DNA of 64,000 nt, from positions 64,355,824 through 64,419,823 of the forward strand of contig CM057232.1 in the NCBI GenBank assembly GCA_029891385.1. The letters are read 5' to 3'. Positions 1 to 64,000 of the stretch are shown here, one piece after another. A program made the translations under genes and the position numbers. Under the pieces are notes generated by a model. The model was not told the origin of the DNA. It saw nothing but the letters and a program-made list of their open reading frames with translations, and did not search any database. Every line of letters begins with the position of its first letter. Within the stretch, counting starts at the first letter, position 1. The DNA comes from Erythroxylum novogranatense (Eukaryota > Streptophyta > Magnoliopsida > Malpighiales > Erythroxylaceae).

Positions 1-1469
1 TCCTTCATTCCCATCCCTTCTAGGTGACCCTCAAAGCTCTTTTGAGTCAATGGCTTTGTGAACGGATCGTGAAGGTTTTGCTCAGTAGGAATCTTTACCA
101 CATCCACTTCTCCACGTTGTATTATCTCCTTATGAGATGATACTTTCGCTCAATGTGTTTGGCAGCTTTGTGGTTCCGAGGTTCTTTAGAATTAGCCACT
201 GCCCCACTATTATCACAATAAAGTGTAATGGCTTTTTCTGCCTCTGGAACTACCTCCAAATCATTTAGGAACTTCCGGAGCCAGACTGCTTCCTTTGCTG
301 CTTCACAAGCAGCAACATACTCAGCCTCCATAGTTGAATCAGGAATACAAAATTGCTTGACACTCCTCCAAACTATGGCTCCACCTCCTAAAGTAAATAT
401 AGAACCAGAAGTTGATTTCCTTGAATCAACATCTGATTGGAAATCAGAATCCGTATATCCTGTCGAAATAAGATTACTTCCAGAGTAAACAAGCATTAAG
501 TTCTTCGTCCTACGAAGATACTTAAGTATACACTTAACCGTAGTCCAATGTTCCATTCCTGGATTGGATGAAATCGCTACCGATCCTACTGCGTAATGAT
601 ATATCTGGTCTAGTGCACACATTGCATACATCAAACTACCAACTCACCAAGCATATGGAATGTTACGATGCGTCAACCTCCTCTTGGGTTTTAGGTGCTT
701 GTTCCTTTGAAAGTTTGATTCCATGTCTAGTAGGAGTGAAACCCTCTTGGAATCTTGTTTGGCGAACTTATTGAGCATATTCTCAATGTAAGTTAGTTGA
801 GACAAAACTATCTTCTTGTTCTTACGTTCCTTATAAGTTTGATCCCTAGAACATAGGTAGCCTCTCCCAAATCCTTCATTGAAAATCGCTCATTCAGCCA
901 TCCTTAACCGCAGATAACATTCCCACATCATTCCCGATGAGCGTAATGTCATCAACATACGAGGATTAGGAAAGTAACCTTACCTTCTTGTATTCTTTTG
1001 TAAACACAAGGCTCATCTAGGTTTTTATGAACCCATAGGTTTTGATAGCCTTATCAAACCTAATGTTCCAAGACCTAGGTGCTTGCTTAAGTCCATAAAT
1101 GGACCTTTGCAACTTGCAAACCTTATGCTCATTACCTAGCTCAATGAATCCTTCGGTTGGGCCATATAAATGGTCTCCTCAAGATCTCCATTCGAAATGC
1201 GGTCTTGACATCCATTTGCCATATTTCATAATCGAAATAGGTCATTATGGCCAAAAGAATCTCGATGGACTTAAGCATGGCAACCGGAGAAAAGTCTCCT
1301 CGTAGTCTATACCCTCCTTTTGAGTATAGCCTTTAGCTACCAATCTAGCTTTAAAGGTCTCTACCTTTCCATCCGATCCCCTTTCCTTTTGTAGATCCAT
1401 TTACACCCTATGGTTTTAGACACGGTGGTAGATCTACAAGGACCTGCATTTCATTAGTATACATAGAAT
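1..1469 (-). pseudogene. Copia A reverse transcriptase and RNase H remnant
   Basis: The minus strand from about 1469 encodes a copia RT broken by several frameshifts and stops. The YVDD catalytic motif is still readable (948-959). Bases 634-122 hold an uninterrupted RNase H stretch of about 170 residues: a 'TDSDF' aspartate, the 'RKSTSG' block, 'GGGAIVW', the 'MEAEY' glutamate, a 'YCDNSGA' aspartate and a terminal 'KHIERKYH' motif. It continues towards base 1 with a 'FTKPL'-like tail, the usual copia pol C-terminus. In a live element this domain would copy the RNA into cDNA inside the virus-like particle. RNase H is much better preserved than RT. Confidence 0.85.
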
Positions 1470-2918
1470 CTATTTCCGATTCCATTGCCTTGAGCCATTT
1501 TCCCGCATCAACATCATTAATAGCACGTGTATACGTAACGGATCTGTTTCTTCTTGGTCCGAGATGGCAATTAAGCCTTCTCCTAAACCCAGATACCTAT
1601 CTGGTTGTCTCACAACCCTCCCACTACGTCTAGGCACATCTTGATGTTCAGGTTGCACTTCTGATTCAACTCTTGAATCCATTTCGACATCTTGTTCTGT
1701 CATATCCAAAACAATTCTTAGGTTGGATGAAATTGCTAACTCCTTTAGTACTACTTCACTTCTTCCTTTGTGATTTCTCACAAACTCTTCCTCTAAGAAG
1801 TTTGCATTTGTCGACACAAATACCTTCCTATCATGAGGACTGTAAAAATAGTACCCTCGAGTTCCTGTAGGATATCCTACAAACAAACATACTTCTGACC
1901 TTGGTTCCATCTTTGTGGATTCAGGCTTTAGAACATAGGTTGGACAGCCCCAAGTCCTCAAGTGCCTCAATGAAGGCACTCGGCCAGTCCACAACTCCCT
2001 AGGTGTTTTGGGCACCGATTTGGATGGAGCAAAGTTAAGAAGATATGTTGCCGTTTGTATGGCATATCCCCAGAACGATTCTGGAAGGCTATCATAGGAC
2101 ATCATTGATCTTACCGTTTCCAATAGAGTTCTATTTCTCCTCTCTGCTACACCATTCTGTTGAGGTGTACGAGGAGCTGACAAATTGGAAACAATTCCAT
2201 TGTCAATTAAATATTGCTGGAACTCTCCAGATAAATACTCACCACCTCGATCTGATCAAATTTGTTTTAATGGCTTGCCAAGTTGCTTCTCAGCTTCAGC
2301 TTTGAATTCTTTGAACTTTTCAAAAGATTCACTCTTTTTATGCATCAAATACAAATAGCCATGTCTTGAGTAATCATCTATAAAAGTTATGAAATATTCA
2401 TAACCTCCTCTAGCTTGTACATTCATGGGCCCACACACATCAATATGTACCATGTCCAATGTGGATTCAAATCTGTTTCCTTTAGAAGGAAATGAGGCTT
2501 TTGTCATTTTTCCTTCAATACAAGATTCACAGGTGGGTAATAGATCACTATCCAAGCCCATAAGGATCCCATCCTTTACTAGCCTGTCAAGTCTTTTCTG
2601 ATTGATATGACCCATCCTTAGATGCCACAGATACTTTGAATTAATGCTAGAGATATTGGATTGTCTTGGTTTTATCAATTCTGTGGTGTTTAGTGAGCCT
2701 TTCATAGGTTCTATAAAAAACAATCCCTGTTTAATTATTGCTTCACAAATAAAATCCTTATTCTCATATATTGAAACAACCTTTTCAAAATATAAGGAAT
2801 AGCCAGATTTTATTAGATAAAAAACAGAAATCATGTTCCTTACAATCATTGGCATGTAATAAATATCTTCCAAATATAACCTATGACCACTAGGAAAGTC
2901 CAAGATAACTACTCCCAC
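1470..2918 (-). pseudogene. Copia A GAG-pre-integrase and integrase, one in-frame stop
   Basis: One reading frame covers both halves and is interrupted only by TGA at 2253-2255. Reading 2918 downwards: a GAG-pre-integrase HHCC zinc-binding segment ('YLWHLRMGH' then 'CESC'), the integrase core with first Asp in 'VHIDVCGP', second Asp in 'SDRGGEY' and the Glu in 'GVAERRNRTL', then a 'WGCPTYV..KPE' and 'FVGYP' C-terminal region. The stop replaces the residue before 'SDRGGEY', where an Arg codon (CGA to TGA) is expected. Near 1480 the frame shifts and the linker to RT continues in another frame. Identity as copia integrase is certain; function is lost. Confidence 0.9.
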
Positions 2919-3919
2919 TGATTCTGCTGAAACATAGGAACCATCTGCTATCTTAACTTGAAACTGGCCTTTAGGAAGTCTTTTCCTTTGCTGGAACCCT
3001 GCAAAGAATTACAAACATGGTTAGTGGCTCCTGAATATAATATCCAAGAAGTAGATAAATCTGCCACATTTCTAGTTCCTAACAAACTTAGGAAGCCCAT
3101 ACCTTGTTTGCTTTTGAGGGACTCTAGGTAGATCGGACGCTTTCTTTTCGGTGGCCCATCTCATCACAAAGGAAACACTTTCCTTTGATGTTCTCTTTGG
3201 CCTTCTTTTTCATGGGTTTGGCCTTGATCCCTATTTGGGCCTTCTTTTCATTGGACCCTTCTTCTTTCCTTGCCCTTACCTTGGGCTTAGAAGAAGAAGC
3301 TACATTAGCTTCGGCCCATGAGCCTTAATATTCAATATTTCCACCGTGCTCCTGAGGGTATTCATCAACTCACTCAAGGTGTAATCCTTGCTTTGTTGAG
3401 CTCATAGTCCAACTTAAACTGCTGAAAAGAAGAGTTTAAGCTATTGATGATCATAATCATCTGCGTGTTCCGCATCCATATCCGCCTAAGCATCTCAAAT
3501 TCGGTGGACCGCAGAGATTACCTTCATCATGTAATCCCGACCGGCTCACCGTGTTTCATGCGAGATTATGAAAGGTTTGGATAGCTTTCACTCTTGCAGA
3601 CCTAGTCCTCACACCAAACATCTCATGTAGGTGATGGACCATTGCACTAGCAGCTTTCATACAAGCAATTTGCTTTTGCAACATGCCACGATGTAGCTTT
3701 AATATAACACTTAGTAGTCTTGTCGAAGATTCTCGCCAACGCCATGTTGTTGGACTTGCTCAGAGTTGCATCTCCACTTAGAGGTGTAGGCTCATTTTCA
3801 ATTAACACCCATGAAATACGTTCATATTGAAGAACAATGTCAACGTTACGTCTCCATTCATTAAACTTGTCTCCATTTTCCAATTTGTTATTAGTCAAGA
3901 GCAGGGTGAGTGGATTCAT
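2919..3919 (-). pseudogene. Copia A gag and protease remnant
   Basis: A start codon at 3917-3919 opens a gag N-terminus ('MNPLTLLLTNNKLENGDKF', then 'W'), of the type found in plant copia gag proteins. The frame is intact for about 90 codons to 3647, then similarity continues in shifted frames to about 3100. A degenerate CCHC zinc knuckle ('CFLCDEMGHRKE', last Cys lost) lies near 3130-3180. Between it and the GAG-pre-integrase only scraps of the protease are readable. Gag would form the particle and the knuckle would bind genomic RNA. The start was chosen because it is the first Met before the recognisable domain. Confidence 0.75.
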
Positions 3920-5403
3920 TTTGTGGTTGATTATGTCTGAAAATATAAATTATTAAAACATGAGCATACTAGTCAACAATTTATGGAACTTTGTATAAAA
4001 TCATGATGCATGTATGCATGATGATAGATTTAACAAAACTTAAAAAATTAAAACATTATACGACGGTTATTTTTCTTATCTATAACAGACTAAGTGACGG
4101 TGGGCCATCTTATCTATTAAAAGAAAAACTGGGACCCTCCCACTCAAAAATTACCAAGCATCTCATGCTCAATTTTTTAAGAAGCGTCTTAATTTGGTCC
4201 ATACTTTTACCAACAGAGCTACGGTGGGTAGTTTATTGATAAAAAATGTTGAGTGTATAACCATTTGATTCATTCACTAAAGATACCTACAAATCATGCC
4301 TCGGTGGGAGGTCATATTTGCTATCATTAAGTTGACTTATCCTTAAGAAAACCCAAACCATGCAAGATCTAGGATCCATGCCCTCCGATGGGGAGTAACA
4401 CTTCACCACATGCAAACGGGCAATCATTTGGAGACCATGGACTCTCACAGGAGCATCCTCTCCCACTCAATCTTTTTGGGCTTTAAGTTTTAAATACCAT
4501 CTTGTCTAGATGCAATTTATTATCCATCCTATATTGTTTCATTATATATCTCATACATAATGAATGCATGGCAAGGCCTAGGGTTGGCAATTTTCTAAAT
4601 GACATGCAATCACATAATATCACATATTACAAGTATTCATTTCTCCATTCATCACATGAACTAATAAAGTCACTTTTGATTGTCCATCCTAGAAACATAA
4701 AATAATTACAAGCCTTTTATGCCCAAAATATGCTTCTTCATCTTGGATCTTCCGCTTCGAACTCTTGGCTAACATGATCCGGCCCATTCGGTAAACAAAA
4801 TGTAATGGCATTTATGAAATTAGAATTATGTCATTTTGAAAAATAAAATTCCAGCACTAGATTTTTAGAAAACCAAATCTTTGTTTTGACAAAAAATTCC
4901 AGCACTTGTTTTATTAAAATCGAAACTCATTTCATGAAAATTAAACACAGCACTTAGTATTTTAGCAAAACCGAAATTGGATTCTTTGAAACAAAAACCA
5001 GCACTTGTTTTCCAATCATAACTGAAATATGATTCATTGAAACAAAATTCCAGCAACTTAGTTTTCACAAAACTTATGCCAAAACACAAAAGGATACACC
5101 TAAAATTTTACCTTTCCATTTCTTCAATCCATGGCTGCTCCTTCTTCATCATTACATCAATTTGTACATTACAAAATCAAATAAAATAGAAAAAGAAACA
5201 AAGGAGGAAACATGGTGATGATAGACCACCCTCCTTGTTACAAACCAAATGAAGAAATCTTACAAGATAAAATTTAACTTCTATGGACAACCAAAAGAGC
5301 AACATACACCATATATATTTCTATCACATAAAATATGCAGTATACATAAAAGATTGCCAACCCATGCATCCACCATATAGGAACCGAAATCATGCATGAA
5401 AAA
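3920..5403 (-). other. Copia A untranslated leader
   Basis: About 1.5 kb between the primer site and gag holds no protein similarity. A feature of note is the ~50-bp tandem repeat listed separately at 4840-5075. Long leaders of this type are seen in many plant copia elements. Confidence 0.6.
4840..5075. repeat. ~50-bp degenerate tandem repeat in the copia A leader
   Basis: The motif CCAGCACT or a close variant recurs at 4851, 4899, about 4947, 4998 and 5050, each time followed by diverged A/T-rich sequence containing variants of 'AAACCGAAATTTGATTC'. The spacing is 48-52 bp, giving about five units. No coding role is visible. Confidence 0.7.
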
Positions 5404-5420
5404 CCTGGCTCTGATACCAA
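5404..5420 (-). other. Primer binding site of copia A (tRNA-iMet type)
   Basis: On the minus strand this reads TTGGTATCAGAGCCAGG, matching the plant TGGTATCAGAGCC complement of the initiator tRNA-Met 3' end. It lies one to two bases from the LTR edge at 5422, as expected for minus-strand priming. Confidence 0.9.
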
Positions 5421-5421
5421 T

Positions 5422-7527
5422 TGTTGGATCGAAAAAAGAAAGCATGCTTAGTTTGGAGAAACGATAGATTTCAAAACTTTTTAAGAAATCATCTTGCAGC
5501 GGAAGCAATATATCCAAATCAACATGCTAATCCATACATGATATGGTATAAGGATAATAAAACCAAGAACAAGATAAAAGGAATTACCGACTCCTTCGCT
5601 ACAGCTTTAAATCCTCATTTAGCTATCCTCTCCTTCCGTATCCAAATCCTTTGCCTTTGAGTCTTTTCCTTTAGCAATCTATCTTCTTTCTTGTAGTAGT
5701 TTCCTCTACCAATTAGATTTACCACTTGTTCTTCAAGGACAACTAGGTTAACAAAATCCTTTGGTGGGAAAGGAGAAGAAATATTTGGAGGAGATTTTCT
5801 TAGAAGAAGAAGAACCAAAATTGAAACTCTTTCAATTCTTTCACTTAGGAATTTCAGTTCTCTCTTGCATGAAAAGAGAGAATGTCTAAAAAACATGCAA
5901 GAACCCTTTCTTACCTCTCAATTTCGAAATATGCATAAATGGAAAGAGTGAGAGGCATCCAATGCATCACTTCTTACATTAATCACTCATCAAATAGCCA
6001 ATAAATGAGACTTACTTCATTTATCTTTAAAATGGCTATTTGAAAAGACCATAACCTATAATTGAATACCCATTTCGGTTTTGGCAAGAAGAAAGAAGGA
6101 AGATGGTCCATCTAATGCACATCTTTCATCTTTAATCTAATGAATGCAAATAGGTTACATGCCAACATTAAAAGCCAACCATTAAACCATTTAATGGTAA
6201 GTTCATAACTCCATTTAATAATGATGAACCATAATAAAGACCATCTTTATTTAGCATTTTAATGTCAAATGTGTGGTTACACATCTAACCTAACACAATT
6301 TCGAAATTGCTTCTTCTCCATTTTAAAAAAATTGTTTGAATATAATTAATCTAATCAATTACATTAAACAAAAACAAGCCCATTTCTAAATGAACATATG
6401 GGCTTCCAATTAACCATTAATTAGTATAAGCCCATCATTCAATTATGGACTTCTAAAGCCTCCAAACTACTTCTTACTTAGCTTGATAACCTTCCTTAAA
6501 GCCAAGTGGGGAATCTTATTGGACTTTGATAATTCAAGCTCCAATAAGCCCAGAAATAATTCAATCTCATTGGAATTAATTATAGCTTATTAACTAAATG
6601 TCATTCCACTAAAGACAATTAGTTGAACTCTTGAATTATTAAATATTATGAGAATATGTCCAATTGCAAACCCTATTTAGAACCTTATTATAGCCATCCG
6701 CACAAGAAAGGGTAAAATTACCGTTTTGCCCTTATGTTGGTTTTTCCTTCTAGATCTCTCATTTTACTTTATATGGTGATTAACACATAAGATCTCATCT
6801 TAGTGTTAAGACTTGATGGGTAGCTAGTCCATCAAACTCTCAGGGCGCTTTAATCACCAAATCTCCTTAAAACATCTAAAGAGATGATAACACTATAAAC
6901 TCTTTATTTGAGTGAATGTTCCTCGATACATGTTTCAATTAATAATTCCAACATGCGGATAATCGGATTAATACCTGTAAAAATCCATTCCGATCATATC
7001 AAGAATTATAATGAAACACATATGAGTTCACCACTCATCAAGATTGTGGTTCGTAATAAGCGAATGCTTAAGTTGTATATTTTAAGATTAAAGTAACGAC
7101 CCACTTTATTCTTGAAAACATACTTGATTCCAGATTCATTTAATAGTGCCATTATCGATAGTCTACTACTATCATGATATGAAACTCATCATTCCCTTTA
7201 AGTAAACTCCTTTACTTATATGGAGATAAATCGCAACACTACAATCTAAACCATAATCAAACGACCAACTTGATTATTCAACTGTGAATCAATTAATTCA
7301 GATTCTAATAATATACATGTTTCCCATACATCTCTATGTATATGTATATTAATTACAAATGAATCTTGGTACCTTATGACCAGATATATAATGCTCATAC
7401 AGATAAAACCAAACTCTTTTGTTTTATTAGTAATAAATATTTTCATTACAAAACTGTAACTGAAGAAGATAAAGTTACATGTAAATACACTTGCTTTCCA
7501 GGGCACTATATTTACATAACTCCAACA
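5422..7527 (-). repeat. 5' LTR of copia A
   Basis: The segment is bounded by the inverted ends TGTTGGA (5422) and TCCAACA (7521-7527) and lies directly against the primer site. At 2106 bp it is long for a copia LTR. It is AT-rich without coding similarity. The partner LTR is outside the window, so the boundaries rest on the inverted ends and the primer site. Confidence 0.8.
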
Positions 7528-7540
7528 TCATCATAGTTTT

Positions 7541-7795
7541 GCGTCTCAAAATGACGTCGATATCGTCTTAGAATGACGTCAGTATTGTCTTAGTCTTTTT
7601 TCGTCTTAGTTTTGGTACCTAAGACTCTTTGTCTTAGTTTTGCATCTCAGAATGACGTCAGAATCGTCTTAGAATGATATCAGCATCGTCTTAGTCTTCT
7701 TTAATCTTAGTTTTGGTACCTAAGACTCTTCGTCTTAGTTTTGCGTCTCATACTGACATCAGCATCGTCTCAAAATGACGTCAGCATCATCTTAG
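7541..7795. repeat. 101-bp tandem repeat rich in TGACGTC motifs
   Basis: 'TTTTGCGTCTC' or 'TTTTGCATCTC' units start at about 7541, 7642 and 7743, giving an exact 101-bp period for about 2.5 copies. Each unit carries two TGACGTCA-like sites and the phrase 'TTAGTTTTGGTACCTAAGAC'. The array begins 14 bp beyond the copia A LTR edge. Confidence 0.85.
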
Positions 7796-8330
7796 TTTGA
7801 TTTTTTACTTCCTTTTTCTTTTACATTTTACCCTTTTAGAGGTCGAATTTCACTTCTAGTTCTAATGAAACTTATAGATCTCGAGGTCTTGTTTTAAATG
7901 GTTTAAAAACAAAATCAATCCAACATCTATAGCAAAAGTTATGGCATTTACGCCAAGACATATACAATACGAGTAAAGACATAAATGTGTTGGATTCTTT
8001 TGGCCATAACTTCCTCATCCGACTTCCAAATGAAGTAATTCTTGAAGCAATGATTTCTAACATCTTTGCCTATCTCTCCATGAAAATGTGTATTTTTTGG
8101 AGTTTACTTAAATACGTTGGTTTGAGAGAAAGTGAGGGGTCAGTTAGGAGAGCATAATTGCGGTATGTACATACTTTATCTTTTTATGTTTATCTTGAGC
8201 TGTAAAGCTCCGATTGAGATGTTTCTTGCTCCAAAATGAACTAGAGATTCATAGCTGGAATTTCTTTGATGAATTCAATTTGTAATTTTGGTGTTTGACT
8301 AGTGTGGGCACTCCACTCTTATAGGATGAT
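7796..8330. other. Gypsy-LTR-like spacer, unclassified
   Basis: No coding similarity. Phrases such as 'GGCCATAACTTCCTC' (near 8002) and 'GAGCTGTAAAGCTCCGATTG' (near 8195) resemble phrases inside the G1 LTRs ('CCATAACTTCTTCG', 'GAGCTGTACAACTCCGATTG'), but in a different order. This looks like a scrap of a related Tekay-type LTR. Its boundaries are uncertain. Confidence 0.4.
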
Positions 8331-8339
8331 AGTTGGAAA

Positions 8340-9863
8340 TAACCCTACAGGGTATTACGAAAGCCCAAGGTTTATGACTCCAAATGTTGTGCTCTGAAAG
8401 CGGGGTCCAATGAACACTCTTTGTTCCTCAGCAAGGTAAAATTGGTATCCCATTTTTTCTTTAGGATATCCTATGAATAAACACTTGTCAGACTTCACAT
8501 CAAGTTTATCTGACTGTATTCACTTCACATAAGTCGGACAACCCCAAACTTTCAAATCAGAAAGATAGGGTTTTTTGTTAGTAATCATCTCATATGGAGT
8601 AACATCAACTTTCTTTGATGAAACTATATTTAACAAATAAACAGCTATCTCGAGTGCATATCTCCAAAAGGATTTTGGTAAATTTGCAAAGCCCATCATT
8701 GACCGTATCATATCCAACAAGGTTAGATTTCTCCTTTCGGCCACACCATTATGTTGTGGTGTATAAGGTGGAGTCCATTGAGATAATATCCCATTATCTC
8801 TGAGATAATCAAAAAATTATTGGTCTAAGTATTCCCCACCTCGATCGGATCACAGTGTCTTGATACATTTCTCAAGTTGGTTTTCTACTTCATTTCTGAA
8901 TTGTTTGAACTTTTCAAATGCTTCAGATTTGTATCTCATCAGATACAAATACCCATATCAAGAATAATCATCGATAAAGGTAATAAAGTAAAGAAAACCA
9001 CTTCTGGCATGGATGGACATCGGACCACATACATCTGAATGTATCAGGTCTAATACTCCAGTCGTTCGTTCACCCTTTCCCTTAAAGGGTAACTTAGTCA
9101 TCTTGCCTAATAAACAAGATTCACACATGTCATATAATTCATAATCAAATGATCCTAAACTACCACTCTTGTGGAGCCTAGCTATGCGTATCTCATTTAT
9201 ATTGTCAAGGCGACAATGTTATAAGTAAGTTGAATTTAAATTATCTTGTTTATGTCTTTTTCGTGTCATTGACATTCATAATTGGATGTGACATATCTAA
9301 TATGTAAATTCTATTGCATAATGTACCAGTACCATAAAGCATTCCATTCAAATTAATAGAACAGCCATTGCTTTTGAATTCAAATGGAAACCAGCTTTAA
9401 TTAAACAAGAAACAGACAATATGTTCTTTGTTAAAATTATTACAAACTAACAATTATCCAGTTTAATTACAAGCCCACTGGGGAGTGACAAAAAATAAGT
9501 GCCTACGGCTAATGCAGTAACTCCTGCTCCATTGCACATGCGTAGGTCTAGTTCTCCCTTCATGAGCTATCTACTGTCCCTGAGGCCCTTCATATCATTA
9601 CATATGTGTGAGCCACAACCAGTATCTAATACCCGTATGTTATGATCAAAAACAGTATTAACCTCAATGACAATCATACCTGAAGGAGCCGGGCCATCTG
9701 GTGCCTGTTTCTTCTTTAAAGACTCCAGATAGACTTTACAATTGTGCCTCCAGTGGCTAGTCTTGCCACAATGGAAGCAATTTCCTTTTCGAGCAGTTTT
9801 TTAAAGTTTCCTTTAGGCTACACTTCCTTTTGATTTCTTAACCCTTTTTTTCTTTAGGTTTTT
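8340..9863 (-). pseudogene. Copia B integrase, protease and gag C-terminus
   Basis: Reading 9863 downwards: a lysine-rich linker, an intact CCHC zinc knuckle ('CFHCGKTSHWRHNC', 9738-9779), a retropepsin-like motif ('VLDTGCGSHI', near 9600-9640), a degenerate GAG-pre-integrase zinc region ending 'MCESCLLGKMTKL', and an integrase core ('HSDVCGPM', 'SDRGGEYL', 'GVAERRNLTLLDM', 'VWGCPTYVK'). The longest clean stretch is 8744-8520. Several stops are present, including TGA at about 8852 just before 'SDRGGEY', the same codon that is lost in copia A. Similarity fades near 8350 inside the integrase C-terminal part, where the element is truncated. Confidence 0.85.
9859..9863. other. Target-site duplication of G1, left copy
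   Basis: TTTTT directly precedes the G1 LTR start (TGTTGGACCCC at 9864) and matches TTTTT at 20975-20979 after the second LTR. Five bp is the expected gypsy duplication length. The sequence is homopolymeric, so the evidence is weaker than for a complex motif. Confidence 0.7.
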
Positions 9864-10179
9864 TGTTGGACCCCGATCTTTAAATAGAATTTAGAAATAT
9901 TAAATGAACTTGAATGAGTGTTTTAATGTATGTTTTGTGTATTAGATGAATTTATATTTAAAGGAAATTGATGAGAAAAAGAATTGATTCGTTTTGATGG
10001 TTTTGACATTTGAGTCATTTTGCTTAGGTTATGAAAGTTTAAGAGAATGGGTGAATGAAATGGAAGTAGAAAAGTAAAGAAAGAAAGTAAGAGAATGTGA
10101 AAAATTAAGAAATTTGACTTTTGGAGATAGAAAGTTTGACTTGAGAGTTGACTTTTTGTTTGAGGCAAAATTTGAGAAA

Positions 10180-10810
10180 ATTATTTTCTGGAAACTTGTA
10201 TTTTTGTTAAGACTTTCTGTATCCATAAAGTTTGATATTTTTCGATATCGGAAGTGAGAATTATGATCAGTCAAAGTTCGCTTGGAGTTTGACTTTTTGA
10301 AGAAAAAGTTGACTTTTTGATTTAGGCAAAATTCGAGAAAATGATCAACATAAAAATTTTAGCCTATGTCGAGAGCTTTTTGTGGACATAAAGTTTGCTA
10401 TTTTTCGATGTCGGGATTGAGAGATATGAATTTCTGAAGATATGCTTTGTTTTGAAAATGCTATTAAGTATAGATTTGTGTGTTCTATGCTTCGAGGCCA
10501 CTTGTCGGATGGATTTAGTTTGAATTAGAGTAAGTGGTCTTCATGAAAGTTTTAGATGATGTTTTTATCTTTCCATTGATATAAAGTTAGCAAATTTTCG
10601 ATATCGGGGCTAGGAGTTATGAGCGATTAAAAATTGGAAGTCGTTTAGGAAAAGTTGTTTTGGACAGAATCTTTGATTGAGTTTTTGACCTCTTTTGAGA
10701 CCTAATTTGATTTTGTGTACTTCATGGAAGTTGTAGAGATTCCTTTGATATTTTTATTGACACCAAATTTGTCAAATTCTGAGTTCGAGATCGAGAGATA
10801 TGATTTTGGA
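10180..10810 (+). repeat. ~180-bp degenerate module repeated inside the G1 5' LTR
   Basis: The phrase 'CATAAAGTTTGnTATTTTTCGAT', a 'TCGG' and a 'GAG-TTATGA' ending recur near 10225, 10388, 10579 and 10762, spaced 163-191 bp. Each is preceded by a 'CATGAAAGTTTTAGA'-like phrase in the later units. The same array occurs in the 3' LTR near 15880-16500. Confidence 0.65.
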
Positions 10811-12399
10811 AAAGTTCGGTTTTGAAGTTCCGATACTTTGCTTTTAATCCGATCCCTTTTGTAATCTTTTGCTTATAATTCCTTCGTCCGACATCCGATT
10901 GATTTGATTCTCGAATTGTTGGATTCCTAAGACAATTAATTTCTTTTTCTGGAAGAATTATGATTTTAGGAGATTAAATGGAAAGAGATTGATTGAACCA
11001 AAGTAAGAGATTTGGTTATAGGTTATAAGTTGGATAATTTTCTAAACATAGTCCAGTATTTTACGATTTTCGGGAGCTGTACAACTCCGATTGAGTCGAT
11101 TCTTGAGGCCAAATAAACTTAAGATATGGGACTTCAATTATGTGAAGGGTTCGAATTTTAATTTAGTCCCTAAGGTCGTTAATTTTTGAATCAAAGTAGG
11201 GTTAATATTTAATCTCGGATTTTGTGCAGGTCCGATAGTATTTCGACCATAACTTCTTCGTTTTAGCTCCGAATTGAGCGCTGGCAGTGGTGTTGGATTC
11301 GTATGATCGAGGGGAACAATTTTATAGTAGAAATTTTATCCAAATTATGTCATTTATCTACCCAAAATTTGGAAGTAAGATATCAGATTTTTAAATACAG
11401 TGCAAGGGCAAGATGGTCTTTTCTTCCTCACTTAAGTGACATGGCAAAACACAGCCCATGGCTGTCGTATAGGGCATCTGATTCACAATAATTAGGAGCA
11501 AAAATAAGAAGGAAAATAGAAGAAAAGAGAAAAGAATCCGAAATGAAAAGAAGAGAGGAGAGAAGGAGTAGCCGTGAGAGGAGAAGAAGAAAAGAAGATG
11601 AAAGGAAGCCCGGTGCTTCGATTTTTATAGGGTTTTGGGGAATTTCACCATGATTCAAGAAGAATGGAAGGAAGAAGATGAAAGCTTCATCTCGAGCAAG
11701 AAAATTCAAATTTGAGAAGATGAAGGTAAGAGATGAACCTTGATCTTTGAGTTGTTCTTGAATCCTTGGTTTAGATCTATGGAAAATGTTATGGGTTTGT
11801 TAATTCCATGATAAATTTTGGGAGATTTCATGTCAGATTGATTTAATTTTGGTTATGAATGGGTTAGGGTTTTTCGTCTTGAATTTGGGGATTTTGGAAT
11901 TTTGGAAGTGTATTGATTTAGAAAGTTTGGAATTATGATGAGTATGGGGTTTCTATAGTTCATTTTAGTCCTTCTGTTTTTCTGTGATTTTGAAATTAGT
12001 GATTTTGGTTTAGGAACCTTTCGCTTGGATGAAGGAAAGAAGTAATGGAGGAATTGAAACTTTGGAAAAGTTTCTAGCAAGAAAATGAGGTGGGTATACG
12101 TTTGGAATTATAAACTTTATGTGTGTTCTTTGGAATTCAAGAAAGTGAAAGGGATTTTTTTAAAGTCATTGCTTTGAATATTTTGATGAAATTGAACAAT
12201 TGATTGTTCAATGTAGAAGAGAAATGTTTGAAAATGGATAGTTTATATTTTTAGAATACAAATTTTCTGATTTCCGAAGGAAAGTATCGACTTTTTATTT
12301 ATTTTCAAATGGGTTTGGAAATTGGTACAAGTCATGAATGATTGATAAGTTAGGAAATGTTGTATTCTTAGATCTTGAAAATTGAGAAATTCTTTGGGT

Positions 12400-12900
12400 T
12401 TGAATTTACTCCTTTTGAAAGAAATTATGGTTTCCGAATTTGTTTGAAAGTGTTTATACAATATTGGTTATGGAAAAGTTTGAAAAAAAATGAGGACTTT
12501 TCAAATATTGTTAGAATGTCTTTTATAGAAAATGTTTGAACAACTTAGGATTTCTGAATTCTTTCGGCATTGGTTACAAAATAGTGTTTATAAAAGTATT
12601 TGAAAAGTTTACGATTTCTCGAACTTGTTTTAAAAAAAAAATGTTTGACAAAGTTCTGTTTGAAATTGTTGGAAAATAAAGGTTACTTAAATGTTGAAAA
12701 GAACGATTTCCGAAAAGCGTTTGGAATTGTGTAGAAATGTTGAGAGTTTTTGATTCCAAAAAAATGTTTTTGAAATTGTTTAGAAAATATGATTTAAGTA
12801 TATAAGTGTTTGACAATTATGATTTTCGAAAGCTTTTGAAAGTGTTATAAAAATACCATTTGAAATTATGATAAACATATCGTTTATAAAAGTGCTTGAT
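12400..12900 (+). repeat. Degenerate ~60-bp repeats ('GTTTGAAA..GATTTCCGAA') in the G1 LTR
   Basis: Variants of 'ATGATTTCCGAA', 'GTTTGAAAnTGTTT' and 'ATAAAAGT' alternate at roughly 60-70 bp. The corresponding 3' LTR zone is 18500-19020. No product is visible. Confidence 0.5.
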
Positions 12901-14406
12901 AATTATGATTTCGATATATTGGGATTGATTGATAAAATACATTGCGATTTCGATTGTTTTTTGAATTAAAATCTTGATTTTGAATGAACAATGATTTTTA
13001 CGGTTATTAGTCATCATGTTTTGAATTTTATAAGGAATGGCTACCATGAGTGAAATCAATGTTATGAATGATTTGATGAGATTTGATGCGATTTTCGAGT
13101 TAAAATTGTTTTAATGATTTGATAAAGTATCAAAGGTGTGGCATACTTTATTACTGAATTGTGTGAATTGATTAAGGTTTTGATTGTCATGAGCTGGTGA
13201 TGGATTGTGATTATATTTTGTTTGTCCGATGACAAATATATGGAGAATTGTAATATGCATGTATGTGATACGTGAGTTATGTGAAGTTTGAAAATCAAGC
13301 TTTTGAAATGTGCCTTCGGGCAATTTGATTTTTGATGTATGATATGTGTTATGTGGGTTTGGGTTAGGTCCCTTAAGTTGAGTCGATTACTTGGTCTCGT
13401 GTTAAAAGCCTTCTCCTACGCTCATGAGTGGCTTAGAGCTCAATTTCGACTCCTCTGTTTACTACTATACAGAACCGCTATGCGGGAACGTGTAGTTCGT
13501 TATGTTAGGACCTACTCAAACCATTAAATGTGTTATCTGTTTTGTGTTGGATGCCATGTATAACCCAAGAACACACGCCGCAGTATAACCTGCAAACACC
13601 TACGGGTGGGGTGTGGGGTCCAACATCAAACCATTATGTTATGTTATATGTTTTTTTTGAATTTTGTTTATGTACGTGACACTTCTTTTATGTGATGCAT
13701 TCATATTTAAAATTGTGCATGATTTGTGAAAGGTTTGAGAATTTGAGAAATGAGAGTGATTTGTCAATCATGAAATTTCGGAAACTGTTTATGAATGTTT
13801 CGAAATAAATGAAGATGTTGAAAATAATCTTAGAAAATGTTGATGAAGGTTTATGAATGTTTTGGAAAGTTTGAAAATGAGTTTTTGAATTAAATTTCCG
13901 AATGGGAAAGGTTTGAAAAGTTTGAAAAGACAATTTTCGCTTATGTTTCATTTATAAATATGTTACCCATTGAGCTGTCAAGCTCACCCCCCTTTCATCC
14001 CCATCTCTAGGTTTCGAGCAGGAGATCGGATGAATGCGGTCAAGACGTCAGTTCGACATTATATGTTTTTGTAATTTGTATATGGCTTGGAATGCCACTT
14101 ATGCGTATGAAGTATTTAGTTCTTGATGTATTCGAATTTATGTATGATTATGGATATGGGATTATGTAAGTAGATCATGGTAGTTTATATGAATATGAGT
14201 GGTTTGAATCGAATTATGAATTGGTATTTTGATTTTGAGATATGTGTAAATAAGGTTATTTATGATGATGGAATTGGATTGAGAATTATTGAAGTGTTAG
14301 GTAGATGTGTGTTCTGCTGACGTTAGGATGTCGGACGGGAGATCCGATGACTCTGTATGATTGGTTGAGATTATAGAAGTGTGTTTTTGATTTGCAGAAA
14401 TTTTTG

Positions 14407-14453
14407 GGCTGTCAAAATACAGCCGTTATGCTGCTCGATTTTCGAGAAAATCG
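14407..14453 (+). other. Paired hairpins near the G1 5' LTR end
   Basis: GGCTGT-CAAAAT-ACAGCC (14407-14424) is followed by CGATTTTC-GA-GAAAATCG (14436-14453). The second hairpin ends 403 nt before the LTR edge. The 3' LTR copy (20521-20569) has the same pair, with the second stem extended to 10 bp (CCCGATTTTC/GAAAATCGGG). Confidence 0.7.
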
Positions 14454-14860
14454 GGTTATGGCAAAGTTATAATAAGAATGAGGGTTTTAAGATGGGATTA
14501 AGATCTGCACGATTAAAAGTGAATTGAGCTTATGGAAAAAGGTTAGTGAGTTTGGAATGGTTAAATTTCCAAATGGGAAATTGTATTGTTTTGAGTTGTA
14601 GGAGATTGATTAAAGAGAAAAGGAATGATTAATAAGAATGAAAAAAATAGACCGGATTTGGAATGTCTTAGTGTTTCCAACGCGATCGATTTCTTATGCT
14701 CGTGTTTGAAACGGATGTCGATGTTGGTTTCAGTTTGACTATTTCGCTTGTCTCCGCTTTGTTATTCGTATTCCAATTCGCGACTTTCCGCACTTTGTTT
14801 CACTTTTCCGTTTCCGTTTTCCAGTTGGGATCCGATTCCCGGATCGGGTCTCAACATTTA

Positions 14861-14874
14861 TGGTATCAGAGTCC
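14861..14874 (+). other. Primer binding site of G1 (tRNA-iMet type)
   Basis: TGGTATCAGAGTCC, four bases after the LTR edge, differs from the usual TGGTATCAGAGCC by the inserted or changed T near its end. It is on the plus strand and so fixes the element's orientation. Confidence 0.85.
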
Positions 14875-15512
14875 AGTATTAGGATCGTAACTGGGCGCAG
14901 GAGATTGATAAGAGATTAAGATCGAATTACATTAATGATAGTGTGATTTGATGTGAGTGACCTATCATGACTTTAGAAATGTATTAAGGAAAATGAGATT
15001 GAAATTTTTAATGATTGGGTTGAATTGTGTATGATTATATATTTGGGAGATGAACGAATGAAAAGTTGAAAGACGAGTTTGATGATGGTATTAATTTGAC
15101 TGATGATTGATCCATTCTAGGGTTCATTAAGACCTGAACCTTTGATCCGTGTAAGTGGATTGAGAAATATTGATTTGTGGTGATTGTGCGTTAATATGAT
15201 CGTAAGAGTTCCTTGTGAAGAAGTGAAAAATATGTATGATGAAGAAAAATTAGATAAGAAGAGTGATTATTTGATTAAGGTTAAGGATTATGATTGATTT
15301 TAGGTTTGAGATTAAGACATTGTGATTAAAATTTCATGATGAATTTTGATGACCATTGATTTGTGAAAATGTGTTAAGAAATATTCTATTTGAGACAATA
15401 GTGTTCTGATATAAATGAGAAGTGAAAAATAGTGATTAAGTTAAGAATAAGAAATTGATAAGAAAGTGATTTGACTATTATGAGGAGAATGTGTTACTTG
15501 ATGACTACGTTT

Positions 15513-15532
15513 GAATTTCGAGGACGAAATTC
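15513..15532 (+). other. Pre-PPT hairpin of G1
   Basis: GAATTTCG-AGGA-CGAAATTC is a perfect 8-bp inverted repeat with a 4-nt AGGA loop, ending just before the polypurine tract. The same element occurs in G2 and G3 with paired base changes (see findings). Confidence 0.8.
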
Positions 15533-15534
15533 TT

Positions 15535-15550
15535 TTAAGAGGGGGATAAA
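15535..15550 (+). other. Polypurine tract of G1
   Basis: TTAAGAGGGGGATAAA lies directly against the 3' LTR start at 15551, the expected position for plus-strand priming in gypsy elements. Confidence 0.8.
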
Positions 15551-18500
15551 TGTTGGACCCCGATCTTTAAATGAAATTTAGAAATATTAAATGAACTTGA
15601 ATGAGTGTTTTAATGTATGTTTTGTGTATTAGATGAATTTATATTTAAAGGAAATTGATGAGAAAAAGAATTGATTCGTTTTGATGGTTTTGACATTTGA
15701 GTCATTTTGCTTAGGTTATGAAAGTTTAAGAGAATGGGTGAATGAAATGGAAGTAGAAAAGTAAAGAAAGAAAGTAAGAGAATGTGAAAAATTAAGAAAG
15801 TTGAATTTTGGAGATAGAAAGTTTGACTTGAGAGTTGACTTTTTGTTTGAGGCAAAATTTGAGAAAATTGTTTTCTGGAAACTTGTAGTTTATGTTAAGA
15901 GCTTTCTGTAGCCATAAAGTTTGATATTTTTCGATGTCGGAAGTGAGAATTATGATTAGTCAAAGTTCGCTTAGAGTTTGACTTTTTGAAGAAAAAGTTG
16001 ACTTTTTTGATTTAGGCAAAATTTGAGAAAATGATCAACATAAAAATTTTAGCCTCTGTCGAGAGCTTTTTGTGGACATAAAGTTTGCTATTTTTCGATG
16101 TCGGGATTGAGAGATATGAATTTCTGAAGATATGCTTTGTTTTGAAAATGCTATTAAGTATATATTTGTGTGTTCTATGCTTCAAGGCCACTCATCCTAC
16201 GGATTTAGTTTGAATTAGAGTAAGTGGTCTTCATGAAAGTTTTAGATGATGTTTTTATCTTTCCATTGATATAAAGTTTGCAATTTTTTTATATCGGGGC
16301 TAGGAGTTATGAGCGATTAAAAATTGGAAGTCGTATAGGAAAAACTGTTTTGGACAGAATCTTTGATTGAGATTTTGACCTCTTTTGAGACCTAATTTGA
16401 TTTTGTGTACTTCATGGAAGTTGTAGAGCTTCCTTTGATCTTTTTATTGACACCAAATTTGTCAAATTCCGAGTTCGGGATCGAGAGATATGATTTTGGA
16501 AAAGTTCTATTTTGAAGTTCCGATACTTTGTTTTTAATCCGATCCCTTTTGTAATCATTTGCTTATAATTCCTTCGTCCGACATCCGATTGATTTGATTC
16601 TCAAAGCGTTGGATTCCTAAGACAATTAATTTCTTTTTCCTGAAGAATTATGATTTTAGAAGATTAAATGGAAAGAGATTGATTGAACCAAAGTAAGAGA
16701 TTTGGTTATAGGTTATAAGTTGGATAATTTTCTGAACATAGTCCAGTATTTTGCGATTTTCGGGAGCTGTACAACTCCGATTGAGTCGATTCTTGAGTCC
16801 AAATAAACTTAAGATATGGGAATTCAATTATGTGAAGGGTTAGAATTTTAATTTAGTCCCTAAGGTCGTTAATGTTTGAATCAAAGTAGGGTTAATATTT
16901 AATCTCGGATTTTGTGCAGGTCCGATAGTATTTCGGCCATAACTTCTTCGTTTTAGCTCCGAGATGAGCGCCAGCAGTGGCGTTGGATTCGTATGATCGA
17001 GGGAAACAATTCTCTAGTAGAAAGTTTATCCAAATTATGTCATTTAGCTACCCAAAAGTTGGAAGTAAGATATCAGATTTTTAAATACAGTGCAAGGGCA
17101 AGCTGGTCTTTTCTTCCTCACTTAAGTGACATGGCAAAACACAGCCCATGGCTGTCGTATAGGGCATCTAATTCACAATAATTAGGAGCAAAAATAAGAA
17201 GGAAAATAGAAGAAAAAGAGAATAAAGAATCCAAAAATGAAAAGAAGAGAGGGAGAGAAGGAGTAGCCGTGAGAGGAGAAGAAGAAGAAGAAGATGAAAG
17301 GAAGCTTGGTGCTTCGATTTTTATGGGGTTTTTGGGGGAATTTCGACCATGATTCAAGAAGAATGGAAGGAAGAAGATGAAAGCTTCATCTTAGAGCAAG
17401 AAAATTCGAAATTTGAGAAGATGAAGGTAAGAGATGAACCTTGATCTTTGAGTTGTTCTTGAATCCTTGGTTTAGATCTATGGAAAATGTTATGGGTTTG
17501 TTAATTCCATGATAAATTTTGGGAGATTTCATGTTAGATTGATTTAATTTTGGTTATGAATGGGTTAGGGTTTTTCGTCTTGAATTTGGGGATTTTGGAA
17601 TTTTGGAAGTGTATTGATTTAGAAAGTTTGGAATTATGATGAGTATGGGGTTTCTATAGTTCATTTTAGTCCTTATGTTTTTCTGTGATTTTGAAATTAG
17701 TGATTTTGGTTTAGGAACCTTTAGCTTGGATGAAGGAAAGAAGTAATGGAGGAATTGAAACTTTGGAAAAGTTTCTAGCAAGAAAATGAGGTGGGTATAC
17801 TTTTGGAATTATAAACTTTATGTGTGTTCTTTGGAATTCAAGAAAGTGAAAGGGATTTTTTTAAAGTCATTGCTTTGAATATTTTGATGAAATTGAACAA
17901 TTGATTGTTCAATGTAGAAGAGAAATGTTTGAAAATGGATAGTTTATATTTTTAGAATACGAATTTTCTGATTTCCGAATGCTTTTGAAATTGAATAGCA
18001 AATATTGTTTATGTTTGAATGTATTTATTTTTGAATCATAAGTTTTGTAGGAGTTTTAAAAAAAATCAAGAATGAGAAATGTTTTGAAAATTTTTGTTTA
18101 TGCTTTGGGAAAAGCAAGAAGAGGATAAAAGATTTGTAAATTGATGTTTTAGAAATAATTTGATAAATGATTCCAAAGAATTGACTTAATTATGAAAATT
18201 GTTGCATTTATTAAGTTTGGAAGTTTAATTAAGAAATTTTATTACTATCTAACTAAATTAACAAAGTTGTTTAAAGTAAATGTTTTGTTTAATTGGAGAT
18301 ATTGCTAAAAGTGTTTCGGTTAAGTGAATGAAAATGTATCGATTTTTGCATTATTTGATTTTTAAGTGATTTGATAAAAATTTAAGAAGGAAAGTATCGA
18401 CTTTTTATTTATTTTCAAATGGGTTTAGAAATTGGTACAAGTCTTGAATGATTGATAAGTTAGGAAATGTTGTATTCTTTAATCTTGAAAATTGAGAAAT

Positions 18501-20974
18501 TCTTTGGGTTTGAATTTACTCCTTTTGAAAGAAATTATGGTTTCCGAATTTGTTTGAAAGTGTTTATACAATATTGGTTATGGAAAAGTTTGAAAAAAAA
18601 ATGAGGACTTTTAAAATATTGTTAGAATGTCTTTTTATAGAAAATGTTTGAACAACTTAGGATTTTCGAATTCTTTCGGCATTGGTTACAAAATAGTGTT
18701 TATAAAAGTGTTTGAAAAGTTTACGATTTCCTAACTTGTTTAAAAAAATGTTTGACAAAGTTCATTTGAAATTGTTAGAAAATAAAGGTTACTTAAATGT
18801 TGAAAAGAACGATTTCAAAAGCGTTTGGAATTGTGTAGAAATGTTGAGAGTTTTTTATTCCAAAAAAATGCTTTTGAAATTGTTTAGAAAATATGGTTTA
18901 AGTATATAAGTGTTTGACAATTATGATTTTCAAAGCTTTTGAAAGTGTTATAAAATACCGTTTGAAATTATGATAAACATATCGTTTATAAAAGTGCTTG
19001 ATAATTATGATTTCCGATATATTGGGATTGATTGATAAAATACATTGCGATTTCTGATTGTTTTTTTTGAATTAAAAATCTTGATTTCTGAATGAACAAT
19101 GATTTTTACGAAGTTATTAGTCATCATGTTTTGAATTTTATAAGGAATGGCTACCATGAGTGAAATCAATGTTATGAATGATTTGATGAGATTTGATGCG
19201 ATTTTCGAGTTAAAATTGTTTTAATGATTTGATAAAGTATCAAAGGTGTGGCATACTTTGTTACGAATTGTGTGAATTGATTGAGGTTTTGATTGTCATG
19301 AGCTGGTGATGGATTGTGATTATATTTTGTTTGTCAGATGACAAATATATGGAGAATTGTAATATGCATGTATGTGATACGTGAGTTATGTGAAGTTTGA
19401 AAATCAAGCTTTTGAAATGTGCCTTCGGGCAATTTGATTTTTGATGTATGATATGTGTTATGTGGGTTTGGGTTAGGTCCCTTAAGTTGAGTCAGTGCAC
19501 TGGTCTCGTGTTAAAAGCCTTCTCTCAGCTGCCTGCAAGTGGCTTAGGAGCTCCGAATTTTGGACTCCTCTCCGTTTACGACTGCACAGAACCGCTATGC
19601 GGAAACGTGCAGTTCGTTATGTTAGCACCTACTCAAACCATTAAATGTGTTATCTGTTTTGTGTTGGATGCCGCGGTATAACCCGCAAACACACGCCGCA
19701 GTATAACCTGCAAACACCTACGGGTGGGGTGTGGGGTCCAACATCAAACCATTATGTTATGTTATATGTTTTTTTTGAATTTTGTTTATGTACGTGACAC
19801 TTCTTTTATGTGATGCATTCATATTTAAAATTGTGCATGATTTGTGAAAAGTTTGAGAATTTGAGAAATGAGAGTGATTTGTCAATCATGAAATTTCGGA
19901 AACTGTTTATGAATGTTTTGAAATAAATGAAGATGTTGAAAATAATCTTAGAAAATGTTGATGAAGGTTTATGAATGTTTTGGAAAGTTTGAAAATGAGT
20001 TTTTGAATTAAATTTCCGAATGGGAAAGGTTTGAAAAGTTTGAAAAGACAATTTTCGCTTATGTTTCATTTATAAATATATTACCCATTGAGTTTGTCAA
20101 GCTCACCCCTTTCATCCCTATCTCCGTGTTTGACGGAGATCGGATGAATGCGGTCAAGACGTCAGTTCGACATTATATGTTTTTGTAATTTGTATATGGC
20201 TTGGAATGCCACTTATGCGTATGAAGTATTTAGTTCTTGATGTATTCGAATTTATGTATGATTATGGATATGGGATTATGTAAGTAGATCATGGTAGTTT
20301 ATATGAATATGAGTGGTTTGAATCGAATTATGAATTGGTATTTTGATTTTGAGATATGTGTAAATAAGGTTATTTATGATGATGGAATTGGATTGAGAAT
20401 TATTGAAGTGTTAGGTAGATGTGTGTTCTGCTGACGTTAGGATGCCGGACGGGAGGTCCGATGACTCTGTATGATTGGTTGAGATTATAGAAGTGTGTTT
20501 TTGATTTGCAGAAATTTTTGGGCTGTCAAAATACAGCCGTTATGCTGCCCGATTTTCGAGAAAATCGGGTTATGGAAAAGTTATAATAAGAATGAGGGTT
20601 TTAAGATGGGATTAAGATCTGCACGATTAAAAGTGAATTGAGCTTATGGAAAAAGGTTAGTGAGTTTGGAATGGTTAAATTTCCAAATGGGAAATTGTAT
20701 TGTTTTGAGTTGTAGGAGATTGATTAAAGAGAAAAGGAATGATTAATAAGAATGAAAGAAAAAATAGACCGGATTTGGAATGTATTAGTGTTTCCAACGC
20801 GATCAGTTTGCTATGCTTCGTGTTTGAAATGGATGTCGATGTTGGTTTTAGTTTGACTATTTCGCTTGTCTCCGCTTTGTTATTCGTATTCCAATTCGCG
20901 ACTTTCCGCACTTTGTTTCACTTTTCCGTTTCCGTTTTCCAGTTGGGATCCGGTTCTCGGATCGGGTCTCAACA
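15551..20974 (+). repeat. G1 3' LTR
   Basis: 5424 bp with the same ends as the 5' LTR. It keeps the 409-bp block missing from the 5' LTR. At 19670-19719 it has two 25-bp units beginning GCCGCGGTATAACC and GCCGCAGTATAACC; in the 5' LTR the first unit is degraded. Followed by TTTTT (20975-20979), the right target duplication. Confidence 0.9.
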
Positions 20975-21596
20975 TTTTTTTTCTTGAACCAGAAGAAGAA
21001 GAGTCCACCACTAGCACTGGCTTGCTATCCTTCTTGATAGCTTGCTCTACTATCTTGAGCAGATTGATCAACTCAGGGATTGTCGTGGATATTTGGTTCA
21101 TCTGATAGTTTAACACAAACTATGAATAACTATCAGACAATCCAACTAAAATTAAGGAAGCATTTAATTCTTAATCCATAACAAAACCCAAGATGGCCAA
21201 CCTCTCAATATACCCATTCGTCTTCAGTGCATACTGCAACTACAAATGTCCCCGGAGTCATCTTAGTCGTGAAGAGAAGCCTCGAGGTTTTAAACCTTTC
21301 AGACCGAGCTTACTCATCAAAAAGTTCTCTAAGATGAACACTATGGTATTAGCATCCATAGACTCATGCTGCTTCTCCAGCTCTGGTAACATAAAGGCTA
21401 GCATAATACAAGTAACCATGTCACTAACCTTGAGATGTTTACGATATGTTTTCTAAACCTCATCAGAAGCATCAACAGTAGGTGGATCAAGAAGTGGAAC
21501 GTCTAGGACATAGCCTAACTCCTCAGATCTGAGAACAATTTTGATATTTCTCAGCCAATCAAGAAAGTTAGGTCCAGTTAATTTATTAGACTCCAT
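20975..21596 (-). pseudogene. Copia B gag, N-terminal part
   Basis: The start codon at 21594-21596 opens 'MESNKLTGPNFLDWLRNIKI', a typical plant copia gag N-terminus (UBN2-like). Similarity continues to 20975 through stretches such as 'KTYRKHLKVSDMV' and 'ELINLLKIVEQAIKKDSKP', with stops (one near 21454 at 'EV*KTYRKHL') and frame breaks. The lysine-rich end at 20975 joins the lysine-rich start at 9863 in the same strand and order, so G1 landed between the gag helical domain and the zinc knuckle. Confidence 0.85.
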
Positions 21597-22511
21597 AAGT
21601 GAGCGAAAATTTACACTAGAGGAAATCTTCAATCAACCTAAATGTAAAGAGAGAAAGAATGTTAGAATCCATATTCCTTACTACGAATCCAAAAAAAATG
21701 ATGACAAAGTGTCCAAGTGAGTCAATATCCGACATTACTAAGAATGACCTTGGGTTTACCCAACAAGCTACCTTAGGTCAATCGGTAGGTATCGGTCATA
21801 TCAATTGCATCATAGATACAACTATCGTCTAGTGCTATCAACTCGTGATGTATGCACACACATTGGGTTATCAACTCTTGATGCGTGTACATCTAATGTT
21901 TGTCTATTTTGATCTTGAGTTTACTCAACAAATCAACGCTTCTAGTGAAAACTGACCCATTAATCCAAAAATCTTATTTCAATGGTTCGAACATATCTAT
22001 ATAAAGCGAGCTTGGGTTTAGCCAACAACCCTAACTCTAAAAGAATTCCGGTTCTGCTCATATTAATGGAAGGCGTTAGTTTTCATATTTTGTGTGAGGG
22101 ATTTCTTACTCTGGTCTCATTTAAGTCGTAGGATTATAGTCACAATGACTATATGGAATGATTTAGGACATTTCATCAATCACATCGAATCTATATCCAT
22201 AATCATCCATCATCCCACCTAACCAACCTGACATGCATTCTCTAATACAATTATCTCACAAGGTTTTCCTATATAGGTTGTGACGGGTTATACATCTAAA
22301 GATTTGACGTTCGATTCAACTCTTGAACCGAACTGCTTTCTAAAGTCGACATAGGCTAATTTCTCAATCTGTATGTTTTCAATTCCAATTTAAAATATCA
22401 ATATACCAAGTGTAATACCCTCTACTCTGATGTACCAATTAAACATTTTAATTATATCATGCTTGCTATATCTAGTCAGACTAGACAAGAAATACTCAAA
22501 ATAGATTAATA
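21597..22511 (-). other. Copia B leader remnant
   Basis: About 0.9 kb upstream of gag without coding similarity. Near 22424-22436 'CTCTGATGTACCA' resembles the complement of a tRNA-iMet primer site with two inserted bases, but no LTR-like TG edge follows, so this is not a firm primer site. The region stops at 22512, where the G2 core begins. Confidence 0.45.
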
Positions 22512-23999
22512 CAATTACTATTTTCTTAATGTTCAGTAATTCTCTTACATAATTGGATTCATCTCATCATCATAATGAAAGCATGTTCTACCTTTTTCGC
22601 TCGAGTCTCTGCTAGAATTAAGACTCCAAATTTAACTTGTAATTCATTTCAAATTTATCTCTATACTGTCCTTGCATTGATCACTATTCAATTGAATCAT
22701 TCGATCAACTTAATCCAATTCTTCTTTGGAAGTAAATTTCTTACTATTTTCATCAATACTACTTATGAAATTCCTCAACATCACAGTCATCACATTTCTT
22801 GTCAATCAATTCCAATGCCTTAAGAACACAATATCCCATGTAGATCAATCTATGCCACAATCCATATAATCAGGCAATCCTTTTTAATACTATTCATTGA
22901 GGTCCGTACCAGCAAAAATCATTGCATCGATATACCAATTAGTCACTTACACGAAGGATATACAATACTCTCTTTTTGCACCTAACCTCACTCGTGAGGA
23001 TTAAATTATGATCAAGTCTTCAACATATAACAAATTTCAATTCATTCCCAATATAATCATCACATCTTATTTGAAAATGTATTCTCATCAATTACTACTA
23101 AGAACTCTTTATTCACATTTACTCGAGATAACCTTTCTCTTTTTGGTATCACCATTAACAGTCTCTCTTCTTTCCCAAAGGATTTATCATAAACATTTTC
23201 CTTTCTCATTTGAACTCATATCATATTGAACTTTATACAATACAATCATCCCTTAAGTTACTTCTCCTGCCATCTCCACATACACTAGACAATTTCGGTT
23301 AATATTTATCACTTACCATGGGGCTCCCATAATCAGGTGTGTATTTACTTAGGCAAATCAATTAAACCGGAACATCTGTTTCACTTATCAGTATCATTGT
23401 CTTACCTTTCCATCTTTTCATGATGACATCACACCCTTATATTTTCACACTCAACGATCAACGTCATAGATATACCATCATTCTTGATTTCTCTCTAACG
23501 TAATCGATTTACAGTCATAAATCATTATTCATAACACTCGTCACAGTAATCAATCTCAATTATAACATTTCATTTCATCCACATTATACACTTGTACTCT
23601 TGTCATTTCTATCATAGCTCTAATTTTCTTTATCAGTTCAGAACATATTCACATCTATCTCACATTCAAGGATATACCCCCGGTATAATGCGGATATCGC
23701 ATTCCATAAGGTATCTACTAATACTAATACACTCAATCTTCATTTTTCAAATCGAATCATATACCTTTTTTCGATTTTATGATATCCACAACTGGCATTT
23801 ATCCCATTCTGATATATCATCAATTTCCTCACAAATTCTAATGACTGAAACAATTGGTACAGGCTCCTACATGTGACTCATATATTAGACTGGGGATCAG
23901 TTGTCACTGTCTGCCGTGACATGACTTAAATGCATGTAGCTAGAGACAAATTTCAGAATGCCCATATACAATCGTACTTCTGGGCTCTGATACCACAAA
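22512..23999 (-). repeat. Truncated second G2 core
   Basis: Near-identical to 28895-30373. Homology starts abruptly at 'CAATTACTATTTT' (22512 and 28895). It has scattered substitutions and a cluster of short indels between about 23845 and 24000. No coding similarity. Confidence 0.9.
23982..23995 (-). other. Primer binding site next to the central G2 LTR
   Basis: On the minus strand TGGTATCAGAGCCC, four bases from the LTR edge at 24000. The matching site of the other unit (near 30346-30368) is degraded ('GGCTCTCGATACCTAA' on the plus strand). Confidence 0.85.
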
Positions 24000-24349
24000 T
24001 GTGACACCCCACTACCGCCAGACCCGAACCCGACATCCACAATGATATCCGAGTCCGTGCCCCGCGAGGGTGGCGTGCTAACCACTCATTCAGAAATTGA
24101 TACATTATTCTTCTTCAAACATATGTGCGGAATTTCATGCCCAAATTGGGTACTCGTTCAATCACATTCAATTTCAATACACACATTTTTCAAAAGCCAC
24201 TGAGGTCAATTTCACAAATACACATAAACACTTTATTACAAAAATAAAGACATGTCATGCAGACACGAACTGATCCTGACTTCTGACCTTCACTTGAATC
24301 CTGCAAACATACTCCCGTTTTACTAACGGGGTACTCTTCGATTCCTGAA

Positions 24350-24735
24350 AAATAGTTGCAATGTTGGGTGAGTTTGCGAACTCAGTGAGAAACCATCATC
24401 GATGGTTCACTCAACGCATGCATAATCGAACAATTCACATCTTATCACATAATATCACAATCCAAATCAACTCAGACATTGCCAATTTGTACACATATAA
24501 GGCATATCGCGTTTCACACTATTCATATACCTATCGACACAAAAATAGTTGCAATGTTGGGTGAGTTTGCGAACTCAGTGAGAAACCATCATCGATGGTT
24601 CACTCAACGCATGCATAATCGAACAATTCACATCTTATCACATAATATCACAATCCAAATCAACTCAGGCATTGCCAATTTGTACACATATAAGGCATAT
24701 CGCCTTTCACACTATTCATATACATATCGACACTG
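24350..24735 (-). repeat. 193-bp tandem duplication in the G2 LTR
   Basis: 24350-24542 is repeated at 24543-24735 with few differences. Each unit carries the two-hairpin block (24366-24412 and 24559-24605). The other LTR has the same duplication with the same period (30719-31104), so it predates the copying of the LTRs. Confidence 0.9.
24366..24412 (-). other. Two-hairpin block in the G2 LTR
   Basis: On the plus strand GAGTT-TGCG-AACTC is followed by AACCATC-ATC-GATGGTT. Further copies lie at 24559-24605, 30733-30782 and 30926-30975, and related blocks lie in the G3 LTR (41031-41078) and the G4 LTR (53789-53835). Confidence 0.75.
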
Positions 24736-27027
24736 CACACAAATCTCTTCCGAAAATTTCCATTGTTTTACTCTGAGTTGTTTTACTTTGAGTTGTGACT
24801 GAGCGCTTAACGGATCAGAATTCGGATACACTTAGGGAGTAGGAGAGCCCTCTGGGTATACACTGACTCTCCTCGAGCTCAAAGCTCGGTTCATTCAAAG
24901 TAATCACATTTTAAGCAAGTAGGAGAGCCCCCTGGGTATGCACTACTGCTCGCTCACATTAGGGATAGGAGAGCCCTCTGGGTATGCACTATTCTCTTTT
25001 CACAATAGATGAGCTTATAGCTCCGATCAGAACATGCTCCAGTCACAACCATTATTTATTAACCAATTATAGATTTCACACGTTCAGTCATATTTCTATA
25101 CACATTACACACATATCAAATCACATTCCCAATCATTTCACAACAGCATTCACAATTTGCACTTTTACTATCACATTCAAATACTTCGGACACCCGTGGT
25201 CCGAAATCAATCAAGTCAAACACATCTATCCGTCCTTTTGTCTCCACATGGCATAGAAGCATAATATTAAACACATAAGGTTGAGAAACCAACTAGGTTA
25301 CTCACCTGAACTTCCTAGTCATTGCTCGAAGCTCCAAAGATCGTCAGTGGATTATCGATCCATCAGCTCTATAACAATTCAATTAATTTCATTCATTACA
25401 AAATACACAGTCAAAATAATTAATGATGCACATGCCTTGAATAAAAGATGTACTATGCCTATTCATGATTTTCCCGGTACCATTCCCCCACTTTCCACTT
25501 TCACTTTCTTTTACTCAGTATCTAACTTTCACTCACTTGATTAATATCGGCTCATTTCGATTCAATAACACGCCGTAGAACTCACCAAATTCGTTTATAC
25601 CAATCAGTTCCATTTGCCAATTCATATGCACTAAACTAAGCTTACAAGATCTCAAAACCACTTTTCATTTTGAACTAAATCAAATTCACTTATTACAGAC
25701 TCCAATTAAACTGAATTCATATTCGAAATTCTCATAATTATAACCCAATTACTCAAAACAATTCTTAGGATGCAATACAATCATATTTCTCAGCTTTATT
25801 TCACAAATCAGGATTCTCATAATTAAATTTCAAACCTTCATTCTTCTCCTCATTTATAGACCTCTTTCTCTAGATCACAACGAATCAAACATCACCTCAA
25901 TCTATGGTCTACATCAAAAGTTATGCCCCTAAAACCAAACTATACTCATTTAGTAGAAACACCTCCTCAAGCGACGTGAGGGCGTTAAATCATGGCGACA
26001 AAGGCGCCACACATGGCGCGGACGATTGGAGGCTCGCCGCGGCAAGAACACAATTTTCTCGCCGCGTCGCAGCGCAGGCACGCCGCGACGTGCGGCCCTC
26101 CCGTCGTCTTCTCCGACGAGCTCTCCCTCTTTTCTCTCTCTACAAACTCCAGTACTAACTCATAAACACTCAAATCTTTAACAATTAACCCTTATGCATG
26201 CTTTAAACACAATAATCATAACATTAAATCATATACTTACCAAGTCACGCAATCTAACCATTCGGATTTCCTCCTATTTCTTTCCCTTCTCTCAACACCA
26301 ACGATGAACCCTCCAAACTCATCAAATAATCTTCTTCTCTCAAAGGTTTCCGTCGATCTTTAACCACAAGGAAGAGAAACAAGCAAGAATCAAGAAGAAG
26401 AAAGGAACGAAGACCACCGAAGGAGAAGAAGAGGGTTCGTGCCCTAGGAGGAGAAACAATTCCCTTTTTCCTTTCTTTTTCAGACGTAGAACAAATATAT
26501 ATACGGAACAAATAAGCCTCTTGTCATTTCCTCCCAAAACATTTAACTCTCAAATCAGTCCACTCATCTCCAAATCTCAATGGCTCAACATATTAAATTC
26601 CGAGATCATATATCTAAATTTTCTATTGCCATAAGACAATTATTTTGGTCCTATTTAGTCAATCGGTCTGCCACTCGGAGAATTTCCAGTCCGGACATGA
26701 TTTTCAGAAACAATTTCTAAGGTTCACAATCAATCGGCAATCACTCTGATACAGTTCCCAATCCACCATTTACACCCAGTTATTCCATAATTCCCAATAT
26801 ATCATAATCCAATCTAATTATCTCACAAATTCACAAACTCAAATCATTTACAAAATCAAATGCCGAAAAAAGTCATGAATGCATGTACCTATATGTGCAT
26901 GTGCCAAAAGACGTAGTCCTCTACAATCAGAGGCCAAACAATTGTTCACATCAGAGATATGAAATGCAAAGTACTAGCCTGACCAAATTTACCCATATAC
27001 CCTTCCCATTAGGGTCGGGATGTTACA

Positions 27028-27045
27028 ATTCTCCCCTCCTTACAA
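27028..27045 (-). other. Polypurine tract of G2
   Basis: The minus strand reads TTTGTAAGGAGGGGAGAAT directly before the LTR start TGTAACATCC, the position of the plus-strand primer. Confidence 0.8.
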
Positions 27046-27065
27046 AAATTTTGTCCTCAAAATTT
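27046..27065 (-). other. Pre-PPT hairpin of G2
   Basis: In element orientation AAATTTTG-AGGA-CAAAATTT is a perfect 8-bp stem with an AGGA loop. Compared with G3 one C-G pair has become T-A, and pairing is kept. Confidence 0.8.
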
Positions 27066-30000
27066 CATATACGATTGATCAGGGAGGCAGGGGAATCGTT
27101 CCGATCACTAGATACTGTTTTCCACTTATTTCTCTATATAGACAATTTCTGCCAAATAACTGAAATCAATACTATCAATCACTCTTTATCTTTTCTCTAA
27201 CTTTACACAGTCTCATAGATTCCTCAAGATCACTCACAATTCTTTACTTTCGATATCGATAATACATATGTCAGATCATAACGATAGTTCTTAATCCTGT
27301 CCAAGTAACACTTTGGATCCGAAACATCTTTTACAGATTTATAAATCCGTAGTTCCATTCACACTACAGTCCCATAGAGATCACTACATATCGAATTTAA
27401 TTACCCTTCATTATACCTGTGTCTCTATCTAAGTGTATCTGGCCGAGGCGATACACTTCAAAACAATTCATTTATCGTTTATTAGATTACATTCCTTTAG
27501 TGATAAAACCTTAATCTCATAAGATTATAATCACCTCGATAACAATCAACTCGACACATTGTCATACCTTTTTGATTTCTAAATCCCCATTCTGATTCAT
27601 TTACTCTCAACATATCTGTTGCTCAAATGGTGTCACCAATGCAACAATTGATATAGTTGCAATCAATTCAGACTATACGCCAATTTATGTCCCTATGAAT
27701 TCCCAAATTATTCATTTGACAATTGATTCCAACAGACAAGCCTGTTGGTTGATCATACGAACAACCATTCGATTTTTCACGCTAAACTATCGATTCCTCT
27801 TTCGATTTGCTCTTACTAAACCATAATACTCTCTAACAGTTTCTCGATAACATTCGCAAATGTCAACACCTTAATTTGGTCTTTGCCAATCTTTTTAAAT
27901 ATACACACCAGTTTTTGAATTCCAATAACAAATAATACTTTCTTTTTGCCCCTTTTTGCTAGCTCGACGATTTATACTCAGTCATACAATCAAAACCTTA
28001 TCACTCAGATAATTTCCTGTTCAATCCATTTAATTTCATGACTAGCATAATTGAATTATTCAATCACTTAATTCTTTTCAAATCTTTCGAATTCACAAAA
28101 CACTATTGATTTGCACATCCGTAGACATTTTCAATTGTTTCAGTCCAATTATTGTCTCCAAGCTTTTAGAGCAACACTCATTACAACATACGCAAATTAT
28201 CAATCAAAATACAGCCCATGAAGTTTTACTTGCCCCAAGGTACAAGAATCACTTTACATCCTTTCATCAGATTGCAGTATAACCTTTACTGGGACATTTC
28301 AGTATATAATGCAAAATCTCCAAATCCCGTATACATATATAAGTCCCTTACAATTTCGCATTGTATCCATACCCCTATTGTCATTAGGTCTCCCAATGTG
28401 CCTTTTCGAGTAATAAATCATCCACTATTTATTCAATCAAGGTCAAATTCACTCTTATGAAACTCGCATAGTATACAATTTCCTCATCTGTGCCGATTTA
28501 TCTTTTTCACTTTTCAAATGCATTTAATCGATCATCGATGATCTTAATCATTTCCAATCTGAATGCACTCAAGACACTTTACTTTTTAGTAGCACAATAC
28601 TATTAGGGCATTGTTATCTCGGACAATTTCAATCCAAAATTCCTTATACCCGTGATCACTTTGCATAACTCTTTAAATATCAAAGTCTCCAATGAGGAAC
28701 GATTTTCTTATAATTTCTCAATTCCATCCTAGCATATTCTGACATATGTTCCTTTTACCCAAATTTCTCCACATAACCCAATTTATGTGCAATAGATCAC
28801 TGCCTGCATTAATTAAACATTCATCAAATCAATTTCGTATTTTCAGCACATAATTACACAAACCATACACGAATCTATTTTCTCCTCATATTCGCAATTA
28901 CTATTTTCTTAATGTTCAGTAATTCTCTTACATAATTGGATTCATCTCATCATCATAATGAAAGCATGTTCTACCTTTTTCACTCGAGTCTCTGCTAGAA
29001 TTAAGACTCCAAATTTAACTTGTAATTCATTTCAAATTTATCTCTATACTGTCCTTGCATTGATCACTATTCAATTGAATCATTCGATCAACTTAATCCA
29101 ATTCTTCTTTGGAAGTAAATTTCTTACTATGTTCATCAATACTACTTATGAAATTCCTCAACATCACAGTCATCACATTTCTTGTCAATCAATTCCAATG
29201 CCTTAAGAACACAATATCCCATGTAGATCAATCTATGCCACAATCCATATAATCAGACTATCCTTTTTAATACTATTCATTGAGGTCCGTACCAGCAAAA
29301 ATCATTGCATCGATATACCAATTAGTCACTTACACGAAGGATATACAATACTCTCTTTTTGCACCTAACCTCACTCGTGAGGATTAAATTATGATCAAGT
29401 CTTCAACATATAACAAATTTCAATTCATTCCCAATATAATCATCACATCTTATTTGAAAATGTATTCTCATCAATTACTACTAAGAACTCTTTATTCACA
29501 TTTACTCGAGATAACCTTTCTCTTTTTGGTATCACCATTAACAGTCTCTCTTCTTTCCCAAAGGATTTATCATAAACATTTTCCTTTCTCATTTGAACTC
29601 ATATCATATTGAACTTTATACAATACAATCATCCCTTAAGTTACTTCTCCTGCCATCTCCACATACACTAGACAATTTCGGTTAATATTTATCACTTACC
29701 ATGGGGCTCCCATAATCAGGTGTGTATTTACTTAGGCAAATCAATTAAACCGGAACATCTGTTTCACTTATCAGTATCATTGTCTTACCTTTCCATCTTT
29801 TCATGATTACATCACACCCTTATATTTTCACATTCAACGATCAACGTCATAGATATACCATCATTCTTGATTTCTCTCTAACGTAATCGATTTACAGTCA
29901 TAAATCATTATTCATAACACTCGTCACAGTAATCAATCTCAATTATAACATTTCATTTCATCCACATTATACACTTGTACTCTTGTCATTTCTATCATAG

Positions 30001-30373
30001 CTCTAATTCTCTTTATCAGTTCAGAACATATTCACATCTATCTCACATTCAAGGATATACCCCCGGTATAATGTGGATATCGCATTCCATAAGGTATCTA
30101 CTAATACTAATACACTCAATCTTCATTTTTCAAATCGAATCATATACCTTTTTTCGATTTCATGATATCCACAACTGACATTTATCCCATTATGATATAT
30201 CATCAATTTCCTCACAAATTCTAATGATGAAACAATTGGTACAGGCTCTACATGTGACTCATATATTAGATCGGGATCGGTTGTCACCGCTGCGTGACAT
30301 GACTTAAATGCATGTAGCTGACACAATTTCAGAATGCCCATGTACAATCGTATTTCGGCTCTCGATACCTAAA

Positions 30374-33316
30374 TGTAACACCCACTCCCGCTGCACCGAA
30401 CCCGACATCCACAATGATATCCGAGTCCGTGCCCTCGCGAGGGTGGCGTATAACCACTCATTCGTAAATCGGTACATTATTCTTCTTAAAACATATGTGC
30501 GAATTTCATGCCCAAATTGGGTACTCGTTCAATCACATTCAATTTCAATACACACATTTTCAAAAGCCACCGAGGTCAATTTCACAAATACACATAAACA
30601 CTTTATTACAAAAATAAAGACATGTCATGCGAACCTAACCGATCCCGACTTCTGACTTTCACTTGAATCCTGCAAACATACTCCTGTTTTACTAACGGGG
30701 TACTCTTCGATTCCTGAAAAATAGTTGCATTGTTGGGTGAGTTTGTGAACTCAGTGAGAAACCATCATCGATGGTTCACTCAACGCATGCATAATCGAAC
30801 AATTCACATCTTATCACATAATATCACAATCCAAATCAACTCAGGCATTGCCAATTTGTACACATATAAGGCATATCGCCTTTCACACTATTCATATACA
30901 TATCGACACAAAAATAGTTGCAATATTGGGTGAGTTTGCGAACTCAGTGAGAAACCATCATCGATGGTTCACTCAACGCATGCATAATCGAACAATTCAC
31001 ATCTTATCACATAATATCACAATCCAAATCAACTCAGGCATTGCCAATTTGTACACATATAAGGCATATCGCCTTTCACACTATTCATATACATATCGAC
31101 ACTGCACATAAATCTCTTCCCAAAATTTCCATTGTTTTACTCTGAGTTGTTTTACTTTGAGTTGTGACTGAGCACTTAACGGATCAGAATTCGGATACAC
31201 TTAGGGAGTAGGAGAGCCCTCTGGGTATACACTGACTCTCCTCGAGCTCAAAGCTCGGTTCATTCACAGTAATCACATTTTAAGCACGTAGGAGAGCCCC
31301 CTGGGTATGCACTACTGCTCGCTCACATTAGGGATAGGAGAGCCCTCTGGGTATGCACTATTCCCTTTTCACAATAGATGAGCTTATAGCTCCGATCAGA
31401 ACATGCTCCAGTCACAACCATTATTTATTAACCAATTATAGATTTCACACGCTCACCATATTTCTATACACATTACACACATATCAAATCACATTCCCAA
31501 TCATTTCACAAAGAAATTCACAATTTGCACTTTTACTATCACATTCAAATACTTCGGACACCCGTGGTCCGAAATCAATCAAGTCAAACACATATATCCG
31601 TCCTTTTGTCTCCACATGGCATAGAAGCATAATATTAAACACATAAGGTTGAGAAACCAACTAGGTTACTCACCTGAACTTCCTAGTCATTGCTGGAAGC
31701 TCCAAAGATCGTCTCGTGGATTATCGATCCATCGACTCTATAACAATTCAATTAATTTCATTCATTACAAAATGCACAGTCAAAATAATTAATGATGCCT
31801 ATTCATGATTTTCCCGGTACCATTCCCCCCACTTTCCACTTTCACTTTCTTTTACTCAGTATCTAACTTTCACTCACTTGATTAATATCAGCTCATTTTG
31901 ATTCAATAACACGCCGTAGAACTCACCAAATTTGTTTATACCAATCAGTTCCATTTGCCAATTCATATGCACTAAACTAAGCTTACAAGATCTCAAAACC
32001 ACTTTTCATTTTGAACTAAATCAAATTCACTTATTACAGACTCCAATTACACTGAATTCATATTCGAAATTCTCATTTGTAGACCTCTTTCTCTAGATCA
32101 CAACGAATCAAACATCACCTCAATCGGAGGTCTACATCAAAAGTTATGCCCCTAAAACCAAACTATACTCATTCAGTAGAAACAGCCTCGCCGCGACGTG
32201 AGGACGTTCGTCGCGGTGACAAGGGGTGCTCGCCGCGGTGACAAGCATAGCTCGCCGTGGCGCGGACGATTGGAGGCTCGCCGCGACGTGCTTCAATAAG
32301 CTCGCAGCGGCGAGTAAATGGAGGCTCGCCGCGGCGAGGCCTTCAAGCGTGCCGCGGTGAGAACACAATTTTCTCGCCACGCCGCGACGTGCGGCCCTCC
32401 AGTCGTCTTCTCCGACGAGCTCTCCCTCTCTAAAAACTCCAGTACTAACTCATAAACACTCAAATCTTTAACAATTAACCCTTATGCATGCTTTAAACAC
32501 AATAATCACAACATTAAATCATATACTTACCAAGTCACGCAATCTAACCATTCGGGTTTCCTCCTATTTCTTTCCCTTCTCTCAACACCAACGATGAACC
32601 CTCCAAACTCATCAAATAATCTTCTTCTCTCAAAGGTTTCCGTCGATCTTTAACCACAAGGAAGAGAAACAAGCAAGAATTAAGAAGAAGAAAGGAACGA
32701 AGAACACCGAAGGAGAAGAAGAGGGTTCGTGCCCTAGGAGGAGAAACAATTCCCTTTTTCCTTTCTTTTTCAGACATAGAACAAATATATATACGGAACA
32801 AATAAGCCTCTTGTCATTTCCTCCCAAAACATTTAACTCTCAAATCAGTCCACTCATCTCCAAATCTCAATGGCTCAACATATTAAATTCCGAGATCATA
32901 TATCTAAATTTTCTATTGCCATAAGACAATTATTTCGATCCTATTTAGTCAATCGGTCCGCCACTCGGAGAATTTCCGGTCTGGACATGATTTTCAGAAA
33001 CAATTTCTAAGGTTCACAATCAGTCGGCAATCACTCTGATACAGTTCCCAATCCACCATTTACACCCAATTATTCCATAATTCCCAATATATCATAATCC
33101 AATCTAATTATCTCACAAATTCGCAATTCAAATCATTTACAAAATCAAATGCCGGAAAAAGTCATGAATGCATGTACCTATATGTGCATGTGCCAAAAGA
33201 CGCAGTCCTCTACAATCAGAGGCCAAACAATTGTTCACATCAGAGATATGAAATGCAAAGTACTAGCCTGACCAAATTTACCCATATACCCTTCCCATTA
33301 GGGTCGGGATGTTACA
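30374..33316 (-). repeat. 5' LTR of G2
   Basis: 2943 bp, homologous to 24000-27027 over its length. It differs by point changes, a deletion near 31790 and 32080, and a longer GC-rich array at 32185-32400. Its last bases (GGGATGTTACA in plus orientation) match the central LTR end. Confidence 0.9.
32185..32400. repeat. GC-rich CTCGCCGCGGCGAG-type array in the G2 5' LTR
   Basis: Units around 'GCTCGCCGCGGCGAG' or 'GCTCGCCGCGACGTG' recur about eight times in 215 bp. The core CTCGCCGCGGCGAG is a perfect palindrome. The matching zone of the central LTR (25970-26110) has fewer units. Surrounding LTR DNA is AT-rich, so this is a sharp CpG islet. Confidence 0.8.
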
Positions 33317-33956
33317 CACACAATCAACATTTCAAACAAACTAGTTCCAACAATTTTCTCAAAATTGTTGTGCTCTGTCTTTTGCTTGAAAAAAGTCATT
33401 GAAACAATTTAAATAAATTCTAAGAAAATTAAAGAGGCTACAACATGTTCTATGAATGTTTTTAGAATTTATTTCCATGTAAAACTCAACCAACCTCAGC
33501 AACCAAGCCAATCCAGAATCTGTGTTGTTCAACACAGACATTCCCAATAGCACACAGGAAATTCTCAAATAAATATTCAATCACTTAGAAAACATTTTTC
33601 CATATTCATAGACATTTATACACATCTTAGAAACATGTTGGAGAAAGAAAATCCCATAAAAGTTTTTCTATAATTTATTATTGAATTTACAAGCATGCCT
33701 ATTCATGTAATGTGCATAAACACAACAACTAGAACATTAGGGAATAAATTAAAAAAAACATATCAAATCACATTGATAATTTTTTTCCTTCCATAGACAT
33801 ATTCAGAAACACCTCATGAGAAAATCTAGGTAAGAAATTATAGAGAAAAAGATTTCTACACTGATTTCGAATTCAACACACTCAGCATGCACAATCATCA
33901 AAACCAATAGGCAACATCAACCTTGTTATGATTTCTTCTTTATACAGGACACAAGT
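33317..33956 (-). other. Copia leader, possibly of element B
   Basis: 640 bp of AT-rich non-coding DNA between the G2 end and a copia primer site. If G2 inserted into the leader of B, this is its upstream continuation. I see no sequence that proves it. Confidence 0.4.
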
Positions 33957-34202
33957 GGCTCTGATACCACTGTAGAAAAATCCTGGTGCATGTATCACAT
34001 ACACGCGGTGCAGAAAACAAAAAATTTTATTTTAGGACTTTCCCAAATTCCAAGATCCATGTGTCTATACGAAGAAGTACCAAAATTCTCAAACCATAAT
34101 GACCAAAGGAAACTGTCTCTAACGGTATCGACGCAAAGGTCAGAGAATCTAACCACATCAAACTATTTAATTCAGAAATAGCTAGAATAAAGAAGAGAGT
34201 AC
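33955..34202 (-). repeat. Copia primer site and partial LTR
   Basis: 'GGCTCTGATACCAC' (33957-33969 region) is the complement of a tRNA-iMet primer site, followed by the LTR edge 'TGTAGAAAAATCCTGG' at about 33970. The LTR runs about 230 bp before the CACTA terminus cuts in at 34203. Orientation minus. Confidence 0.7.
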
Positions 34203-34283
34203 CACTACAAGAAAACTATTATTTTGCGACAGAAAATTACTGAGGTATTAATAACCGTTGAAATTACCGACCGAACAAGTATA

Positions 34284-34614
34284 GATGTTGGAAAAGTTGG
34301 TTGTGGAATATAACTTTTGTCATCATCATCATCATCATTACCTAGTTCGAAATCCCACAATGAAGCAAGGTCTGGGAAGGTCCGATAGTACGCAGCTTTA
34401 CCCCTACATAGTAGAGAGGCTGTTTTCGGTGGACCCACATGCAAATGAGACAATATATGAATGATGCATGCAACAGAAACAATTCATAAAACGTAAAATA
34501 AATGAAAATACAAGTAAAGGAGAAAAAAACACTAAATAGAAATAATAATAAAAATACCCAAATCTCAAGATATATCTAAAATAAATGTAAATAACACTAA
34601 TAATACTAATCACA

Positions 34615-34648
<34 letters not shown>

Positions 34649-34787
34649 AATATAAATAAATAAATAAAAAGTAAATAAATAATAATAGAATAGTAATACA
34701 ATAGACTGAAGGAAAGTAATACCAGAGTTCCAACTTACTTTCCTTCATAGATGTCGAAAAAGTTGGTTGTGGAATATAACTTTTGTG
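34284..34787. repeat. 40-bp direct repeats flanking the SINE-like insert
   Basis: 'ATAGATGT', then 'AAAAGTTGGTTGTGG' and 'AATATAACTTTTGT' occur at about 34284-34322 and 34747-34787 with two mismatches. They flank a 426-bp foreign segment and belong to the CACTA sequence. Confidence 0.75.
34323..34748 (+). mobile_element. SINE-like insertion within the CACTA fragment
   Basis: Starts with a (CAT)n run, then 'AGTTCGAAATCCCACAATG' (similar to a pol III B box, GGTTCGANNCC), 'AAGGTCTGGGAAGG' and 'CTTTACCCCTACATAGTAG', phrases found in plant SINE-like repeats, then a long A/T-rich tail with (AAT)n. It is flanked by ~40-bp direct repeats, longer than usual for SINE duplications. No clear A box was found. 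The family is not assigned. Confidence 0.4.
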
Positions 34788-34884
34788 ACGGTCAAATATT
34801 CCGTTGCTAAGTATTGGTGGAGGAGTTTTATCGACACACATTTTGGTCGGTAAAAATGTCATATTCTAGCCCCATTATTGATAC

Positions 34885-34904
34885 CCAAAACGACGTCGTT
34901 TTGG
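34885..34904. repeat. 20-bp perfect palindrome
   Basis: CCAAAACGACGTCGTTTTGG is self-complementary over all 20 bases and contains ACGACGTCGT. It sits just upstream of a C/T-rich leader-like stretch. Confidence 0.85.
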
Positions 34905-34919
34905 TAAATATTTAAACCC

Positions 34920-35160
34920 TCCCCTCTTCTTCTTCTTTCTTCCCCACCCGCTGCTCCCGCCTGCATGCGTCTTCCTTCCTCTGTGTTTCTTCCTCCTCCA
35001 TCGCTACCTGTCGCCGCCATTTGCTATCGTCTAGAGTGGGTTCTCGCCATCGTCCCCGTGCATCTCCAGCATTGTGTTCTCCGACAGGTAAACCACTTCT
35101 CCTCCCCTCTTTCTTCGATACATGTTGTGGAAAATGTATCGTTTTTTATGTGTCATTTTT
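34920..35160 (+). other. Exon-like C-rich segment with a splice donor
   Basis: A pyrimidine-rich, locally GC-rich run ends in GACAG|GTAAAC near 35085, a good plant 5' splice site. An uninterrupted frame from ATG at 34965 covers about 40 codons before the donor. It could be a first exon of the CACTA element or a captured gene piece. The short peptide ('MRLPSSVFLPPPSLPV...') is not recognised. Confidence 0.3.
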
Positions 35161-35427
35161 TGTAATTATTTTATATTTAAATGTTTATTCTTACAAATAA
35201 ACAAATCAATTAATGGGTTTCTGACTAATTAATTAGTTTAATTTTATTAGCATTTAGTTTAACACAAATCAATTAAAGGTAAAGTTTATTTATTTATTGA
35301 AGGTTGGATCTTGGTACATCTTATTTCACTGATGTAGTAGGCTGATGAATGAGATTGTCAGCTCTAGTAATTCTGCATTAGTGTGTGAGGAGAGAATAGA
35401 GCTTATGAGGATGTAATAATTCTGCAT

Positions 35428-35965
35428 TAGGTAACTTTCCCAAATCTCAACTTAGTTATTTATAGACAAAGGTCTCCAACTCAGTCCAAATTTCAGTCTC
35501 TAAATTTCAATGGCTCAACATTTAAATTTCCTGACAGTATAACCCTAATATTTCCTTAGCCATTGGACAATTCTTTCAAGATTATCTGATCGATCGATCA
35601 TCACTCCAAAATTTCTGGTCCGGGTATTTTCTCCCGAATTTCCAAAAAATTTCCTATAAACCACTATCAATTACCAATCACTCTTAAACTATTCTAAATC
35701 CGTCATTCGAGCTCACTTACTCTTAATTTGTCAGTCAATTACAATCCAGTCACTCCAGTCAGTTCACAATTCAATCAGTTCATACTTCCACTTAAAATGC
35801 CGAAAAATCATAAATGCATGTACCAATGAATAAATGCATATGCAAGAAACCTGTTCTTCTATAATTAGAGGCCAGTAACATGCTCAGTCAGTGAATGCAG
35901 TGAAACCTATCAGTGTAACCCAGAATTACTATAATACCCTTGCTAACAGTAACAAGGATGTTACA
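35428..35965 (-). repeat. Truncated 3' LTR of G3
   Basis: Matches 42917-43451 of the 5' LTR closely, ending GGATGTTACA. Homology stops at 'TTAGGTAAC' (35427). A 14-bp phrase TAATTCTGCATTAG occurs at the break (35417-35430) and 49 bp earlier (35368-35381). Confidence 0.9.
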
Positions 35966-35982
35966 ATTTACCCTCCTAATAA
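35966..35982 (-). other. Polypurine tract of G3
   Basis: The minus strand reads TTTATTAGGAGGGTAAAT directly before the LTR start TGTAACATCC. Confidence 0.8.
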
Positions 35983-36002
35983 AAATTTCGTCCTCGAAAT
36001 TT
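35983..36002 (-). other. Pre-PPT hairpin of G3
   Basis: In element orientation AAATTTCG-AGGA-CGAAATTT, a perfect 8-bp stem with an AGGA loop, adjacent to the PPT as in G1 and G2. Confidence 0.8.
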
Positions 36003-37499
36003 AATACTGTCGATCGAATAAATGAGGATCTTGACTCCTCATATGCTCCTCGCCTCTCCATGTAGCTTCCTCGGAAGAGTGGTTCTTCCAAAGGACTTTC
36101 ACCAATGGAATTACCTGTTCCTCAACCGCTTGACTGTGATCCAATAATCTGCGGCTCCTCAACATAGGTCAAATCACCGGCTACCTCAATCTCCCGAGCG
36201 GGATCACATCGTCGGTCCGAACGGTATCGTCGGAGCATACTGACATGAAACACGTCATGCATCTGGGACATCTCACTCGCTAATGCCAGTCTGTAAGCCA
36301 ATGGTCCTATCCTCTCAAGGATCTCGTACGGACTGATATACCAAGGGCTCAACTTGCCCTTACGGCCAAACCTCAGTACTCCTTTCCAAGGAGACACTCG
36401 GAGAAACACTCTGTCCCTAACACTGTACTCCATATCTCGCCGATGCTGATCCACATAGCTCTTCTGTCTATCCTGAGCCGCCTTGATGCGAATCCGGATC
36501 AACTGTACCTTATCCACTGTATCCTGAATCAGCTCGGGACCCTCTATCGATCTCATACCCTCTTCATCCCAATACAGTGGCGATCTGCACGGCCTCCCAT
36601 ACAAGGCCTCATACGGTGCCATCCCAATACTGCTCTGATACTGATTGTTGTAGGCAAACTCAATCAGAGCCAGATGCTGATCCCATGGTCCTCGGAACTC
36701 CAATACACATGCTCGAAGCATGTCCTCAACAGTCTTAATCGTCCTCTCACTCTGTCCTTCTGTCTGAGGATGAAATGCAGTACTGAAGTTCAACCTCGTA
36801 CCCATAGCAGTCTGTAGGCTCTTCCAGAACCTTGAGGTGAACCTGGGATCCCTATCCGAGACTATCGACAACGGAACCCCATGTAACCGTACAATCTCTG
36901 CCACATACTTCTGGGCCAACTGATCGAGAGTATTACTCTCCCTCACTGGCAAGAAGTGAGCCGATTTAGTCAATCGGTCCACTATGACCCAGATAGCATC
37001 ATGCTGCCCCGGTGTCCTAGGCAATCCCATCACAAAATCCATAGTGATTTGCTCCCATTTCCACTCCGGAATGGGCAACGAATGCAACTTACCTACTGGA
37101 GCCTGGTGCTCAGCCTTAACCTGCTGGCACGTCAGACACCTGGACACATACTCTGCCACTTGCCTCTTCATGCCAAGCCACGAAATCTTTGTCTCGAGAA
37201 CGATACATCTTGGTCGTACCAGGATGCATCGCATAGGCAGCTACATGAGCTTCCTCTAGGATCTCCCGTCTCAAGTCATCAATGTTCGGCACACACAGCC
37301 TCTGTCCCAACCATAAAGTCCCATCTCTCAACTCAAACTTTGAATCAGTACCAGTCTGGACTCTCTCAATCAGTCTCACTAACACTGCGTCTTGATCCTG
37401 AACTCTCCGGATCCTATCATGCAACATCGGCCTCAGCCTTAGAGCAGCAATCAGAGCTCCATCCTGACCCATATCCATCTGTACATTAAGAGCTCTCAA
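36003..37499 (-). pseudogene. G3 integrase with shifted chromodomain
   Basis: From 37499 downwards: an HHCC zinc-binding N-terminus ('HVAAYAMHPGTTKMY', then after a frameshift near 37200 'CLTCQQVKAEHQ'), a catalytic core in one clean frame 37234-36122 with Asp in 'WEQITMDFVMGLP', Asp in 'SIVSDRDPRFTS' and Glu in 'HPQTEGQSERTIKT', the 'YGRPCRSPLYW' block and the C-terminal 'HDVFHVSMLRRY' motif. The frame ends at 36122, and the C-terminal half of a chromodomain ('VKVLWKNHSSEEATWRGEE') follows in another frame (about 36120-36010). Chromodomains direct chromovirus integration to marked chromatin. The best preserved protein domain in the window. Confidence 0.92.
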
Positions 37500-38123
37500 C
37501 TGAATCAGACCAGGAAATCTCGAAACACGAACACGAGTTGCCCGCCATGCGATCTCCTACTCGATTGCATCGGCCACCATATTGGCCTTTCTGGATGATA
37601 CTCAATCGTCTGATCATAGTCCTTGATAGCTCTATCCATCTCCTCTGTCTCAGTTGAGCTCTCTCGACTCAGCAGATATCTCGAGACTCTTATGATCGGT
37701 GAAGATCTGGAGCGTCTCCCATATAGATAATGTCTCCAGATCTTGAGCAAATACAAGCTTCTTGCCAACTCTAAGTCATGCCTTTGGATAATTCACCTCG
37801 TGAGACCTCAACTGTCTCGAGGCATACGCTATAACTCTACCATGCTACATCAATACACATCCCAGTCCCTGATGCGAGGCATCACTGTAAACCATAAAGC
37901 TTCCTGTACCAAAAGGAATGCTTAACACCGGTGCAATCGTCAACCGATATTTCAGCTCCTCAAAACTCTTATGGCACTCCTCAGACCATCTGAACGGCAC
38001 ATTCTTCCTCAATAGCTTCGTCAAAGGGGCGGAGATCAACGAAACCCCTCGACGAATCTTTGGTAATATCCGGCCAGTCCTAGGAAACTTTGCAACTCTG
38101 GCACACTCCTCGGAATCTCCCAA
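37500..38123 (-). pseudogene. G3 RNase H remnant
   Basis: 38123-37845 encodes the RT-RNase H connection and the RNase H start ('PFRWSEECHKSFEELK', 'FMVYSDASHQGLGCVLM'). Below 37845 only fragments are readable in different frames ('VIAYASRQLRSHEVNYP', 'IFTDHKSL'). 37505-37790 seems to have lost or scrambled bases repeatedly. Confidence 0.8.
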
Positions 38124-39066
38124 CTCATAACTGCCTCTATCTTGTGAGGATCCACCTGGATACCCTCACCGGACACTACGTGCCCCAGAAATACAATCTC
38201 ATCAAGCCAAAATTCACACTTAGTGAATTTGGCGAACAACTGTCTATCTCTCATGACCTGTAAAACAATCCTCAGGTGCTCAGCGTGCTCCTGCCTACTC
38301 CTCGAATAAATCAGTATATCATCGATAAACACTATCACGAACCGATCCAAGTAGGGCTGAAATACTCTATTCATCAAAGCCATGAAGGCTGCCGGGGTAT
38401 TAGTCAACCCAAACGGCATCACTAGGAACTCGAAATGCCCGTACCTGCTCCTGAAAGCACTCTTAGGCACATCGGCCTCTGAAATCCTCAACTGGTAATA
38501 ACCTGATCTCAGATCCAATTTAGTGAACACCTGAGCTCCTGCAGAATCGATCAAATAAATCGTCAATCCTAGGCAGTGGATACTTATTCTTCATCACACC
38601 CGATTCAACCGCCTATAATCAATACACGTCTCGGTGTCCGTCCTTCTTCTTCACAAATAATCTAGGAGCTCCCATGGCGAAACACTCGGTCTAATGAACC
38701 CTTATCCAAGAGCTCTGCTGCAATCGAGCCTTAAACTCTCTCGCTTCTACGGTGCCATCCTATACGGAGGGATCGATATAGGGCTGTACAGAACAAGATC
38801 AATCTCAAACTCGTCTCCGGCTCATGGTAATCCCAGTAACTCCTGGGAAACACATCTGAAAATTCCCTGACTACCGGAACATCCTGAAATCTCGGCTCGA
38901 CTTTGGAATCCACTACGTGAGCCAAATAGGTCTCACAGCCTCCCTGCATCAATCTTAGGGCACTCAAGAAGGATATCATCCTCGCTGGCACTGCCTGACT
39001 AACCCTCGAAACCTGACCACAGGCTAACCAGAGACTCCAATCGACCTCCTTGGTATAACGGTCCAT
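38036..39066 (-). pseudogene. G3 reverse transcriptase
   Basis: The clean part 38566-38036 contains '[15 protein letters not shown]', '[20 protein letters not shown]', the catalytic 'FIDDILIYS' (two aspartates intact) and '[11 protein letters not shown]'. The N-terminal RT (39066-38570) is badly shifted, though 'FVKKKDG' can still be read near 38660. Family assignment to gypsy RT is secure. Confidence 0.9.
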
Positions 39067-40439
39067 AATAGCCCCATGAAGCGATCAACCAATCCATCCC
39101 CAATATCCGTCAATCTCCTCGAGCGAGCGATCGGATCGACACTCGAATCGCCGATCGATCCGAACTGACATCCCATCTGCACCTCTCCCAATACGATCGT
39201 ACTACCTGAGAGGTGTACTCACCTCTAACCCATGCTGTAACCTCTGCCTATCCCCATGCAGTCTACATGCTAAATGCGGTGCAATGAAGGAATGAGTGGA
39301 TCCAAGATCCAACAATGCATATGCTTCAAAACCAGAAATCAGAAGCATACCCGCAACAACATCCAGGGAATCCGGGGCCTCCTGCCGAGTCATGGCATAG
39401 ACCCTAGCCTGCGACTGCTGTCTGCTCGGTCCCTCTGACCTCACTGCGGATCCCTCTGCTCGACCTCGGCCTCGGCCTAGGCCTCTCCATCCGGATCCAC
39501 CTCCACGACTCTGCTGCACCGTAGTATTGCTGCCTGATCGTCCAGTCATAGTAGACTGGGCTCCCAAAGTCTCTGGGCAGCTCCTCACTAGGTGGTCCAT
39601 CGAGCCACACCTCAAGCAGGCTCCAGACAGCCATCGACACTCTCCACCGTGTCTCTTGCCACATTGCTCACATAAGGGAGCAAACTGCCCTAAAACTCTG
39701 GCACTGCCGCCACCACTAACAGTCTGTACAAATCTGCCCCTCTGCCCATGACCAGTCTGTCTAGCCCCTCCTGCAGATCTGAAGGGCCTACTCTGACGCT
39801 TGCTATAACCTCTGCCCATCTTGCCTCGATCCTTTCGATCTCTTAATCTGGTCCCCGACCGATCTCGATCCTGTTGTCTCGGCAATTGCTCTATCCTCAC
39901 TTCTTTGCGACCCTCATTTCAATAAACCGCCCATATCAGATCTAGCCAATAGGGTACGGATCTCCAGATTGAGTCCGCCCTCAAAACGCCGACACTTGTC
40001 AGCCTCAGTATCAACCAATGTAGAAGCATAGACCAACAGCTCGTTGAACCGCACCTCATAGTCGGCCACGGTCAACTGCCGCTGTCTTAGCTCTAGGAAC
40101 TCCTGTAACTTCATTTCCAGATAAATCTTGGGCATGAAATTGTCCTTGAATGCCCTCATAAAATCATCCCATGCCAGTGTGCGGGCACTGGTGGTCTTGC
40201 CGGAACGATCTTCCACCAGCGATGCGCGAGAACCACAGCGGAGAAACCGCGTAATCGAAACGCTCATCCGGGTCATAGCCCATCTGATCGAGGACTCTCT
40301 CTGTCCTCTCTAGCCATCCCTCAGCCTCCGCAGGGTCGGTGCTACCATAGAAGTCAACCGCCCCCTGCTTACGTAGTAGATCATATCTCCGTTCCTGTCT
40401 CACAGGAACTCGAGGAGGCAACTCCTCTGAACGAGGCAC
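39067..40439 (-). pseudogene. G3 gag and protease
   Basis: Retrotransposon gag domain in two frames (40439-40164 and 40276-39914: 'FYGSTDPAEAEGWLERTERV', 'AWDDFMRAFKDNFMP', 'YEVRFNELLVYA'), then 39900-39202 with the tandem zinc motifs 'CEQCGKRHGGEC' and 'CLRCGSMDHLVRSC' and an aspartic protease motif 'ALLDLGSTHSFI'. The order and the paired zinc motifs match Tekay/Del gag. Frame breaks lie near 40200 and 39905, and the protease C-terminal part (39200-39067) is poorly readable and rich in CGATCG-like strings. Confidence 0.9.
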
Positions 40440-40601
40440 AGGAGACTCCCTACTAGCTCCTACCGATTCCAGGTCAGCTGGTTGTTCAACTCGATCTCCA
40501 AGAACGGATGACCTAAAACAGACAAGGAATTCCGATCAGTTCTGCTATTCTTACAGTGATTCAAGCCTAACAATACACTATGCCCAAAAGATGCCAAACC
40601 A
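40440..40601 (-). other. G3 leader between primer site and gag
   Basis: Short untranslated stretch upstream of the recognisable gag, no other feature seen. The true gag start may lie in here. Confidence 0.5.
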
Positions 40602-40614
40602 TGCTCTGATACCA
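40602..40614 (-). other. Primer binding site of G3
   Basis: Minus strand TGGTATCAGAGCA, complementary to the initiator tRNA-Met end, five bases from the inferred LTR edge. Confidence 0.9.
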
Positions 40615-40619
40615 CTTAA

Positions 40620-43451
40620 TATAGCGCCCCCTCACCGTAGGGTACACATCTGGAAACCCGAAGGTCGCTCCGATACGTATCCCACGATAAAGGTGCACCA
40701 CCAGAACATTTCCCTTAATAATCCACATGGCATCGCAATAATTTAAAACCATAACACGACACGATATCAGAAACCACTAAATTTTAAAATCATAATATCA
40801 ATCACATACAGTCATCTAATAACAGAATAGACAAGTCTATCAGTCCCCTAAACAAAACCAAAAAGGAAACTGATACAAGCATCTATCCTAAGTCATCCTC
40901 AAAATCCAACCCAACCGACCGACACATGTGCCGCCGCGCTTCCCGCCCAAAGACGTCAAGCACGGTAGGAAAAGGCTATCTCCTGAGCTAGGGTCTACTC
41001 TATTGATCCTAAAAATTAGATGCAATTTTAGGTGAGTTTATGAACTCGGTGAAAACCATCATCGATGGTTCACTCAAATCATGCATTACATAAATTAAAT
41101 ACAGACACAACGCACGGTAATATTCGATTAACGGTCTTATATAACAATTTCGCGATGATCTATAACAGATTTATGATGTCGGTAACAATTTACAATAGCA
41201 TAAAGCAGTTCACATCACAATTTACAATGAAATCATGGCATCACGCGATTCGAATCGTCACACCATTTGGCAATTCAATCGATCATGTATATAATGCATA
41301 TGAGACTCTTTCCGCTTATTGATATTGTGCCCAAGTGCTCACCATCGGTGTTGAGAGGGACGCGTCGAGATTTCTCCCCTCGGGCTCCGGGCCGGTCGAT
41401 CTGATGTTCGAGCTCGAGGCTCTTTTAGTGATATTAGCACTTGGGTCACATGTCCATTATCGATCATGCATTTATGCATGCAATGCGATGTTCGATAATT
41501 GATATTGATATTCATATTCTACATGATACGGTTATAAAGCCCGATATTGTGATTCTCGAATAACAAGAATTCAAATTGATCCGATCTGATAATCCAATCC
41601 AAGATGATAGAAATATGTCATTTGATCACGTACATTTCAAGAATCATGAAATTTCACATCCAATCTGATGAGGCATACCATCCGATCATGTATATTTCAA
41701 ATCATCTGATTTCACATTTGGCGGTAAATTCACGTTGAGCAATTAAGCGATCGAGAATTTGAGAAACCAACTAGGTTACTCACCTGTAACTTCCGAGCTA
41801 CTGCCTGGAAGTTCCAGCAATGTCCGTGGAATGACGATCCAACGGCGCCTCTATAACAGTAAAATATAGTCCCATTACTAGATGCTCAAATAAACAGTTC
41901 AGTAATGCATATATCTCAGTGAAATTATGTACAATGCATGCTTATGATTTTCCCCGGCGCTAAAACCCAAATTTGAACTCTTATATCCCATTCTAACACT
42001 TTGCTCAATAGATCGACAATAATTGATCCAATCCTATAATTCAGTTCAATTTTCCTCAATTCATAATCCCCATAGCAATTTCCTATCCATTAGGTCAAAA
42101 CCTCTATTGAAAATCCCAATTAAAACTCCAATTGTCTCAATTCGACACTTAGGTCACACTATAAACCATAATTGACCTTAATCTCGATGAAGCAATACCA
42201 ATTAAATTAAATTCTAACTCCCATAATTATCCTCAATTATAGACCTCTTTCTCTAGTCCGCAATGAATCAGGAATCACCTCAATCGAAGGTCTATACCAA
42301 AAGTTTCGCCCAATTATCTAAAAATCAATCCAATCAGAAATGCCCCTACACCGCGACCTTGCGCCCTTACTTTCATGGCGCAAGATACGGTCGTTTAGCA
42401 TGGCGTGAAACACGCTTCCACGGCAAGCGCTTCTTCTTCCGCTTCGTCGCGACACAGTATCCGAGCGCTCGCGCATGGCGTCCCCTAACGCTTCGTCATG
42501 GCGAACACTAAATTTATTCGCCATGACGAGGCACGCCAGACGTCATGACGTCGATGACGCGCCACCTTCTTCTCCGATCGATTTTACGCCATTAATGCTA
42601 TTTAAAACCTCCATTAACACTCTAACTACTCAATCCATCCCAATAAATGCCATAACGCTAGAAACAACTACTAATAACAACAATAAAGCCTTAACAACTT
42701 ACCAATCGCAGATCAAAGCCACAAATCACCGTAAACCCTAAATCCTTCAAAATCAACGATTAATCCACTCCAAATCCTTCTCAACCTTCAACAATCACAA
42801 TAAATCACTTAGCCTAGCACAATAAGAAGGAAACATAAGGAAGAATCGATGAAACTCACCAATGAGGAAGAAATTGAACCCACCGTGGAAGAAGAGAAGG
42901 AGAAAATGAAATGCCTTAGGTAACTTTCCCAAATCTCAACTTAGTTATTTATAGACAAAGGTCTCCAACTCAGTCCAAATTTCAGTCTCTAAATTTCAAT
43001 GGCTCAACATTTAAATTTCCTGACAGTATAACCCTAATATTTCCTTAGCCATTGGACAATTCTTTCAAGATTACTATCTGATCAATCGATCATCACTCCA
43101 AAATTTCGGTCCGGTATTTTCTCCCAATTTCGAAAATTTCCTATAAACCACTATCAATTACCAATCACTCTTAAACTATTCTAAATCCATCATTCGAGCT
43201 CACTTACTCTTAATTTCTCAGTCAATTACAATCCAGTCACTCCAGTCAGTTCACAATTAAATCAGTTCATACTTCCACTTAAAATGCCGAAAAATCATGA
43301 ATGCATGTACCTATGAATAAATGCATATGCAAGAAACCTGTTCTTCTATAATTAGAGGCCAGTAACATGCTCAGTCAGTGAATGCAGTGAAACCTATTAG
43401 TGTAACCCAGAATTACTATAATACCCTTGCTAACAGTAACAGGATGTTACA
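40620..43451 (-). repeat. 5' LTR of G3
   Basis: About 2.83 kb; in element orientation TGTAACATCC to GGGGCGCTATA. The inner edge ends in TATA rather than CACA, so it is not a canonical TG..CA terminus. Contains the two-hairpin block (41031-41078), a GC-rich islet (about 42340-42560) and the 3' part shared with 35428-35965. Confidence 0.85.
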
Positions 43452-46430
43452 GTAAAACTATTATTATGAAGATTGTTAAATCGGCTATTATAAACTCTTA
43501 ATGCATGTATAAGTCCATATAATGACTTCTTTTACTTTAATACTTCAATCTCTTATTTTGATTATTAATTTTAGACTTTTCTTACTTAGAATATTCTTTA
43601 GTGTGAAGCAAAAGGATTCTTCCACTCTATGTTTCTAACAGAGTAACATCTTTTAGTCTTTTTTTTAGAATACAACATGAACATTTGATGGTTCTATTAA
43701 GTCTGTTTAGTTAGTTCACCACTCCTACAACTAGTAAAGTAATATGAAATGAAATTAATATCCTTCACTAAGAATGTCTCAAACTTAACCCTTAAAGTTG
43801 GAATTTGTATCTTCTTGATCTTATTAACTATCATCACTCAATTTTGGAGAGTTTCGTATGTCATTTTTGAAGCGGCTTCATTGGCTATCTATTAAGATAC
43901 TTATTTATCCAAACCTTGATGGATGAGGGTAAATGCAATATGACATCTCATCCTTTCCCTCTTGAAGGGTTTCTTTTCAGATTTAGTTAATATGACATCA
44001 TTTTTAAGGTCTATACATCCTTAGTTTACTACATGATATATGCCTTACGAATCGAGAATGACCTTCATCCTAAGTGTTTGATTCTCATAAATGAATTTGG
44101 TGAGTTGTGGATTATGGAAAGATACAGAGTTCTTTTGATATCATAGTTAGTTATGATACTAATTTATTAGAAAAATAATATGCTAATATGCTACAAACAC
44201 TTACACCGAATGAATAATGAAGAGTATTCTTGGAATAGATGTTTTATTCTTGCTCATCTGGCATAAAACAAAGCATTGCATAACTATCAATAGAGTCAAT
44301 AAAGAAATATAGACTAACCAACTTAAAGCCACTTAATGAAGGAAATAATTTCATTGATATAACAAAATTGGCATAACAAAATATTTTTCAGTTTTTCCCT
44401 ATTTTTTCATAACTCTCTTTAAGTAGCGTAAATTGGTTAAAATTATATTTATTTGAAGTTACACACCTACATTTTAAAAATAACTCTTAAATTGCTTGAA
44501 TTGATTGAGATTTGACTATTAACAACTTGTTCAAAATTATTTTATAATTTCAAAAGTTAATTTTGTTCCAATAAGAATACCTTATTAACTAAGTCCACAT
44601 CTTTACAATGAATAAAATTAAAATTACTAAACACTTACTTTACACTTTTTGTCAATATGATAAGAGAGTGGCATAACCTACTCTTAGGAATAAATTAACT
44701 AATAAAAAATTTGTTGAGCATCATAAAAATAAATAATATAAATATATACAAAATTATGAGATGATTATAAGATCCACATTAAGTAATTTTCATGGAGTAA
44801 AATTGCATTATCAACGAATCATATTCCAATCTAAGAATTGTGGAGATAATGGGAAATTGGAGAGCATTAAAGGAACCCTATGATCATTTTTGTATAACCA
44901 ATTATCATTTGAGCAATACTTTACCCTATGAACATAATAAGTATAAGAAACGACTATGTTAACCAAAAAATTAAAATTTATAGGCAAAATATGGAAGTTG
45001 TATAACATTAATAATCCTTAAAGTAATATAAGTTGAATAACCCAAAGGTTTAATATCATTAAAGGTTTATAAAATTACTCTTAAAAGTTTAAAACCTGTT
45101 TATATTTTTTCATTTTAGTGTCCAATCTAAAAGTTTTCAATAAAATATCTAAACTTTTAAAGCGGACGACTTAGTTTAAAAGTTATTTTATTAATTATTT
45201 TATTGATATGGGTGATGAAACAATGTAAAGACTAGCATTTGAAAAAGGTACATGACATTTTCTTCCCCAAATAGTTTTTGAGTATTAAATAAGTGACAAT
45301 ATTTCCAATACATAATCAAAATCTATATTAATAATGATGAAGAGAAGATATGCTTCTTTGGTTCACAATCTTGACATGAACAAGATGACGGATATCTCTA
45401 GTAAGAAAGAATTGGGGAAGAAAGAAGAGAAAGTCATAATGATGTGAAGAATTAAATTATGAGTTTTGGCTTTTAGGACCCACTTGTATTTTTTAGATAA
45501 TAAGCTTAGATTGTACGTGTGTTATACTATTATATACAAAATTAAAAATACATCACATGAATTAAAACTTGGCATTTAATTGATAGATAGTAAATTTTGT
45601 TAAATTTTTCTTTCTCATAAGGTCTGTTGTGAATGTTTTGAAAGTGTTAAAGTTTAAATTAAATGGTCCGTGATTTAACTTATATTCTACTCTAAATGTT
45701 AGAGTTGAATTTCTCTTTTATCCAACTTTATTGTTGGGTTTGCTCTTTAAAAGTTTTCAAATGATATTTAAAGCATTTTAATTACACTAATCCATTTATT
45801 TTAATGGAATTGGGATTTCTTCAAAATATAAAAGAATTAAGGATATGTTTAAAATAAAACTAACACAAATTTATAACATTACATTAAAAAAAGTTACGCA
45901 AGCAAAACCAATGTTTAACATAAGAGAGCGGTGAGAAATGGAAACCCAAAATACAAGACGTCTCACACGTTCTATCTCCCTCCTCCGAAAAAGCATCTGA
46001 AACTTTTCGCCAGATATCTCGTAGGTTCTTTCTGTAGATCACTACGAATTCTGTGATTTTATTAGTAATCTAATTATGTTCACCCAAACCTCATTGTGTG
46101 TTAGGTTTATAGATTTTTGTTCCCGACTGTCAGTCCCTGTTTGTCTCTGTGTCGAAAGAAACTCCATTTTTCCTTGCATGCATTCCTTAGTGAACCCAAA
46201 GAGCCAATAGGTTAGTGGGCTCTGTAATAAATTTCTCATTTATGATTAATGTTTGATTCTCTTTAAGACTGAGTTGTGTGTTTTGCTCCTTGGTATTGCT
46301 TTACTTACAATTTGTTGGAGAACGAATGGTTGTTCTCTGTTGAAGTTCAACATCAATTTGATCTGGGTAACCATGTTGATGCCATAAAGTTTAATTGCTA
46401 ACGAAGGAAGTGAATTATATGATGCTTACA
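43452..46430. other. AT-rich region without identified elements
   Basis: About 3 kb with no protein similarity, no LTR pair and no tRNA-like fold that I could see. Only short chance reading frames. It may be old degraded repeat or single-copy host intergenic DNA. A leader-like patch at 45930-46040 is listed separately. Confidence 0.5.
45930..46040 (+). other. Possible gene leader remnant
   Basis: C-rich, less AT-rich than its surroundings, with 'TCTATCTCCCTCCTCCG' and a GTAGGTTC donor-like site at about 46021, followed by T-rich intron-like DNA. No coding exon was recognised. Weak evidence. Confidence 0.2.
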
Positions 46431-46899
46431 TCTTTGAGAGCAAAGTGATTAGATACCTAATAAAAATCTTAAAGGCCATCAACATCTATCATCCTTTAAA
46501 TATGAAAACTGTCATAGATATGATATGGGATATAATCATCTCCTGGATTATGTCTAGCACTACATTTATATAAATCTTTCTAGTTAGAAACATAAGCATA
46601 AAATATGAGCATAAACACATCTATGCTCTACATTGTGTACTTCTTGACACTTTCTTCTAGAGGAAGACAAACACTTATTTTAGGCCTTGTGTTCCTTTGT
46701 AATTACTTTATTTTTTGTTATTCCTTCTAAGCTAACCATGTATTAAGATATGTCTCCACTTCGTCTTTTTAAAGAAGAACATGCCTTAGTATATAACTTT
46801 GTGTTAGACATTCAAATAATTCCTCCAAGATTACATGCCGATATGAATCATATACAATAATCTCTATCTTAGAAAATACACATCACATAGGTTACATAG

Positions 46900-47029
46900 T
46901 AGCCTTATCTAACATTTAGAGACATTGATCAAATCCTAGCAATAGTTAAACTTATCCGTTGTAAGCAAGTTCGTCAACATATGAATTGCATTCTCAAAAG
47001 CATGAACCTTCTCTAACAAGATATGATAC
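46900..47029 (-). pseudogene. Copia C pol C-terminal tail
   Basis: Translation of the minus strand gives 'HMLTNLLTTDKFNYC', matching the copia 'DMFTKPL..DKF..CLDLI' tail that ends pol. It continues, across G5, the RNase H sequence at 52740. Confidence 0.65.
47025..47029. other. Target-site duplication of G5, left copy
   Basis: GATAC immediately before the LTR start TGATATGTGC (47030); the same five bases follow the second LTR at 52726-52730. Confidence 0.9.
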
Positions 47030-48784
47030 TGATATGTGCTTAATTGCTGATATTTTTAATTATTTTCACTTAGCAATTATCGATACAAAAATGATTAAAA
47101 TATTCACTTTAATTCATATTTGTTTTTAGGTACAATTTGGAAGCAAAGAAATTAAAGTGAGTGAAAAGCAACATTTGAGTAATTTTCTGAAGATTTATTT
47201 TTGCTTGTCTTCATGGAGCAAGAAGAAAAAAAAGAATTGAAAGCGTCTTAACTGTCCAATCGTATACGATGTTATACAAGAAATCAACAAGCACAGGAGC
47301 AAAACGTAACAGACGCTTGCGTTTTGATTTAAAACGCAGTGGAGGAGACGCTACATCACAAGGCAATTAAATGGTCCAAGATAAAAATCACGCAAGGGGC
47401 TCCAAGGGCTAAACGGTAGCGCACATGAAAAAGAAGAATGAGAAATTAAATTGTTAGAAGGAAGAAGGTGAACGACGACGCATCAAGCAAGAGGAAACAC
47501 GCACAGCAGAATCGTGCAATTGTCATGCAAGTGGAGGAACAAAAACGCAGCGTGGAGCATAGAGGCTTGAATGGTTTTAAACATTTGACAAGTGACCCTT
47601 ATTGGTCTAATCAAGCTACAATAGAGACAAGGAATAAAGGAAGAAGCATGGCTAGAGAGTGGGAGACTTGAAGCAGAGGCGCAGCAGGAGACAAGATGTA
47701 GGCGTGAAGGATTCAACTCGGCTGGGCACAGTGGAGCTGGAGAGAGCCGAAGACATTGAAGGCAGCTGTGTCAAGGAAGCTTGTACGTGGACAGAAGAAA
47801 AAAACCTCCCAACTTATTTGTCCCATCAAAGGAATAGTGCGGCATAGTGTAGCTTGCGGCAGTAAACAGTAGGGGATTTTTCGCTAAGGACATTGGATGG
47901 GGGTTAAAGCTATTTGTCAGAAAATACCTATGAAGGGCTAAATATCCCGACACCAGTTCGGAGGTAAAATCAACACCGACGACTCGGGTTAAGTATTATT
48001 TTAATTATTTTGTTGTTTCTTTCTCTCATTAGAAATTGATTGTGTTGTCCGACTTTAACTGATTTGGGTTTCGTGTATGAATAATCAGATTGTCGTTATT
48101 ATTTGGTTATTTGTGTATGAACCCTTTGGGTATTTTAAATTGATGATTTTAATGCGTTCATTGAATCGTTAATTTCAAACCCATTGCTAGAATTTCGATA
48201 TAATTCGTAATTGTTATGTTGAAATTCATTTGTAGCGACTAATGATTTGTAATCATTAGGGATAACATGACCTAGGTTAAATGACCCGAGTGTATGTGGT
48301 TGTTGCCTTGATTAATCGGTTTTCCTAATTCGTAATGCTATTGTCTAATTAAATCTAGAGATCGTATCCTAGGTTGTTAGGTGGTTAGGTTTAATCAACG
48401 ATCGTATCTTGATTAAACAAAACTTAAAGGAAAACTCAGGTTAATTTTTAATCCACAATTAATAATTTCTAGGAGAGGTTAAAGAACAACAAATTAATAA
48501 AATATGCTTAATCAGGGTGTAGGCCGAGATTGAACCAAAGAACCGGGTCCCTACCAAATTCCCCACTTTTATCATTTTTTCATGTTTTCTTTAATTTGTT
48601 TTTATTAGTTAGTTTTCTTTTATTTTCATCTTTAAAAATCCAAAACCCCCCTTTTTTTCTAAACATCGATTAATTTCATTTCTTAAACTTTACACACACT
48701 CTCTGTGGGATCGACCTAGACTCGCCACTGCTACAGTAGTAGTCTAGTTATTTTAATTTTGATTAGCATTACGACGCGCGGTCA
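47030..48784 (+). repeat. G5 5' LTR
   Basis: 1755 bp, TGATATGTGC to GCGCGGTCA. It is the complete copy: it contains the first 57 bp and a 412-bp block (about 47822-48233) that the 3' LTR lacks. Confidence 0.9.
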
Positions 48785-48789
48785 AATTT

Positions 48790-48807
48790 TGGCGTCGTTG
48801 CTGGGGA
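48790..48807 (+). other. Primer binding site of G5 (tRNA-Asp type)
   Basis: TGGCGTCGTTGCTGGGGA differs from the Athila-type TGGCGCCGTTGCCGGGGA by two C-to-T changes. It starts six bases after the LTR edge. Confidence 0.85.
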
Positions 48808-49287
48808 GTGCGGTGTTTTAGTTTTTGTTTGTGATTTAATTGGTGTTTTGTATATATTTGTTTGTGATTGATTTCTTTTAAGTTATTTTGTGATCTTTTC
48901 ATTTTTTTGTTTCGAAAAAAAATTGTTATGGACGGAAGTATTTTCTTTTATAATTTATATTCTCAATCCTATAACAATGTTTGGACTGATCAACCTAACT
49001 TTTGTTGTGGATGAAATAATCATCAGAATTACTTCCATGATAGTTTGCAGGACACACAACAATTCTTGTTCAGACCAGAAGCTTCCTATCACAACTCTAG
49101 TCCATCTCTGGAAGAGTTGATGTTGCAATTGCAGGAGAATACTTTACAATTCCAGAATGATGGAAGGCAATTTCTAGAAAATACTTGGGCCCAAAAACTG
49201 GAGAGTCAACTTGGTTCAGGTGCATCTTAAGAAGAAATTATTAACAAACTTATTGCTTCCAACTTGCAATTGCACCAGGATTTTCAG

Positions 49288-49350
49288 GAAATGAAAGCAA
49301 GCCAACAGGAAATGATAGCAAGCCAACAGGAAATGACAGCAAGCCAACAG
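49288..49350 (+). repeat. Three 21-bp units encoding heptads
   Basis: GAAATGAAAGCAAGCCAACAG and two near copies (49309, 49330) encode EM(K/I/T)ASQQ three times in the ORF frame, consistent with a growing coiled coil. Confidence 0.9.
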
Positions 49351-49580
49351 AGGATGGCAAACCTAATGGGTCAGATGGCAATAAGCCTTGATCACCTAGA
49401 ATCACAACGAGAAGAGGCATAACCGTATCAACCCGAGGCGTATCCAATTGAAGTCTATCGGGAAAATTTGCAAAGTGATGAGGAGCTTGAGAATTTTGAG
49501 GTCAACCCTCAACGAATTGTTTGTATCGAACAAGTGAGAAGGAGCCATAAGCCAAAAAGGACCCATATTTTAGCTCAGAG

Positions 49581-49636
49581 GTAAGTAATGAGTCCATAAT
49601 TATTTTTGAGACTAACTCTTTACCTTTACATTACAG
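49581..49636 (+). other. Putative 56-bp intron in the G5 ORF
   Basis: GTAAGT at 49581 and TTACAG ending at 49636 with a T-rich stretch between. Removal joins AG|A into an Arg codon and keeps the frame. It is shorter than most plant introns. Confidence 0.55.
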
Positions 49637-49879
49637 ATTGGAGGAATTAAATGCAAAAGAAAAAGGTGAAGAGACGTTCGAAATATTTCCAGATTGTATG
49701 GACTCAGTCAAAATTGAGAAGCCAAGGATAGGGAAGATACTAAAGGAGGATGATGATCGAATAAGGCCCTATCCGGAACTACCTCACGTGGAAGAGCCAC
49801 ATGCAATTCATGAAGATCACAATTTTGTCACGTGAGGAGAAACAAGGAGTCGAGCCAACGACCCTAAATAAAGACGCTT

Positions 49880-49897
49880 CTTGGGAGGCAACCCAAG
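49880..49897 (+). other. Conserved CTTGGG-AGGCAA-CCCAAG hairpin
   Basis: A 6-bp stem with a six-base loop about 45 bp after the ORF stop. From memory, the phrase 'CGCTTCTTGGGAGGCAACCC' is common downstream of coding regions in Athila/Tat-type elements. Confidence 0.6.
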
Positions 49898-50636
49898 GGA
49901 AGTCAATTTCTTTTCCTTTACATTTTTGCATTACTTTTTGTTTGCCTGTGTGTTTTCGAATTTGTTTGTTTTACTTGTTTTTAAGTTGTCAATCAAAATG
50001 AGAGAAAGAATAAAACAAATGAAACAAGCATTTTCTCATTTTCTATTGCTTCTGGGATTATATAATGATGATTAGAGTGTGAATTGACTAGAGAACTTCA
50101 TAGCAACTTTAACATGTACTTTTGCTCTTGTGATTGGTCGATATGCATTATCTTTAGAAGAGTAGTGACTAATGGTAGACAAAGCCGGTGAGATTTTGAG
50201 CCTTATTTGACTGACACACCCATATCAGTCTCATTACCTTTTGATAATGTGTGACTTTCATGACATGTATGTCCCAATTTTGCATTGAATTTCTATTCGA
50301 GACCACATTTTTATCACATGCATTAACATGGACATGATAAGGCATTCTTTGTTTTCCATAAGCTACATTGGCCAAATGACCTACCCTATTGACATGATTT
50401 ATCCTTTGATAAACCCCTTTGAGCTTTAACCTTTCTTTTTGTATAAACCACATTTTATGGTTTTAAACTTAACCAAATGTCCTACCTAAGTCATGAAGCT
50501 AGTGGAACATTTGTGATTGTTGAGGTTGTGGATATACAAAATTCTTAGTGTGGGGGTGTATATATGTGAGGGTTGGTTATAATCTTGGGATATTATTTTA
50601 TGTCTTATCATTGAGATTCCCATGTTTAATTTTTAC

Positions 50637-50720
50637 AAGGAAAAGAAAAGAAAAGAAAATGAAAAAAAGAAAAGAGAAAAAAAGAAAAAGAAAAATAAAA
50701 ATAAAAAGAAAAAGAAATTA
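50637..50720 (+). repeat. A/G-rich low-complexity tract
   Basis: About 80 bases of almost pure purine, runs of AAAAG and AAAAAG. It lies between two PPT-like motifs in the G5 3' untranslated part. Confidence 0.9.
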
Positions 50721-51423
50721 TTGAAAATAATTATCGAGGAAGAATTGCATATGTGTTTAAAAGTTGTTTATGATTTATGCATCTTCCTATAGTTGTAATG
50801 ATTGAGTTATTTGAGAATGTTGAATATGAGGTAGGGATTTGCTTGAAAGGGCCACTCTTCTGATTTCATTGAGATAAATTTTAAGAGTGATTCCTTTAGA
50901 TTAATATATGCTTCATATGGGTTATGTGTGAGAGCTGAATGAGGTTGTGAGATGTAATTTTTGCATTCGTCATAACTGGTGGTACCTAGTTTTTGATTGA
51001 GTGTTACTTTTGTTTCACTAGCTTTGATGACTTTCATGCTACTTAACCCAAGTATACCTCACCTTACCCTTGCCCACATTACAACCTTGAAAAGTTCTTT
51101 GATTCATGATTTTGCATGTGGTGGAGAAATGAAATGATTTGCAAAATTATGGATTGTCATGTTTATGAATGGTATTGAGTGTACCCATTGATATATTTTA
51201 ATTAAACACATTTTCGAGTCTACCATTAGATTGCTCAGTTTTTGAAGATATTGAATGCTGATTGATCATGAGTAAAAGCTTAGAATGTTGATTTCTTGCT
51301 TTGATGTTTGAAAGTTATTCATCTTTGCTTATGATTATATTGTCTTGGAAGATATGGGAATTGAGTAAATGTTTCGGATCTTTGAGCTTAATTTGGATGT
51401 TTTGCCCGAGGATAGTCAAAAGC

Positions 51424-51436
51424 TAAGTGTGGGGGT
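51424..51436 (+). other. Polypurine tract of G5
   Basis: 'TAAGTGTGGGGGT' abuts the (truncated) 3' LTR. A second 'TTAGTGTGGGGGTG' lies at about 50546-50560. Confidence 0.7.
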
Positions 51437-52725
51437 ATAAAAATGATTAAAATACTCACTTTAATTCATATTTGTTTTTAGGTACAATTTGGAAGCAAAG
51501 AAATTAAAGTGAGTGAAAAGCAACATTTGAGTCATTTTCTGAAGATTTATTTTTGCTTGTCTTCATGGATCAAGAAGAAAAAAAAGAATTGAAAGCGTCT
51601 TTACTGTCCAATCGTATACGATGTTATACAAGAAATCAACAAGCACAGGAGGAAAACATAACAGACGCCTACGTTTTGATTTAAAACGCAGTGGAGGAGA
51701 CGCTACATCACAAAGCAATTAAATGGTCCAAAATAAAAATCACACAAGGGGCTCCAAGGGCTAAACGGCAGCGCACATAACAAAGAAGAATGAGCAATTA
51801 CATTGTTAGAAGGAAGCAGGTGAACGACGACGCATCAAGCAAGAGGAAACACGCAAAGCAGCATCGCGCAATTGTCATGCAAGTGGAGGAACAAAAACGT
51901 AACGTGGAGCATAGAGGCTTGAATGGTTTTAAACATTTGACAAGTGACCCTTATTGGTCTAATCAAGCTACAGTAGAGACAGGGAAGAAAGGAAGAAGCA
52001 CGACTAGAGAGTGGGAGACTTGAAGCAGAGGCGTAGCAGGAGACAAGATGTAGGCGTGAAGGCTTCAACTTGGCTGGGCACAGTGGAGCTGGAGAGAGCC
52101 GAAGACATTGAAGGCAGCTGTGTCAAGGAAGCTTGTGCGTGGATAGACAAAAAAAACCTCCCAACTTATTTGTAGCGACTAATGATTCGTAATCGTTAGG
52201 GATAGCATGACCTAGGTTAAATGACCTGAGCGTATGTGGTTGTTGCCTTGATTAATCAGTTTTCCTAATTCGTAATGCTACTGTCTAATTAAATCTAGAG
52301 ATCGTATCCTAGGTTGTTAGGTGGTTAGGTTTAATCAACGATCGTATCTTGATTAAACAAAACTTAAGGGAAACTCGGGTTAATTTTTAATCCACGATTA
52401 ATAATTTTTAGGAGAGGTTAAAGAACAACAAATTAATAAAATATGCTTAATTAGGGTGTAGGAAGAGATTGAACTAAAGAACCGGGTCCCTACCAAATTC
52501 CCCACTTTTATCATTTTTGCATGTTTTCTTTAATTTGTTTTTATTAGTTGTTTTTCTTTTATTTTCATCTTTAAAAATCCAAAACCCCCCCTTTTTTTTC
52601 TAAACACCGATTAATTTCATTTCTTAAAATTTACACACACTCTCTGTGGGATCGACCTAGACTCGCCACTGCTACAGTAGTAGTCTAGTTATTTTAATTT
52701 TGATTAGCGTTACGACGCGCGGCCA
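51437..52725 (+). repeat. G5 3' LTR
   Basis: 1289 bp. It lacks the first 57 bp of the 5' LTR and an internal 412 bp, the latter with a 6-bp ATTTGT microhomology at the junction (near 52173). Followed by the GATAC duplication. Confidence 0.9.
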
Positions 52726-53393
52726 GATACATTGCAATAAAATCCCTATTCATGTGAACATCACATTTGCATGCTTAGGTCTAGTATGATATACTTGATT
52801 CTTTGCTAAATAAGTGATATTTTAGTTTTCATATTACACTAAAACTCCACCTTATTTAATAACCATTTTCTTCACTAGCCTTATAAGGCATAGAGCTTCC
52901 TTAGTAGCTTTAGCTACCACTATGTACTCTACTTCATTTGTAAATAAGATATCTATAGGATGAAATATTGATTTGCAACAAATAGGCCTTTATGTAAGAG
53001 GAAATTCATATCATGTGGTAATCCTTATGTTATTTACATACTTTGCATAGTCTCAATCTACATATCTGAAACAAAAAATTACCTTACTGAATGCAAAATA
53101 TAATTCCATAGTTTATAGTACCTCTTAACTACTTAAAATTCCATTTGACTAGTTCCCAATGATATCTTCAAGGTTTTTTTGTAAACTTGCTAATTTGAAT
53201 AATAATATAAGTTAATCAAGCCTCTTGGAAATTATCATATAAATAAAATATCTAATAGCATTAGCATATAAAACTGTTGACATATCTTCAATCTCTATGC
53301 ATGTCTTTAGCCATTAATCGAGGAAAATTTTCAAGTGATTTGTTAATGGAGAACTCATTAGTTTATCATTGCTCATGCCAAATCTATCTAACA
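52726..53393 (-). pseudogene. Copia C RT end and RNase H remnant
   Basis: Minus-strand translation from 53393 shows 'LDRFGMSNDKLMSSPLTNHL' (typical end of copia RT), then, with stops, 'NEVEYIVVAKATKEALCLI', the copia RNase H Glu region near 52870-52945, and a 'KHANVMF' region near 52750-52780. Many stops; old copy. Confidence 0.75.
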
Positions 53394-56300
53394 TGTAACA
53401 CCCCCACTCCCGCATGACCCGAACCTGACATTGATAGTGATATCCAAATCCGTGTCCTGCGAGGGTGGCATGCTACATCACTCAGTCAAAACTCAGCATA
53501 ATTTTTTTTTTCAAAACACAAGCATACCATACATAAATCACCTGTAAATACAACGACCATGGGGGCCCTTTTCATAAATACAAATTAATTCAGTCCGGAG
53601 ACTTTACAAATTGACCGAATCATTAGTACAAAAAATTCAGAAACTATAATTGTTTATATAGAATTTATCAGACACTAATGCAGACGCAAACTAATCCCAA
53701 CCTCTTTTCTCGCTCACATAGGGTTGCTATACGCCTGTTGCCTAACGGGGTATTCTTCTGAGTCCTGAAAGATAATTGCAAATTTTCAGTGAGTTTTGCG
53801 AACTCAGTGAGTGACCATCATCGATGGTTCACCCAACCATATAACACAATTTTCATACATCTCACTTTATTTTATAGTGCACATTCATAATATTTCACAT
53901 TCACGCACTTACAGGATTCCACATTCACATTATTTATAATCGATACATGTACATGAGACTCACTTTTCATTACTTGTTTTACTATAACCAAGTGCCTAAA
54001 CTGTCTCTTGTAGGGCTCATTAATAACTGTCCCTTATTCGTTGGTGGATACAGGGCTCATTAAACGTTGAGCCTGAGGCTCTGAATCACTTATGAGCTTG
54101 AAGCTCATTTTCACTCGTTAAGCTTAAAGCTCTGATCGGTGGCGACTCTGGTCACAACAGCCATTATATTTCATGCACTTATGTCATGTGATGCAGCAGT
54201 CACTTCCACTCACTTTCACATATTATCGGACCATAGTCCGATACGTATCAATCACATCACACTGATTTCATAATTTCACATTGTTCAAGAATCTCATATG
54301 ATCACATAAGCAACAATATCATTTTTCACATAAGCATAAGGCATTTCGCCTTTCACTCAATCAAGTAACTTTAATCAAATGCATATGAGATGCTCATGTG
54401 ACACTGTTATATAACAATCAATGCATGGGTCACAATTTATCATATCATAAGCAAGTAATTCTCAAATTCACATACAAGTAGCACTTCTATCACACAGCTC
54501 AGGATTAGCATTGCTTCCAAATTCTGGAAATGCCGGATTGAGAACTCTTAGCCTACACAACCCATTTATTCAATCCCTGCACACACATTAATACTTTGCA
54601 CAATTAAAATCATTGACGCACATATATGTACGATGTATGTTCATGACTATCCCGGTATCAATCTATGAATTTTATCTCATTAACCACTCCAATTTCACAG
54701 GTCATATATGCCTAGGGTATAGCCACACTAAAATCCTTAAACTTGCAATTTATGCTTATTGTAATTTTTTTAAGCCATACTTTCGGGTCTGTTGTTCCTG
54801 ACTTATGAGACCGTCCACATAAGTTAACCTAGGAAACCTCTCCTTTTAGAAAAATTCCTCTATGCTCTAGGAATCCATAGACACTAAAATCACTCAATTT
54901 GGACCTCTATAGGTCCAATTATTGTTAAAACACGGACCAGAAAAATAATTACCAGGTCCCCTCACTTTGATCTAATCAATCCACGTCAATTTCATCTCCA
55001 AAAAAAATTCCCAATTTTAAATAGAAATGAAATTAAACATTTCACTATTCTGATGCCTCAAAAATCAGGTCAATCGGAGGTCGAATAGAAAAGTTATTCA
55101 CAAAAGAATGTAATTGGGACAAAAACATCATTTGAGAAAAATAAAAAAATAAAAAAAATGGCAGAACCTGGGCGTCGCACCAAGCTTCTCGCGAGGGCGC
55201 TCCGCCCAGAATTTCTCTTTTTTTTTTCAATTTTCCTTCTCTTGCTCCACATTACACAAATATTTACAAAAGTGTCAAAAAATCACAAATGAGGTCTCAT
55301 TGGAAAGATTTCAGAAAACCCTACAAGTTTCATGAAGGGCTTGATAACCAATTTCACCTCTAAGGGTGTCAAAAAAGCAATCAAATTTACTGCCTTCATA
55401 TTAACATTCAAAATAGTACAAAAATTTTTTTAAAAAAATATATCTTTCCATTCCCTTTGCCAAAAATTCCAACCTTTATATTAATAAAAAGATCAGAACA
55501 TATTCTACAACTTTCATGAACAACTTGGAAGCAAATTCAACTTCTAAACAGATTAATTTCTCAATCAAAGTTTCTGCCCAAAACATGTCACCCTAACAGT
55601 ACCACAATCTTCTTAAAATTATAACTTCCTATCCCATTGTCCAAAAATTCCATGCTTCATATCATTGAAAAGATCAAACAACATGCTACAATTCTCATGA
55701 AGGACTTATAGGCAAATTCCACCTCTAATTAGGTCAAATTTTCCCATGATTGTGGATTCCCTGTTAAAGATTGTAAAATCAACATATCACCTAAACCATA
55801 TTCATACTTTAAAAATTCATAACTTACAATCCCTACATCCAAAATTCGCATATTATACCTCATTACAAAGATAAGACATTCCTATATAACTTTCCATAAG
55901 ATTACTTGAGCTACTGTAAACCATAACAGTCCAAAATTGGCTTCAAAACACAGTAATCACAAAACCTATACTTAGAGCCATTTCACACACAAAACACATT
56001 CATTCATTGAAAAACCAACTGAAAGTTCAAAAGTCGTAACTTTCAATTTCAAAATCGAAAAATGTCATACTTAGTGGCCATAGAAAGCTAACAGAAAACT
56101 CTCCAACTTTCCTGAAGACCAATCTCACAAAATCTATCTAATTTAGCCTAGAAAAATTCCCCAAAGTTTCAAGTCATAAATCTTCACTGTTAGAAACATG
56201 ACTATTTACCCTGCACATATTGCCCACTTTCAAGGTAAAATTCCAAACCCTACAAGCCACAATTGGACAGCACTTCCTTCATAAGAATTCTAGCCAAACT

Positions 56301-57502
56301 TCTCAAGTTTAACTTAAGTTAAACCTCATCTCAACAGCATAACTATATAAAAAGTTATGACCAAATCATTGGAACATACACAAAGTAAATTTTCCAGATT
56401 TTACACTTAACTCAAATCCTATCATTCCAATACCATTCCTACACCAATAAGCATCCAATTTAGTCAAGAAATCAGCCAAAATTTAATCAAGATAATCACT
56501 TGACCAATTAGCAACAAAATGGTAGCACACACACTCAATCATTTTCCTTTAATGCACACTCATCTAACATCATTAAAATCAATCCAAAACACTTAATTCA
56601 CATACTACACATGATATCTCATTCATCCTTACACAAACATAAAGTTATACCCGTACAATCAAAACACAAGTTCCATTAAATTAATTCACAAGACATCACA
56701 ATTAATGCATCTAACTACTAATTTATAACAAAAGACATACTCCTTACCTACTTAAGCTTCCACTCCTTCAATTCTTCACCTTTTCACCAACTCACCGAAA
56801 TCTCTACCTCCCACTCAATCTCACGACCATCATCAACATAGGGGAAAGGCTTAGGTTTGCTTTTGGTGAACAAAAGAAGAGAAAACAAGGAAGATATAAG
56901 AGCTTTTTTAAACACTATCAAGTAGGAGAAGACCAACGAAAATCAAAGGAGAAGGAGACTACGAAGATGGAGGAGAAAATCTCCTTTAAAACACCAATGA
57001 CCTATGTAAAGAAGAAGTGTCATGAGTGGTTTACAAGGGCTAGGTTTTTAGATAAACACTAAGTATAAGACATAAGTAGGCAAGTGACATGTGTCACTTG
57101 CCACATGTCTTGTTTTTAGACACTCATTAATTTCCTTTCCAATAACAATTCAATTTCTACTCCAATCTTTCCCCAAAAATTCCAATGACTCAAATTAATA
57201 TTTTCCTAAAATCATGAATCTAATTTTCCAGTGCCATTGGATAGTCATTTCCAGTACTAGAAACCAATCATTCTGCCACTTGGCAATTTTTTCGGTCTAA
57301 AAATTTTCTCCAAAATTTTTCAGAATTTTTTTTTAAAATTCTCCCAAAATTCAAAACACACAACGACCCCCTCCAATTAAATTTTTAGGCACAAAATCAC
57401 ATTTTTCACAAAAATCACATTAATGCCACATATACTAGAAAAATGTCATGAATGCATGTAAAATCATTTACATGTGCAAAAATCACTATTTACATGTATA
57501 TG
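53394..57502 (-). repeat. G4: Tekay-type LTR, solo or truncated
   Basis: Starts TGTAACACCCCCACTCCCGC (53394), homologous to the inner end of the G2 LTRs, and carries the same landmarks in order: the two-hairpin block (53789-53835), the 'CTCATTA' and TGAGCCTGAGGCTC zone, a GC-rich islet (about 55165-55205), a polypurine/pyrimidine leader zone (56750-57000) and 'CATGAATGCATGTA' (57449). The last ~150 bp expected before TGTAACATCC are missing; at 57503 an Athila-type LTR begins. No core sequence follows, so this is a solo LTR cut by the next insertion, or a truncated element. Confidence 0.8.
55275..56130 (-). repeat. ~185-bp degenerate module repeated in the G4 LTR
   Basis: 'CTACAAnTTTCATGAAG'-like phrases at about 55318, 55503, 55684 and 55887, each preceded by 'ATTGnAAAGAT' and 'CATAACTT'-like phrases. 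Spacing is 181-203 bp. In reverse complement these match the module of the G1 LTR. Confidence 0.65.
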
Positions 57503-58567
57503 TGATAAGTTGTTGTTCTTATTAATTCCTAGATCTATTTTGTCCTGGTTTTTACATTAATTAATGTGGAATTTCCAAAATTTTTGTGAAATTGGCACTG
57601 CTCCCGTTTTCTTTTTGAATTTTGCAAGTTTATAAGATTACACGGGCTAACCGTGTGATTTCACACGGCCCGTGTAATCTTGAGGTCGGATGGCACAATA
57701 ACAAGATGGAATAGAAGAAAGGGGGCGTGCGTGTGGGGGCGACAAAAAAAGGCCAGAGGAAAAGATTGAATGGGAGATTGAATAGGAGAAGGAAAATAAC
57801 AAGGATCATGGGAGATTAATTTGGAGATTGAGAGATCAAGATTCAAGACCAAATTGGAGTTCCTTTCCTATCCTTTTTCCATTCTCTGTTCCATCCTTCA
57901 TGTTGATGTTAATATTTCATTTAGTTTTATTGATTAATTCTTTTATGGATCCCTAAATCTCCTTATTTTAGGATGTTCATTTCAATTTAGAGATTGTGTA
58001 TTAAACCTTATGTCTTTATTTCTAATTTCAATGTTGATTAAATTTCAGGAAAGTTGTTTTGTCAATTATTGATATGATCTTTCTAATCTAGGGTTCTGTT
58101 TCTAATATGGATGGTGTTAAACTAAATACTGAAAAGTGATGTTTAATATCTGAAATGCTATATTAGATCTAACTAAACGAACATCTAGAAATAGATTTCT
58201 TCATTAGGAGTACAGAAAGAATCCAAAGTTTTTAATTGGGTTGAATTTGGTTTTTATTCTAAGAAATTGGTTTAAAAATTGAAATCAACACGTTGATTAC
58301 TTCGAAAGAATTGATTGACAACAGTTAGTTAATGTACTAGATCGACGAATTAATTCATAAGGAAGTACATGATTTCTCCGCTGAAATGAACTCCTAGAAT
58401 ATTAGCGAAAATTCCGTTTATCATAGATTGCAATTTCCTTAACAATATAACTTTCTTAACTGATTTCTTAGCAAATTTAGGAGTTATAAATTTAGTAATT
58501 TGACTTAGTCCTTGTGGATCGACACTTGATTACTGCAACTAAACCTGTGCACTTGCAGAGCCTATCA
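57503..58567 (+). repeat. Athila/Tat-type LTR
   Basis: TGATAAGTTG to GAGCCTATCA, 1065 bp. The 3' end 'CCTTGTGGATCGACACTTG' corresponds to the 'GTGGGATCGACCTAG' end of the G5 LTRs, which places it on the plus strand. It is followed by AGTTTTT, as before an Athila primer site, but no primer site follows. Contains a palindromic 'CACGGCCCGTG' near 57665. Confidence 0.75.
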
Positions 58568-60772
58568 AGTTTTTAAAAAACTTTGGCAGCTGTCTTATCT
58601 GGACCAAAATGACCACCATAAACTATCGAATGACAATGGTACAGAACACTTTAGAATTCTTCTTCGGGCAGACATCGACGAAAAATACCATCTCCACAAT
58701 ATTTGTACAATAATGGTTCTTCCCACACATAATATTTAGCATCAGAAATGAGTTTCTTCTTCTACTGATAAGTGATCTCTGGTGGGAATAATCCACAAAC
58801 AATGTAGTTCACTAGATCTGCATACCATGGTGTTATAAGAGATGATATAGCCAATAAGTGTTCACCCAAAATAGAGTCATCAATTGGACATTCGTCATTC
58901 AGAATAGTAATTCTAGACAAATGATCAGCTACCACATTTTCAGTACCAGCTTTATCTTTGATTTCGATGTCAAATTCTTGTAACAATAATACCCAATGGA
59001 TAAGTCGTGGTTTGGAGTCTTTCTTCTTCAACAAATGCGAATAGCTGCATGATCTGTAAAAATAAAAACTTTAGAATTAATTAGGTAAGACCTAAACTTT
59101 TCAAGAGCAAAAATAACAACTAAAAACTCTTTTTCTGTGGTGGAATAATTGATTTGAGCCTCGTCTAAAGTTCGACTAGCATAGTAGATGGCATAAGGCT
59201 TATTGTCTTGTCTTTGTCCCAAAACAACTCCCAAAGCATGGTCACTGGCATCACACATGACTTCAAATGGAAGGTTCCAATTAGGTGCTTGCATAACTGG
59301 AGCTGAGACTAAAGCTTCTTTCAACCTGTAATAAGCACTCAGACAATCCTCATTAAATTCGAAGGGTATATCCTTGACAAGTAAACGCGTTAAAGGGTTT
59401 GCAATTTTAGAGAAATCTTTAATGAATCGTTGGTAAAATCCAACATGTCCAACAAAACTTCTCACGCCTTTGACGGAAGTAGGTGGGGGCAATTTTTCAA
59501 TTACTTCCACTTTTGCTTTGTCAACTTCGATACCTTTATTGGAAACCCAATGACCGAGTACAATTCCCTCCTGAACCATAAAGTGACACTTTTCCCAATT
59601 CAACACTAAATTAGCCTCTTCACATTTAGCCAACACTTTGGATAAATTTTGCAAGCAATCATCAAATGACAAGCCATAAATAGAGAAATCTTCTATAAAC
59701 ACTTCCATTATATTTTCAATGAAATCAGAAAATATGGCCATCATATAACGTTGGAAATTAGCAGGGGCATTACATAATCCAAAGGGCATTCTCCTATAGG
59801 CAAAAGTACCATATGGGCATGTAAATGTGGTTTTGTCCTGATCTTGTGGGTGAATGGGGATCTGAAAGAATCCTGAGTACCCGTCAAGATAACAAAAATG
59901 AGAATTCCTAGCAAGTCATTCTAACATTTGGTCAATGAAGGGAAGAGGAAAATGATCTTTCCTAGTTGCAAAATTTAGCTTACGGTAATCAATACACATT
60001 CTCCAACCCGTAACGGTCCTAGTAGGAATGAGTTCATTCTTTTCATTTGTTACTACCGTCATCCATCCTTTTTTGGGAACTACATGAATTGGACTAACCC
60101 ACTTACTATCTGAGATAGGATAAATTATTCCAGCGTTAAGCAGTTTCAAAATTTCCTTTTTGACCACTTCTTGCATACTAGGATTTAATCTCCTCTGATG
60201 TTCAATCATAGGCTTGTGATCTTCTTCCATAAAGATTCGATGCATGTACACAGAAGGATGAATGCCTTTAAGATCATCTAATGAATATCCTATGGCGTTT
60301 CTATGTTTTCTCAAAACGCTGATAAGTTTTTCAGTATCAACAACATCCAAGTTAGCATTCACAACCACAGGATATGTAGAGTTTGGGCCCAGAAATTCAT
60401 ACCTTAAATTTTAAGGGAGAGGTTTGAGTTCTACCTCAGGTACTTTCACTTCAAATGGTCGTTGTTGATCCACTGCTAGAACTTCAAAGTGCGCTTTTGT
60501 TGCTGTATAGGATTTTGGAAGATTTGCCAAAGCTTTAGCAATCGTGGCTACTTCTGGAATTTCATCACTTGGTGTTCCATTAGTAATCAGACATTGCCCA
60601 AGAAAATCAGTTGAGTGTCGGTTAGACAAATGATTTTTGACAATAGAATCAATTATGTCAATTCTACAACAATCAACAGACAAGCTTGGAAATTTTCTAG
60701 CTCTTGAAAGATCAAATTGAACGCAATCCTCACCAATTTCAAAGGATAATTTGCCATTTTTCACATCTATCT
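58568..60772 (-). pseudogene. Athila pol remnant: protease-RT linker, RT, RNase H, start of integrase
   Basis: From 60764 downwards: a linker 'MKNGKLSFEIGED', a region ending 'EVELKPLP' with a stop at about 60411, RT N-part 60368-59916 ('GIHPSVYMHRIFMEE', 'WVSPIHVVPKKGWMTVV', 'CIDYRKLN'), a TGA at about 59913, then 59789-59028 with 'MPFGLCNAPANFQRYMMAIF', the catalytic motif read as 'VFIEDFSIYG' (first Asp changed to Glu), 'MCDASDHALG' of RNase H and 'INYSTTEKEFLVV'. A frameshift near 59030 leads to 59034-58762 ('VVADHLSRI'). Scraps of the integrase zinc finger ('YGGHFGPDKTAAKVF') end at 58570. Sirevirus D cuts the other end. Confidence 0.9.
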
Positions 60773-61788
60773 TGTTAAGTCAAAATGACTTTACTTAGAT
60801 ATAATTTTGATGTATAACAAAGAGAAAAATTAAAGAGAAACAAATACAGACGAAGCAATACAGACGAAACAAATACAGACGAAGCAATACAGACGAAGCA
60901 ACTCAGATGAACAGAAAGATAGACGCAGACGTATAATAAGACGTAGACACAAACGCAAAAGTCAAAGCAGACGCAGACGTAAAAGTCAAAGCAGATGCAA
61001 ATACAGACGTAAAAAACCTAGACTCAAAAATACAGACGCAGACACAAAATAAAATAGACGAAGACGCGAAGTGAGAAAAACAGACGCAGAAGAAGAATTG
61101 AAATGCAGACGCAAGAGTCAGTTCGAGTTAGTTACAGAACTCAACTGATTAACCGTTTCTTTTAAAGATTCAAGAAGCAAGAATCCAGAAACAAGAATCA
61201 AGAAGCAGTTGGAGACAAAGGCTATAAATACAAGTCAAAGTCGATGATTACAAAGTTAGTTGAAAAGCTGAAAAATTATCTGAATTACATCTACGTGATC
61301 GTAAAAAAATTACTGTGCAAATTAGCTGAGAGCTATTTGTTTACTATAACGAGTTTGAAACACTTTTCAGTGAGAAGAAGTACAGATAGCCTGCAGAGGC
61401 TAAGTGTGAAAGAATACTGATTGTAGAGACCTGAAGAGGCTCATAAAGAATACTTGTAAAAGTTGAAGAGATAGTGAAATCTCATAAAGAACTCTGAGGA
61501 CTGGACGTAACCCACGGTTTGGGGTGAACCAGGATAAATCTTTGTGTGAACTACTCTTACTCTATCTCTCTTTTAGTTTCAAGTTTTATCATTACTTAGT
61601 TAGTAAACAAAGGTTTCAAAGTTTTGATTAATTACAATCTATCGGAAGTTCTGTAAAAAGAATCTTATTTCTAACAAACGATTTTTTGAAAGGATTTATA
61701 AAAAAAGGGGAATACACAATTCAACCTCCCCTTCTCGTGCATTCTTATATCGTTTTCTAATCATTGTATTAACGTGTGATTCACTTCA
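60773..61788 (+). repeat. 5' LTR of element D
   Basis: About 1016 bp, TGTTAAGTC to TTCACTTCA, ending two bases before the primer site. The left edge was set where Athila pol similarity ends and a TG occurs; the partner LTR is not in the window. Confidence 0.75.
60840..61115 (+). repeat. CAGACG-rich array in the D LTR
   Basis: An exact 29-bp unit (60840, 60869) followed by many 'CAGACG' and 'AGACGCAGACG' motifs with irregular spacing over 270 bp. Purine-rich with CpG at regular points. Confidence 0.8.
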
Positions 61789-61790
61789 AT

Positions 61791-61806
61791 TGGTATCAGA
61801 GCCTGG
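61791..61806 (+). other. Primer binding site of element D
   Basis: TGGTATCAGAGCCTGG, complement of the initiator tRNA-Met end; with the preceding AT it matches the Sirevirus form. Confidence 0.9.
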
Positions 61807-61845
61807 TATCCAAGAATCACTGTAGCAAATTGTGGATCAAAGATA

Positions 61846-62964
61846 ATGGCAGAATCACATATATACATCGCAAAAGGAGCCTCAGTCACTAGACCTCCAG
61901 CATTCAACAAAGAAGATTATCATTACTGGAAAGATAGGATGCGGCTATTCATAGAATCTACTCATGTTGACCTTTGGGACGTGATAGAGAATGGACCTTA
62001 TAAACTAGTAGATGAAGATGGGAATTCTATTCCAAGAATCAAATGGACGGTTGATCAAAAGGAGAGGATACAGCTGAACTCAAAAGCGAAGTTCTTCTTG
62101 ACCTGTGCCCTAAGTAGGAGCGAGTATGACAAAGTCCACAGATGCGACACTGCGAAAGAAATGTGGGACACATTGTCCATTGCTTACGAAGGCACAAGCT
62201 AAGTTAAAGAATCGAAGATAAGCATTCTTATGCACCAGTACGAGCTTTTCAGGATGGAAGATGAAGAATCTATTGATCAAATGTTTGGAAGATTTCAAAC
62301 AATTGTAAATGGATTGAAAGCTCTTGGAAGAACGTACAACAATCAAGATCATGTTCGAAAGATCTTAAGAAGCCTTCCGAAGAGGTAGAGACCTAAAGTT
62401 ACTACGGTACAGGAAGCCAAAGATTTGAGCGTGCTAAAGCTTGACGAGTTGCTTGGATCCTTGAAGATTCATGAAGTTGAACTCGATGCTAAAGACAAGC
62501 CCAAATGGGACAAGTCGATAGCGCTGAAGGCCGGATTAAAGAATCACAAGACTCAAAGAAGGAGGAAGTCATCAAAAGCGTTAAAGATTGTAGAATCAAA
62601 GAATGACGTCTCCTGCCAATCAGAACAAGAATCAAGTGATGAGGATGATGAATTATCTTTCATCTCTAGAAAGATAAGACGCATGTGGAAGAAGAAGTCC
62701 AAAGGAAATCAGACCTTCAAGAAGAATGGAAAAGACGAAGCTAAACCAAAAAAGTCATCTGTCATTTGCTACGAGTGCAATCAGCCTGGACACTACAAGT
62801 CCGAATGTCCTACTCTAAAGAAGAAACCAAAGAAGAGTAGAGAAGGCAAGAAAAGCATGATGGCAATATGGGAGGACCTAGATTCATCAGAGTCAGATAC
62901 AGGCTCCGAGTCGTCCGAACATGCAAACATCTGCCTGGAGATAACCAGGAAGGCAAAAAAATGA
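61846..62964 (+). pseudogene. Element D gag
   Basis: ATG at 61846 opens 'MAESHIYIAKGASVTRPPAF' and a DUF4219/UBN2-type gag. One frame runs to 62964 with two stops: TAA at 62200-62202 (CAA expected, 'EGTS*VKES') and TAG near 62386 ('PKR*RPKV', TGG expected). Later: lysine-rich region, an acidic 'SDEDDEL' stretch, an intact CCHC knuckle 'CYECNQPGHYKSEC' (62767-62808) and an acidic 'SSESDTGSESSEH' tail. About 373 codons. RNA-binding structural protein in live relatives. Confidence 0.88.
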
Positions 62965-64000
62965 GAATCAGCAAAATTGGTAAATATTTCTTTGCGTCTG
63001 TTGATAATGTTTTGCTAGTTGAAGGATTAAAGCATAATCTAATTAGTGTAAGTTAATTATGTGATTCTGGTTTTGAAGTATCCTTTAATCAAAATTCTTG
63101 TGTAGTCAAAAACAAGGATAGTTCTGTATTCTTTTTTGTCAAGAGACAAAACAATCTTTATAAGATTGATTTAGATGTTTTGAAAAGTCAAAATATTTCA
63201 TGTTTTATATCAACAGATGAAGAAAATTGATTTAGCATAGAAAGCTAGGTCATGTTAGTTTTAAACATATTTCCAAGTTAGTTAGCCATGATTTGGTAAG
63301 AGGTTTACTAAAAATAAGTTTTAAAAAAGAATTCTTTTATGAGAGTTGTCAAAAAGGAAAACAAATTAAAACATATTTTTCTTCTAAAAAAGTTGTAACC
63401 TCATCCAAACCTTTGGAGCTATTACATATAGATTTGTTTGGTCCAACTAGAACTTTAAGTCTTGGCGGAAAGAAGTATGGTCTCGTAATTGTTGATGACT
63501 TCACTAGATTTTGTTGATATTGTTTTTATCACATGAAGATGAATATCTTAAGTACTTTAAAGTTCTTACCAAAAAATTACAAAATGAAAAAGGAACTTCT
63601 ATTGCTGGAATTAGGAGTGATCATAGTGGAGAATTTGAAAATGAAAAATTCAGAATGTTTTATGAAAAGAATGAATTTTTTCATAATTTCTCTGCTCCTA
63701 GAACTCCACAAAAAATGGAGTTGTAGAAACAAAGAACAGGATGATTCAAGAAATGGAAAGGATTATGCTATGTGAAATAAATGTTCCTAAGCATTTCTGG
63801 GAAGAAGCAGTGAATACAACTTGTTATATTCAAAATAAAGTATTTTTGTGACCTATGTTAAATAAAACTCCATATGAGTTATGGAAAGGAAAAAAATCAA
63901 ATATTTCTTACTTCCATCCTTCCGGTTGCAAATGCACTATATTGAATACAAAAGAAAATTTGGATAAATTTGATTCTAAGATCAATTCAAAATTTTTTTA
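62965..64000 (+). pseudogene. Element D GAG-pre-integrase and integrase
   Basis: Directly after gag the sequence jumps to 'GKYFFASVDNVLLVEGLKHN', which normally follows protease, so the protease active site is missing. Then: a stop in 'ISVS*LCDSGF', the zinc region with 'LGHVSFKHISKLV' and 'CQKGKQIK', the integrase core ('LLHIDLFGPT', 'GIRSDHSGEFEN', 'VVE.KNRMIQEM'), with a one-base loss near 63516 and another near 63714, and a TGA in 'KVFL*PML' (63849). The integrase C-part runs off the window. Confidence 0.85.

What the first reader, a model, noticed from the sequence alone, without database searches (positions are those of the whole stretch)
15513..15550. Hairpin with AGGA loop just before the polypurine tract, kept by paired changes in G1, G2 and G3
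Seen: G1 GAATTTCG-AGGA-CGAAATTC (15513-15532), G3 AAATTTCG-AGGA-CGAAATTT (35983-36002, minus), G2 AAATTTTG-AGGA-CAAAATTT (27046-27065, minus). All have an exact 8-bp stem and the same loop, ending within a few bases of the PPT. The outer pair is G-C in G1 and A-T in G2/G3; an inner pair is C-G in G1/G3 and T-A in G2. The non-autonomous elements, which have lost all genes, keep it, as expected of a cis-acting signal for plus-strand priming, packaging or 3' processing (inference). The 'TTCGAGGACGAA' phrase is common at Tekay 3' ends; I do not recall it being described as a hairpin. Caution: the inner pair change in G2 could be two separate CpG deaminations.
Basis: partly seen in the sequence, partly recalled or inferred. 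Interest (0 to 1): 0.75.

Follow-up and report, generated by a model that had tools for sequence, protein, structure and literature searches.

The report
Covarying hairpin before retrotransposon primer
Next to the sequence that starts second-strand DNA synthesis, a group of plant jumping genes keeps a small hairpin whose two arms have changed in step, so it is probably a working part of how these elements copy themselves.

Summary
Within G1-G3 the paired-change case is thin: G2's inner T-A pair is CpG decay (12 of 20 relatives keep both CpGs), and copy-level changes are mostly one-sided. Between lineages it is strong: 14 family stems (10 Tekay-like, 4 picked distant ones) give 96.9% paired cells, two-sided changes at all 7 pairs (20 cells, 3 of them possibly paired CpG decay), no one-sided change, and 0 of 500 shuffles as high on four of five measures (4 on the fifth). 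Proteins read the motif in three frames, so selection is on nucleic acid. Loop end to LTR start is 24-26 nt in 13 of 13 lineages. Ten other lineages with a PPT candidate lack it; on an integrase tree its presence needs one change (support 86/66). Best reading: a cis-acting hairpin of plant chromoviruses and gene-less relatives that helps define the plus-strand primer; the function is inferred. The closest known case, the Sirevirus inverted repeat around the PPT, is laid out differently. No description was found in the open papers searched.

The parts
15513..15532 (+). G1 hairpin, 8-bp stem GAATTTCG/CGAAATTC, loop AGGA
   Evidence: in MFE fold
15533..15550 (+). G1 T-rich spacer and PPT (purine run 15537-15546) up to the 3' LTR start
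15551..20976 (+). G1 3' LTR (5' LTR 9864-14859, PBS TGGTATCAGA at 14861); element 11.1 kb, no ORF of 150 aa or more
27046..27065 (-). G2 hairpin, 8-bp stem AAATTTTG/CAAAATTT, loop AGGA; both CpGs changed relative to 12 of 20 family copies read
27028..27045 (-). G2 spacer and PPT (purine run 27041-27029) up to the LTR start at 27027
35983..36002 (-). G3 hairpin, 8-bp stem AAATTTCG/CGAAATTT, loop AGGA
35966..35982 (-). G3 spacer and PPT (purine run 35977-35971) up to the LTR start at 35965
36122..37240 (-). G3 integrase ORF with Tf2-1-like SH3 domain, used to find relatives

Best explanation
It is a cis-acting nucleic-acid hairpin, most likely acting in the plus-strand genomic RNA, belonging to a lineage of plant chromoviruses and to non-autonomous elements that probably use their machinery. 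Shown: a 6-9 bp stem with a 3-4 nt purine-rich loop, pairing kept by two-sided changes between lineages, position nearly fixed relative to the PPT/LTR junction, independence of reading frame. Inferred: it helps make the plus-strand primer. Minus-strand synthesis coming from the LTR meets the base of the stem 17-20 nt after the junction; a pause there, or a fold that peels the RNA just 5' of the PPT off the hybrid, would hold RNase H near the junction or set the 5' limit of the primer.
For: Covariation: 14 stems, 7 of 7 pairs changed on both sides, 20 cells, none one-sided, 0 of 500 shuffles as high on four measures and 4 of 500 on the fifth; sliding the partner lowers pairing from 96.9% to at most 50%; 10 Tekay-like stems, not chosen for a hairpin: 100% paired, 11 two-sided cells, none one-sided; 11 unique stems, 74 of 77 cells paired against a maximum of 70 in 20,000 arm shuffles. 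17 of the 20 two-sided cells are outside the CpG pairs or are transversions such as C-G to G-C. Frame independence. Distance: loop end to LTR start 24-26 nt in 13 lineages (sd 0.77) although spacer (sd 2.3) and purine run to LTR (sd 2.1) each vary. Gene-less families keep it. All 7 Tekay-like loci that reach an LTR (6 distinct) have it. Of 71 integrase rows of further own-genome families 20 were fetched; 20 of 20 have the core, 15 with all 8 pairs formed (G-U counted), 5 with one or two mismatches.
Against: No functional data. MFE folds form the hairpin in 9 of 12 sequences only and z-scores are weak, -1.98 to +1.01. In the Tekay-only set the number of pairs with two-sided changes (3) is reached by 75 of 500 shuffles and the number of pair types by 325. 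Shuffles do not remove relatedness. PMC3616985 (passages) argues that RNA secondary structure is unlikely to modulate priming, since the PPT works while hybridised. Ty3 RT has about 13 bp between its active sites (PMC5371799, passage), so 17-20 nt fits only if RT stops a few nt before the stem; the chromoviral distance is unknown. CpG decay showed no preference for changes that leave a G-U pair in plus-strand RNA (C to T 24, G to A 20 in 93 copies). Ten other lineages with a PPT candidate do without it.
Confidence: 0.5

Rival explanations
1. Packaging or Gag-binding signal: the G-rich purine loop (AGGA, GGGA, TGGA, GGA, AGGG, AGAG) on a short stem is read by the Gag zinc knuckle, like retroviral psi hairpins with G-rich tetraloops (recalled).
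For: The loops of the 14 family stems are G-rich while stems vary; non-autonomous families that must be packaged keep it.
Against: A packaging signal needs no fixed distance to the PPT/LTR junction, yet loop end to LTR start is 24-26 nt in 13 of 13 lineages.
Confidence: 0.22
2. Structured RNA element for another step (translation end, RNA stability, export) placed just after the pol reading frame.
For: It lies 45-69 nt after the TWE/SWE codons of the chromodomain region in 9 of 10 loci measured.
Against: Elements without an ORF of 150 aa keep it; its frame and position relative to the stop codon vary.
Confidence: 0.1
3. DNA-level inverted repeat bound by a dimeric protein, or an extruded hairpin in single-stranded minus-strand DNA.
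For: Covariation alone does not tell RNA from DNA; no plus-strand wobble bias was seen.
Against: Half-sites change (TTTCG, TTTGG, TTCGG, TTCCG, GAAACG, TTGCA) while complementarity stays, which does not suit a sequence-specific dimer. Minus-strand ssDNA is not excluded.
Confidence: 0.13
4. Sequence kept by coding or by descent, with no structural role.
For: Within the host genome the core TTTCG/CGAAA varies little, and copy-level changes are mostly one-sided CpG decay.
Against: The same DNA is read in three frames and occurs in gene-less elements; two-sided changes without one-sided ones between lineages.
Confidence: 0.05

Closest known systems
Inverted repeat flanking the PPT of Sireviruses and almost half of classic Ty1/copia elements (PMC2829016; passages)
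   Same: Conserved inverted repeat placed precisely at the PPT; the authors propose it helps correct primer formation.
   Different: There the left arm ends at the PPT and the right arm lies in the 3' LTR, so the PPT is in the loop. Here both arms are upstream of the PPT, the loop is 3-4 nt, the PPT is outside, and the elements are Ty3/gypsy.
U-box/T-box upstream of retroviral and Ty1 PPTs, and the TCTT of fission-yeast elements (PMC10085805; passages)
   Same: T-rich stretch directly 5' of the PPT; here a 4-5 nt spacer in G1-G3.
   Different: A linear motif; no hairpin 5' of it is described in the passages seen.
SHAPE-mapped PPT structures of HIV-1/SIV (PMC3616985) and Ty3 (PMC11381356) (passages)
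   Same: RNA structure at the PPT itself.
   Different: There the G-rich part of the PPT or the PPT itself is paired; no separate covarying hairpin upstream is described in the passages seen.
Retroviral psi hairpins with G-rich tetraloops bound by nucleocapsid (recalled)
   Same: Short stem, G-rich purine loop.
   Different: 5' leader location; no comparison was made here.

Membership tests
Sirevirus-type PPT inverted repeat | Left arm ends at the PPT, right arm inside the 3' LTR, PPT in the loop | tested here: not met
   Both arms end 17-20 nt before the LTR start in 13 lineages
Sirevirus-type PPT inverted repeat | Ty1/copia element | tested here: not met
   G3 encodes a Ty3/gypsy integrase with Tf2-1-like SH3 domain; G1 and G2 have no such ORF to test
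Tekay/Del chromovirus (G3) | Integrase closest to plant Tekay-like elements | tested here: inconclusive
Tekay/Del chromovirus (G3) | Chromodomain at the integrase C-terminus | tested here: inconclusive
   Not found in the 372-aa ORF, which ends early; some homologues carry PF00385
U-box/T-box next to PPT | T-rich stretch directly upstream of the PPT | tested here: met
   TTTT, TTGT, TTATT in G1, G2, G3; C-rich instead in some other lineages, for example L005, L007
Covarying structure | Two-sided changes exceed one-sided ones between lineages | tested here: met
   20 two-sided cells, 0 one-sided, 3 unpaired, of 98
Rfam family | Match at gathering score | tested here: not met
   0 matches in the whole window
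Nucleocapsid-binding packaging hairpin | Binding by nucleocapsid or effect on packaging | not testable with these tools
   needs biochemistry

The most novel reading that the evidence does not exclude
The hairpin is a built-in ruler: reverse transcriptase pauses at its base during minus-strand synthesis and so parks RNase H over the PPT/LTR junction, making the primer cut depend on an RNA structure about 25 nt away. It arose once in plant chromoviruses and is the tag by which gene-less families use their reverse transcriptase.
Probability: 0.22. Interest if true: 0.82.

Novelty: new variant of a known kind. Interest (0 to 1): 0.6.

Why it matters
How reverse transcriptase finds one purine tract as plus-strand primer is an old question. 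A covarying structure at a nearly fixed distance from the cut, shared by several chromovirus lineages and by two gene-less families (1664 and 2389 candidates in a loose first look of this genome, 40 scored each), makes it testable in vitro. It also offers a DNA mark for the 3' end of these elements, useful for annotating non-autonomous ones.

Tried and rejected
Viral contigs gave no usable plant copies: P0001 nothing; the 18-mer hit three contigs that look like chance hits; A1 gave one fragment whose downstream stretch showed no such hairpin. Protein search 2 on a 44-aa region found only its query. Plus-strand wobble bias: tested, not seen (24 C to T, 20 G to A in 93 copies; one control CpG site 12 TG, 4 CA). 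Thermodynamic z-scores: weak. G1-G3 inner pair as compensation: rejected. Coding explanation: rejected (three frames). A link of hairpin with chromodomain type was considered and is not clean: L050 has the hairpin and a classical-looking FLIKWKG stretch. An own-genome sample of CRM/Reina-type elements was not obtained. Rows dropped: the G2 window copy was left out of the shuffle and of the 14 stems; L010 and L011 are near-identical and counted once; L014 ends before the PPT; L186 has no PPT anchor; of 42 G006 matches 16 were read for a PPT, where absence was judged by eye; L057 (no purine run found) and L060 (no clear integrase end) were counted neither way; L055 has an 8-bp partly G-U fold and was counted as without hairpin; L119-L138 were fetched from the wrong end of the G2 family and not used.

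Full report
WHAT IS THERE. The three hairpins are in the sequence as reported. G1: 15513-15532 plus; G2: 27046-27065 minus; G3: 35983-36002 minus. Each is followed by a 4-5 nt spacer, a purine run and the LTR start. A scan with loose criteria listed 18 places and only these three have the AGGA loop. A perfect stem of 8 bp is not rare by itself in this window (38 listed). What is unusual is the same loop and nearly the same stem at three LTR boundaries with otherwise unlike flanks.

HOST. Contig lengths of the window's genome (98791962, 119280143, 96963822, 98355342) equal those given for Erythroxylum novogranatense proteins P0142, P0143, P0147 and P0172, so the host is very probably that species.

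WITHIN FAMILIES. Twenty G1-like and twenty G2-like copies were read out of 40 listed rows each, and all 110 integrase rows of the G3 search. G1 family: both stem CpGs intact in 17 of 20. G2 family: 12 of 20 (the rest 5 TG..CG, 1 CG..CA, 1 TG..TG, 1 CA..CA). G3 family: a PPT anchor in 109 of 110; 93 readable by a strict pattern, 51 with both CpGs intact, 18 TG..CG, 12 CG..CA, 5 CA..CG, 5 CG..TG, 1 TG..CA, 1 CA..CA. Of the 16 not read, most look by eye like the same hairpin with a substitution or small indel; L231 lacks the right arm. So copy-level change is mostly one-sided decay, and the T-A inner pair of G2 is best read as decay too.

BETWEEN LINEAGES. A scan of bacterial and archaeal assemblies with an integrase alignment (34 loci) brought up plant DNA left in them. 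The 7 loci with Tekay-like integrase (54-62% identity) that reach an LTR (L005-L011, 6 distinct) each have a hairpin before the PPT: L005 TATTTGG-AGGA-CCAAATA, L006 GAAATTTTG-AGGA-CAAAATTTC, L007 GATTCGG-TGGA-CCGAATC, L008 GATTTTG-GGGA-CAAAATC, L009 GATTCCG-GGA-CGGAATC, L010 GATTTCG-GGGA-CGAAATC. One cyanobacterial bin (G006, title uncultured Trichormus; the eukaryote is probably its host fern, inference) adds L012 ACGAAACG-AGGG-CGTTTCGT, L013 ATTGCA-AGAG-TGCAAT, L029 AATTCG-AGGA-CGAATT and L050 GTTTCG-AGGA-CGAAAC. On 14 family stems (four from the G1-G3 families, six from L005-L010, four from G006) and 7 pairs: 96.9% of 98 cells paired, every pair with two-sided changes, 20 such cells, none one-sided, 3 unpaired; 0 of 500 shuffles reached the values for pairing, pairs and cells with two-sided changes and covariation score, 4 of 500 that for pair types. 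Three of the 20 cells (L006 and L008 at pair 2, L013 at pair 1 from the loop) could be paired CpG decay; 17 are at other pairs or are C-G to G-C transversions. The four G006 stems were picked because they had hairpins. The 10 Tekay-like rows were not, and still give 100% pairing, 11 two-sided cells and none one-sided, though there the number of pairs with two-sided changes (3) is reached by 75 of 500 shuffles and that of pair types by 325. Arm shuffles agree (74 of 77 against at most 70 in 20,000). Relatedness is not removed by these controls. A search with another protein (71 rows) gave further families of the host: of 20 fetched, 20 have the core, 15 with all 8 pairs formed if G-U counts, 5 with one or two mismatches; there the core itself varies little.

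NOT PROTEIN. In predicted proteins the hairpin is read in three frames: NFEDEI and kin, ISRTK/ISGTK, FRGRN. A pattern count over 240 proteins gave 113, 6 and 9, with 112 not reading it or not placed; the frame-1 excess is partly by construction, since the second list was searched with frame-1 readers, and the pattern includes some false reads. Codon-level compensation is visible: NFEDEI, IFEDEN, SFEDET, NSEDGI and RFRDGI (P0120). Against it, of 116 reads six (NFVDEN, NFEDKN, NFVDKN) leave an outer mismatch, four (NFDDDI, IVGDEN, NFGDGI, NFEDQI) lack a perfect inner codon match, and four (LFEDQS, LFEDQF) are probably not the hairpin at all.

DISTANCE. From the end of the loop to the LTR start is 24-26 nt in 13 lineages, sd 0.77; spacer and purine run to LTR vary (sd 2.3 and 2.1) but offset each other. 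In the G3 family 63 of 91 measured copies have 26 nt, range 24-29. In 14 measured of the 20 copies it is 24-28. LTR starts in the contaminant loci are inferred from TG, without a second LTR.

WHO HAS IT. Among 16 G006 loci read, 4 have it, ten with a PPT candidate do not, two could not be judged. Five of the ten carry a classical-looking chromodomain (four of them with YLVLWKGY), which resembles the group I chromodomains of PMC3350952 (passages); but L050, which has the hairpin, also has a classical-looking FLIKWKG, so chromodomain type does not divide them cleanly. L029/L058 has no Pfam chromodomain before the PPT and its LTR appears to start TGATG, as described for CRM elements in PMC3059260 (passages), so it is probably CRM-like. 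On an integrase tree of 25 rows hairpin presence needs one change; the branch has support 86/66 and appears in 88% of 200 bootstrap trees, below the strong mark, and L050 is a long row whose place is unsure.

HOW IT MAY WORK. Plus-strand priming needs an exact RNase H cut at the PPT/LTR junction; in Ty3 the primer is thought to be re-used (PMC5371799, passages). A stem whose base lies 17-20 nt upstream of that cut could stall the polymerase with RNase H near the junction (about 13 bp behind in Ty3; 17-18 bp in HIV, recalled), or free the RNA 5' of the PPT. PMC3616985 argues against a role of RNA structure in priming (passages). Packaging through the G-rich loop is the main rival. Folds contain the hairpin in 9 of 12 sequences.

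LITERATURE. Eight searches of open PMC papers and passages of eleven papers showed no description of this hairpin. sought the letters themselves; its seven papers, judged from titles and abstract beginnings only, are not about retrotransposons. Subscription papers and supplements were not searched. PMC3601003 (passages) calls for a systematic search for PPT-containing hairpins in LTR elements.

NOT DONE. A sample of other chromovirus clades from the host genome was not obtained because the genome search was mostly unavailable.

Noticed in passing
9864-20976: G1 is an 11.1-kb element that is mostly LTR (5.0 and 5.4 kb) with about 0.7 kb between; its LTR start TGTTGGACCCCG and PPT resemble those of integrase-bearing families found with P0121 (L239-L258), its likely helpers.
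   Followed up: partly
22512-33316 (minus): The G2 repeat includes a PBS match at 23995 followed by 1.5 kb repeated at 28895-30463, so G2 looks like a tandem of LTR plus part of the internal region rather than a simple element with 4.5-kb LTRs.
   Followed up: partly
35423-35965 and 42912-43451: G3 LTR copies align over only about 0.55 kb (96.7%), with further PBS matches at 33969 and 40614 minus; the element boundaries are unresolved.
   Followed up: partly
L005-L014: Several assemblies titled as bacteria (Streptomyces clavifer, Mycobacterium sp., an Acidobacteriota bin, Labilibacter sediminis, Geminicoccus harenae, Solirubrobacter sp., a Trichormus bin, Robertmurraya) carry contigs of plant-like retrotransposons, evidently contamination.
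   Followed up: partly
15537-15567, 27041-27016, 35977-35955: The G run of the PPT could pair with the CC(CC) at the beginning of the LTR about 15 nt on; it is paired so in the G1 fold, not in the G2 and G3 folds.
   Followed up: no
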